Positions 1 to 64,000 of a stretch of 64,000 nucleotides of DNA are shown one piece after another. How positions within the stretch are numbered: the first letter of the stretch is position 1; each line of letters begins with the position of its first letter. This DNA comes from Spisula solida (Eukaryota; Mollusca; Bivalvia; Venerida; Mactridae): the NCBI GenBank assembly GCA_947247005.1, contig OX365950.1:49514761-49578760 (forward strand). Direction: 5' to 3'. The notes under the pieces were generated by a model. That model saw only the letters and a program-made list of their open reading frames with translations, ran no database searches and had not been told where the DNA came from. The translations under genes were made by a program, and so were the position numbers.

Positions 1-496
1 CTTATATAGACCTGAACCCGTCATCTTATCTCGACCTGAACCCGTCATCTTATCTATATCTGAACCCGCCATCTTATCTATATCTGAACCCGCCATCTTA
101 TCTAGACCTGAACCCGTTATCTTATCTAGACCTGAACCCATCATCTTATCTAGACCTGAACCCGTCATCTTATCTAGACCTGAACCCGTCATCTTATCTA
201 GACCTGAACCCGTCATCCTATCTAGACCTGAACCCGTCATCTTATCTAGACAAGAACCCGTCATCTTATCTAGACCTGAACCCGTCATCTTATCTAGACC
301 AGAACCCGTCATCTTATCTAGACCTGAACCCGTCATCTTATTTAGACCTGAACCCGTCATCTTATCTAGACCTGAACCCGTCATCTTATCTAGACCTGAA
401 CCCATCATCTTATCTAGACCTGAACCCATCATCTTATCTAGAATATAGCCCGTCATCTTATCTAGACCTGAACCAGTCATTTTATCTAGACATGAA
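1..496. repeat. 24-bp minisatellite, first block
   Basis: About 20 head-to-tail 24-bp units, consensus CCTGAACCCGTCATCTTAT followed by CTAGA, with point variants (CTATAT, GCCAT, CAAGAA). The block starts at the window edge, so its left end is not seen. Its first 145 bases nearly repeat those from 1021, and 226-490 nearly repeats 2827-3045, so it is a diverged copy of parts of the larger array. Three or more frames stay open because 24 is a multiple of three and the unit lacks stops; I do not call a gene here. Confidence 0.95.
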
Positions 497-707
497 AGTA
501 AATTTGTGTACAGTATGCCACGAATATAATATTTGTTTTTGTCAGTACGTAATTCAGTAAATCATTTTCGAAGATAGTTAATGTTTGTTGGATCGAACCT
601 GGTCGCTAACCGACTATACAGCCATGTATACCTGGGTAATACTAATAATTGTGTGAGATATGACGAATCAAAGATATACGACAAATATAAAATATATTTA
701 CAGACAT
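497..707. other. Non-repetitive spacer inside the 24-bp array
   Basis: About 210 bases of AT-rich sequence break the array. The left junction is inside a unit (after CTAGACATGAA) and the array resumes at about 708. I recognise no gene, inverted termini or clear target duplication in it. Confidence 0.6.
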
Positions 708-3110
708 ATCTTATCTAGACATGAACCCGTCATCCTATCTAGACCTGAACCCGTCATTTTATCTAATCCTGAACCCGTCATCTTATCTAGACCTGAACCC
801 GTCATCTTATCTAGACCTGAACCCGTCATCTTATCTATATCTGAACCCGTCATCTTATCTAGACCTGAACCCGCCATCTTATCTAGACCTGAACCCGTCA
901 TCTTATCTATATCTGAACCCGCCATCTTATCTATATCTGAACCCGTCATCTTATATAGACCTGAACCCGTCATCTTATCTAGACCTGAACCCGTCATCTT
1001 ATCTAGACCTAAACCGTCATCTTATATAGACCTGAACCCGTCATCTTATCTCGACCTGAACCCGTCATCTTATCTATATCTGAACCCGCCATCTTATCTA
1101 GACCTGAACCCGTTATCTTATCTAGACCTGAACCCATCATCTTATCTAGACCTGAACCCGTCATCTTATCTAGACCTGAACCCGTCATCTTATCTAGACC
1201 TAAACCGTCATCTTATATAGACCTGAACCCGTCATCTTATCTAGACCTGAACCCGTCATCTTATCTATATCTGAACCCGTCATCTTATCTAGACCTGAAC
1301 CCGTCATCTTATCTAGACCTAAACCGTCATCTTATCTAGACCTGATCCCGTCATCTTATCTATATCTGAACCCGTCATCTTATCTAGACCTGAACCCGTC
1401 ATCTTATCTAGACCTGATCCCGTCATCTTATCTATATCTGAACCCGCCATCGTATCTAGACCTGAACCCGTCATCTTATAAAGACCTGAACCCGTCATCT
1501 TATATAGACCTGAACCCGTCATCTTATCTAGACTAGAACCCGTCATCTTATCTATATCTGAACCCGCCATCGTATCTAGACCTGAACCCGTCATCTTATA
1601 AAGACCTGAACCCGCCATCTTATATAGACCTGAACCCGTCATCTTATCTCGACCTGAACCCGTCATCTTATCTATATCTAAACGCGCCATCTTATATAGA
1701 CCTGAACCCATCATCTTATCTAGACCTGAACCCGTCATCTTATCTAGACCTGAACCCGTCATCTTATCTAGACATGAACCCGTCATCCTATCTAGACCTG
1801 AACCCGTCATTTTATCTAATCCTGAACCCGTCATCTTATCTAGACCTGAACCCGTCATCTTATCTAGACCTGAACCCGTCATCTTATCTATATCTGAACC
1901 CGTCATCTTATCTAGACCTGAACCCGCCATCTTATCTAGACCTGAACCCGTCATCTTATCTATATCTGAACCCGCCATCTTATCTATATCTGAACCCGTC
2001 ATCTTATATAGACCTGAACCCGTCATCTTATCTAGACCTGAACCCGTCATCTTATCTAGACCTAAACCGTCATCTTATATAGACCTGAACCCGTCATCTT
2101 ATCTCGACCTGAACCCGTCATCTTATCTATATCTGAACCCGCCATCTTATCTAGACCTGAACCCGTTATCTTATCTAGACCTGAACCCATCATCTTATCT
2201 AGACCTGAACCCGTCATCTTATCTAGACCTGAACCCGTCATCTTATCTAGACCTAAACCGTCATCTTATATAGACCTGAACCCGTCATCTTATCTAGACC
2301 TGAACCCGTCATCTTATCTATATCTGAACCCGTCATCTTATCTAGACCTGAACCCGTCATCTTATCTAGACCTAAACCGTCATCTTATCTAGACCTGATC
2401 CCGTCATCTTATCTATATCTGAACCCGTCATCTTATCTAGACCTGAACCCGTCATCTTATCTAGACCTGATCCCGTCATCTTATCTATATCTGAACCCGC
2501 CATCGTATCTAGACCTGAACCCGTCATCTTATAAAGACCTGAACCCGTCATCTTATATAGACCTGAACCCGTCATCTTATCTAGACTAGAACCCGTCATC
2601 TTATCTATATCTGAACCCGCCATCGTATCTAGACCTGAACCCGTCATCTTATAAAGACCTGAACCCGCCATCTTATATAGACCTGAACCCGTCATCTTAT
2701 CTCGACCTGAACCCGTCATCTTATCTATATCTAAACGCGCCATCTTATATAGACCTGAACCCATCATCTTATCTAGACCTGAACCCGTCATCTTATCTAG
2801 ACCTGAACCCGTCATCTTATCTAGACCTGAACCCGTCATCCTATCTAGACCTGAACCCGTCATCTTATCTAGACAAGAACCCGTCATCTTATCTAGACCT
2901 GAACCCGTCATCTTATCTAGACCTGAACCCGTCATCTTATCTAGACCTGAACCCATCATCTTATCTAGACCTGAACCCATCATCTTATCTAGAATATAGC
3001 CCGTCATCTTATCTAGACCTGAACCAGTCATTTTATCTAGACATGAACTCGTCTTGTTATCTAGACCTGAGCCCGTCATTTTATCTAGACCTGAACCTGT
3101 CATCATACTG
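708..3110. repeat. 24-bp minisatellite with 1053-bp higher-order repeat
   Basis: About 100 units of the same 24-bp repeat. Variant units occur in the same order at 721-1773 and 1774-2826, an offset of exactly 1053 bases; for example the rare CTAATCCTG variant and the AAACCGTCAT variant recur at that spacing. This shows a recent duplication of a block of about 44 units (one unit near each repeat is 3 bases short). The tail 2827-3045 matches 226-490. Confidence 0.93.
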
Positions 3111-3330
3111 TAATCTCACCTGAACCAGAACCGTCATCTCACCTGAACGAGAACCGTCAGCACACCTAAACGAGAACCTGTCATCTCACCAGAACCAGAA
3201 CCTGTCATCTTACCTGAATGAGAACCTGCCATCTTACCTGAGCCAGAACCGTCATCATACCTGAACCAGAACCCGTCATCTCATCCTGACCGAACCTATG
3301 ATCATACCTTAACCTGCCAGCATCCCTTAA
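3111..3330. repeat. Degenerate transition between two 24-bp repeats
   Basis: Units such as CCAGAACCTGTCATCTTACC are intermediate between the 24-bp unit on the left and the different 24-bp unit on the right. Spacing stays near 24 bases with small deletions. Confidence 0.7.
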
Positions 3331-4312
3331 CCAGAATATGCCCTCTTATCAGGACCTGCACCTATCATCTTGCCCCGACATGCGCCTATTTTCTTACCAG
3401 GATCTGTACCTGCCCTCTAACCACAACCCGCACCTGCCCTCTAACCACGACCCGCATCTGCCCTCTAACCACGACCCGCATCTGCCCTCTAACCACGACC
3501 CGCATCTGCCCTCTAACCACGACCCGCATCTGCCCTCTAACCACGACCCGCATCTGCCCTCTAACCACGACCCTCATCTGCCCTCTAACCACGATCCGCA
3601 CCTGCCCTCTAACCACGACCCGCATCTGCCCTCTAACCACGATCCGCACCTGCCCTCTAACCACGACCCGCATCTGCCCTCTAACCACGACCCGCATCTG
3701 CCCTCTAACTACGACACGCACCTGCCCTCTAACCACGACACGCACCTGCCCTCTAACCACGACACGCACCTGCCCTCTAACCACGTCACGCACATGCCCT
3801 CTAACCACGACCTGCACCTGCCCTCTAACCACGACCTGCACCTGCCCTCTAACAACGACCTGCACCTGCCCTCTAACCACGACCTGCACCTGCCCTCTAA
3901 CCAGGACCTGCCATCCTACTAGGACCTGCCCTCTACCCAGGACATGCACCTACCCTCTTACCAGGACCTGCACCTGCCCTCTTACCAGGACCTCCACCTG
4001 CCCTCTTACCAGGTACCGCATCTGCCCTCTTACCAGGACCCGCACCTGCCCTCTAACCAGGACCCGCACCTGCCCTCTTACCGGGACCCGCGCATTCCCT
4101 CTTACCGGGACCCGCATCTGCCCTGTTACCAGGACCTCCACCTGCCCTCTTACCAGGACCCGCACCTGCCCTCTTACCAGGACCCGCACCTGCCCTCTTA
4201 CCAGGACCCTCACCTGCCCTCTTACCAGGACCCTCACCTGCCCTCTTACCAGGACCCTCACCTGCCCTCTTACCGGGACCCGCGCATTCCCTGTTACCAC
4301 CTCGCCCTCATA
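3331..4312. repeat. 24-bp minisatellite, second unit type
   Basis: About 40 units. The left part (to about 3905) is CTGCCCTCTAACCACGACC plus CGCAT; the right part is CTGCCCTCTTACCAGGACC plus CGCAC. Aligned to the left array's unit the second form matches about 17 of 24 positions, so the two arrays share an origin. It is open on both strands (LPSNHDPH-type translation) but shows no gene structure. Confidence 0.92.
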
Positions 4313-4811
4313 CCAGACCATGCACGGTTGAATACATAACGATTTAATTTGCAATTCGTGGTGAAATAAATAGGATTGAATTGCTTTATATTATATAAAA
4401 AATCTTTGAGACAACCCCTCGGTTTTATATCGCTTATCCGCTCTCCATGTCCACATAGGTTGTCGTGTATACATCTCCAATTTTCCAATTACATGAGAAA
4501 ATATTGCGATGGTTTAAGTTTATCACAGTGTGATATGTAATCACAGTGTGATATGTACTATACATTTTATACTGTGGTTTAGGTTATTTACTAGGCCACC
4601 CGCTTTTTTGTTGTCGTTATTTTACCATATTATGGCGTACCATTTGGGTCAAACATGGTAAGCTATTTTATAAACGTTCACGTATACATCCAAGTTATAA
4701 AGTAGAACGAGCTAATAGGTGTAGAAAGTAGAACAGTGTCATTTAATACACCCGTAAACTTCGCGTCAGTCTCATGTTTTTGTTCAGCGTATAACGTTCA
4801 ACGTATAAGGC
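4313..4811 (+). promoter_or_regulatory. Upstream region of the P450 gene
   Basis: Non-coding AT-rich region between the minisatellite and the P450 start. It contains an exact tandem duplication of 18 bases, ATCACAGTGTGATATGTA, at 4522-4539 and 4540-4557. Each copy has a 6+1+6 inverted repeat (ATCACA G TGTGAT), the shape of a dimeric protein-binding site. No clear TATA box or transcription start was identified. Confidence 0.3.
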
Positions 4812-7800
4812 ATGGATTTAACAGTGGGTTTAGTGTTTGTATTGGCGTTTCTGTTGGCTGCATTCTTTTTACGAAAGAAGCAGAACTTGCCACCCGGATA
4901 CGCGGCTTTACCATTAGTTGGATCTATTCCGTTAATACGAAAACTGAGAGGTAAAAGACCGCATATCGTTTTAACAGAGGAATCTAAATCACTTGGAAGG
5001 ATATACCGGTTTTATTTTGGTCAGCAATTGGTCGTTGTTCTGACCGGTTATGATGTTATTCATCAAGCACTGGTTGAGCAGAAAGAGACGTTTAGTGGGC
5101 GATTGCGTTTTAAAAATCCTCTGTTCCGAAAAGTATTCACAGGCGATATTTTAAGTAAGTACAAGTATCCGTAACATTTAAGCCTAGGCCCCCACTGAGG
5201 AAGTCCGCATGTTCTCCCGATGTCATCCGATAACATCCAATTCATCAGTACCGGTATTCCTTCCGATATCACAAACTGTCTCATGACTTCCCCGAAGCTT
5301 CTCCTATACCATGCGGAACCGGTTCCCGATGTTCTGATAGTTCATTAATTTAAATCGGGAGTACATCGCCGAGGAAAAACATGCTCAGTGGGACCTAGGC
5401 TTTAGACTACAATAAACAATCAATAAATAATTATCTAGGTCCAGATTGCATCATTTCATAATAACAGAAGTAAATACTTCCTTCATTAATCGAACATAAT
5501 GTTTTATTTTGGAGTTGGAGAATAAACAAATCACACATTACACTTGTCAAAACAAAAAAAAACAAATCGGACAGGGAAAGTAATAATAATAATAATAAAG
5601 ACTTTGTTTTACGAGGAAACTCATTTGACAATTAAATTAAATGGCAATCTTCCATGAGATCCTCAACAATAAACAGTTGAACAAGAACACTAGTACATAA
5701 AATGAAAAAAGGATAAAGGCAATTTGGCCCATATGACGTCCACAATATCATAATTTTATATACAATTGGGGAATTTCATAAAAGAGTTTCAGTGAAAGGA
5801 TGTGCGAAACCGATATGTATGGAATCTACAAATAAAGGAGGGTATAAATCAAAATGCTAATCAATTAAATTTATAATTAATCACTATAAAGCTTTATTAG
5901 ATATAGGGACATCATAAGAGCCAGCATATCATATAACAACATGTAAATTAAAACAATGACATTTTTAAAAGCATGATACGGAATTGAAACATAAAACACA
6001 CTGCATGCCATTCTGCAGACATATATATATGGCTATAAATGTATATTGAAGTAATGATTATGACCAGCCAGTCATTAGATATTTAAGTAGCAGAAACATG
6101 GGGTATTTCAAAATAAGACGGCTTCACCCAGCGTAGATATAATGTTTTAAACTGTTGAATAGAAGAAGAATTTTTGATATTATGAGGAATAGAATTCCAT
6201 ATTGAGGTACCAGAGAAAGCGAAAGTGTGGCGAAATAACTCGGAATTGGGTTTAGGACTATATAATTGGTATGTAGAAGATGAGCGTAACAGTCGTGAAT
6301 GAATATCTGCAGTATATTTAAATGCAGATTTAAGATTGTCTGGTGCATCACCTCTGAGAGTTTTGTACATTTGAATAGCTTTCTGATAAATAACGCGTTC
6401 ATGAAATGTCATCCATTTGAGTTTTGTAAATAGAATACTTGAAGGAGTTGAATAATCACAATCAAGAATTACTCTAGCTGCTCTTTTCTGAATTTTTATA
6501 AGTTTATCTTCAAGACTGCTGGTACAATTTCCCCATACAACACAGCAAAAGTAAAAATGTGGAAGAATAATTATATGAGTTATAAAAGCGCTTCCGAGTT
6601 TCAATGGAAAGAAAATATTTAATTCTAGATAAGAGGTGCAAAAAGGAATTACATTTATTTATCACATTATTAATATGGTCTGCCCAAGATGGCTATCATT
6701 AATTTTGATACCTAATAACTTTGCTGTTGAAGTAACTTCAATAGAATTATCATGAAAAGGAATGTTGAGATTGGATCCAACAATATGATGTTTATTACGT
6801 TTACTTGTTATAAATAAAGACTTGGATTTTTCAGAATTAATGGCCATTTGATTTGGTTTACACCATTGATCAGCATGCAATAAATCTCTAGTAAGTGAAA
6901 AAACAACATCATCTAATGTCTTGCTGTGGGTTGATAATGTGGTATCGTCAGCAAATATGTCAGCAATGGAATGTGAAAGCGAAAGAGGCAAGTCATTAAT
7001 AAATATTAAAAATAATAATGGACCGAGAACTGAGCCCTGTGGAAAACCTGCTAAAACTTTGCCAGGACAAGAATATTTGCCAGATATAAATGTTTTTTGA
7101 GTACTTGAATTGAGATAGGACTTAATAACAATTTAGTGTTGTAAAATGCATAGTGCATAGTGATAGCTTTTGTAATAAACTATCATGGTTTACCAAGTCA
7201 AATGCTTTACTTAAATCAATGAACAATGTTCCAACTATTTCATTATTATCAACAGCTGATATCCAGTCATCAAGCATTTTAATTAAAGCTGTTTGACAAG
7301 AGTGATTTTTACGGTTCCTGATAGTCTGTCATACAGAAGTTTGTTGTCAGAAAGATAAGACTTTAAGCACTTGCTCACGTGTCTTTCAAGTATTAAGGAA
7401 ATAACTGGTAAAAAGGAAATAGGTCTATAATTATTTTTATCATGTCTATCACCCTTCTTGAAGGCTGGAATGATTTTTGCTGCTTTGAATGCGAATGGGA
7501 ATTTTAGATATTTGGCATTGATATTATCAGTACCTGTCGATTTAGTGGGATCGAGAGATTTTAATTGGGTTTCAACAAAGTCACTAGTCAATAGTGGAAT
7601 GGTAAATTTATCAGAATTAACTAACTTAGATTTGTTCAAGGTTTTTAATAAATCAGGAGGTTTGTATTTAACACTAGATTTATCAACAGGAACAGTTTTA
7701 TGAATGTTACAAAAATGGTCATTAAAAAGATGTGCAACTGAAGTTGGATCTGATATGAAATTTCCCTCAACATTATGAAGGCATTGAGTTTGATTTTTGA

Positions 7801-10800
7801 TACTTTCCAAACCAGACAACTCTCGGAGACCTTTCCATAACAGTTTTGGATTGTGTTTATTTGAGTTGATTTGGTCAAAGTAGAACTCAATAGAGCAGAG
7901 CACGAAACGCGCAAACAAGACCACACGAACAAGATACATCTCAGATCACAAGTCGGTCGGTCGGTCGGTCGGTCGGTCGGTCGGTCGGTCGGTCGGTCGG
8001 TCGGTCGGTCGGTCGGTCGGTCGGTCGGTCGGTCGGTCGGTCGGTCGGTCGGTCGGTCGGTCGGTCGGTCGGTCGGTCGGTCGGTCGGTCGGTCGGTCGG
8101 TCGGTCGGTCGGTCGGTCGGTCGGTCGGTCGGTCGGTCGGTCGGTCGGTCGGGTCGGGTCGGGTCGGGTCGGGTCGGGTCGGGTCGGGTCGGGTCGGGTC
8201 GGGTCGGGTCGGGTCGGGTCGGGTCGGGTCGGGTCAAGTCAAGTCAAGTCAAGTCAAAAGTCAAGTCAAGTCAAGTCAAGTCAAGTCAGACAAGACCGAC
8301 CGACCGACCGACCGACCGACCGACCGACCGACCGACCGACCGACCGACCGACCGACCGACCGACCGACCGACCGACCGACCGACCGACCGACCGACCGAC
8401 CGACCGACCGAGTCAGACAGACAGACAGACGGACGGACGGACGGACGGACGGACGGACGGACGGACGGACGGACGGACGGACGGACAGACAGACGGACGG
8501 ACAGACAGACAGACAGACAGTAAGACAGTCAGTAAGACAGTCAGTAAGACAGTCAGTCAGTAAGACAGTCAGTCAGTAAGACAGTCAGTCAGTAAGACAG
8601 TCAGTCAGTAAGACAGCAAGTCAGTAAGACAGCAAGTCAGTCAGTCAGTCAGTCAGTAAGACAGTCAGTCAGTAAGACAGCAAGTCAGTCAGTAAGACAG
8701 TCAGTAAGACAGTCAGTCAGTCAGTCAGTAAGACAGTCAGTCAGTAAGACAGCAAGTCAGTCAGTCAGTAAGACAGTCAGTCAGTTAGACAGCAAGTCAG
8801 TCAGTCAGTCAGTCAGTAAGACAGCAAGTCAGTCAGTCAGTCAGTTAAACACAAACCGTGCAAGAGCCAGTTGACAAGAACGAACCACAAACACAACCCA
8901 GTATTAAACTGTATTGAGTTTTACTCTGTCTGTATATGTTTTCTAGACGGTGGGATTATTATAAGACAATATGGAACAGAATGGAGAGAGTCCCGAAGAT
9001 TTACCCTGCAAGCTTTACGTGATTTCGGTGTTGGTAAATCATCTATTGAAGACAAGATTAATGAGGAATTAATTTCTGTCGCTAATTACTTTGATTCCAT
9101 GAAGGCCAAACCAACGTCTGTGAGAGACCTTATGCAAATGGTCGTAGCAAATGTGATGTTTAGCATCATCTTTGGTAAAAGGTATGTCCTGTGGTTCTTT
9201 ATTCTTGTACTACATTCATGGCATGTATATCGTTGATTTTAGTAAACATTGTAGTGGGACTGTAGATTAATTATATTTCGTATATCGATTATTCGTTGGA
9301 ATTAATCAAAGGCATCTACCTACGAAAAAAACTATTTCGTTTACAGTTTTTAGTTTACAGCAGGAATATACAGTGACACTTATTTGTTTGTGTATCTACT
9401 GTATGTCTAGCGAAGCTTTTGTACTTGAACTTTGATTAAAGAGTTCAAACGAATTATATGTCGGTATTTGGCTGGCTCATGTTAAGGCCAATTGTTCAAA
9501 TGATGAAAAACGTTGTTAACAGTTTCAGTAATAAATGGGAGTCATTGTTAAAGGTGCTGCCTCACAGATTGGGCTAACATTTTTGTATATCGTGATTTTC
9601 CAACCTAACCAAGTATTGATGTAATATAAAGCCACTGACAATTGCTTTATGAAAGATTTGGTGCAAATAAGCAATTTTAACCACTCTCGATATCGCCCAC
9701 TGAGTATTTTTTTCTTGAAAAAAAGCGCTAAGTTTCCTTCCAATATACCTTTCCCGAAACTAGGTAACCTCCCTTTGCAATTGTCTTCCCTTGACGCCTA
9801 TGCGCATGCGCCAGATTAATATCTCCACTTCCGAGGTGTCCGTATATCGATTCAATCGTTATTCAGCCATTACTCCTAGCATTAGCGATCCGTTATGCTT
9901 GAGATAAAAGTACTTTGTTGACGATGTTTTTGCTTTTCTTTTGTCGTCAGTTGAACGAACATGCAGGGAAGTGATTACATGGTCTAAAATTCTTATTTGG
10001 ATAATGAAATTTTATTGAGATTTAAATATATTTCTCAGTAAAATATCTTATTCACGAGCGCTTTCAATATTTATAAGTTGAGAAGACTATATTCAATAAT
10101 AATTATGATTATACAGCAATATTATTAAATATTGGTTCAAATATTATTTTCGGTAACCTAATAACATACGAATTAATCTACAATATTTTTATCAAGATAC
10201 TCACCAATTAAATTATTTTGACAATCATCCATAACACATGTAGACATAAACTTGCACTTATAAGTGCTAAATAAATCCACCACCTTCGTGAATTATGTAT
10301 TTCACATGAGATCGAACTGTAACATCAACAAACTACAGCGTAAACATCAGTGAGGTATTTGGTTCGTTTTTCGATTCGTTTTCATCAAATGCGAACAAAT
10401 TTCAGGCAATTTAAGTAATAGTTGTGTTAATTCTATAGGGTATTAATACCCTATAGAATTTTTGATGTAAAAATACTAAATAAATACAAAATGCCTATGT
10501 TTCTCAAGTTATTTTAAATGTCAGTACGGTTGTTTATGGGATATACAGGCAACTATGCCAAAATTACGCGAATATTTGACAATTTTGTTTTAATTTTGCA
10601 ATACACCAATATGTGAGGCAGTCCCTTTAATACGAGGGGTTGTTCGAAAAGAAATGCAACTTACTCTTTAACTTTTAACTGACAGAATCATTTACAATGA
10701 AACTCACAAAAAATATCCAATGAACTCTCATTTACACATTGCACACTAATGAAACTTTTAAATTCGATATAAAGTTATGTTTGTCGTCTGCAAAAGAAAT

Positions 10801-13800
10801 GCACTGTAAAATGGCTGACCACATAGGTTACCTGGAAACGTACCTATGGTCTACTGAATGCGATTTAAGTATAGGAACTAAGCGCAGACAATATTCGAAT
10901 GGGTACACATGTCAAATGTGATGCACGAAGACCCCGAACATACAAAGATATGCATGAAGTCGTATCGGCATATGCGCCTTGATCTTCCGCTCTGCTGTTT
11001 CTGTCGAGTGCTGCTTAGCCTGTTGGATTAGTTATTATCTTTTTACTCGGTAATTAAAGTTTCATTTTGGCTAATCTAATATTTAGATAAAATTTTATTT
11101 CAGGCATGAATACGATGACCCGGAATTTGAGCGTTTAAGAAACCTGACAACTACAGTAGTCTCCGGATCAGGAGCCGTGAATCCAGCCAACTTCTTACCA
11201 AGGTTCATCACAAGCCTACTAAGCAGTAAAGTACGTACTTGTTCGTTATTCTACTCTGTTGAAATCGCAGTAATGCCTAAGTATTGTAAACGATGCAAAT
11301 TATTGCATTTAGGTTACTAGCGTTCATTTTGTACTTTTGTGCTTTCGTACTCTGATGTTTTCATTGAATGTTGCCTACCTGTTCGATTTATTATTCTTTT
11401 TAGGCATTCCATCAATTGTTTTTAAAGAGCGTTTAGTCTAGCTTTTCAATAGAGACATACATGCTGTTTAATATAGTTGGTTTAATATAAAATCAAAGCA
11501 CTGAGAGTACTTTTGGGAGGCGATCTGGTGCTACTAAAGCTTAAACCGACTTTACACGTTTAATGTTCGTTTTCTTACTGCCGATCTTGTCTTGAATGTC
11601 AAAATAGGCATATGTGACTATATAGGTATGTTGGGTGTCTAAATAATTGTTAAAAGGTGCATATTAATTTATATGTAATACGTGTATTGAATGCGTATAT
11701 CAAAAGTAGCTTTAAAATAATACTACGCGCCTATTTATCAGATTCTACAGTACCGTCTTGTAATCACTTCCCTCACAGCGGGAGACAGTCTATAGAAAGC
11801 GGCTAGCTAGTACAGAGACACCATATGATTGCATAACAGTTCTTTGCAGACCGTATACGATTCATTGATAAAACCATCACTTGACCGTAGTCTGAAGTTT
11901 CTAAAAATAGCCTTACAGCCGGGACATTTGATGAACACGTCATTTTCGTACTATAAAACAAGTTCGGTATCAGCCGGTGTAGTGATTTTTTTGGCCAAAA
12001 TATCGATTTAACGAACAGTTTCACAATAATTTTTGATCTTAGAATAAACAAATGTTGCTGATTGGCTTAAATCAGTTAAAATATTTTGGAGAAACATATG
12101 TAGCAGTATCGGGAATATTGACAGTTTCTGGAACTACTTGAATGCGGATTCACATAGCAGCCTAAAGGCGGTTAATTTTGTATTAAGAAATGGGCAATGG
12201 TATAGTGCGGCCAAGATATGATGGCACAATAACATTTACACATGCTAATTAGCCGACGGGTTCATTTTCAACAGAAAGGAGTGCTTATTTACAGTCAGGG
12301 TCAATAAACGCTTGTTTCGTATTACGTTTTCGCAATATTAGCAAATATTCGAGACAATTTTGCATGTACCTGGCTAGCTCAGTTGGTTAAGCTTTGGAAT
12401 TACAATAATATTATGGATGGAGGTTACTAGTTCGAGTCTCACTTTTGTGCATATGTTTTATATTGATTTGTTTTTTTACAGTCTAGTAAACTTTTTTTCT
12501 TAGTATAATTATGCCGGTTATCTTATTACACATGCTTTCTCTATTCTGTATATTTATTATATTTATCTAGAATAATCAGTTATAAATTAATATTATGTAC
12601 GTATACATGTACAAATGTATATACAAATTATATGAATTAACATTGCTCATTAGCAGTGTCTGCGACAGGATCAGTTAAGACATCTGCAAAATTATCATTA
12701 CTATCACCATCTGCCTCATCATTATCACCGTAATTATCATCATCATCATCATTACCAACGTCCGAGTCTGTGTCATCTGAGTCATCATCTCCTATATTAA
12801 CGATACGTTTAGTCATACAAATGTAGTTGATTAAATAATGTGCAGTTTACACAGTTTATCTGATTGCAAGCAATACACCCACAAATACACGAGTTTCGTG
12901 AAAAGCGTGCGGAAAAATAATTTCGAAATAAATTAAAATAAAAAATATTCTGAATGGGATTCGAACCTGGACCGTCTGCGTTGAGATTAGAGATGTTACC
13001 ACTAGACTATATAATAAACACAACGATCTTCATCCTTAATTATGTAGTTTAAGATAACTGAACAGGCGCTTAGATGATCATGATTTATTCGCTTACCCGC
13101 GTTTTGATATGGACTGATCCAAACAGTGACGTTTACACAATGTTATTGTGCCATCATATCTTGGCCGCACTATAGTAATGAGAGGCTTAATCGCCTCCCA
13201 AAAACGAGTGTACTTGATAGTATTTCCTGTTTAAGTTAAGCGGACTTTTATTTCAGGTGTCTATTAACCGTCCATTTGACTGTATTTCTAGTCATAGTTT
13301 CTTGTCCATCCTGTGTGACAATTTTCTGTCAGCTTTCTTGTTCTATTGTGCATTGTATTTAGTTTTGGTGTTGGTTTGCAACTACAAGATGTCAGACCTA
13401 TCATTTCATTTTGAAAGAGGCTCACAGTGAAGAGCATTTCCTAAATGGGTTTTCTCTATATATAAAGTATTTATGTTATTATTACTATTACCAGCGGTCC
13501 CGAGACCGCAGGTGTCTTGGAATGCCTTAAACGAATTGTCTATGGAGGAGCAAGTGACCTTTCATCAGTCTAATTTGCGATTTCAAAAAATAATCCAAAA
13601 AGGAAGCATTCTGTAAGAATGTCGTGAACCAGACTAATTCCAATCAATATTTATCAGTATTTTATTTATTATTATTTGTAATGTATAGGATAACGAAATC
13701 GATGACTTGAGGGGCAAGGCGCTACTTGATATGAAGGATTACGTTTACAGTCAGATTGAGGAACACGAACGGTCTTTTGATGACTCGAATATTAGGGACT

Positions 13801-16800
13801 TTATTGATATTTACATACAGACATCAAGAAGTGACGGAAACGAATTGAAACAACATATAACAAGTGTGTACAATATTTCTTAATGTATTAGAAAATGTTT
13901 TTTAAAAATATTTATTTTAGTTACAGTTAAATTTCTAGGCAAGGGATCAGCATAAACGCGTCTTAGATTGTAAAGCACGGTCACTTGTTCGGATGCCAAC
14001 ATTAAATCGCATTCGTGATTTTATTACTACACACCCGAACTCGTGACAGTGCTTTATTCTACGACAAAACACAGGTACATATTCATTATTTCTTAAGTAA
14101 TTTCCAAAAAGGCGAAGAATAATCACGATTGTATAGTGTGCAGCTACCGTACATTCGAGATTTCAAAATATTGATGTGTCTATGTGTCTTGTATGCTTGT
14201 GTGCGATTTTTTGACGTTTGATTGACAATAACATTTAACCCACACACTAAGCATAAGTGTTAAACTGTGTTATGCAGCCAAGGCAAAATTATACCTAACT
14301 AAATTAATGCCTCGCGAGTAATAATGAATTAGCTTACAGAATATGTTTGAACATTTGTGTAAAGTAGAGGTTTTAATTGTGTTTTTCAGAAGGTAATATG
14401 TTCCGTATCATCTTGGATTTGTTCTTGGCTGGATCAGAGACGACATCTACTGCTCTAGATTGGGCATTCCTTTGTATGATCGAGTATCCAGAGGTACAGA
14501 AACGATGCCGGGAAGAAATAACAAAGGTAAATATTATTGACGGTCCTGTCAGAGACCATAAATAGATGTTGCAGGGTTGACCGATGTGGACAACTGCTAC
14601 CTGTAACTAACTGTCTCCCCTGTCAGATACCTTATTATATAAGTTATATAGATCTCTCAGCGTTGACCGCAATCTTTGCGATATTTGAAAAACTATTGAA
14701 ACTCCAACTCAACAAATAGCAAAAAACAAACACAATACTGTAAAAGTCATAATTATATTTTTGCGATATCAAAAATTCGAGAATTTGCCATTGGTGACGT
14801 AATTCGCGTATATGAACGCGATTTTTAAATTTTCGAAAGAATGATGTTCTGTGTTTCATTGTCATTTCTTATGTCCACGAGCATGAAGTTTTATGCATAA
14901 ATACAATCTGCAATTAGTGAAGCGCTTTGGTAATCGCTTTTACATTTTTAACAAAGATACAAAAATATCCATATAATGCGATCTCTTCAGTTAAAGCCTA
15001 GGTCCCACTGAGGAATTCCACATCGTTGATGTTCTCCCGATTTCTTCAGATACCATCCGATTCATCACGATTCCTTCCTATATCACAAATAGTCTCATGA
15101 CTTCCCCAAAGCTTCCCCTAGACTACGATTGTCCTGATAACTCATTAATTTCCACCGGGAGTACATCGCCGAGGCAAACATGCTCATTGTGACATAGGCT
15201 TAACCATTATTTAGTAAACTCAAAAATTTATTTAAATACACGTAGGTTGAAATATTTAAATACCTAATACGTCGTTTTTGTTATTATCCAACAGGAGCTT
15301 GGGGACAAACTTATTGAATACAGTGACCGAACCAAACTACCGTATGTAAGTGCTGTTCTCATGGAAATTCAAAGAGTCAGCAACATTGGTAAGAATACTA
15401 TTTTTGCTTTGCAAACTGTCTTGGTATTTTGTTACTTCGCACTGAAATAGAGGGAAGTATAAATGATGATTATGCATGACTGTTTGACTGGAAGTTAAAC
15501 ATAGGAAAATATACACAACATCGATTATAATTTTTGATCCGACTGTTTTTGTATATCCTAAAATCTTGACTTGTATAAAATATATCACCTAGAGGTAGGT
15601 CGAGAGGTTTCGGGTTGGAACCCCGTCGGCGCCACTGGTCAATTTCTATGAACAAGAGTAATCCACATTGCTCCAATTCACCCGGATGTACGAATGGATA
15701 CCTGTGGTGATCAAAGGTTAATGTGCTGTGGCTGTCAGCAGCGCCGTGTCGACTTTCGACTCAATGATCAAGGTGAATGTACAGTCGGTTGAACGTATGC
15801 ATGTCTAAACACAGACTTGGTACTTCACTCTCATGGGACCACTGATCGGTTGTTGTACATGTCATCTAATGTACACTGGATTTGTATTTTGTTATTATGT
15901 AGAAACAAATGACATAGCGATGCACAGAGCCCACATAGCACGAGAGTCACAGAAAAGAATATACAATGTACCAAAAAATGAAGAAGAAAAGATGTCAAGC
16001 ACACGCGACACGGACAACTACAAAATTGCGCAAGAAACCAACACTGTTATTTATTATTTCTGTAATGTCACTTTGATATTTTAGTACCGATGAATGTCCC
16101 CCACTGTACTACCCAAGATACCACATTAGACGGATATGATATACCACAGAACACGTTAATACTACCGATACTGTATTCCGTGAGCATGGACGAGAAATAT
16201 TTTCCTGAACCTACAAAGTTTAACCCCAATAGGTTCATTGATGAATATGGTAAACTGAAAAAGACTGATGCAGCTGTTGCAGCGATACCATTTTCGACAG
16301 GTATGATAGTTTGTTTTGTATTCAATCTTTCGATAAAATTTACCATGTATATCTACTGATTCCTTAACTGAAGCATATGGTAGGGTTCCACGGCATTCGA
16401 TGTGCCCTTATATTAGAATAATATTACGATGAATTGGCAAATACAACTCAAACTCCAGCTTGTATGTTTCGACTGTCTTCTTCGGTAATACCATTGTTAA
16501 TGTAGAAATAAGTAAACTACGTCATAAATTATGACGGCATAAAATATTAAATTAACACAAACTCCCTTATTTCACTATCTATCTATCTATACTGCCTAAC
16601 GCCTCTTTTCGAGTATTATTGGCAGGTGGTGTGTATGTTAAGGGCAGACTTATTCCTGATGGTTAGAGGTTTGTTTTGCCATACCGTCCATTTCATTCTC
16701 CGTTTTATACATTTTAACAGGGCCCAGGGTGTGTCTTGGAGAACCGCTAGCACGTATGGAACTATTCCTGACGTTCACAAACCTGCTTCAGAAGTTCACA

Positions 16801-16905
16801 TTTGAAAGAGAGGACCCTAAGATTCCGCATACATTCGAAACCAGACCAGATCAAATAACTAACTCACCTTTGTTGTATAAACTACGAGCGACTAGATTAC
16901 AGTGA
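4812..16905 (+). CDS. Cytochrome P450, CYP2 clan, eight exons
   Basis: Microsomal haem monooxygenase. Exons: 4812-5154, 8947-9181, 11104-11230, 13689-13863, 14390-14526, 15295-15388, 16085-16300 and 16721-16905, all with GT/AG ends and compatible phases (1,2,0,1,0,1,1), giving 503 residues, the usual CYP2 length. The N-terminus ([19 protein letters not shown]) is an ER membrane anchor followed by the Pro-rich hinge [13 protein letters not shown]. Later motifs are the C-helix WRESR near residue 127, the I-helix AGSETT at 307-312, the K-helix EIQR at 363-366, FNPNRF before the haem loop, and the haem loop [10 protein letters not shown] with ligand Cys447. Every key residue is present and there is no frameshift, so the gene looks functional. 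It belongs to the CYP2 clan by motif pattern; family and substrate cannot be assigned. Intron 1 (3.8 kb) and intron 3 (2.5 kb) are swollen by transposons. Confidence 0.93.
5181..5401. mobile_element. PIF/Harbinger-like MITE, copy 1
   Basis: 221-bp element in P450 intron 1 with terminal inverted repeats AGCCTAGGYCCCACTGAG and target duplication TTA (5178-5180 and 5402-5404). It has no coding capacity. It is the same family as 14995-15200. The TWA-type 3-bp target is typical of PIF/Harbinger elements. Confidence 0.75.
5583..7935 (-). pseudogene. Dead non-LTR retrotransposon (LINE), reverse transcriptase part
   Basis: Antisense LINE fragment in P450 intron 1. Three reading blocks in different frames show reverse transcriptase: 7283-7939 has [10 protein letters not shown] and NYRPIS, 6662-6991 has the catalytic FADD motif, and 6083-6604 is the C-terminal region after the polymerase (QKRAARVI, followed by [10 protein letters not shown]). 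Frameshifts separate them and the endonuclease is missing, so the copy is 5'-truncated and inactive. The 3' end lies at 5583-5600 in an (ATT)n tail. The last about 170 bases recur at 18534-18713. Motifs suggest the Jockey/CR1 group; the clade is uncertain. Confidence 0.85.
7953..8850. repeat. Compound simple-repeat tract with inverted blocks
   Basis: Ordered blocks: (TCGG)n to about 8151, (GGGTC)n to about 8234, (AAGTC)n to about 8290, (ACCG)n 8295-8411, then GACA, GACG and mixed AGTC/AGACAGTC units to about 8847. Every unit keeps a GTC or GAC core. The TCGG and CCGA blocks are reverse complements, so about 117 bases could pair across a loop of about 143. It lies next to the LINE 5' junction in P450 intron 1. 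Confidence 0.95.
9552..10626. mobile_element. TTAA-flanked non-autonomous DNA transposon
   Basis: 1075-bp element in P450 intron 2 with ends AGGTGCTGCCTCACAGATTGG and the inverse AGGGACTGCCTCACATATTGG, each bordered by TTAA (9548-9551 and 10627-10630). TTAA targets point to Kolobok or piggyBac; the AGG start favours Kolobok. No transposase reading frame is visible, so it would depend on another copy. It contains the 32-bp palindrome at 10429-10460. Confidence 0.7.
10429..10460. repeat. Perfect 32-bp palindrome
   Basis: A 16-base arm, AATTCTATAGGGTATT, is followed directly by its reverse complement with no loop. It sits inside the TTAA-flanked element. Confidence 0.85.
12365..12452 (+). ncRNA. 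tRNA-like segment within the nested transposon
   Basis: Contains a near-canonical A box (TGGCTAGCTCAGTTGG) and a B box (AGTTCGAGTC) about 40 bases apart, but the arms do not fold as a full tRNA. A tRNA-derived fragment or SINE head is more likely than a functional tRNA gene. Confidence 0.35.
12637..12816 (-). CDS. Small acidic reading frame in the nested transposon
   Basis: 59 codons from ATG to TAA, very rich in Asp, Asn and Gly ([13 protein letters not shown] and a DDDDD run). No domain is recognised. It may be the remnant of an acidic tail of a transposase, or chance from a GAT-rich microsatellite. Expression is unknown. Confidence 0.2.
   Translation of the reverse strand: MTKRIVNIGDDDSDDTDSDVGNDDDDDNYGDNDEADGDSNDNFADVLTDPVADTANEQC
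12951..13015 (-). ncRNA. tRNA-like segment, minus strand
   Basis: On the minus strand TCTAGTGGTAAC resembles a D-arm and GGTTCGAATCCCA is a good B box, the pattern of Glu/Gly/Asp-type tRNAs. The T stem pairs poorly and the acceptor stem is not convincing, so I read it as a tRNA-derived relic. Confidence 0.35.
14995..15200. mobile_element. PIF/Harbinger-like MITE, copy 2
   Basis: 206-bp element in P450 intron 5 with the same ends as 5181-5401 (AGCCTAGGTCCCACTGAG) and target duplication TAA (14992-14994 and 15201-15203). The inner sequence, with CTTCCCCAAAGCTTCCCCTA, also matches copy 1. Confidence 0.75.
15700..15800. repeat. Dispersed repeat, second copy near 38670-38765
   Basis: The shared core includes CGCCGTGT, CGACTCAATG and TACAGTCGG in the same order and spacing. 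Element type is unknown; it lies in P450 intron 6. Confidence 0.4.
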
Positions 16906-18533
16906 AGAAACAGTTCAAAACTTCAAACACTTTATGTCAAAATGTGATACAACTTGTCAGTTTGTAATGTATCATACAGATAATCTGGGACCGTACATAC
17001 ACAAAACTTCTATAATATTTTCGGTCTAAGAAAAGCTTACTTTCTTAGTTTGTTGAATAGTTTTCTTAGATTTTCGCGAAAATTCTTAGTTCTGTTCTTT
17101 TAGTACAATGTATTTCAATAATTTATGAAAACAGAATAGTCTAAGATAAAATTTAGATGTTTTTGTTTCTAAGTGAATATATTTCGTCTTTGAAATTTTC
17201 TTTAAAAATATCCACGAAGCTGTGTAAATACGGGCCCCTCAGAATGTTAACGATGATTCTGTAGACACGTCCCGTTTAAAACTGATATAGTGCGCCCAGG
17301 ATATTGTGATGTTTACAAACATTAATTGGTTTGGTCACTGCTGCAAAATTGGTTTCAGAAATTACTATAGTTAACAGATATGGTCAGTTTTGTATTAAAA
17401 CATCACTGATAAATTGTGCACATCAGATTAACCCACCTTTGTGGAATATACCAAATCGTCCCACCTTTCTGGTTATCGTATACACACTTTACCAAATACA
17501 TCCAGCCTACCTTATCAAAGAACTTGAAGTTTACAGTGGAAATAATATGTGTAGGCAGATACATATAAGTAGGTCTGGTAGATATATATTCACCTGTAAG
17601 TGCTAATGTACCATAGGCACAGTTTTAATTTCTCAAATAAACTGTAAACTTGTGACTATAGTCAGTATATTACAAATGATAATGTATTTCCTGTCACAAA
17701 CAAGCTTTTGTGGATCTCATGTAAACAATCTCGCCCAATACAATACCGTTTTTTTTCTATGTACATATACTTTGATATGCTATATAACTTGTTTGGAATG
17801 AATAAGTTGTTTGTATTTATAAATGTGATTCGTGGACCAATGGCCTACATTTCTTGTACATAAACTGTATATTACAAATGATAATAGATTAACTGTCACA
17901 AACAGGTTTTGATATTCCCAGTGTTTGGTTGAATGTACTTTATTTTTGCAATATTTCTAGAATATGTTCTTCATCAGGGTAAGTATGGAATTCCGGTACT
18001 TTTAGACACGCGTTAAATTTTTGTGATAGTTAATAATAATAAAATATTTTTTAAAAGGAATGAGAGTTATTGTCTGTTTCTAGAAAAGGATATTCATTCG
18101 TATATTAGAAAATTTGTAAGTTATTGTTAGACTGTCTTCAGATGTAACCACGCTTTTTGTCACATTCATGAACTTCATCAGTCCGTTAAGGTGACCGTAC
18201 ACCATTAAGTAATCACATACCGAGGATTGTCTGCAAAGCTGTAGTACATCCTTCTTAATATAAAAAACAGTTACTACAGGTTTGTGGGCAACCCTCGATA
18301 CACTGTTTTTAATTGTCATCTAACTATTGGTTGGTAGCTGACAGGTCATGCTAGGTCAAATCTTGGTTATTTATGCATTGCTTAACCGCATATGGATCGT
18401 AGGGCGAAAACAAATATTGTCCTGAAACCGCGAACTATATTCGCTTGCTCCAAATAAGGCTCGCGTCATTTTTGTAGGATTTTCAGGATAAGTGAAATAA
18501 ATAAATAGGCCCCATAGAGTTTCCTATTATTTA
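16906..18533. other. P450 3' flank and intergenic sequence
   Basis: AT-rich sequence with no recognised gene. An AATAAA at 17636-17641 is a candidate polyadenylation signal for the P450, about 730 bases after its stop codon; earlier sites could also be used. Confidence 0.35.
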
Positions 18534-18713
18534 TTGTATAAATTATGATATTGTGGACGTCATATGGGCCAAATTGCCATTATGCTTTTTTCATTTTATG
18601 TACTAGTGTTCTTGTTCAACTGTTTATTGTTGAGGATCTCATGGAAGATTGCCATTTAATTGTAAAATGAGTTTCCTCGTAAAATAAAGTATTTATTATT
18701 ATTATTATTATTC
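18534..18713 (+). mobile_element. LINE 3' end fragment with (ATT)n tail
   Basis: Matches the complement of 5583-5760, including GTGGACGTCATATGGGCC and CTCATGGAAGATTGCCA, and ends in a run of ATT. It is a severely 5'-truncated copy of the same LINE family, in the opposite orientation. Confidence 0.8.
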
Positions 18714-19200
18714 GTAGGGCGAGCCATATTCGTGGGAATTTTTTTCACCCTACGAATAAGACTCGCTGCGAGCCATATTCGTTGAGAGTATGCTTCATCC
18801 CCGAATATGGCTCACAATATACGCAAGCCATATTCGGATCAACAATGCATTTATTAATCGTATATCAGCAGTACAACATAAAAACGTCTCTATCAGTTAC
18901 CTGACCTACACAAATATTTACGATCACCAATTAACTTCAGTTACATTCGCTACTGGCATCTTTCTTGAATTTCGTTTGTTTTCAAAACAAAAATGCAATA
19001 ACGACTTGTTGTTGGTTCGACTTGGAAAACTTAACAGAGCAGTTAAATTCCGCTGATTGTGAGTTGTGTCTGGAATATGTTACATTGGTCCCAACACTGA
19101 AAAGGTCTTTCGTTGCATCAATATCCTCCGCAGAGAGGCCAAGGGTAAAAAGTGTAACTTAAAACGTTGTGGACCATGATACTGTATATAATGGTCAGGT

Positions 19201-19626
19201 CCCAATTCCACGAAAAAACTTAAGTTATTGCTCAGCTGAGACTGTTATTTTGAATTTATTATGTGACTACAAGTATAGTCTTGTGATGTGGATTGCTACC
19301 AGAAACTGTGTATTTATTGGTAAATAATGATAAAGCAGGTGATTTTTGTATGTAATGCTCATGGGAACCAGACAGTGATGAATAATAAAGAACGTCATAG
19401 TTGAGCCTGTTATAACAGACTTAAGTTTTTGCTTTAGTTGTTTATAATTTTAAAACACTATTTTCTGTAAAAATTGGACTTATTTTGTATTGCTTTATTA
19501 AATAGGCATCTAACTGTGATGAAACAGTATATACAAGTATACATAAAAGTCATTTAACCTACAAAATATGTTTTTGAAATAGCAGTCTCAGCTGAGCAAT
19601 AACTTAAGTTTTTTCGTGGAATTGGG
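19201..19626. mobile_element. MITE with 44-bp perfect inverted termini
   Basis: Arms 19201-19244 and 19583-19626 are exact reverse complements and start CCCAATTCCACGAAAAAACT. The 338-bp middle has no reading frame of note. Superfamily unknown; the target duplication is not clear. Confidence 0.75.
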
Positions 19627-19630
19627 GCCA

Positions 19631-19893
19631 GGGCTGGTATTCACAAAGCATCTTAGTTAAAAACTTAAATATTTTGACTTAAGTTAAAAATTAGTATTGC
19701 ATATATCGTGCACAAATTGAAGATTAACCCATGTTTTCTTAGTGCTTATAGTAGGTTTTTACATAATGATTTAAACCTATGCAAAAAATCAATAATCTTG
19801 ATTGTCATGTTAGGCTGACATACTTTAGAAACTTTTGTGTTTTTAAGAAAAATCTAAGTTTTCTACTAAGATGCTTTGTGAATTATACCAACC
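19631..19893. mobile_element. MITE next to the previous one
   Basis: Termini GGGCTGGTATTCACAAAGCA and the inverse GGGTTGGTATAATTCACAAA, each continuing into TCTTAGT, with about 205 bases between. It begins only 4 bases after the previous element, so the two inserted side by side or form a composite. Confidence 0.65.
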
Positions 19894-19949
19894 CAGGCCT
19901 GCAAGCTTGATTGACGATTTTTCAAGTTTTTAATGACAACGGCGCAATT

Positions 19950-21902
19950 TCACGACACCTGGATACGCATCCCTCTGTACGTTCTCTGTGGTATTCATGA
20001 CGCCTGAATACATCCCCTGGACGTTCTCTGTGGTATTCATGACGCCTGAATACATCCCCTGTACGTTCTCTGCGGTATTCATGACGCCTGAATACATCCC
20101 CTGGACGTTCTCTGTGGTATTCATGACGCCTGAATACATCCCTCTGTGGTATTCATGACGCCTGAATACATCCCCTGGACGTTCTCTGTGGTATTCATGA
20201 CGCCTGAATACATCCCCTGTACGTTCTCTGTGGTATTCATGACGCCTGAATACATCCCCTGGACGTTCTCTGTGGTATTCATGACGCCTGAATACATCCC
20301 CTGTACGTTCTCTGTGGTATTCATGACGCCTGAATACATCCCTCTGTACGTTCTCTGTGGTATTCATGACGCCTGAATACATCCCTCTGTACGTTCTCTG
20401 TGGTATTCATGACGCCTGAATACATCCCCTGTACGTTCTCTGTGGTATTCATGACGCCTGAATACATCCCTCTGTACGTTCTCTGTGGTATTCATGACGC
20501 CTGAATACATCCCCTGTACGTTCTCTGTGGTATTCATGACGCCTGAATACATCCCCTGGACGTTTTCTGTGGTATTCATGACGCCTGAATACATCCCCTG
20601 GACGTTCTCTGTGGTATTCATGACGCCTGAATACATCCCTCTGTACGTTCTCTGCGGTATTCATGACGCCTGAATACATCCCTCTGTACGTTCTCTGTGG
20701 TATTCATGACGCCTGAATACATCCCCTGGACGTTCTCTGTGGTATTAATGACGCCTGAATACATCCCCTGTGCGTTCTCTGTGGTATTCACGACGCCTGA
20801 ATACATCCCCTGGACGTTCTCTGTGGTATTCATGACGCCTGAATACATCCCTCTGTACGTTCTCTGTGGTATTCATGACGCCTGAATACATCCCCTGGAC
20901 GTTCTCTGTGGTATTCATGACGCCTAAATACATCCCCTGGACGTTCCCTGCATTGCTCACGACGCCTGAATACATCCCCTGGACGTTCCCTGCATTAATC
21001 ACGACGCCTGAATACATCCCCTGGACGTTCCCTGCATTAATCACGACGCCTGAATACATCCCCTGGACGTTCCCTGCATTAATCACGACGCCTGAATACA
21101 TCCCCTGGACGTTCCTTGCATTAATCACGATGCCTGAATACATCCCCTGGACGTTCCCTGCATTAAACACGACGCCTGAATACATCCCCTGGACGTTCCC
21201 TGCATTAATCACGACGCCTGAATACATTCCCTGGGCGTTCCCTGCATTAATCACGACGCCTGAATACATCCCCTGGACGTTCCCTGCATTAATCACGACG
21301 CCTGAATACATCCCCTGGGCGTTCCCTGCATTAATCACGACGCCTGAATACATCCCCTGTGGACGTTCCCTGCATTAATCACGACGCCTGAATACACCCC
21401 CTGGGCGTTCCCTGCATTAATCACGACGCCTGAATACATCCCCTCGACGTTCCCTGCATTAATCACGACGCCTGAATACATCCCCTCGACGTTCCCTGCT
21501 TTAATCACGACGCCTGAATACATCCCCTGGGCGTTCCCTGCATTAATCACGACGCCTGAATACATCCCCTGGACGTTCCCTGCATTAATCACGACGCCTG
21601 AATACACCCCCTGGGCGTTCCCTGCATTAATCACGACGCCTGAATACATCCCCTCGACGTTCCCTGCATTAATCACGACGCCTGAATACATCCCCTGGAC
21701 GTTCCCTGCATTAATCACGACGCCTGAATACATCCCCTGGACGTTCCCTGCATTAATCACGACGCCTGAATACATCCCCTGGACGTTCCCTGCATTAATC
21801 ACGACGCCTGAATACATCCCCTGGACGTTCCCTGCATTAATCACGACGCCTGAATACATCCCCTGGACGTTTCCTAAGCTATTAACGATGTCTTAATACA
21901 CG
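19950..21902. repeat. 42-bp minisatellite with two homogenised blocks
   Basis: About 46 units of 42 bases sharing GACGCCTGAATACATCCCC. Units up to about 20945 carry TTCTCTGTGGTATTCAT, units after it carry TTCCCTGCATTAATCAC, with one intermediate unit (TGCATTGCTCAC) at the border. Both strands are open in several frames as a by-product of the 42-base period. Degenerate units lie at both ends. Confidence 0.93.
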
Positions 21903-22300
21903 ACCCTTTGGAACTTCCCTGCATTATCGTGGGAGTCAATTTCATTAAAGTAGTTACATCGGTCCAAACATTGCCTTCTCTGAAATACGGATGATTTGTA
22001 AATGACGTCCTATATACCCGATCGGTATAGCACAGATAATTTGATACGATCCTCGACCTTCTATAAGCAAAATTTAACAACACCGGGTGTATTTTTTTAT
22101 AAGCGGTGAGTATGACGATGACGCTCGTGGTGTAACACAAATCTAAAAGACCGATATTGCACGATTTACTCGAGGAAATTTATGCACTGTATATTCACGC
22201 ACACACCTTGTAGTATATTCATGCATAAAGGTCAGGGTCATGCCAAATTGTCCGTACTACCGATGCCCACACAATCATTCCTGCTCATATTCTAACTGAT

Positions 22301-22672
22301 ATCGTCATCACTGGTAGTCACCGCACACCGGATATAACCCCTTAATCACACAAAAACGAAAGTAAAAGTGGATATCGATTTCGAACGACGGTAAGTGTTC
22401 AATGGTTATTCTGTATTGACCGTCAATAGTGGTACTTTTCGGTGCTGATTGTCAATAAATAACGAAACGTAATGGGAAATGAGCACATTGGTGCTTTGTA
22501 ATTAACATTCCGCTGCTTAAATGTGTTCACTTTAAGTGGATCATATAAATATTTACAAAATAATCATTGAAAACTTACCGTCGTCCGAAATCGATATCCA
22601 CTTTTACTTTCGTTTTCGAGCGAAATAGGGGGCTATATCCGGTGTACGGTGTCTACCAGTAGTCGTCGCCAA
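22301..22672. mobile_element. Long inverted-repeat element upstream of the C1q gene
   Basis: Arms of about 70-90 bases (22301-22390 and 22569-22672) share CACCGYACACCGGATATA and GAAAGTAAAAGTGGATATCG in inverse orientation around a 180-base middle. It looks like a foldback-type MITE. It ends about 180 bases before the C1q start codon. Confidence 0.65.
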
Positions 22673-22929
22673 TACTAACAAGACGTGATGATATGTCAGA
22701 CAAGTGCCGTCAGTGTGGTTTAATTTAATAATTAGGTCATACCAGCGGCGCGTTGAATACTAGAAGTGCACCACTTCAAAATATACATATGCCTTATCTC
22801 TTTATTTAAACATACATATGGGAGACAATATACGGACACTTCGATTGTGCCAATCATGGTGTTGATGTATTCTTTTGTAGCATTTATGACTACAGCTTTT
22901 GTGTTGCAAAGTGTTTTCTTAGCAGCTGC

Positions 22930-24109
22930 TGAGAGAGGTGTCGATGAAGTGCTTAATGTAAAGACTGAGAGAGGTGTCGATGAAGTGCTTAATGCAGCGA
23001 CTGAGAGAGGTGTCGATGAGGTGCTTAATGCAGCGACTGAGAGAGGTGTCGATGAGGTGCTTAATGCAGCGACTGAGAGAGGTGTCGATGAGGTGCTTAA
23101 TGCAGCGACTGAGAGAGGTGTCGATGAAGTGCTTAATGCAGCGACTGAGAGAGGTGTCGATGAGGTGCTTAATGCAGCGACTGAGAGAGGTGTCGATGAG
23201 GTGCTTAATGCAGCGACTGAGAGAGGTGTCGATGAAGTGCTTAATGCAGCGACTGAGAGAGGTGTCGATGAAGTGCTTAATGCAGCGACTGAGAGAGGTG
23301 TCGATGAGGTGCTTAATGCAGCGACTGAGAGAGGTGTCGATGAGGTGCTTAATGCAGCGACTGAGAGAGGTGTCGATGAAGTGCTTAAAGCAGCGGCTGA
23401 GAGAGGTGTCGATGAAGTGCTTAATGTAAAGACTGAGAGAGGTGTCGATGAAGTGCTTAATGCAGCGACTGAGAGAGGTGTCGATGAAGTGCTTAATGCA
23501 GCGACTGAGAGAGGTGTCGATGAAGTGCTTAATGCAGCGACTGAGAGAGGTGTCGATGAAGTGCTTAATGCAGCGGCTGAGAGAGGTGTCGATGAAGTGC
23601 TTAATGTAAAGACTGAGAGAGGTGTCGATGAAGTGCTTAATGCAGCGGCTGAGAGAGGTGTCGATGAAGTGCTTAATGCAGCGGCTGAGAGAGGTGTCGA
23701 TGAAGTGCTTAATGCAGCGGCTGAGAGAGGTGTCGATGAAGTGCTTAATGCAGCGGCTGAGAGAGGTGTCGATGAAGTGCTTAATGCAGCGGCTGAGAGA
23801 GGTGTCGATGAAGTGCTTAATGCAGCGGCTGAGAGAGGTGTCGATGAAGTGCTTAATGTAAAGACTGAGAGAGGTGTCGATGAAGTGCTTAATGCAGCGA
23901 CTGAGAGAGGTGTCGATGAAGTGCTTAATGTAAAGACTGAGAGAGGTGTCGATGAAGTGCTTAATGCAGTGACTGAGTGAGGTGTCGATGAAGTGCTTAA
24001 TGCAGCGGCTGAGAGAGGTGTCGATGAAGTGCTTAATGCAGCGGCTGAGAGAGGTGTCGATAAAGTGCTTAATGCAGCGACTGAGAATGGTGTCGAAAAC
24101 GTGCTTAAT
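22930..24109 (+). repeat. 36-bp coding minisatellite (12-residue repeats)
   Basis: About 33 copies of a 36-base unit, GAGAGAGGTGTCGATGAAGT followed by GCTTAATGCAGCGACT. Variants alter the end of the repeat: AAT, AAA, VKT, AVT. Pairs of VKT-bearing units recur, suggesting block duplications. The complement is open for over 500 codons, an effect of the period. Confidence 0.93.
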
Positions 24110-24530
24110 GTTTTACTACAGAGTATCGAGTCAATTGAAGGACGAGAAGCAGCAAAAGACGCTAAAATGGCTGAAATGGAATATGAAATATCATACTTAA
24201 GATTAAAAATGGAAGAAATGGAGTTGAAGTTTAAACAGAAAGAAGAAATGATGCTGCATGAGATCAATGACCTAAAGAAGACATTGGAACAATCAGATAT
24301 TTACGCTAAAGCTCAGCAACCAGATGACATTGATGAAATAGACCAGCCATCAGTACCAAAGACATTCAAGAGTCGGAGAAACAGCTACAGAATCAGTAAG
24401 TTTGTATTTATATTTTATATTAAGCGCACATGGGAAAATGTACAAATGGAAGCGGGTTATCAATACAGATTATATATCTATGAGGGTATGTTACTGATGC
24501 TAATAAATCACGCACGATGTTAAGCCTTGG

Positions 24531-24655
24531 TCCCACTGAGGAATTCCTTATCAGCGATGAGGAATAACTTATCGTTTACCTGATGGTTTTCGATGTTTTA
24601 GCAGAACCTGTCACCGAAGCTCCTAATTGTCGCAGGGGCAGTGGGACCGACTTAT
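24531..24655. mobile_element. Harbinger-like MITE, copy 3 (diverged)
   Basis: Starts AGCCTTGGTCCCACTGAG and ends in the inverse of AGTCGGTCCCACTG. It is shorter than copies 1 and 2 and its target duplication is unclear. Related CCCGATGT/CGGGAGT-rich sequence continues to about 25000, so a larger relative may be present. Confidence 0.5.
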
Positions 24656-25883
24656 AAATTCTGGAACACATTAGGACTTCTCCCGATGTCTCTCGGTACC
24701 CCTTAATCATTCCCGATAAATATTAACGAATATTCGGTCATAAATCCCAAGAATGTGTCACCGAATTATCGCCGAATGTTCGCAAAATACCCAAATATTC
24801 CCGAACTTCGGGGATGCCTCCACGGGAAAGTCCCGAAATGAAATCGCAAGTACATCGGGCAAAATTCAAGACATCGGGGAACATCCTTATTTCAATCGAC
24901 AGTACATGCCCGAGTCAGTTGGACCGATGCGTAAAGGCGGGAAAACATCGGGAGTTCTCCCGATCCGTCCGAAGCTTCCCCTAGATCTACACGAGAAAAA
25001 TATTTCGTTATGACGCCGGATACCCTTTAAATTGGTGCGTCCACGAACCTTTTGAAATTACCTCGTATTACAAAATAACACGTGACAGACCAAATGTCAG
25101 CCATTTTAATATAATATATAAAAATCATGCCCCGTTTCCACGAAATAAAAACTACCTCTACAAATTAGTTCCTCGTCTTACCAAAATACCGATATATGTT
25201 TTCCAAAATGAGCAGATCCAGGATCCACCTCTAGTTTGAAAAACTCCCTGTTTCACACTGTCCTTGTTGTTTTACCTCGAATAAATGTCAAGGCAAAATT
25301 CATAATGCCAATGGATGATCTATACTTATGTAAATATAGATTCATCGTACATGGTAACATTATGTATTCTTTCAGACCAAGTAGTCCACGAAACCAAGGT
25401 CGCATTCTATGCCACATACAACGACCACAGCATACACCAACTGAGACGCAACCAAGTTCTCCTTTTCCACTAACCTATAACTAACATTGGCAACGCTTTC
25501 GATAATAACACTGGAACATTTGTTGCTCCGGTGGCTGGAACGTACGTGTTCCACTCTATGCTTATGGCAACATTTGCTAACTACAACTACTATATGCGGG
25601 CTCACCTTGATGTAGACGGTAACAAATATACATACCTGGATGTAACGGGATACGACCATTCCTCGCAGATGTTAATAATCATTGACCTACATGTAGGGCA
25701 GAAAGTAACCCTGCGAAATGATTTTGTAAGCATATTAGTTAGCCAATATTGCACGTTTTCCGGGTTTTTGTTGTATCCACATTTCCCATCCGTTACAATA
25801 ATTGGTTAATTAAAATACAGTCATATGAACTACCGATTTCGCCTTTTTTTATAATGTTGAGTCGTGACACCAAATACCCATGT

Positions 25884-26596
25884 GCATTGAGCGGCTTTGA
25901 AAACGCAACACTAATGAAAATCAAGATTTTTTTTTTATTTATTAATATTTCTCAACGAAATTGTGTGTGCGTGTTATTGGCAACCCATGCATTGATTGGA
26001 TGGTGCAATTATTTTTATGTAAGGTCGATTTGAATAGTCAACCAATCGACAAATTCGAAAAACACAAAATAATTTACCACTCCTTAACATAGTGGTCTTG
26101 AAATTTCACAAACGCTTGATAGCAATGTTTCAGGTTTACCGAAAAATACAACTAAATTTACAATCAAGGGGAAGTAATGCTAGATAGAGATAGAGTTAAT
26201 TAAATTCAATTTTTCTAAATCTAAATTGAAATTATTTTCATCTGTGTTTTACTTTACTTCTGTCTCCATGATAAGCCAGGACACTTGTTCACGAACTTTA
26301 TACGAAGAATAAGTACACATCGGCATTAACAATCTGAAAAACACAGAAGGACATAGGGCATCAAATTTGCTTTTGTTTAAGACATCATTGTTTTATTGTG
26401 GTTGTAAAGGGTTTTATCAGAGTGTCATGGAATGAAATTGATTGTTAAGCCATATATCTTAGCTACAAATGCTTAAAAGTTCAGCAAAATGTAATGCAAA
26501 ACAGCCGAGTTATGGGTAAATACAAATGTACATACATGCATACATATAAGCTACACGTAAGTGTTTAAGTGTTGCGTTTTCAAAGCCGATCAGTGT
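25884..26596. mobile_element. Non-autonomous DNA element, about 710 bp
   Basis: Inverted ends share CGGCTTTGAAAACGCAACAC (25892-25911 and the complement at 26570-26589). The inside is AT-rich without a transposase. Located just after the C1q pseudogene. Superfamily not determined. Confidence 0.55.
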
Positions 26597-28394
26597 ATTA
26601 CATAAATTCTTAGATACAATATGAATTATTCAAGCATTGTCATAATCATTCAAAGTAACCTTCCCGGTGGTCAATAATCGACTTTCATCCTTTCGGCAGA
26701 TCTTCTATTCCCGTTGCTAGGCAACTACGCACATACACCCTAAACTGATCACACATGGTCTATTCAACCTTATGTAAATGAGCATGTCGAATTCCCAGGT
26801 AATTGTCTCGTTTTCGACAGGTAATATCGTATCTGGGAATCATCTATCGCTATAAGTTTGGTTAAAAAGTTGTTTCCGTTTACATTAGGGCACGAGGCAC
26901 GTTGCCAACGAGTTTGGTCTGTTTTAGCGTCAAAAGATGAGGTACCCAAGGAGCTGAAACCTAGTACATGTGCAGCCTTTTCCGCAAATTCAAACAAATA
27001 TGGACAAAAATACTGTCAATCTCTTCGCATGTTAATATCTGTCTGGTTTCAAACGTTTTGTCGTTGATTCATTATGAAATAGGTCAATTGCACAGATATT
27101 CCGATCAGCGCGCGCATGGTTTGTCTGTCTCGAACATTTATTGATGTTATGTTCACATTTATATACATATATAATTATGATTCCATAATATTCCAAACTC
27201 AAACAAGTATCACAGAACTATCAATGTTTACATAATCGTCTAATTTAGTTTCAGCAACATGGTTTGTCTGTCTCGAACATTTATTGATGTTTTGTTCATA
27301 TTTATATACATATGATTCCATAATATTTCAAACTCAAAATTTGTCACGGAACTATCAATTTTTACATAAATAAATATTTGCCATTTTGTGCTATATTTTT
27401 ATGTTTATATAGATTTATATAATGATAATTTATATTCTATTAGGATATTTTATTTTATTCATATTGTCTTTCTAGCAGAATTTGAATTTTTATAGATATA
27501 AATTCTTAGTATTCCAAACTTATATTGAGTATAATTTATCTTTTAAATAATATGAAATTTTAAGACTGTATACCTTGTTTCTGAACTGTATTTTTGTAAT
27601 TATATCTTCAGGAATTTTAGAATATGTTCACATTTTTATGTTACATTGACTTCATAATTTGTTATATTGTACTTATTGTTTGTCGGACAAAAGCTATACA
27701 TAGCTTATGTTATTTAACTTATTTTGTTTGTACCAAATTTCCGACAATAAATACATTTTGACTTGCTAGTATTCTTTAACTGTAATTCTGCCGTTCGTAT
27801 ATTCATTTAACAGTCTCGAAACTTTGGAGTATAAAATAGGACATTTGACACAAGCATCCGGTAAGGCAATCAAAAATCCCTAGCTCTTATGCTGCGGGAG
27901 CACTCGATTTATATGTTAATTACGTTATTCTTGCGACTTTACCGCGTCAATGATGTTTTGAGTGACGTCGATTGAATGCATGCGCTGATGACGCCATCGA
28001 CGTTAAATGTTCTTAAACTACTCCATCAAAAGGGAATTGTCCTACATGCAAAGGTTCGTTAGATTATATCAAACAATGGCTTCAGTCGAAAAAGTTTTAG
28101 AGAGAGTTAAAAACTGATTTAAATTTCTAAATAAAGCAAATAGTCATACTTTATAAATGTATCCTACATTCGATCAATACGTCTTTACTGTCCGATATCC
28201 TTGACACAAGCTTCTATGTTGTTTCATACTAATTGGAAACCCTCCAATTTGCATGTGAACACTGAACTTATTTATATTTTACTACATTGTGCAACAGGGG
28301 TGATTTAGCTGATATTATAAGAATCGCATTCACCCTATACGTACTTACGTAAGAAACACCCACAAAGTACATATACATAACACAAATACAGTAT
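26597..28394. other. Intergenic AT-rich sequence with a tandem duplication
   Basis: No gene recognised. A block of about 140 bases is duplicated in tandem (27114-27245 and 27257-27370), each starting with CATGGTTTGTCTGTCTCGAA. Confidence 0.5.
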
Positions 28395-28400
28395 TTTATT
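28395..28400 (-). terminator. Candidate polyadenylation signal of the CUB-receptor gene
   Basis: AATAAA on the minus strand, about 150 bases past the stop codon at 28552-28554. Confidence 0.45.
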
Positions 28401-28551
28401 CAAATAGTATCAAAGACATATACACAATAAATATATTTACAGACATCATTAACAAATATTACTTTCTGATTCATCCAAAATACTGGAAAACGTGACTTTT
28501 TCTGAGCAATAAAATAATAACAATGCTTGAATCTTCTGAGTTCTGCAAGAT

Positions 28552-31500
28552 TTAGAAAGCTGTAATCATTGTCATGAATAAAGCTAATGTCAACATCGTA
28601 GTTATCACCATAAATACAACAAAACAAATAAAGTCAGAACTTGACACGACATCAGACCAAGTTATTTCATCTTCGTCCTCTTCTACTGTTGTTACTGTAC
28701 TTACACTCTCATTGTCCTGAACAGATTTCACACTAGTGCTATCATTGTCCTCATGTGCATCTTCCACATCGTAGTCATTATTTAAAGTGTCAGTGTTATC
28801 TACACCATTTAAAAGACGCTGAGTATCTAACTGATTGCCCATAAGACCAATTCCAATTCGTTGACTCATTCGAGATACTGGTTGTTGGTTTACATCATTA
28901 CATCTGGATAGAGAGCGGCTGAATGGTCTTTTGTCGGGACTAGTAGAATAGTTTGAAGACAAACCCATCTGTCGACTAATTGGTCTCTGATCTTTAAACG
29001 TTATAGCACCACTGAGTGGCCTGGAATTTTGATCGACTGTATGATAATTAGTTGAAGTAAAACTTAGTTGTCGACTGTTCGGTATCTGATCATCAAGAGT
29101 TATAGAAGTACTGGGGGGTCTTGAACTGGATGGTCTTTTATCAGGAATAACAGGATCGACTACATGGGAATCGTTTGATGGCATAGGCTGTTGATGACTT
29201 ACTGGTGTTTGATCTTCAAACATTAAAGCACTACTGGCTGGTCTGGAGCTGTGACCAACTAGTGGTTGTTGATTTACAGACGATTGATCATCATCACGTC
29301 TGGAAAGGGAACGGCTTAATGACCTTTTATCAGAAATTTCCTGGTCGACTTCATGAGAATTGTTTGAAGTAAAACTTGGCTGGCGACTAATCGGTATCTG
29401 ATCTTCCACCGTTAAAGCATTATTAGGTGGTCTGGAACAGTCACCAACTAATGGTTGTTCGTTTACAGACAATTGACCATCATCACCTCTGGATAACGAA
29501 CGGCTTAATGGCCTTTTGTCAGGAGAATTGTTTGAAGACAAACATGATTGTCGACTTGTTGGTCTCTGATCCGCGAACGTTATACCACTACTGAGTGGCC
29601 TGGAACTCTGATCAACTCGTGGTTGTTGGTTTTCAGACGATTGACCATCTTTCGATAGCGAACGACTTAAAGGCCTTTTATCAGTGCTGCCCTGAATGAC
29701 GTCATGAGAATTGTTTGAAGACAAACGTGACTGGCGACTTATTGGTCTCTGGTCTGTAAACGTAATGCCACTACTTATAGGCCTGAAACTCGCTTCAGAT
29801 TGCATTGTTCCGATGGTGTTTGGCTCTGCGGTGTTTGATCGGCTAGAAATTGCAGAAGACGGTCGCTTCATTCTATATTCAACGGCCTCTGATGTTTGTT
29901 TGATAGACACACTTTCCACGAGAGATCCTGGTCCAGTGTTGTCACCTTCTAAAACAGCTTCGTTAAGATTATTGTCGTCTTCATTTTTCCGAAGTGAACT
30001 TTGACTAGACTGTGTCAATTGTTTGTCAACTGCAATTCCGCTATTTGAACTGATACCATTGGCTTCCATTTCATACCGGTCTGTATTTGTTTCACCTGTT
30101 AAGTGTTTCTGTGGCTCGAGTGAACCGATATCTTCGGATTTAGCATCATCGGAAACATTGTTAGGCGTTTGCTTATCACCAAATGTGCCATTTGTTTCAA
30201 AATCCCCTGTAGGTTCACGCGATTGTGGTAACTGGTATTTGTGACTCTGAATGCTGACCGTCGACTGTGTCCTTTCAACTGCAGATGGAGACACACCATT
30301 TGTATTGTCGTTATTGGGTACATTTGCGTTAGTTTCGTTCGCTTGATTTGATGTATGTTGAGACTCTTTATCCTGCAGAGCTTCAGTACTACGTTGAACT
30401 CGTGTCTGGTCTATATCCGCATTTTCTGCTACATCTACGTCTACCTCTTTAGAGTTATGTACTGTAATAGATCGTTCAATTGCTGTTGGTGTAAGGATGT
30501 CATCTGCGCAACCTCTGAATGAAACTGTTCTAGTGTGAGTTTTGCTAGTTGGCCTAGATGGACGATTGTCTTCCTTCACAGATTCCACTTGCATTATATT
30601 TGACTCCGGTAACTGATCGTCATCGGTATCAGCTGAATCAGTGTCTGTGTCGTCCTCAGACGTATCCTTATGAGAATTTGAACTTCTTGAATCATCGTCA
30701 TCTTGTTTGTCTAACGATTGAGTGGCACCAAGCTTAAAAACCGGCTGTGTTGGTTGACGCACATCGGCATATTCCATAAACAAAGTAGTATCTCTGTCAA
30801 ACATCCGATTGTTTGGTTTATCGTTGCCTAACAGACCTTCAGGTGTTTTCTCGCCAGATAAACTTATTTCATCATCGACAAATGCAACAGATCGCTTTTT
30901 CTTTAGTTTGCCTTTACCAAACGAATGATCGCTATCATCAGCATCATCATCATCAATATCACCGAGAAGCTTTTCTTTGTCAGATTCATTTACAGTGCTG
31001 TCGCTAATACTTTTAGTGTCTTCAGTCTTTTCCGATCGGCATAATTTGAAACTACGCAGCCTTTTTATTGCTCTGACAGTTTTTGCAAGATATGAATATC
31101 TTGGATATCTCCATTCTTTGAGCGTAAGTGTCAATGCTTTTACTTGTAACACACATATGATTAAACCGATCGCACTCAGCACTGTTAGTATCAGAAGGTA
31201 CGCCGCGTACAAAGATATGGAATCTGAATTTTCGGGCATTGATGAATTCGTGATTATTAAGAGAACGACGAAGGATAGGAAAATTGTTATGCTAAATCCT
31301 GTCTTCTCGCCTGATTCCGTTGGAACAACAAATGTAAACACGTTCAGGTAAGCTAACATGACAATCGGGAGCGTCATATAGTAAGACACGTATTGCGGAT
31401 TCCGTTCAAGAGTTAGGAAAAATTCCACAATTTTGTGATTGTTTTTGTCTTCCTGTGCGGTTCTATGAGAAATCAGTCGCCATTCTGCATGATCCTGAAA

Positions 31501-31575
31501 GCTTGGATGAATCTGTAAACCAAGTGCTCCAAGTTCTGTTACTACCTCATTGTCGTCTGTTCCCCACGTGCCAAA
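28552..31575 (-). other. Exon 16: membrane domain and giant cytoplasmic loop
   Basis: 1007 codons. M1 YYMTLPIVMLAYLNVFTFVV, M2 EKTGFSITIFLSFVVLLI, M3 and M4 FICFVVFMVITTMLTLALFM are readable. The loop between M3 and M4 is about 837 residues, against roughly 100-250 in usual nicotinic subunits. It has Asp-rich runs (IDDDDADDSD, DTDTDSADTDDD) and a Ser/Arg/Pro repeat region, and looks disordered. Confidence 0.9.
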
Positions 31576-34500
31576 CTGTAATAGAGAATACATGTATAGT
31601 ATAACCTCACCAGAGAGGCCCTCTATAGAGCAACAACCTCTCTATAACACCTTCAAAATTTCCCTAAGCCTATATTGACAATAAGTTTGACCTCTGTAGA
31701 GTTACAACCTCTAAACAAAGGCCAATATTTACAGCTCCCAAAAGGTGTTGCTCTACAGAGGTTGCACTGTATATTAAAGCTATCGGTTGTATTTCATCTA
31801 TGTATGTGCTCAGTACATTTAAAAACGCACACTACCCTTTTCTCTGAGTTGTTTGACTACCATAAGATTACTTCAGATGCACTTAACTCACCACTATGTT
31901 ACATTTGTACAACATGTATGCTTTATATTATTAACATGTGAAGGTATTTGCATATAATTTGTGTCAGAATACAAAAGAATGCTTTGCAAACAGTGTGTAT
32001 TGCAGCAACTGTTGCGTTTTAAAATATACTGAGTATACAATGTGTTTGTTGCTTATATAATGGACAGAAATATGTTATCAATGCCTATTACGACAGCGTA
32101 TTTGGTACTTCTAATTATATTACATCGAACAGAAGTTCTGCTCGACTATGATGATATCATAATGTTATTCAGAATTACCTACAACTGAGATGGTTTCAGT
32201 ACATGGAAGTACGACGCTAGTCTGGTTCCCGATCTTTACAATCTTCGCAGTAAAGCTTATGTAATGTAAGATTTTGGAACGGGAACCAGAATAAGAAGTA
32301 CACTTGCTAGGATTTTTTGATGAGAAAATTCATTTCCATTTATTATAACTAAACTGTTCCACAAATATTTACCTTTAATACACACGTTTGTCTATCATAC
32401 GGATAATGTGTTAGGTCCACTTTACATACTGACTCCATGATCTGGTAGGGTTTCCATAGACAACTGCCGTCGTAATCAACATCTATAAACATGAACGACG
32501 AACCCATCGCAGTTATCTTCGAGAATCCATTCATTAAAGCTATGTCTGGTTTCCACAAGTCGTTCTGTGGGAGCAGCATCTTCACTATACCCTGACGTTT
32601 TGTGGGGTCCCACGACATACTCTCATCATGCCATGTTACCTCAAACTGTCCGGTCGTTGTCAACTTCTGCTCAACCTACAAACATTTTTAAACAGTATAG
32701 TAGATCTGAGTATAAAATATTTTTTCATTAAGCCTTTTTTAACTATGTTTATATTAGTTGTTGTATGTGTGTGTCCTTTCGCAGGCTTGAAGTCAAGCAC
32801 CAGGCTACTTAGTTTATTTCAAAATAACATGTACTGTTTCTGCTGAGTTTTGCGTTGTGTATTGTCCTTCTTTTGCATGGCTGGCCTTGTGATTGGTTGT
32901 TGAATATTTTCGTCATGCATGTACAACGTAGCAACGTCATGATTATTGTCTACTGCTTCCAAGCATCATTCAAGTGTTATATATATACAGAAGGTTGTGC
33001 AGTGGCCATGTTTAGCAAGTTTATATACAGTTGTAACAACAAACACCGATACCAGTTCCTGTAACGTCTTATCCTTTGCGGCTAAACATGGCCGCTGCAC
33101 AACCTTCTTTCTGATTAGGGTACACTCAGATAATTTAAAACCATGTATAAAATGTTAAATAATGTGTAGTGTTATAACTCAATTTTTGTTTCAATTGATT
33201 TATGAGACAATCTGGCTGATAATAATTCGGTTATTGAAATTAACATTACATGCATGCTACTGTAAAGTCAGTATTTTTTGTGGGTTGAATTTCGTTGATT
33301 TCAACCACGACCTTCATACTCCACGATTGGTCGACATCCCAATTACAGTACAGGATTTTAGTCTTCCATATTGTACAATCTACCAATTTAAGACCCCACA
33401 AAATCGCATTTTTTACAAAAGTTTCGCATTTTTTACAAAAATTAGCATATTTTACAAAAATCCACGAAATTTAATACCCACGAAAATATGTGATTTTAAA
33501 GCATGTTATTCCATATCTACCTCGTCTATACCGTTGATTCCGACAAGAAAGAAGTCCAGCGATGCAGTAATTGCTATACTTATATTCTTAACAGGAAAGT
33601 TCTCACTGGAATAGTTGACCAATACATCTTTAATTGCATTTACAACTGCTTCAACGGGTGGTCCGTTAGTGGTGGTTCGTGGAGATGTAGGTGGTGGTGT
33701 TAATATGTTTTCCTCTGTTCAAAATAAAATAAGATATTTAACAAGCCTTTGAACGTGCGATCGCATGAAAAAGGCGCTATATAAATCTGGTATATTTATT
33801 TTTTATTTATTTATATGGAGTGTCTAGATACAACACGAAGGAACAGAATATGCTTTCCTCTGTCCAAAATATAATAACACATTTAACGAGACAATATATA
33901 GAGTGTCAAGGTGCAAAACAAAGGAACAGAATATGTTTTCCTCTGTTCATTGTATAATATCACATTTAACGAGACAATATATGGGCTATCAAGATGCAAC
34001 AAGCAGGTACAGAATATGTTTTCCTCTGTCCAAAATATAATAACATATTTAACAAGACAATATATGGGATGTTAAGGTGCAACACAAAGGAACAGAATAT
34101 GTTTTCCTCTGTTCAAAGTATAATAACATATTTAACGAGACAACATATGGGGTGTCAAAATGTAACAGGAAGGAACAGAATATGTTTTCCTCTGTTCAAA
34201 GTATAGTCGCGTATTTAATGAGACAACATATGGGCCGTCAAGATGCAAGTATTGGCACCAATACATAAAGGAAATGAATAAACATAAACATGTACAAACA
34301 AAATCGTACAGTTTGCTACAGAAACAACTATGAAGTAATCGCAAGTTATATCCATATTCTAGTATATTTGTCAAACTGGTTGTGCTGTCCTTGAAGATTG
34401 TCTGCCCTTAGTATTAGTAATAATCAGTATTGCGTAGTAGCTTACTCACCAGCATAGTAATCTAACAGAAAGCCACCATAATTAAAAGAGTTGTCGGAGT

Positions 34501-37500
34501 GGAAGTGTAGAAGATATTCAGGTCCTGTAAGGTCCCAACGTTTTTCCCAGTATCCACAAATTTGATCATATACGCCATCTGCTATACATGGACCTGACAT
34601 AAAATATAATGTGCAATGCTGTTTAACTCGCATTGACAAATGATGCCATAATAATGTGTATTCTACAGTCGTATCGATAAAAGTTATGACAAAGGGCTAT
34701 ATGTGGGGAATATCACGGGTACAACCATCGGTAAATCTGGCGTCATTAGCACAAAACAGCTCCAAAATAGCAACACCACTCTACTGTAATTTGTCAAGAA
34801 GTGCTTTTGTCAGTAGCATACTTCATGGCATTTGGCGACCAAACACTACCAAGCAATGGGGCAACTTGTTTGATGTCAATTCATTCCTGTTAACTTTAAA
34901 CATTTAAGAAAAAGCTTGTGATAGGTAGTGTTTACATTTGCATTACTAGTTACGTTTAATACGAATACAAACACAAAGACCAGTTTAACTTTAAAAGCAC
35001 AGCCAAACCAATTAACGTAATACTGTTCCGAGGATCAAAGTAGTACAATGGCTAACGTGTCTATGATGTGTCACTTGTTCGGATGCGTAAATTCAACCAC
35101 ACGTTCTACTCACTTTGATTTAATTACTACGCATTTGAAGTAGTGACCATGCTTTATTCTACGATAAAACACAGGTACAAGGCATTCATTTATTGCTTCT
35201 TAAATAATAGAAGTCAATATTACCATCATATATGATAAGTTTGTCGTACAGACAATCATATGCTGATTCTATGTTGACATCACGAAGTTCTATTACCATT
35301 GTGTAGTATGTAGTGTTGTCATTGGTCAATAACCAGAACAACTCTAGGTTACTGGAATGTATATCAAACAATGTACAGAATCTTATATAAACACACAGTG
35401 ATGTTCCAAGTTTCAGGTAGATAAATTGTCCAGTAGTAAGAGCTACTGACTGCTGACCCGAATGTTGCGGGTTTGATCTAATACCTAATACTAACTTCAG
35501 CAAGTCTTTCGTATGAGATTTTAAAGACCGAGGTCCCGTGTATGACGCTTTACATCAGGCACTTAAAATAACCAGGGATGCTTATTGAACTAGGGCATCT
35601 TCTGTATCATGTACCATTCCACCACACACTAACATGACTAACAGCATCTGAGGGTCTCGCCCATATGGGTCGCCCGTTGGAGAAGATACATAAAAGTCAA
35701 GTATAAAGTGTTGCTAGAAATAGAAGATATTTGTTTAAATGGGTTGTTTACAGATGAGGTTGTGAATGAATTCTTCGATCTGGTAAATTTCTTCCAGTTT
35801 GTATTTGATAACCAGAAAATATACGTTTTAAGTGCCCACATAAAATTAGTGTTTTTGCAGTCTGATTCTAGCACTGTTATGTTAAAGTAGCGATCTGAAT
35901 CATTTCTATTCATTTAACCTCACTTAAAGACCATCTCAAAAACAAGATCAGCATTCAACTATCTATAATCGGTCCAATGGCAACATATATTTCATGTAAA
36001 TATATACACATGTAAATACAGCTATGATTCATGAATATTCATTTACTGTTTTCTTTGAACCATTACATTGCTATTTTAAATGTTGTTTGTTTATGGGTCA
36101 TATTTTGACAGTCAAGTTAGGATAGTGTGAAAGTGACGTAATCATTTATGTGCACACAAAATATTACAACCATTGTCTTGACAGGTAGAGCTATTATAGT
36201 ATGTTAGTTTAGCATTGAAGTTATAGCTGTCTGGATAAGCCTTGATAATTGGTGTAACACCGTAATAGTGGACTCAACAGCTGCGTCACTCTATTTTTAT
36301 CCTGACTGGACTATACTCTGAATAAACGTGTTAACTTCTTTATAAATACTTAACTTACTTTGCATATTTTGTGTAACCATAGTAATAATCATAATAGAAG
36401 CTTGGCGTGGATAGGTTGTTTATGTATGTCTCGTTGTAATGATAATAGTCATACTTTGTGTTGTACGTCACGGAATACTCGTCATAGTTGTCTATACATC
36501 CAGGATAGGCTAAAAATACATACAATTCACATTACGACAAAGCAGGTGTAACCACGCCTTATTTCTTGTCGGACGTTGTTTGTCGAACCTTTACATGTAA
36601 ATCGATTGGATAATGCGAACATGAGCAATTTGTTCAATTGTCTGAAAATACCTGCAATTGAGCTTACGGCAGCGCAGGTGTGACCACGCCTTATGTCTTG
36701 TAGGACGTTGTTTGACGGACGTTTTCATGTAAATCGATTGGATTAAGCAAACATGAGCATTTTTTTCAATGTTTTACCACCACAGTTTAAATATATGAGA
36801 TGGTTTGATTGGGTAAGACAGTTTATCAAGCAGTACTTTGTAAACTTACTTTCACTGAAGCAGGAATGATTTATATACGTACATATCTGAGAAACATACA
36901 AAAAGGTTTTCCCGCAAAGCCCTAGATGGCGTCAATGTTTTGCGTAAGTGTAATACAGTGAAGTTCCGCTAATAAGACCAGTCAAAAAGGTGGTCTTAAT
37001 AGCTAATCGGTCTTATAAGCGGACCTTAAACTGGCAAAAAACTGCATTATTTCAAAATAATCAAAGTGGTCTTATTAGCGGAACTTTACTGTAGTTGTTA
37101 TGTAGGCATATCCTAGGTTGTATTATGAATTTATCATTTGAAGTTCAAAATCATTTCAGGAATATGAATTAAAAACTTACTGTTTAATTTTGCGGTTACA
37201 ATAAGACGGAAACCATTATAGTTCAATGCGTAATCCGAGGAAAATATGAGCAGCATGTATCGGTCGGTGCTTCGGTAACTATATCCAGGGACATAAATTC
37301 CACACACACGATTCAACTGTCTGTCTGTAGTCGTGTTATGTCCTGAAATTGGTGATATACATGTTTATAGTATTGTTTATATACAACGATTTTTACAGGG
37401 GAGTGGGGGGAACCCCAGTGTTCGAATTACATACATGTATGAATTTCAAAAACAGACTTTCAGTACTTTGATTTTTTATAGTGACGTCATGGATTTACCA

Positions 37501-40500
37501 AAAGTTTAATGCGAATTTGATAACCCTAAATTTACAATAAAGATGCTCTTTACAATGCAGTTTCTATAATTTAGAGCAATAGTTACCCCATTTGAGAAGA
37601 GACATAGTTATTGTTTGTGTGGGGCATTGTTTAGACTTCCGTTTGGGTCATCGCTTACTTTCTCTGAGAAAGAATATTCACAGTGCTCTACTTGATTGGG
37701 TAACTAAGATGGTCAAAAGTCAAAGTGCGCCAATTTATTATTAGTTTATACGTTCACTTGGCGATGTACTAATATGAGTAGTAAAGTGTATCCTGTATCT
37801 GCCTTACTTTGCGTGGACACGCATGGTTGAACGCTGCTATATTGGATCAAAATCGTACACTCGATCTAAAGGTCATGGTCGTGACCGAATTTAGATCCAA
37901 GATGGCGGTGTTCGACAAGGGTACACTATACTTCTTATATGTTTATACCAAATAAATATGTTGCCTTCGCTATGGCTGCCCGCGGCACCAAGTCAACGGC
38001 ATACTCATTGATCATGGGGGTAACGTAAAATCGGCTGAGCGGACGCAAGAATAAAAGAAGACACTCAACCAGGTTTTAACAATTTAATCGTATATGCATT
38101 TTAAATCTACAGTAAGAAGTGATTGACGACCATACATGCTGAGATAAAATGAATTTAAAAGCTTCGTCGTACTAAAGAATGAGATTAAATCCATAACTTA
38201 CCGTCATATATGATAAGATAATCCCATGAACAATAATAATTATACTCGATTCCGTACACATCTTGGTCAAAGGATATTTCTACAGAATAATTTTCCGGTG
38301 CTGTTATAAACCACATGCACTCTGTGTTGCTGAAAATAAACTTTATAATAGAAAACACGGCTTACAATGTGCGATGCTTAATATGGCATGGTATTCAATA
38401 TTGATCTTATTTAATTAGAGAATAAAAATAGCCAATCATAACGCCTGTTACTGACCAAGGGTTTAATATGGTGTGATCTGATTGGTTGTCCTTATCCTTA
38501 AGTCAAGTAACATCAATATTGAATACCACCCCTGGAAATATCACGGTTTCGATGCCCTTCTGTGTCACTGCTTAATTTTTCTAAGCAAGAATAACCTACT
38601 ATACTCCTCTTAATCCATGTGAGCGTGTATGGTTGATGTGAATGAGTATCTGAGAAGTTCAAATGTCAATGTGATATGGCTGCAATCGACGCCGTGTGTA
38701 ACAGCCGACTTGCGACTCAATGGTCGACGGGGTGAATATACAGTCGGCTTAACGGGTGGTGTCCGCCTGTTTCAGGTTACAAAACTGACTTGAAATCGAA
38801 ACTTTACTTTAGCCATTGGGTTGAATAGATATTCTAACACAACCAGCGCTTTTAGCTATATACACATAGAGGAAACCAACGGGTGCATGGATTACTGTTA
38901 AAACACAGCTACGGCAAATAACTTAATAGCCTTCCGAGGAAGAAGATAGTGCAAATGCGAAATATTGTCTATGTTAGAATCTATTATAAAGCACAGGTAC
39001 ATAATTAGTATTCATTATTTCTTAATAAAGTCAAAATAAATTGATTTGACTGTACCAAAAAAAGTGAAATTTCTGATTTAGAATAAGATTTAGAAAGCCG
39101 TAAAGCTGTTTGATAAATCGCTGACTTAGAATAACAAGGTCGTAAGCACAAAATCAATATTTTGAGAAAACAAGAGAAAAACCTGTCTGAACAATACTCT
39201 TTACGTATGGAATAACAAGGTTTTTCAACAAATGTTTGATCAACATTACCATTTCAGATTTTCATGAAAATAGGCTCTTATAAGGCTGTAAGGAGTACTT
39301 CCGACCTTCTTATTCTAAGCCAACGAAATCTTACCTCGGATAATCATTGTCTCCTCCGAAGTTTGGAGACTCTAGTTGGTCGTATTTGGGATATATCACT
39401 GCTGTTATGTTATACCCCGTCTCGTTACATGTCGTATGAATATTCTCCGGACCTAGAATGTCATGGAAACAAAGTTATATTGCAATCTGGTATTTGAATT
39501 AATGTAGCATGTTATTGTCGCTAAATTCACATCTAGTAAGTACTCTGTGGTCGTAAAAACTTAAAGATGCTTAGCCAATGAATACATGTTTTGCAAACGA
39601 TTGACCAATAGCCATCGAGTACACAATATTGGTAAGTTTATCTATGTATTATGATTTCAGTGTAGCAATACCACGTGACTTTTGGCTACAGTTACAAGAA
39701 GAAATTTGTAAACATTGGAAAATAAAAAAGCCATAAGTATTTTATTTCTTCATCGATTTCTATTAAATATACCCCACGCTAAGGGGAAAATTATTTGCTT
39801 TCCATGAAATATAAGATCTTTTTCAGCAGCTTTAGCGATTTATCCATTACCCTGTGAAACCTACACGTTCCGCGATTTCACAGGGTAATGGACAAAACGG
39901 CACATCCGCTGAAAAATATTTTATATTTCATGGAAAGCAAATAATGTTCCCCTTAGCGTGGCGTAGATTTCATAGAAATCGATGAAGAAATTAAATGCTT
40001 ATGGCTACATTTGTGTTCCAATGTTTACAAATTTCTACTTGGAACTGTAGTCAAAAACCACGTGGTATTGCTACACTGGATTTGAATAAATGCATTACGA
40101 TGGCCAATCATTTTGCTGTTGTGTAGCAGTATTTCATTGTGTTTGCCGTTTGGGCAGCATGTAGTTCTCTTCTGTTGATCTATTTGGCCGTAACTAAGTT
40201 TTGGAACTTGTGGCTCGACCCTTTTACCCATGTATATAAAATGTATTTATAGATGTATTTGTATGACAAATATTGTATATTTTGTGGGTAATAAAATATG
40301 TTTAAACTAAACTATTTAGCAAATGTGCAAAGTCTCCCAAACTGTTGAAACATATTCTTCAGCAAGCTGTAACATTGTACCAATGTTGTAGTTCATATGA
40401 GTTAACTCCGGGTTGACAGCTGCTAAATTTAAGGTTGATATTTTGACAAGAGGGGGTCATTTTACACGGAACAAGCCGATTAATAGTTTACCTAATTATA

Positions 40501-43500
40501 GATGTTATGTAAAACATGTCTGGCTATACACTATATAAGCCAAGTCAATTTGTGTTAAGATTAGTTGGAATTGGAGCGCCGAGTCATGAGTGGAGCTCGC
40601 AGTCAGACCGGAGCGTATGTATTGAATAAAACGTTGAAACTGCTATACTGTTAAGTGATTACTTTAGCCATATTACGCTACAAGGCTAACGTTTGGTGAT
40701 CGTGACCAGCACACGCGAGTACGAACCTTATACGATCAGGAATGAGGTGAGTGAATGTTTGTAAAGTTCTATTTTGCTTTTGTCGAGAAGATAATAAAAT
40801 TTAAATTATGGCAAATGGTTTAAAAGCTGTAAGTACCCAGGGTGTCGCAAGGGTGATCTTAGAATATGATGGAAATTCAAATCAATATAAATCATGGATT
40901 AAATGGATAGAAAATGTGATACGTTATTTATTTAGACTACATTAGGCTAATAAATGAATATAAGTTTAAACAAATTTAAGCTGAAAAATTGAAAATGTCA
41001 AAATGTCAAAATCGTATTTAAGTAAATGCGTAATTGTAAATAGTAAATTGTCAAGTTGTCAATAAGTTAACTTGCATAAACATCACGTTGCAAATTGTAA
41101 ATATTCATGCAGTGGTGATATTATATAACAATTTTAAACTGTATATACCTGTATATAGTGAGTATTAAATGTTGTAATATTCAATAATGTTTAGATGATT
41201 ATTCATTAAGGAGAGTGGGTGTGAATTATTGTTTTGACGTTATTTCTACAAATAGATATTATGCGAACATAATTATTTGTAAGATTTTTTGAGTATATTT
41301 TCGAGATATTAAGTATTATAAATAGAGGTCGAAAGCAAATAAGTTGCATATGAATAAGTTTTATTCAATATAAACGACTATTATAATATTGGAGTTTAGA
41401 TACGAGGGTCGGTATGTGTTATTGTTGTGTTGAGATAAATGTTATGAGAACATAATTAGTAGTAGAGACATATTATATAAGAAGTCGAAGGCCAGTTTTT
41501 ATTAGAAATCAGAAGGCATATGAATGTATTTTGAAACGACTGTCTATAATATCAGAAGTTGAGGAAGATCGGTTAGTTGAGGAAGATCGGTTACTTTGGA
41601 GTCTTTGTTCTATTGTTATTTTTAACGATATTGTTACGCTAAGTCGATAGCCGGTATTTTTTTAGGAAATCAGAAGGCACATATATAATTATGATTTTAT
41701 TCATAAAACGACTCGTTTAATATCAGAAAAGATAGCAATAATATCATTGTAAGGATAATCGGTTTATGTTGTAAATATTGTTTAAAATATTTTTATGAAA
41801 AGTATATAAAAACGAAATTATTCGTAGAAACATTTGACTATAATTATACATATGTTATGAATACAATATTTGAATATGATGAAATCGGTAAAAAGTCATT
41901 AGCATGTTAGGCAATCAGCAACATAGGAATATTTGTTATTCAATAAAACGACTGTATTATCCGATTGTATCAATATTGTTATAGAAACGGAGAGTCGATT
42001 ATGTTGTAATGGTTATTAACCGATATTTTTAGATTTAATATTAAAGTTACACTTCACTTATATTACGTCATGTACGCAAAATAATGAATAATGCAATTCG
42101 TTAAGTTAGAGACATTCAATGATTATATAACGTTAGGATATTAGTTTGAGAACTCAAGTACAAGCAAAGTAGTAGTAAGTTAATTAATTGATTGTAAGCG
42201 TATCAAAGCATAAGAAGGAATTGAAAATTTCCAATGAAAAAACTAATAAATAAATCAAAATAGTTACTTTGATAGAAGTCCATGACAAGCCTGCAACATG
42301 TATTTCCATTATGAGTAGTTATTATGATCACCATTGCCGCACTGGGTACCTTAGCAATTTTATTTTGTTAAATAAAAAATATGTGTATTAAATTAAAAAC
42401 ACTTGATCAAGCAATAGGAAACTACCATTCATACCACTATATACCTGCCCAGACCAACGGTGAAAACACATAGGTTCGGGGAATAAGACGGATGGGAGAT
42501 GAAATCAAAAATACCTTTTGAGAATTGTCTGCATGAGCAATACAATTACAAAACCATGTCATATATGATGTAATACTCCAAACGATGCGAGACCATCAAC
42601 AATCCCAAGTCCAGTATTCAAGTATATGCCTACCAGAAGATGTGTGCTTAAAGAGGAAACAATACTTCAAGGCCGATTGCACAGGGCATCATTCCGGGTA
42701 GAAGTCTAAAACTTCACGGATGGCTCGGTGTATTACCGACAGATCCAGATAGATCCAGGAATTATCAGAATATCGAATAATAGTATATCAACTATGTCAA
42801 CGAGTATAAGGGGATTACTTCATCGGTCGAGTGGGAATAATTTGATGATCCATGAAATTAACATGGATATTATAGTAATAGTTTCAACCATGGCAACTAT
42901 TGCACGTCGACGCTGGATGGCTATTCAACGAGTTTCAACGTAGAGAAGTGGAAATGATGTGTCAACAGCTATACGATGATTGTGGAAATAGTACAACGGC
43001 AAGTAAATAAGATGCTGATGGACGCCAAAGTTCAACTGGAATCCGAAGAAGTCATTGCCGATGCCATATATTAAGTATCTTTGCATGTTTTGGGTTGGTT
43101 GTGTTATTGGTTGTGGTAAAAATAACAAATAATAATAGTTTCATACAGTACTTTTAAGGATGTTCATTCAAAGTAGAAATAGTAATGTTAAATTTTGTTG
43201 TATTATTAGTAAGTGTACCTAATGTTAATTATATGTCAAATGGGTACGTTGTCGTAAGATTTAAATTTTAATTTGAGGACTTTGCCATAAAATGCTAGTA
43301 TATGTACTACAAAAATAGAAATTACTTCCATTATCAATATTAGTGAAGATGTAACTGGGTTATGATATGTAAAAAGATGTTTTTTCGTGTTGTTGTAACT
43401 AGGTGTTGGGTTAAAATTAACAAATTTAATTATTGGGTGTTGGGCAATGTTGAATTAGTTGTATATGTTTATGTTGCAGTTGTTTATGTTTTATGAAGTT

Positions 43501-46500
43501 GAGTTAAGATTAAGTTCATGGAGGTTTTATAATATGAATAGAGATGTTATGCATGTCAGAGGTTTAATATAGTAAGATGACATTAGAAACCTATCAATTA
43601 TGAAGTAATTTGCAACTTATAAGTACAAATACGTACATTTCATATATTATTTCTTATGAGTAAGTTGTCACTGCATATATTGAAATAGAAGATAGAACTA
43701 TAAATATATATTAATCATGGCAATACTATACATTCCAGGAAATTGAGACACTGCGGCTGATAAACACGGACTCACTTGTAACTGGAACTGGAATACGTCA
43801 TAAAACAACAAACAGTCGTTAAAAACTTCCAGTGTTCAGAGACGTTCCGTATAAATTTTGTATCAGTAAAAGCCGAAATTTTAAGAAAATTCAAGTGTTA
43901 TATTGTGTTAATGTCATGTGTGATTATGTTATTCAGGAAAACGATACTATAGACACTATCTAGCAAGATTTTGATGTATCTGAATTGTTATATCAAAAAA
44001 ATTTATTATCTTGATCATCCAGAGATATGTATGTGTTTTATGTGATCAAGGTTGTCGAAGGTGACAATTACATGGATTAGTAATTCATTTCAATTGTCAT
44101 CTCCGCTATAAGGTGTAAACAATAATCGGGAGTTCTGGAGTAACTAATTATAAGTATATATTTGGGGAAATTAAAATTGGTATTAAGTAATTGCAAGTAT
44201 AGTAGTTTTTTTTAATTATTTTTTTTGGTAAGATGATAAGGTGTAACATTGTACCAATGTTGTAGTTCATATGAGTTAACTCCGGGTTGACAGCTGCTAA
44301 ATTTAAGGTTGATATTTTGACAAGAGGGGGTCATTTTACACGGAACAAGCCGATTAATAGTTTACCTAATTATAGATGTTATGTAAAACATGTCTGGCTA
44401 TACACTATATAAGCCAAGTCAATTTGTGTTAAGATTAGTTGGAATTGGAGCGCCGAGTCATGAGTGGAGCTCGCAGTCAGACCGGAGCGTATGTATTGAA
44501 TAAAACGTTGAAACTGCTATACTGTTAAGTGATTACTTTAGCCATATTACGCTACAAAGCCACTCATAACTTTAGTCCAAGGGATGGACTTTTTTCAAAT
44601 GTCTACTTCCGTCCGTGTATCAAAAAGAGTATATTAAGTCAGACAGGGAAGGCAGCACTCAACTTAACCAAGCCAAGTCTTCATGGATATATCATGTAAC
44701 CACGCTGGGTACCACATATTCAAAGAACCTCCAGCGTAACAAGAATTGTGGCCACATTACACGAGTGCGTCCACTAAAGCACAGAAAAAAACAGTGAAAT
44801 GCCCATGGTTCCGTTACTGTCAGCTGTACTTTGAGGTTATTAAGTCAGAAGAAATTCGGCTTACGGGATGAGAGTAGTCTCGCATTACATACTGAGGACA
44901 GACAACAATGCTACGGTTGAATTATGAACAAGTGTGGGGACAAAAATGAATGGCAGTCATGGTGTCGATGCACGACTACTTACCAGTCAGTCGATATGTT
45001 AACAGGAATCCAAAATAGTCGGTAGCATCATCATAAACGATCCAGTTGATGTAAGCTGTTGTCATTGTTGTGAGTTGATCATCGAATTCATAAACTTGAG
45101 ATGTTTCACATATTCTGTCTAACAAATTGGCTGTACCATTCCCTGGGACACAGAAACAATAAATTATTAACGTCGCGAAAATAGGTTACACTGTAATATC
45201 AACATAGAACTAATTGGCGCATATATACTATTAATACACAAGGTAATTACCAGTTAGTCTTTAAACATCGATAAAGATATAAGTATGCGCGATTGAGAAA
45301 TACATCCCTCTTACATAATAAAAATTATTATGTCTTCGTCTGACGGGATTATCTCCGCACCAAAAAGTGTGAGATAGAAACATTCGGGTGCCATGAGCAA
45401 GATTAACGTTCGTTTGAGTGACGTCAGGGTATGAATTTCATCGTTCTTGTTGATTTCCAATACAAGCAAACACACAATGACTTTCTATAGCATTAGTAAC
45501 TAATATACATGTATTGCTTTGTTCTATAGTAGACACAAAATGACTTATGTGCATACGTAGCACAGGAAAAAAATGATAGGCTTGCCAAAATGACCAGGGT
45601 TTCATGTAACCTCATGGAGAAAATGTTACATACTATATATGCGTTCTTATGTACTCGGTGTATTTAGACATATTCGCTACTGAGACCATCTGTTTGACCG
45701 AACAACACAATCAAACATAATCAATTTAATGTTTACCATTATACATGCTTAACTGAGCATCTGCCCCACACTGCATATCTAACATCTTGATTGAAAACAA
45801 AATCAAATCGCTAGCCTGAAAACTCCAGTAACATGATTGACTCCTGAAAAAATATATAAATACTTGTGTTAGTTTATAATCGACCAAAATTTATCGCTGG
45901 CTTAGAATTAGAAGGTCGTACTTACGACCTTATCAGACCTATACATATTTGAAATATGCAACGCAAGGCGCCTCAAATGAAATTCGGCACAGGTCATGTT
46001 GATCATACTGAAGTTGCAAAAGCTTGGTTTCCAAGAATAGTTTTCAGACATTTTTTTTTGTTTTCTCGATATAGCGATTTTGTCCTTATGACCTTCTCAT
46101 TCTAAGCCAGCGATATATTTATCAACTGCAATTAATAAGGTTAACGTGAAATGACCAAAGAGTTCTTGAATACATTACTGCATTACATTTACAACACAAA
46201 ATAAATATTTATTATTAATTTTTATTGTGTGTGATGAAGTGTTTTCTTTTTGCAAAGCTAAAACTGTTAACAAATATTTATTTTTCAACAAAAAATAGAA
46301 AACAGTTTCCGCGAATTTTCATATCAAAGACCTTAAATGATTTGATAGTACATTTGTATTTACAACATTTTATTGGCTAATTGACATACCCAAGGTAGGG
46401 GTCCGGTAAATTCGGTGACATCAACACTTGAGTTGACGCGGAAACTTGAATCGTATCTCCACACGCATACTGAGTCGCTGCAAATAGTAAACATGGCCAC

Positions 46501-49500
46501 TTAAACTAACATCTTCACCAGAACCAGATGAACAATTGAATTTCAGATACATTTTGTAATTTGTTGTTGTCACATAATGCATTTCATTAAAGTAAATTTA
46601 AAGTAAATATTCGTTGAACAGATATCTAATAAAAGTACGTATTACTTCGAAAACAAAACGTTACGACACCACATATGAAATAAAACAGTCGTCAGATGAT
46701 GACATACATGTATAAAATCAAGAATTTAGTTTACCAATAAACTAGTAATTAACTATGGGTTGTAAAACATTCAAAGTATTACACATGTTTGCCTAATCCA
46801 ATGGATTCGCTTGCTAATCTTCGACAAACAAATGGGCGGAGCAATCATTTTACTCTAATAAAAAGCCTTTATTTAATGTGGATAATATAATTTATATTAT
46901 GGCTCAACTGTCCAGAGTCTGGCAAATTAGACTTTTGTTGGGGTGTTAATGTGATAAGTGTAGAAATGTGATAGATAAGTGTAGAAATGTGATAGATAAG
47001 TGTAGAAATGTATAAAGAACTTACACGAATCGTTGCTAAAATACAGGATCTGGAACCCAACGAATTCTGTGCTACCATCAGATGTGAAAGCAAAACGCAT
47101 TTCTCTTTCACTGCTAACCAAGACGTTAAAAGTATTACGGTTTGTCTTATCCATCGTCGCAATCAGAGTTTCAGAAACACCGACTGAAAAAAAATGTTTC
47201 TGTATATTTATAAAAACGTGTATGTCACAGACAATATACAATGTACTATCAAAACTTGACAATTTAGCTTCATAAAAAGCTAGAAACTGGTTCTAACTGT
47301 TCATGTTTACCAGGAGAGGTGTAGACATGTGGTATGCAATATTGATCGTACTTGACGTAAGGAAAACCAATTAGATCACACTATATTAAACTCTTGGTCA
47401 GTAACAGGCGATGTGATTGTCTATCCTTATTCTCCAATTAAGTAAGATCAATATTGAATACCACCCGTGATCTTTAAACTGTGCAACAGGCATCAAAGAG
47501 TGTCAGTTTTTCTCTTCAATTTGATTTTTTTTTTGGAGAAAATATTACCAGTTGGGTAATGCAGTAAATTAATATTAACCAACTCGACGAAAACACTTTT
47601 GGTGACACTAGTACATATGCAAGGGGAAGTAACTGCTGTTGATGGTTGGCATCTTACAAGTCATTCTTTGAACTTTTGGTTCATTAAAGATAGCTGCGAT
47701 GGTAATATACGAGTATCCTAACTGCTTGTAAAAGGCAGCTTTTCATTGGCTTTCTTTTTTAACCAATCGCGCATTCTGTTAGAATTTAAATAAATGAATC
47801 TTAAATCTGTCTGATTGTTGCCTGACTTCGGTTTGGTGCCACGATATGGACAGAAAGAGACAGAAGCTGGAAACCTGCTTTTGAAAGCGTTAGGTGTCTC
47901 AAAATATATATATATAATGTAAAACCATGTCGTAATACTGTCGCGCTGGAGCCAGCCATCTTTAATCCCGGTTAATGTTTATTTTATGGCATTCTACGAG
48001 TTAATTGTAACGACTTACAACATTCCATAGGGAACAGTGAATAAACACTACTTACTAAGACATTTCAGCAACAGCCTTTTTCAAAATTTCCAATACATAA
48101 ATCTTTGTTTGCAAAAACTATTGCCGAAACGTCAATAATAAAGTAGTATTATATTATTTTAAAATAAATTGGACGTACAAGAAGTTTTAACAACTTTTCT
48201 CTAGTTTACTTACTTCCATCATAAACCAGTAGTTGGTCATTGGTTGCCTCTGTGAAAAACTCTTCAATGTTGACAATCACTTTGTCATTCAATCCCGGGG
48301 CTGTTACAATCCACTCACAATCTGAGTTTCTGAAGAAAGAAAAACATTTTGGAGGTGCAAAAGGTTTAGTTTACTAGGATTGCTGTATTAAGAGGGTTTA
48401 ATAAAACAATCGTTTAATTTGGTTTTAAAGTAGATTCGCAACCAATTATGCAGTTATATATACAGCGGTTGTTTCACCTAACCAGTTCTCATGGACTGTA
48501 TCCTTACCAGTACTAACTTTCCATTCCAAAAGGAATGAAGTAACAACATAGCCAAAATGATTTGTGTGGGCGTCAAAGGGACCTGACCCAAATGACCGGT
48601 TTAACATGTAGCCAAAAAGAGAAAAGTTCGAATGTTTCTTTTTCCACTCAGTAAAGAGATACTAGTAAGTGACTTACGCTGGGTAATCAGCCGGATAGTT
48701 TGGAGATGTGAAGTACTGTGCCTGGGAGGATGCTGTTAGAGCAAGTGGTCTGGTAGCAACATCACATTGTCCTACAACTGTAGAAATATGCTAACATGTT
48801 ATATTATCGTAAACGTAGGTAATACTCTAGTTGTGTGTCATTAATTTGATGTTACGTCAACGTCTTTCTAATGCACTAGTCAGTTGAAACCACACCCCAA
48901 ACCCCGGGGAAGGTCAGGGATAGCGGGGGCTGTCCCGTGGTATTGCTTTGTGAGTGTGTGAGTGCGGGGCCTTTGTTTCGCACCAAATAGCGGGAAAACT
49001 TAACATTGACTATACCCGAGAGGGTAGGGAAATTTGCGGGGGTTTTACTATCTGTATGACCCTGGGGCACCGATTTTGCCAGGGGTTTGAAGAAGCAAAA
49101 GTTAAATCCGCACCATTTACCGGGGTTGGCTAAGGTCGTGGTTAAAATTGACTGGTACATAACATATATTAATACTAGCATTATGCTTGTGAAATCTACA
49201 TTAACAAAAAGCAATTGCTGTCGCTTAATTGCTTGATAATTGGTGTTGATGTTGCCAAGCAAACCAGTCAGCGAACTACTGTTTAAATCGAGAAAAAATG
49301 AGTGGAAATGTAACAATCCTTTTGTTGCATGCTTTAAATTCTTCATATTACTAATTATTATTTCATCAGGCCTTTTACGTGCAGGTGAATCCACTCCACA
49401 GTATTCGCTAAATCGCTGGCTTAGAATTAGAAGGTCGTTAGTACAAAATCAATATTTTGAGAAAAGAAAAAAAATCTAGCGTAGGATGACTGAGGGAATT

Positions 49501-49802
49501 GGGTATGCTTAACCGAGTTTCGTTAATTTTTAACTACGCGTTCGCAAGACAATTGCAAATAATACCATACATGTACTATGTTTCTATTACGTTTAAGTAC
49601 GTGCAAGTACAAGTTAAGAAATAACCCTTAAATTAGATAATAACTTATTGATATCTACAGCGTTTGAAACATAATCTAGGTAAGTCCCTTGATATAACAA
49701 ATTGTCAACGAAAACGACCACTGTTGTTAAAATGAAACTCTTACCACACTGTGCATGGTACAATACTGACAATACCATCACGTATAAGATGTGCAAATCC
49801 AT
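28552..49802 (-). CDS. CUB-domain Cys-loop ligand-gated channel subunit, 16 exons
   Basis: Predicted 1710-residue membrane protein. Exons in transcript order: 49802-49745, 48771-48678, 48329-48214, 47183-47025, 46477-46390, 45843-45737, 45142-44984, 39452-39335, 38329-38202, 37342-37181, 36509-36359, 35351-35224, 34593-34450, 33714-33521, 32675-32373, 31575-28552. All have GT/AG ends and the phases join without a break or stop. Order: signal peptide (1-19), four CUB domains (20-538), Pro/Thr linker, Cys-loop receptor ligand-binding domain (about 555-764), M1-M3 (about 765-847), loop of about 837 residues, M4 (about 1685-1710). Pore sequence has Glu at -1' and Leu at 9', the pattern of cation channels. 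It lacks the vicinal Cys pair of alpha subunits. The start was chosen at 49802 because it begins the hydrophobic leader; an in-frame ATG at 49847 would add 15 residues. Chimeric gene prediction without transcript proof, but the exon chain is self-consistent. Confidence 0.85.
28850..29795 (-). repeat. Six imperfect repeats in the cytoplasmic loop
   Basis: Six units of about 33-62 residues with the shared core SRPLSSGITFxDQRPISRQ, often followed by SSNNS, DKRPLSRSLSR and NQQPLVG. Units differ in length and by many substitutions, so the expansion is not recent. RPLSRSLSR is a repeated basic phosphorylation-type motif. Confidence 0.85.
31598..31775. mobile_element. Degenerate inverted-repeat element in intron 15
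   Basis: The right end GTGCAACCTCTGTAGAGCAA (inverse) and the left CTCTATAGAGCAACAACCTC share the CAACCTCT/TAGAGCAAC pattern common in Tc1/mariner-type MITEs. Boundaries are approximate. Confidence 0.4.
32373..33714 (-). other. Linker and ligand-binding domain (exons 14-15)
   Basis: Exon 14 starts with a Pro/Thr linker (TPPPTSPRTTTNGPP) and the first helix and strands (VLVNYSSENFPVKN, VGINGIDE). Exon 15 has KLTTTGQFEVTWHDE, LLPQNDLWKPDIAL (loop A region) and the Cys-loop, Cys686 to Cys700 with exactly 13 residues between, including YPYDRQTC. The loop B Trp follows at 707 in exon 16. Confidence 0.9.
32989..33108. repeat. Hairpin, 28-bp arms
   Basis: AGAAGGTTGTGCAGTGGCCA (to 33016) recurs inverted at 33081-33108 with one mismatch, with a 64-base loop. 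It lies in intron 14 of the CUB-receptor gene. Confidence 0.7.
33705..34210 (-). repeat. 82-bp tandem repeat carrying copies of the exon 14 acceptor
   Basis: About six units with period 82-84 bases. On the minus strand each contains TTTGRACAG followed by AGGAAAACATATT, which is the 3' splice site and first bases of exon 14. The real site is at 33714/33715; copies lie near 33857, 33938, 34020, 34103 and 34185, upstream in intron 13. Confidence 0.75.
34450..36509 (-). other. CUB domain 4 (exons 11-13)
   Basis: Residues 397-538. Motifs LSTPSFYYDYYYGY, LELFWLLTNDNT, YDCLYDKLIIYDG and LHFHSDNSFNYGGFLLDYYA. The Cys that normally precedes Trp is replaced (LELFW), and an extra Cys pair (PCIADGVYDQIC) is present. 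It is joined in frame to the receptor domain. Confidence 0.85.
36541..36770. repeat. Tandem duplication, about 132-bp period
   Basis: Two copies of about 98 bases beginning GCAGGTGTRACCACGCCTTA, at 36541-36640 and 36673-36770, about 85% alike, in intron 10. Confidence 0.7.
36956..37091. mobile_element. Tigger/pogo-like MITE, 136 bp
   Basis: Termini CAGTGAAGTTCCGCTAATAA and the inverse CAGTAAAGTTCCGCTAATAA continue to GACCA (25 bases, one mismatch), flanked by TA at 36954-36955 and 37092-37093. In intron 10. Confidence 0.8.
38389..38530. mobile_element. 143-bp MITE family, copy A
   Basis: Short element with inverted ends GGTATTCAATATTGATCTTA; nearly the same sequence occurs at 47330-47465 (inverted) and 54841-54983. 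In intron 8. Confidence 0.75.
39118..39326. mobile_element. TCGCTGG MITE family, copy A, next to a splice donor
   Basis: Ends TCGCTGACTTAGAATAACAA and the inverse TCGTTGGCTTAGAATAAGAA. Its right end stops 8 bases inside intron 8, immediately after the donor GTAAGATT of exon 8. Other copies: 45894-46113, 49413-49480 (partial), 61131-61332. Confidence 0.75.
39658..40078. mobile_element. Near-palindromic 421-bp element with GATTT target duplication
   Basis: Two arms of about 190-200 bases are inverted copies, starting CAGTGTAGCAATACCACGTG, with a loop of about 20 bases. GATTT flanks both ends (39653-39657 and 40079-40083). No coding. A 5-base target with CAGTG ends does not fit the common superfamilies neatly. 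In intron 7. Confidence 0.75.
40368..40682 (+). repeat. 5' LTR, 315 bp
   Basis: Contains a TATA-like CTATATAAG at 40531-40539 and AATAAA at 40625-40630, so U3, R and U5 regions can be placed. Confidence 0.9.
44242..44556 (+). repeat. 3' LTR, 315 bp
   Basis: No difference from the 5' LTR seen by eye over 315 bases. Preceded by a short purine-rich stretch (AAGATGATAAGG) as the polypurine tract candidate. Confidence 0.9.
44984..46477 (-). other. CUB domain 2 (exons 5-7)
   Basis: Residues 143-261. Motifs VLMSPNLPDPYLG, SCYWSFQA, MQCGADAQLSMYNG and DYFGFLLTYRL; all four CUB cysteines are present. Phase pattern is the same as CUB 1. Confidence 0.85.
45894..46113. mobile_element. TCGCTGG MITE family, copy B
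   Basis: 220-bp copy with ends TCGCTGGCTTAGAATTAGAA and the inverse TCGCTGGCTTAGAATGAGAA, flanked by TA. It lies 50 bases upstream of the exon 6 acceptor. Confidence 0.8.
46958..47012. repeat. Short 21-bp tandem repeat
   Basis: About 2.5 copies of GTGTAGAAATGTGATAGATA, in intron 4 next to the exon 4 donor at 47024. Confidence 0.7.
47025..48771 (-). other. CUB domain 1 (exons 2-4)
   Basis: Residues 20-143. Shows FTSPNYPADYP, SDCEWIVTAP, DQLLVYDG and FAFTSDGSTEFVGFQILY, the CUB order of strands. It keeps the first Cys pair (QC and DCEW) but lacks the second one. Intron phases are 1, 2, 1, 1. Confidence 0.85.
47330..47465. mobile_element. 143-bp MITE family, copy B
   Basis: Inverted relative to copies A and C, ending GATCAATATTGAATACCACC. 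In intron 3 of the CUB-receptor gene. Confidence 0.7.
49413..49480. mobile_element. TCGCTGG MITE family, partial copy
   Basis: Only the left part (TCGCTGGCTTAGAATTAGAA onward) is present, in intron 1. Confidence 0.6.
49745..49802 (-). other. Exon 1: signal peptide
   Basis: Encodes MDLHILYVMVLSVLYHAQC plus one base, then the donor GTAAGA. A short hydrophobic leader ending near Ala-Gln-Cys-Gly, as expected of a secreted or type I N-terminus. Confidence 0.75.
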
Positions 49803-50520
49803 GTTCACAAACTCCTGGAGTTTCACAATCTCATCAGATAGTCCCAATCATTATCGTCAAAGTATTTGTGTCGGTTTAAAACATTAAAACATTAGTCCAA
49901 ATTTGTAATTTCGACAAAAACATTAAAAATATATGTCACTACATAATGAATAAATTTCTTTCAAATTTAATGGGCTGAAACGATTACCAATATAGTAACA
50001 CTGTTTAGTTTTGTTTTCTTTTTAATTAGTATGAATACTTAGAGACAAAAATACGACAAGAAAGGGATCAGTCATATGAGATAATTTAGACAATAAACTT
50101 CGGCTAACGCTAACTGATCGAGTTACTCACTCTTGATCTACTTAATACAACATTTTAACCCTAATAAAGTTAATTATTTTCAGTATTTGAATGAATACAC
50201 GAGGACCGCTGCTCTAGAATTAAAAGGTGAAATGTCTATAATTTAATACTTTTTTCTTGTGTTCATTTAATGCCGTTAAATTCTATAGATCTGATATAAC
50301 CGAGTAACAATGAAAGGTGCACATATATAGTATAGTTTCTGTTAATTGATACTCCTGTTGAAAGCATTCTAAACATACCGACATTTAATACAAATATCCA
50401 AACTCATTATATAATCACCAAGTAAGTTAACAGAGCGTTAGTTTTATACTTAATTAAAAAGGTACGGTAACATAATTATTACCATGCGGCTTGTGTTAAA
50501 CTATTCACATTTTTTGCCTC
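49803..50520. promoter_or_regulatory. 5' flank of the CUB-receptor gene
   Basis: AT-rich and non-coding. It must hold the promoter if the first coding exon is also the first exon; no clear TATA box or CpG cluster is seen. Confidence 0.25.
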
Positions 50521-50524
50521 AATC

Positions 50525-51290
50525 CCGTTTTTTGGGAGGCGTTTAAGCCTCTCATTACTACCATTGCCCATTTCTTAATACAAAATTAACCGCCTTTAGG
50601 CTGCTATGTGAATCCGCATTCAAGTAGTTCCAGAAACTGTCAACATTCCCAATACTGCTACATATGTTTCTCCAAATTGATTAACTGATTTAAGCCAATC
50701 AGCAACATTTGTTTTAATCTAAGATCAACAATTATTGTGAAACTGTTCGTTAAATCGATATTTTTGCAAAAAAATCACTACACTAGCCGATACCGAACTT
50801 GTTCCATAATACGAAAATGACGTGTTCATCAAATGTCCAGGTTGTATAGCTATTTTTAGAAACTTCAGAATACGGTCAAGTGATGGTTTAATCAATGAAT
50901 CGTATACGGTCTGCAAAGTACTGTTATGCAATCACATGGTGTCGCTATACTAGCTAGCCGCTTTCTCTTTAGACTGTCTCAACTATCTGGTCTCACGCTG
51001 TGCGGGAAGTGATTACAAGACGGTAGTGTAGAATCTGATAAATAGGCGCGTAGTATTATTTTAAAGCCACTTTTTGATATACGCATTCAATACACGTATT
51101 ACATATAAATTAATATGCACCTTTTAACAATTATTTAGATACCCAACATGCCTATATAGTCACATATGCCTATTTTGACATTCAAGACAAGATCGGCAGT
51201 AAGAAAACGAACATTAAACGTGTAAAGTCGGTTTAAGCTTTAGTAGCAGCAACCAGATCGTTTCCCATCTGCACTCTCAGTGCTTTGATT
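50525..51290 (-). mobile_element. Second copy of the 11511-13204 transposon, without the nested insert
   Basis: Reverse complement of the flanks 11511-12202 and 13173-13204. It has CAATGGTAGTAATGAG on the minus strand where the other copy has the 970-bp element between two TAs. It carries the same open stretch (50725-50931), which is repeat-borne, not a gene. Confidence 0.8.
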
Positions 51291-51370
51291 ATTATAAGCA
51301 AACGTATTATCTTTGTAACTTTTCTCTTTTGCCCATATAACCAAAAAACCAAATGCAAATAAATACTGTG

Positions 51371-51447
51371 CCTCCGTAACTCAATGGTTATAGCGCGCTT
51401 GCCGTATTATTTGGTGGTCCGGATTCAAATACGGGTGGAGGCATTCC
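51371..51447 (+). ncRNA. tRNA-like sequence, probable pseudogene or SINE head
   Basis: A 7-bp acceptor stem pairs (GCCTCCG with TGGAGGC) and a degenerate A box (TAACTCAATGG) follows, but the T arm pairs only about 3 bp and the D stem is broken. Confidence 0.35.
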
Positions 51448-51722
51448 TTTGCCTACCATAATTCAGCAGAAAGGTGACTGGCAAATAAGGTCTAGTGTTA
51501 TGTTTGAGTAATTGTATACAGATTGTAATCTCCTTGGTTAAATTACGAATGTATGTTCATATACATGGACATCGGGATGGACCCAACACAGTTAACATTG
51601 TATTGGTACTGATGCATTTTTATCGTATCATCAAATTGACGACCATTTAATGCAGGAGTCGATGTATTTAAAACTATATCCGCAACAAGATTTCGATTTG
51701 AAATATCGTCTCAATACCATAC

Positions 51723-51726
<4 letters not shown>

Positions 51727-51760
<34 letters not shown>
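51727..51760. repeat. (TA)n microsatellite
   Basis: About 17 TA dinucleotides. Confidence 0.95.
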
Positions 51761-51761
<1 letters not shown>

Positions 51762-52979
51762 TTCGAAATTGCATACGAGCGTAGATATTGCCGAAATACG
51801 AGTGATAATTGTATCAGGCTATGGCTATGGGTGGGTTTTGGCACTTACTATGGTCACCACAGTTCAATTAGAGACCGCGAAAACCTTCAGTAGCAAAACT
51901 ATGATGTAACTATCGTTAGTTCGCTTTTATTCTTGTTTCATCTGCGCCATCTTGAAACTACTTAAATGCAAATATGAGTTTTGACGCCTGGAAAAACCAG
52001 ACATGCGCAGACAATCAAACCAGACTAGACTATAGTTAGCGCCAAACCCCAGCCTATATAAGTCGAATGCCTAAACACCGTTGGTTTGTTTAGAATCAAA
52101 CAAAATGTTTCTTAGCATTGCTGACTGATACAGTAATTTTGAGGATACGGTTAAAGTGTATAACCATATAGGTTGTGTTCGGTGAATCTCATTGCATCGT
52201 CTACATAGGTGTTTGTTCAAAGCGACAAATTAAATGTCATATACGTGAATTCATGTAGAAGTTTAATAATATATCAACAATGTTGATCAATGTAGGCTAT
52301 ATCAAAAATTTAATTCTGTTCAATTACTGTTTTAATGTGGAAACTGTGGATTGTTGACCAAATATATATTTCAAATATGGACGTTCTGTCAACAGCTAAC
52401 ATTTTTATTGATCTTTTTCAGGATTACTACGCCCTGGCTGAGGACCGGAAATGTGTGGGTACTTCGGCCTAGTCAGCTGGGTACCTTTTTATCAAAGCAG
52501 TTACGAAAATCTTAAAACTACATTCAAATTTAAATTCTTTATAATTCTTTTACAGCTACAAATTGGGGGTAAATGGAGCTGCGATACTAATTATGATTCG
52601 GTTAATCAACTCCTACAGACCGTATCTATCCCGAATTTACATTTGTTAAAGAATTATGAAGAATTTAAATTTGGACGTAAGTTTACGATTTCCGTATGTG
52701 TTTTGATGAAACAGTACTGTGTTGTGTATTGAAAAATAACATAGTGTAAGCGTATGACTTGAAATAGCAGGAAACATCCCTATCAACGTACCATTTTCCG
52801 TGACTCATTTTCGAGAGGACAGTGTTTAGATTAAATTAAAACGGCCACAGGAAAGCATTCGTAAAATCAGTGTGACTCTGTGAGAGATGCGAAATTGAGT
52901 TATTTTACATAGAAATAATAGTCCCGTGTGACACCAAGAGGGATATGTTCTTCGTTCAGAAGACTATTTGCTTTACATA
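51761..52979. other. Intergenic, no gene recognised
   Basis: AT-rich. A TATA-like CTATATAAG at about 52053 is followed by no coding start I can support; the open frame 52451-52732 shows no known domain. Confidence 0.4.
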
Positions 52980-53377
52980 CAGTGCCCACCAAAAATAAGT
53001 ATATGTAGTAAATAACTGTTGCAAAATTGAACTTGGTTAAATTATTCAAGATCTGTTTATCAGACGGTGACAATTGTACTAGTTTCTGAAACTACAATTA
53101 CTATTTAAGTAAAAAAGAGATAGAAATAAAGATGAAGATGTTCTGAATAAAAATAACCATGTGATCAAACAGGCTGAATTTTCCATCTTTTTGTGACAAA
53201 GTTGCCATTCAAGTGGGACAAAGAAACTTTATGTTTTGCACCTAGGTATTTACATTTAATAAACAAAAATATTCATTTTCTTCAAAAATATTGTTGTTTC
53301 ACCTTTCTTCGAACATTGTTAGTACAGATAAGTAATTGGGGAAATAACATCTGTATACCTATTTTTGGTGGACACTG
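52980..53377. mobile_element. TA-target MITE, 398 bp
   Basis: Ends CAGTGCCCACCAAAAATAAG and the inverse CAGTGTCCACCAAAAATAGG, 24 bases with two mismatches, flanked by TA (52978-52979 and 53378-53379). Confidence 0.78.
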
Positions 53378-53379
53378 TA

Positions 53380-54840
53380 TGTGTGTAAATGATCCAGGGC
53401 TTATCTAATAAACATTCATAGCAGAACTAGACATGTTATTACGTGACAGTAATGCATGGCTCCCATCGTGTCGTGTTCTTGTCGTTGCCAACGACAATCT
53501 CATTAAAATCAGATCCTAACATTTGCTTCTTTCCTGATCTAACTACACTCCGTAAGAGGTCATGTTCAAATGACCACTCTGGCGCAAAATGACGTCGCGT
53601 AGTTGGTCCAATGAAACTATTTCTAGCCGCCTCAGCAGGCTTTTACTGCACGTTCGGGTTTGTGAAAGAAGCGGGTTGATTGGATGACGTTAAGTTTACA
53701 TCGACATGACCCCATACAGAGTGTCGACATATCCTACATCAGTCTTAAGTAGCGAAGCGTAACAAGGTCTGATTTAAATGAGATTGTTGCCAACATATCA
53801 TTTTGTACCGACTGTTTATGTCAGGAAACTGGTTAGGCCAACTAATTGTCGTAGTATTGCTGAGAAAACTGCGTATACCAGCCAGTATCACGAAATTTAC
53901 TACCAATGGGCATACATACGAATTTCTAGTACTTGTTTATCAAGTTATACTAAAAGATAAAAACAAATTCGGCCAGGGAAAGTGGCGCCAACAGAAAAGA
54001 ACAGAGCACGAAATGCTGCACAGCTGCAAAATACGACATCCCACACTGTCGTCTGCTTCAGTTAGCCAAATATATCCGGAGCAAGGACCAGCAAAAGTTT
54101 AAAGCATATTTAATTAATGATGTACTGCAACATACATCATGTCATGTTTAGTGGTAACTCCTTTATGGTTAGCCAACATACTTTTCCAACTCTGCTTGAG
54201 TGGCGGTGTAACATAGCCACACAAAACAGAACCACGTCTTTTCGTACCAGTAGATATTGTGTAGTAATGTTATCGAATACGCTGGTCTAATCCTCCATTG
54301 CAAGTTTACAAGTATACTATTGTATGAGTAAAAGTACACTTTGGAGTATGAGTATATGAGTATAGATCCAATGTACAATGTAATATATGTGTGCCGACAG
54401 TAAGCAGTTTCGTGTGTTAAAATTATCTATTTATCTATCTATTCCTACTGCCTAACGCTTCTTTTCGAGTATTATTGGCAGTTGTGTCTGTTAATGACAG
54501 AATCAATGAGAGAAAAAGGTGTGGTAGAAGGAATCCTGGTGCGTTACCCTAGCTCGTTCCGTTCTTTAACGTGCCCGGTGTATAGCACGGATATACGCGT
54601 TTCCAACGAATAAACATACGATAGTGAAATAAAAGAATGCTTATACTTCGCTTTCCCATGCAGACGTGTTTACGTGAGCAAACAAATAAGAACAGTTTTG
54701 TTCCCAAAAATGCATACATTTGCGTGCTCGTGATAAAAATGGAACCTAAATGTTGCGTAGATTATATATACCTAGTCCGTTTTCATTAGCCCGATAATAC
54801 ATGTAGTATGCACAGATATTGGGTAAACAAACATGCCTGT
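53380..54840. other. Intergenic, no gene recognised
   Basis: No domain or splice pattern recognised on either strand. Around 54434-54490 the sequence TACTGCCTAACGCTTCTTTT repeats one at about 16592 in P450 intron 7, so it is a dispersed repeat. Confidence 0.4.
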
Positions 54841-54983
54841 GGTGGTATTCAATATTGATCTTATTTAAGTGGAGAATAAGGATAGCCAATCATATTGCCT
54901 GTTACTGACCAAGAGTTTAATATGGTGTGATCTGATTGGTTATCTCATCCTTAGTTCAAGTAAGATCAATATTGAATACCACC
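54841..54983. mobile_element. 143-bp MITE family, copy C
   Basis: The most complete copy: ends GGTGGTATTCAATATTGATC and its inverse, about 23 bp of terminal inverted repeat. Confidence 0.8.
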
Positions 54984-55311
54984 CCTGGATTCAACTATAG
55001 AACACTGAATACAGACTGGTCGTTCCAATGCGACTTTCGAGGTTTATACCTTTTGTTTGTATTTCCACTTTGATGATTCAATAAATCTATTCACATGTAT
55101 TCGTTATACACAGTATTTGCTGTGTAATTTGTTTTATCATTCCCTATGATCAACCAAGTTGACCAGAATGCATTAAGCAACAATCAAAAGCAACATGCAA
55201 CTATCAAAACATTTATTGGTTGAAATAAACAAATAATAACAACAAATAATAACAAGAGATGTTTGTAAAACACATATAACCACCCTATGGCAGTTAAATA
55301 GTCAGAAATGG

Positions 55312-55590
55312 TAATGGACACGGCGACCTTGGCTTACTGACCTCAAATCAATGGGGGTAACAGACTGTTCATGACTACCCATGTAAGGTTTGAAGGTCCT
55401 GGACTCAAATGGTCTTGAGTTATTAATAAGAAACCATTTTGTAAATTTATTCATGTTAAAAGTCAAAGCGATCTTGGCCTTTTCCCTACTGACTTCGAAA
55501 TAAATAAGGATGATTTACTGTTGATGGCAATCTAATGTTAAGTTTAAGGATCCTAGAATCAAAGCGTTCTTGAGTTATTGACATATCCAA
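55312..55590. repeat. Two diverged units of a dispersed repeat
   Basis: Units at about 55312-55440 and 55460-55590 share CTTGGC, TACTGAC, AAATCAAT/AAATAAAT, AAGG(T/A)CCT and TTGAGTTATT in order. This resembles a repeat type widespread in bivalve genomes, from general memory only. Confidence 0.5.
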
Positions 55591-58500
55591 CTATTTGTCC
55601 CACTTGTATTGAATGTGTTTTCAAGTCGACCACAGTTACCTTCCCTTGACTGGTGTTATACCGGTTTTAATCTGATCGATCTTATCTCGATTGCGTAATC
55701 GCGCTATGCTAACTCTGCGGGTTGTCGGAGTATATAAATTAATGTATATCATTTGCTGGAGGGATTTTGTGCGTTGAGTTACACTTTGGTATTTTTGACA
55801 TTTTGTATATGATGCATACCAGGATCTTTTTTATGGGCATATCTCTGTCATTATGAAATTTTGTTCATAAGGTAGGTATCATCAGGAACATTTAAATGCT
55901 TCCATGGTATCATTCAGAATTCGTTGATCATGTGTGAGGAATCTAACAATTATGCATTTGTTATACTAGTAACCGCAATACATGTCACGATATGTATACT
56001 TATTATCATGCATATTCGATGGATGATAAAAAAAAATAAACGGTTACTAGTAACTGTACAATGCTTGAGTATGTGTGCATTATCACAAAGTACAGTTTAA
56101 ATGAAATTTAGCAACCACTGCTGAATTTTCAAGTATGTTGTACGGTTGATTGTTCAGTTGCATCTTCGAGCCATAGACCATACAATTATGGAACTGGTTT
56201 TTAATATCTTGAAAAATAAAAAAGTTATGACAATTTTAAGTTCGTGAAATAGAGCGGTTTTTTCTTGAATTAAATAGGAGAATATTCGCGCGCTTGCGGA
56301 CCCGACAAAACTCAAATTTTCCCTCTAATTGTCACAAATATTTTATTTTTTCAAGATATCGGGATGAAACATTTGTTCAACTTATTTATGTTGGACAAGT
56401 GCTTTCAAAGTTATGAAGAGTTGAAATGTTAAACAAATACTAAATCAGTTTTCATTGTTTTAATCAAATCGTAACCTCAATCATCATATATTCATTTTCA
56501 AGTTATCACAAAATTTAGTTTGGCTATTTTGACCTGAACCTGAACTTTATGCAAGACTATATTACAAGGTTCTTGCTTTGAATACATGAATATCAATTTC
56601 CGCAAGCAAGTCGTGCGATATCGGTATTTCAAATTTGTGTTTCTATTACATCTCGAGCTACTTCGTGATACTCCCCGATTATGAAATATATTGTGATAAT
56701 ATATTGACTGTTAAATTATGCTAGTCAATTCATCATCCTGATTTTTTAAAATAATGAGTAAAATACTTAAATTGGATTTAATCACATCGGCAATTTATAT
56801 CTGAATATGAATGTGTGCTTTTATCATACTTGTTATAGTATATAGACTGTAGACTGTGGCTTGATTTATGATGCGTTATATGCCCGTGGAATTTCCGGTG
56901 ACACCCGCAATAAAAGTTACAGGGGTTTGTTTACGAATACATGTATTGTCTTATTATAGCAAAAAGGCTGTATCTACAAATGAAAAAAGAAGGCAGATAG
57001 AAACTTTACATAAACGCATCTTGAATGATACTGTTTTATTTTTACATTGTGGTTATAGGTATCAGCGATGCGACCATACATGTATGATAAAAAAATATTT
57101 ATGATACTTATTATACGAATATGAAAATTTACTTTGCATGAAGCATAAAACAATGCTTATAACAAATAACAATGATGGAAAACATAAATTTTCAGGAGAA
57201 AAAAACCTAATATATATGATTAATTAATATATAGAATGTTCGAATCCCAACTGGCTTCGTAATCTGTCTGGTCAGAGCAGACGCGCTTTATTCCTCTAGC
57301 CGAGCTATAGTTAAGTGATTATCATTAAAAGATACGCATATTATTAGCAATATATAAGCAAGTACATGTATACTGTAAATGAACCATAAAGCTATAATGC
57401 ACATGTATTTAATCTGCCTTAGTGTAAAACATACATTTCAACCTCTAAAAGTATACGGATTTTTTCTCACCTTTTTTTACGTTTAATTTTCATTTTACAA
57501 TTCGTATATATTCAATTAGGTGGTACAACGTGTCAACCAGTTTATTTAACAAGTGTCATAGGAATGACATGATTCTTCATTTTTATGTCTCACCTGTTCG
57601 ATTATTATAATTTTAAATTATGCGTGAGCTTATGACATTTCACTTTTAATTATTTTAATGCATGTATTACTTTCCAAATCGGCAATAAAGTCAAAGTTTC
57701 AAATCTCTAAAATCATAATAAAGTATGTATACAGGAAATATAGCGGTTATAGAAATATAGCGGTTATAACCCTTCACGCGAATGTACCACTTTTATTACC
57801 CCACATGCTGTGACAATCGCAGCGGGGCGCGTCATAAAACAATTAACAATGTACAAATTAAATATGTGTATTACTTTTTTACTAAAAAAAAAGATACCTG
57901 TTTTAAAAAACCGTAAAAAGGGGGCAGATCTAATTATCACATTTCTTATATTAAAACACCAATCTGACGGGAAGAAATTAAACTATTAATCAAGTTTGCA
58001 CAAAATATATTCCCCGAGAAACAAAAGAACTACGGACAAGAAAGTGACCAAGTTTGATATCAAATCCGTTCATTTCCTTCTTTGTTCAATGTGAGTGATA
58101 GTCATGTTAAAAACCTTTAAAAAGGGGGTTGATCCCATAAAGATACAACTATGAAATTTCGTGCATTATATTGTAGACATATCAAACTACAAAATATGTT
58201 TGCACATAAGAAATATCTCAAATAGTTATTATCATATGGACAATTTTACGTGGAGTCCCCATGCCTTCCAATGGTAAAAAAAATTGTCACATGTGCGAAT
58301 ACAAATGGGACAAATAGTTGGATATGAGGAAACCGTTTGGTCGTTTGGCCTATTGACCGATCGACATGCGTAAAACAATATACCCCTCGCCAAAGATGGC
58401 CATTCTCGTTCACCAGAGTATGCACACACCTGGGAACTTGATGATAGTCTATAAACTTGACTAACCACTGATGTATGAGGATGAAGGTGGGCATAATAAT

Positions 58501-58660
58501 AATTTAGCAAATTGTCATAAACGTGTATATTCATGAAAGACAAAACATTGACCGGTATCTACACGTGCATATGTCCTGTTCTGCAACACAAATACGATGG
58601 ACATTAATGTCAGGATATGGCTAATATGTCCGGACCTAACCACAAGTGCGTGTTAACTGC
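55591..58660. other. Intergenic, no gene recognised
   Basis: AT-rich; short AAATATAGCGGTTATA tandem copy near 57738-57772. No coding signal I can support. It includes the 3' flank of the second receptor gene. Confidence 0.4.
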
Positions 58661-61600
58661 TCATTTAAGGCTCAAGTTAACGAGGAAACCCAGGGTTAAA
58701 GCCAGTATCGCAATTAAAAATACCCAGAAACATACAAAATCCAAGGCAGAAACAAACTCCTCCCAGATAGTGTCGTCATCGCCTACGTCATCGTCTTCTT
58801 CGTCATCATCATTAGACGCTGCGTGAAATCTCCGATGTTTCTGCTCGTATTGCTCTATGCGTTGTTTCCTTTCTTCAGCTGCTTCTAGCTGGCTTTGTAT
58901 ACAAAGTATTTTGGTTTGCAATCCTAAGATAAACTTTGTGAACGCGAGTGTGCACCGTGTAACGGGCTTGTGTCTGGTTTTTAGCGTCATCATTCTTAGT
59001 TCAAGGACTGATATCATTAAAGCCAATGCACTGAAGCAGGTCATTATTAAAATGTACATCGCGAATAAAGATATAGTATCCGAACTTTCTGGCATTTTGT
59101 CGAAAGTCACAATAACGTACACTACAAACGACAGAAAAACGGTGATAGAGAAAGATGCCTTCTCACCGGACTGAACCGGAAGTGCAAAGGTGAAAGCATT
59201 CAAGAAGGACAACAACACAATAGGGATGGAGATATAAAAGACGATAAATGAAGGATTCCGCTTTAACGTGAGTGTAAATATTGCCGTGTCCTGGCCGTTT
59301 ATACTTTCTGTTCTGAACGCAATATCGAGTAGGTGCCATTCAGAGTTCTCTACAAATGATTCATGTCGCTCCATCCCATTCTGTCCGACCGTGACCTTGA
59401 CTTGACTGGAGCTTGCAGACCAAGAACTGAACTGTAAAAGTGGAAGAAAAAAAAGACATATCAGTTAATAGTGGACTAATTAGAATAGCGAAATCATATT
59501 GACTACACATTTTCTGGATGTTTGTATTAGTTCCAGGACACAGGCAAATTTATCATTGATAACGATTTTTTTGTCTAAACTTGTATTAGGTGTACAAATT
59601 TAAAAACAAATAGTATTCAATGATTCAGTTACCTGTGTTCCAGGGTTATTGGAAACACATAGTATTCAATGATTCAGTTACCTGTGTTCCAGGGTTATTG
59701 GAAACACATAGTATTCAATGATTCAGTTACCTGTGTTCCAGGGTTATTGGAAACACATAGTATTCAATGATTCAGTTACCTGTGTTCCAGGGTTATTGGA
59801 AACACATAGTATTCAATGATTCAGTTACCTGTGTTCCAGGGTTATTGGAAACACATAGTATTCAATGATTCAGTTACCTGTGTTTTAGGGTTATTGGAAA
59901 CACATCTGCAGGTCATATTATCGCATATAATTGCACTTTACTAAAAACGTAACGTGTGTAAATATACATGTTTGCATAATTATGTATATGTTACAGTGCT
60001 GTTGCACGGAACCAAAATTTACAAACTCTACTAAAGGTAGTATTTTATTTCATTTATGTATAAGCACGAAACAAAAAGCAATAAACCAAATAAAACGTAT
60101 TGCTTTGAAAACAGTGATTGAATGTCCCTGTAGAACCTCCGTACGGTTATATATAGCAAAATGATAATTGAAAATCGGATAGGAAAGACAGCACTCAACT
60201 TAACCAGCCTAGCACATATAACATAAAAAAATCGCACACCACAATTACACGACATAATACCGAACACACAACCGAACGAGAAAAAGTCCCAGCTGTTAAA
60301 AAGCTGAATAACCTAGTTTCAGCTATAAAAAAGCTGAATGTCCTAGTTTCAGCTATAAAAACATGAAATCAAACATTAAGCTTACTTGTAATTCACATGT
60401 CTGTGTATCATACGGGTAGTTTGTCATGTCGACCAGGCAAGTACTGTCCAGTATCTGGTACGGACTCCACGTACATCTACCATCATTCTGTACCACTACA
60501 AACATAAACTTACTCCCCATCTGTCGAATCTGCGTGAAACTGTTCAACAAGGCAATGTCAGGCTTCCATACATCATTCTGTAAAGGACAATGTCAACCAT
60601 TCTATGCAAAATGATAATAACAAATCGAGACAGTGAATAAGATAATAGAAATTTGGACAGAGAAGGCAGCACTCAACTTAACCAGTCGAGCACAGAAAAC
60701 ATAAAAACATCACATATCACAATTACACGACTCAATACCCAACATATAACTAAACGAGCAAATGAACACACACAAAATGACAGAGAGACAAGTACATGGC
60801 ACACGGACTGAGTGTGTCAATTTTTGGTTCAACCTTACGTACTGTATATCGATGCCATGCGACCATTGAAGCTTTATTTCCTGTTTATCGTAATAACATT
60901 ATCACAATAATTATACATGTATTGTTCTAGTAAGTTCTTCGCGATTCCAGAGGATTTGATTATATCATGAATTCGAAGTTGTGTTTGAGCGTTGTTTCTC
61001 AACATTGCATGATGCCACATTATGAACAGTGGATGGACAATGGAAGTAATGTTACCAACTAAACTACATTGTACGGGTTTGTTGATCACCCCTCGTACTT
61101 ACATACTACGACCTATATTTCTCTGGCTTATAATAAGAAAGTCGTAAGCACAAAAACGCTATTTTAAGTAAACAAGAAAAACTGTCTGCAAGCTTTTTTC
61201 AACTTCATTTTGGTCAACATGACCAGTTCCGATTTTCATGAACATTGACTCATAAGAAGCTTGTTGTGATGCAGATTTCAAATATGTATTGGTCTTATAA
61301 GGTCGTAAGTAGCACTTAGGACCTTCTCATTCTACGCCAGCAAGTTGTTGTGTTCATGTTTTCTACGTTAAAACATTGCAGGAGGTTTTTGATTCTCTTC
61401 ATACATTCACTTTCAGCATTGTGTGATGTTCTATATTATTACCCCTCAATTTTTTCGTAATGATAATTTCCCATAGACAAACAGGGAACATTTTTACTGT
61501 AACGTCAATGGTACCCATAAATTTTTAACTGTATTTTCTTGAACATTTTTTTACTGTCACATGGTACAGTCTTACAGTACTTTCCGAGGGCTGACATTTT

Positions 61601-62671
61601 TACTGTGAAAATGTGTAGTACCTGTGGTATAAGTAGTGAACTAATACCGGACAATTTGGATACTGGCCATTGCATGTTACTGTCCGTCCACTTGATGCTA
61701 AACAGAATAGTTGTGGTCAGCTTTTGTTGAACCTGTAAGTAAATTACATACGCCTGTTGTTGTGCTGATTTCAATGGCCGAATAAGTACGAACAAAAACA
61801 CTACAGCCAAATCAAAGTCAAATCAAAGGAATGAATACAGTAGTGCACAGACAATCCAAAGCCACACAGAAACGACGGCAGCGCCTAGCCATCCACGCAA
61901 GAGTCAGACATAGAACGAACAATCCACATCCCCAAAAAATATATTTCAAGCAAGCCTATATACTCACTCCGCAATGAATGACACACTGTGGACTTCGAAT
62001 TTTGTGCATAATTAGCCATAAAGGGATGTAATTATAAATGATAACTACACTGAAGTGAAGTACGGGGCGACTTTTTACAGCCGCCACACAGCACTTAACA
62101 CCTGCCGTAGTGATAAGTAAATACAGTAGTGCACCGGTACTTTAGTAATAAATATAAGCAACAACTATGGGCATTTCAGACACTGGATCATCGACAGATT
62201 TTTTTTATTTTAACGAAACTAATAAAGTCCGACGATATGGTTAAATTGTATTCTTTTCAGTATTCCTGGGATTTCAGGTTAGTCTCATGGAGAAGAAAGA
62301 TCAAGCCTCGAGGATGTTGGTACGTATGTTAGTTAAACATGATATGTAGAACAATGTTACATGTTGTTAGTGAAAACTAAACCTGAATTGTCAGATTACA
62401 TTGTCATTTTAATGCATCCGAAGACAATATGACAGCTAGCTATTTTTTTGTTCCTGCGAAATAAACTAACTATTTATAATTACCTCGTCAAATCCATTAA
62501 TCCCCACCAAAGAAACATCTACACTTGTATCAACGGGTATTGATAAATTTCTAGCGGGTAGATTACCAATACTGTAATTTGTCAGCACGTCATTAATGAG
62601 GCCAATCTCTGCAGTTACTGGAGGTCCAAGTGTTGTCGTGGTAGTAGTTGGAGGGGCAGTTCCACCAACAC
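58661..62671 (-). CDS. Cys-loop ligand-gated channel subunit, 5' part not resolved
   Basis: Four exons in transcript order: 62671-62484, 61732-61622, 60577-60386 and 59431-58661, giving about 420 residues to the TGA stop. Exon 1 seen here starts in phase 1 with the linker APPTTTTTTLGPP and VLTNYSIGNLPARN. The next exons give KLTTTILFSIKWTDSN, NDVWKPDIALLN and the Cys-loop with 13 residues between cysteines (YPYDTQTC). The last exon has M1-M3, a short acidic loop (NDDDEEDDDVGDDD) and M4. Pore: Glu at -1', Leu at 9', so probably cation-selective; no vicinal Cys pair. It is the paralogue of the CUB-receptor gene on the same strand. The phase-1 acceptor means an upstream exon exists, beyond the window or unrecognised in 62672-64000. 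Confidence 0.88.
59615..59905. repeat. 49-bp tandem repeat in the last intron of the second receptor gene
   Basis: Six copies of a 49-base unit containing ATTCAATGATTCAGTTACCT and GGGTTATTGGAAACACAT, almost identical; the last has TTTTAG for TTCCAG. Confidence 0.93.
60176..60285. repeat. Dispersed 100-bp repeat, copy 1
   Basis: Shares GGCAGCACTCAACTTAACCA-type sequence and CACAATTACACGAC with 60655-60760; a shorter related piece is at about 44645-44700. Confidence 0.6.
60655..60760. repeat. Dispersed 100-bp repeat, copy 2
   Basis: Same order of segments as 60176-60285 at about 80% identity. Both flank exon 60386-60577 of the second receptor gene. Confidence 0.6.
61131..61332. mobile_element. 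TCGCTGG MITE family, diverged copy
   Basis: Ends CTGGCTTATAATAAGAAAGT and the inverse of ACCTTCTCATTCTACGCCAG; in an intron of the second receptor gene. Confidence 0.6.
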
Positions 62672-64000
62672 CTAGAAATGCGTAGAAATGTCACATTAAC
62701 GTTTACGTGTATAACAGCATTCATGACTTTCTTACTCTTTAAGAAATAAACATTTGCAAGTCGCAGGTAACTGTATCATTGATAAAGAGTAAAAAAAGAT
62801 ATAATGAAGATTAATTCACCTATGAATTAATCTAATTTATTACGGGAAAATTCACGTGGTTGCCGGGTGTATACACACGGCCCGTCAATTGATACACGGC
62901 GACGCTATGTGGTTATCATGGTTACTCTCGCGTGACTCCGATATTCACCGAGCGTGAATATCACAAGTTCTGCCACGTATATGACCACTTGTTTGTCCGA
63001 CAGCAACGGTGAAAGTTGCATTATTATTTGAGCTGACTAAAATAGCTTGTATTAACCGTAGTATGCCGGTTAGTGTCAAATGAGGAAATGGGGCATATGG
63101 CGTGGGTCACAGAGAACGAGTCCAGCGTTAGACGACGGAACCGAGCCTAGTTGAGGTAATAATATTATTGAATTTGATGAAATAATTTGGGAAATTTCAT
63201 TTCATGCTGGGCAAGAGCATGTTAAAGATGGTGTTAGCAGTACACTAATACTGGTTCCTTTGAGGCTCATTATTTAAATAGTACGTCGTCTACGCTGGCG
63301 TTGCTCAGACCCAGCCCCTTTTAAATGTTGACGAAAGGTTGCTGTCATATAGCGGTACATGTCTACCTGTAAGGCAAACAAGTGCTTATGTTTACATGTA
63401 ATGAAGCTCAAAATGTTGTTATATAGTGCATTGCGTGCACGAGCTGACACGGGTCGCTCAGACGACATAACTTTACCACAGTGTATAAACGAGTCAACTT
63501 TCGGTTCTCGCAATAATGAGTACACGTTGAATTGTACAGTATGGCAATAATGAGTACAGTGATGGAAAATCACCGGATGTTTCAATTACAATGAGTACAC
63601 GTTGAGTTGTATGGTATCATAATGAGTACAGTCATTTGGTTTATACTCGGTTTTTACATGTACCGCTTGTTTTAAACAGGGCGAATACGTCAATACTGTT
63701 CTTCTAATAAATTGAACAAAGGTGGATACTAGGCAGTATTGTATATATATCTAAAATACAATTGTGTATTGTATGCCTATGATTAAAGTTGTTAAACAGG
63801 TTTGAATAGTAGAAGAATGTTGACTGAAGGTCGTGAACCGTCACGGGATGCTTTTGAGTATAAGTTCGCAGGTGCCTTCTATGTCTCTTGTCAAAACAAA
63901 CGCAGAAATCATGTGAAACATGACACTGTATAGGTATATAAATCATTTAACTTTGGTTATCTAAACACGGACTCGTCTTTTGAAAAGCAGAGGCATGCTT
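62672..64000. other. Right edge, upstream of the second receptor gene
   Basis: No CUB-like exon was found on the minus strand here. A 74-base tandem pair (AATGAGTACACGTTGARTTG) lies at about 63514-63640. An open frame at 63274-63585 (-), Arg-rich at its end, shows no known domain. Confidence 0.35.

Follow-up and report, generated by a model that had tools for sequence, protein, structure and literature searches.

The Spisula solida genome carries a chimeric gene that joins four CUB domains to a predicted Cys-loop channel subunit in one open frame; as read from sequence, this gene is well supported as real by its open frame, its exon phases, Pfam matches, relatives in other clams and a second fused gene beside it. 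The window analyzed here is the whole stretch of 64,000 nt (OX365950.1, positions 49,514,761 to 49,578,760, forward strand), and coordinates below are window positions. Within it, 16 minus-strand exons running from 49802 to 28552 (the window gene), rebuilt from the sequence, join into a single open frame of 1710 codons plus stop, with a GT donor and an AG acceptor at 15 of 15 introns; the original prediction had placed all 16 exons in one 1710-codon frame at exactly these positions. It had also singled out two junctions, 49745/48771 between exons 1 and 2 and 34450/33714 between exons 13 and 14, and both proved exact, each in phase 1. CUB domains are extracellular modules that commonly bind other proteins. 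The encoded protein consists of a leader, four CUB domains, a Pro/Thr linker, a Cys-loop ligand-binding domain (LBD) and four membrane segments, and each CUB is spread over three exons with phases 1-2, 2-1 and 1-1, a pattern that occurs four times. The features are as follows, with the basis of each assignment in parentheses:

49745..49802, minus strand: exon 1, start codon and leader peptide, MDLHILYVMVLSVLYHAQC (gene model)
48678..48771, minus strand: exon 2, first of three CUB1 exons, phase 1-2 (gene model)
48214..48329, minus strand: exon 3, second of three CUB1 exons, phase 2-1 (gene model)
47025..47183, minus strand: exon 4, third of three CUB1 exons, phase 1-1 (gene model; CUB1 alone 4.4e-14)
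46390..46477, minus strand: exon 5, first of three CUB2 exons (gene model)
45737..45843, minus strand: exon 6, second of three CUB2 exons (gene model)
44984..45142, minus strand: exon 7, third of three CUB2 exons (gene model; CUB2 alone 1.8e-07)
39335..39452, minus strand: exon 8, first of three CUB3 exons (gene model)
38202..38329, minus strand: exon 9, second of three CUB3 exons, with the Glu and Asp of a Ca2+-type triad (gene model, alignment)
37181..37342, minus strand: exon 10, third of three CUB3 exons, with the last Asp of the triad (gene model, alignment; CUB3 alone 1.5e-17)
36359..36509, minus strand: exon 11, first of three CUB4 exons, first Cys of the CUB lost (gene model, alignment)
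35224..35351, minus strand: exon 12, second of three CUB4 exons (gene model)
34450..34593, minus strand: exon 13, third of three CUB4 exons, phase 1 at its end (gene model; CUB4 alone 4.5e-08)
33812..34248, minus strand: 83-base tandem array in intron 13, with five copies of the exon 14 acceptor (repeat analysis)
33521..33714, minus strand: exon 14, the joint, with the Pro/Thr linker and the start of the LBD and no in-frame Met codon (gene model, relatives)
32373..32675, minus strand: exon 15, LBD as far as the Cys-loop, C686-x13-C700 (gene model, motif)
28552..31575, minus strand: exon 16, remainder of the LBD, M1-M3, a cytoplasmic loop of about 800 residues with many RxxS/T motifs, M4 and the stop (gene model, Pfam, hydrophobicity)

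Pfam searches over residues 1-923 of the spliced product match CUB (2.3e-46, in four stretches), Neur_chan_LBD (4.2e-38, residues 565-763, 131.4 bits against a cut-off of 26) and Neur_chan_memb (3.5e-13, 50.8 bits), which are the three families that the original prediction had proposed to look for as a check. Scored singly, CUB1 to CUB4 reach 53.2, 31.9, 64.3 and 33.8 bits, all above the CUB cut-off of 21.4, and exon 16 by itself matches Neur_chan_memb at 7.3e-08. Hydrophobic segments fitting M1-M4 lie at residues 769-787, 795-813, 830-848 and 1685-1703, with one extra above-threshold stretch (582-600) inside the LBD, and the Cys-loop has the form C-x13-C (C686 and C700). Pfam and hydrophobicity thus agree on the domain order originally read from the letters (four CUBs, linker, full LBD, four membrane segments), and the product, with its LBD, Cys-loop and M1-M4, is a predicted Cys-loop channel subunit. 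An Rfam search of the window gave no match.

The same domain order is found in other clams. A protein search across the joint, covering about 5.8 billion proteins, returned 16, of which 8 (P0001 to P0008) carry CUB, LBD and membrane region together in precomputed Pfam annotation: two from Mactra antiquata, three from Mercenaria mercenaria, one from Ruditapes philippinarum and two from Mya arenaria. For P0009-P0011 the membrane region is the only one of these among the annotated domains. The Mactra antiquata pair matches the query at 76% identity over the whole stretch and at 52% over half of it. A second protein search added two Mya proteins, P0017 (CUB, LBD and membrane region) and P0019 (CUB and LBD only); the latter, apparently P0017 annotated a second time as a fragment, is excluded from the fused-subunit counts. 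A third search yielded no further fused protein among the candidates sharing most words; these two later searches scored only such candidates and can miss distant relatives. Six of these 10 proteins (P0001 to P0008, P0017 and P0019) were rescanned, along with two CUB-less comparison proteins. Like the window protein, P0002, P0003, P0006 and P0007 have a hydrophobic leader with a terminal QC. At the joint, YYAEENILTPPPTSPRTTTNGPPVEAVVN in the window gene corresponds to YYAEANILTPPPTTPRTTTNGPPVEAVVN in Mactra antiquata, a nearly letter-for-letter match of the linker, and the other aligned relatives have a related linker there. The number of CUBs varies from two to four, as annotated, among the fused relatives (Mercenaria P0004 and Ruditapes P0005, both long-form relatives, have two annotated), so that four CUBs are not essential.

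Bivalve proteomes had been named as the place to seek the same order of domains, and CUB plus channel is indeed annotated in Mactra, Mercenaria, Ruditapes and Mya. The accompanying remark that no CUB is known fused to a pentameric channel agrees with the literature searched, where no report of a CUB fused to a Cys-loop channel appeared among the matches listed in open-licence searches, but fails for the databases, where such proteins stand annotated under the names 'uncharacterized', 'ACH2-like' and 'neuronal acetylcholine receptor subunit alpha-5-like'. The fusion is therefore undescribed as far as searches of the open-licence literature reach, while the proteins themselves are already in public databases. 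Within the word-based protein search, no fused protein was found outside these clams, and 78 pattern matches in bacterial and archaeal contigs included none confirmed as a relative.

The next gene upstream on the minus strand, which lies partly in the window, is a second CUB-channel fusion with two CUBs and a similar linker. Its linker exon starts at 62671 in phase 1, as does exon 14 of the window gene, and its CUB exons were found by reading 40 kb past the window end:

81706-69969 (window coordinates, beyond the window end), minus strand: CUB exons of the second fused gene (40 kb past the window end read)
62484..62671, minus strand: linker and LBD start, entered in phase 1 (gene model)
61622..61732, minus strand: LBD exon (gene model)
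60386..60577, minus strand: LBD exon bearing the Cys-loop (gene model)
58661..59431, minus strand: LBD end, M1-M4, a short loop and the stop (gene model, Pfam)

Altogether nine exons give an open frame of 634 codons including the stop, with two CUBs, LBD and membrane domains, and with phases 2-1, 1-1, 1-2, 2-1, 1-1 and then 1-0. The first exon of its first CUB was not found in the 22 kb scanned upstream, where a single motif match was not accepted as a CUB exon. The closest relative of this gene is Mactra P0008 (647 residues), whose annotation is without the last CUB exon that the Spisula gene has. Further fused copies were sought by tblastn in 16 additional 10-kb stretches around the pair and in the 20 kb flanking the window's opposite side, and none was found in either.

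Because the fusion is annotated in four clam species and recurs in the next gene, it can hardly be an accident of gene finding. The reading that two neighboring genes have been joined in error draws on the nature of the joint intron, which is 735 bases long and repeat-rich, and on the fusion being known here from genomic sequence; the same joint at the protein level in Mactra, the related linkers in the other aligned relatives, the independent second gene and the agreement of phases at every joint all oppose it, and we consider such an error extremely improbable. A different doubt concerns the transcripts: the 5' half could be released on its own as a soluble protein of four CUBs if intron 13 is retained or polyadenylation occurs early, with the channel as a second product. 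Read-through beyond exon 13 runs into a stop after YYAGE, the AT-rich intron contains three AATAAA strings (which may be chance), and the five acceptor copies in its tandem array could slow its removal. On the other hand, exon 14 contains no Met, so that the channel half requires an exon upstream, four species have fused products among their predicted proteins, and the second fused gene has the same layout; moreover, a soluble form would add an isoform and leave the fusion standing. We regard this arrangement as very unlikely. A channel-only isoform starting in exon 14 is itself ruled against by the absence of Met there; one may still arise from a leader exon inside the 735-base intron.

To place the fusion in the receptor family, we built a tree (FastTree) from the LBD and M1-M3 part of 11 fused rows (the window gene, the second fused gene, P0001-P0008 and P0017), with a comparison set of eight paralogues of this genome, whose open frames extend no more than 83 residues ahead of the matched part, plus P0013, P0020, P0021, P0023 and P0025; P0015 and P0016 stood in a first tree and were left out of the final one. 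The 11 fused subunits form one clade with support 0.991, which a closer CUB-less paralogue could still break, since the eight paralogues stand for the strongest Pfam matches and not for the nearest relatives. Within the clade, the long form (four CUBs where complete) and the short form (two CUBs) are sisters. This pattern suggests, at the level of sequence, a single fusion event that then spread. In a CUB tree, which carries no support values, the membrane-adjacent CUB (CUB4) groups across long and short forms, and the first CUB of the short form falls near CUB1, not CUB3. From 549 candidates in the 932-Mb assembly, 150 LBD matches were scored, so that the fused pair makes up only a small share of what is a large expansion.

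Turning to the channel part, both Cys-loop cysteines are kept in 11/11 fused rows, as are, in the M2 region, a Glu at -1' (11/11) and a Leu at 9' (11/11). We take the -1' Glu before M2 to be a mark of cation channels, with both the position numbering and the rule being our assumption, and together with the 9' Leu it points to a predicted cation channel. The best solved-structure matches of the channel part are acetylcholine receptor chains (best 1.4e-38). A fold of the Ruditapes protein P0005, made with 12 sequences, has a mean pLDDT of 49.6, with values of 52-88 for the ten-residue blocks of the LBD and M1-M3, and in a Foldseek search of this model the best 50 of 1761 hits are nicotinic receptor entries (top alpha-7, E 9.3e-28). 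The model supports the predicted channel fold; the low mean pLDDT makes its arrangement of CUBs and channel unusable, and the Foldseek result is silent on the CUBs, given that the best 50 of 1761 are nicotinic receptor entries.

The acetylcholine site is largely gone. Taking the aromatic box, as we presume it to be placed, to comprise loops A, B, C (two Tyr) and D, the loop-B Trp is kept in 11/11 fused rows, and the vicinal Cys pair of loop C is absent in 11/11. Loop A (M/L/I) and loop D (Q/L) are non-aromatic in 11/11, and the loop C stretch is without Tyr in 10/11, the one Tyr (in P0004) standing at the Phe of the window gene. The Cys pair and full aromatic box of acetylcholine-gated alpha-type subunits are thus lacking, and acetylcholine receptor is ill supported as a name with most of the binding box missing. 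Among the CUB-less relatives P0013, P0020, P0021 and P0023, the Cys pair and the loop A aromatic are likewise absent in 4/4, a loop D aromatic is present in 3/4 (no fused row has one), and at least one Tyr occurs in the loop C stretch in 3/4. Because CUB-less relatives have also lost much of the box, most of the loss does not mark out the fused subunits, and we do not use it as evidence for gating by the CUBs.

In the CUB part, the feature with the most bearing on function is an acidic triad. Ca2+-binding CUBs are described as sharing three acidic residues and a Tyr, and in PCPE-1 the acidic residues that hold Ca2+ also bind lysines of the partner (PMC6372009). An E/D/D triad is present in 24 of 34 CUB rows overall: in 11/11 for CUB3 or the first CUB of the short form, in 10/11 for CUB4 (the exception being P0008, a cut annotation), in 3/6 for CUB1 (the misses include the cut P0001 and two Mya proteins) and in 0/6 for CUB2. 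The window protein has it in CUB1, CUB3 and CUB4 and not in CUB2; by this acidic triad, the only part of the signature considered, those three are predicted members of the Ca2+-binding subset. The first CUB cysteine is lost from CUB4 in 11/11 fused rows. The closest solved CUBs are those of cubilin and PCPE-1: CUB3 matches them at 2.6e-31 and 1.2e-24, with weaker matches to Neto2 (1e-14) and neuropilin chains, and CUB4 matches cubilin weakly (4e-06).

By analogy with CUB proteins that act on receptors, we tentatively favor, at somewhat less than an even chance, a role for the CUBs as a built-in anchoring and gating arm of a predicted cation-selective pentameric channel. The leader would direct the fused protein to the cell surface, where five subunits, all fused or mixed with CUB-less ones, would build the pore, with perhaps up to twenty CUB domains above it. 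The two Ca2+-type CUBs nearest the membrane would bind an extracellular partner protein by one of its basic residues and thereby cluster the channel or alter its gating. A single polypeptide would then do the work for which the worm uses LEV-10 and SOL-1, separate CUB proteins acting in trans. As summarized in PMC9083331, the five-CUB protein LEV-10 gathers acetylcholine receptors into clusters in worm muscle, for which its ectodomain is sufficient, and SOL-1, with four CUBs, slows the desensitization of GLR-1. Several observations weigh against such an arm. The argument is one of analogy with LEV-10 and SOL-1, the nearest solved CUBs being those of cubilin and PCPE-1; the full triad is missing from every CUB2 (0/6) and from CUB1 of two Mya proteins; the number of CUBs varies; and the weak fold of the relative P0005 (mean pLDDT 49.6) gives no usable placement of the CUBs on the channel. 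The stronger form of the proposal, a new class of animal channel that evolved once in clams and in which the controlling signal is an extracellular protein ligand, bound through Ca2+ by the CUB arm, in place of acetylcholine, seems to us doubtful. If true, this Cys-loop channel would be gated or anchored by a protein, and no earlier animal counterpart of the bacterial channels with N-terminal domains would have been described.

Two other roles have to be weighed. The CUBs might instead be a sensor: an outside protein or glycan, supplied by food, a microbe, a gamete or a neighbor, would open the pore directly, and the channel would be chemosensory or immune-type in role, as opposed to synaptic. 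With the acetylcholine box mostly missing in 11/11 fused subunits, another trigger is plausible. Orphan and chemotactile receptors with such binding-site losses are known, among them the chemotactile receptors of octopus and squid, described as nicotinic-like, without signature motifs and unresponsive to acetylcholine (PMC10338036), and molluscan receptors are reported as greatly expanded, some bearing other extra domains (PMC6896357). However, the four CUB-less relatives named above share two of these losses (Cys pair and loop A aromatic), and the Pro/Thr linker between CUB4 and the LBD is presumably flexible, which gives no hint of tight mechanical coupling; we hold a sensor to be unlikely. 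Alternatively, the CUBs might bind no ligand and serve only in assembly (subunit pairing) or as a shield against proteases. In favor of this are the tandem arrangement of a two-CUB and a four-CUB gene, whose products could assemble into mixed pentamers, the absence of a full triad from CUB2 (0/6) and the 11 N-glycosylation sequons within residues 1-765. Against it, every row complete at CUB3 (or at the short form's first CUB) and at CUB4 retains the triad there, which suggests a binding role, and we judge a function in assembly or protection alone less probable still than a sensor.

Like nicotinic-type Cys-loop receptors, the window gene has a whole LBD, C-x13-C, M1-M4, the loop-B Trp and the -1' Glu; unlike them, the fused family has two to four CUBs in front and no vicinal Cys pair or loop A and D aromatics (11/11 rows), and the cytoplasmic loop of the window gene runs to about 800 residues. 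LEV-10, SOL-1 and Neto1/2 also have CUB ectodomains acting on ionotropic receptors, with SOL-1 likewise having four, but are described as separate type I membrane proteins that act in trans and contain no channel (PMC9083331); here, in contrast to such single-pass, channel-less proteins, the CUBs are part of the channel subunit. The bacterial DeCLIC resembles the fused family as a pentameric-channel subunit with extra domains before the LBD: beta-rich N-terminal lobes precede its LBD and Ca2+ modulates the channel (PMC9897478). It differs in being bacterial and in having two lobes called jelly-roll (PMC9897478). Among animals, Branchiostoma lanceolatum P0025 also places extracellular modules ahead of a Cys-loop channel (C-type lectin, LDLa, kringle and sushi), although the modules differ, the channel part is distant (23% identity to P0008) and its gene model is taken as annotated; it hints that animals made module-channel fusions more than once. 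Nicotinic receptors of oyster and pearl oyster that carry additional domains, dynamin and GAIN among them, are reported within bivalve expansions, in a survey whose main text does not contain the word CUB (PMC6896357).

A 2004 survey called the known Cys-loop architecture stereotypic and listed bacterial fusions (PMC549065), and extra N-terminal domains have been described as a prokaryotic trait and the animal layout as stereotyped (PMC9897478, PMC549065). A conserved clam family breaks the rule of one stereotyped animal layout. It unites in one polypeptide a CUB auxiliary protein and an ionotropic receptor that are separate partners in worms and vertebrates, which makes direct action of CUBs on a channel testable by deletion within one expressed protein, and it offers an animal counterpart to DeCLIC for studying how added domains tune pentameric channels. 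The database names that label members as acetylcholine receptor subunits are called into question. Finally, the long M3-M4 loop of the window gene, at about 800 residues, contains 30 RxxS/T motifs against 12.9 (SD 3.1) from 500 shuffles, a sequence excess that suggests regulation by kinases.

A second gene that joins CUB domains to a Cys-loop channel stands in tandem with the main gene, on the same strand, and continues past the end of the window into the adjoining DNA (L009 and L010, numbered in window coordinates). The CUB domains it encodes number two, and its cytoplasmic loop is short. The gene was traced as far as coordinate 81706, without its first exon being located. This gene and the other features considered here are as follows.

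Features, in window coordinates
657-4390, 7645-8579 and 19930-21896, both strands: long tandem repeats in which more than one frame is open, several in all
6083-7945, minus: probable remains of retrotransposons; 6662-7132 matches reverse transcriptase (Pfam, 2.1e-11)
8820-9236, plus: cytochrome P450 exon (Pfam, 1.9e-10)
22757-24523, plus: long frame built of (GVDEVLNAATER)n repeats, with a stop at 23978-23980
33812-34248, intron 13: tandem array of an 83-base unit, 5.3 copies
39658-40078: nested inverted repeats with roughly 90% complementarity, 131 and 69 bases in length
40364-40663 and 44238-44537, intron 7: direct repeat pair, 300 bases each, 100% identical
58661-62671, continuing to 81706, minus: second CUB-Cys-loop gene

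Among other Cys-loop receptors with N-terminal additions, in P0025, a protein of 1391 residues from Branchiostoma lanceolatum, the channel is preceded by PAN, C-type lectin, LDLa, kringle and sushi modules, and this domain order may represent an independent instance of extracellular modules placed before a Cys-loop channel. The Mytilus edulis receptor P0013 has approximately 290 Ser/Thr-rich residues N-terminal to its ligand-binding domain, and no CUB domain.

The 83-base array lies in intron 13 of the main gene, the intron at the joint between the fourth CUB domain and the linker. The 19 bases that comprise the exon-14 acceptor and the start of the exon have six occurrences in the window when as many as two mismatches are allowed (expected, 0), and five of the six fall inside the array. 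The array copies constitute a series of predicted decoy splice acceptors for exon 14, and the frame that opens at each of them is closed by a stop codon 17 to 47 codons on.

The direct repeats of intron 7, spaced 3874 bases apart, are likely the two ends of an LTR-type element that inserted recently, and the nested inverted repeats could perhaps be a foldback or MITE-like element.

The cytoplasmic loop in exon 16 contains 30 RxxS/T motifs, compared with 12.9 in shuffles. By eye, imperfect repeats around RPLSRSLS-like stretches are apparent in the loop at 28700-30800.

Elsewhere, the two remaining frames within 6083-7945 (minus) have no Pfam match. The repetitive plus-strand frame resumes past its internal stop and ends in a coiled-coil-like stretch; its Pfam matches look like repeat noise. 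The long tandem repeats are likely minisatellites.
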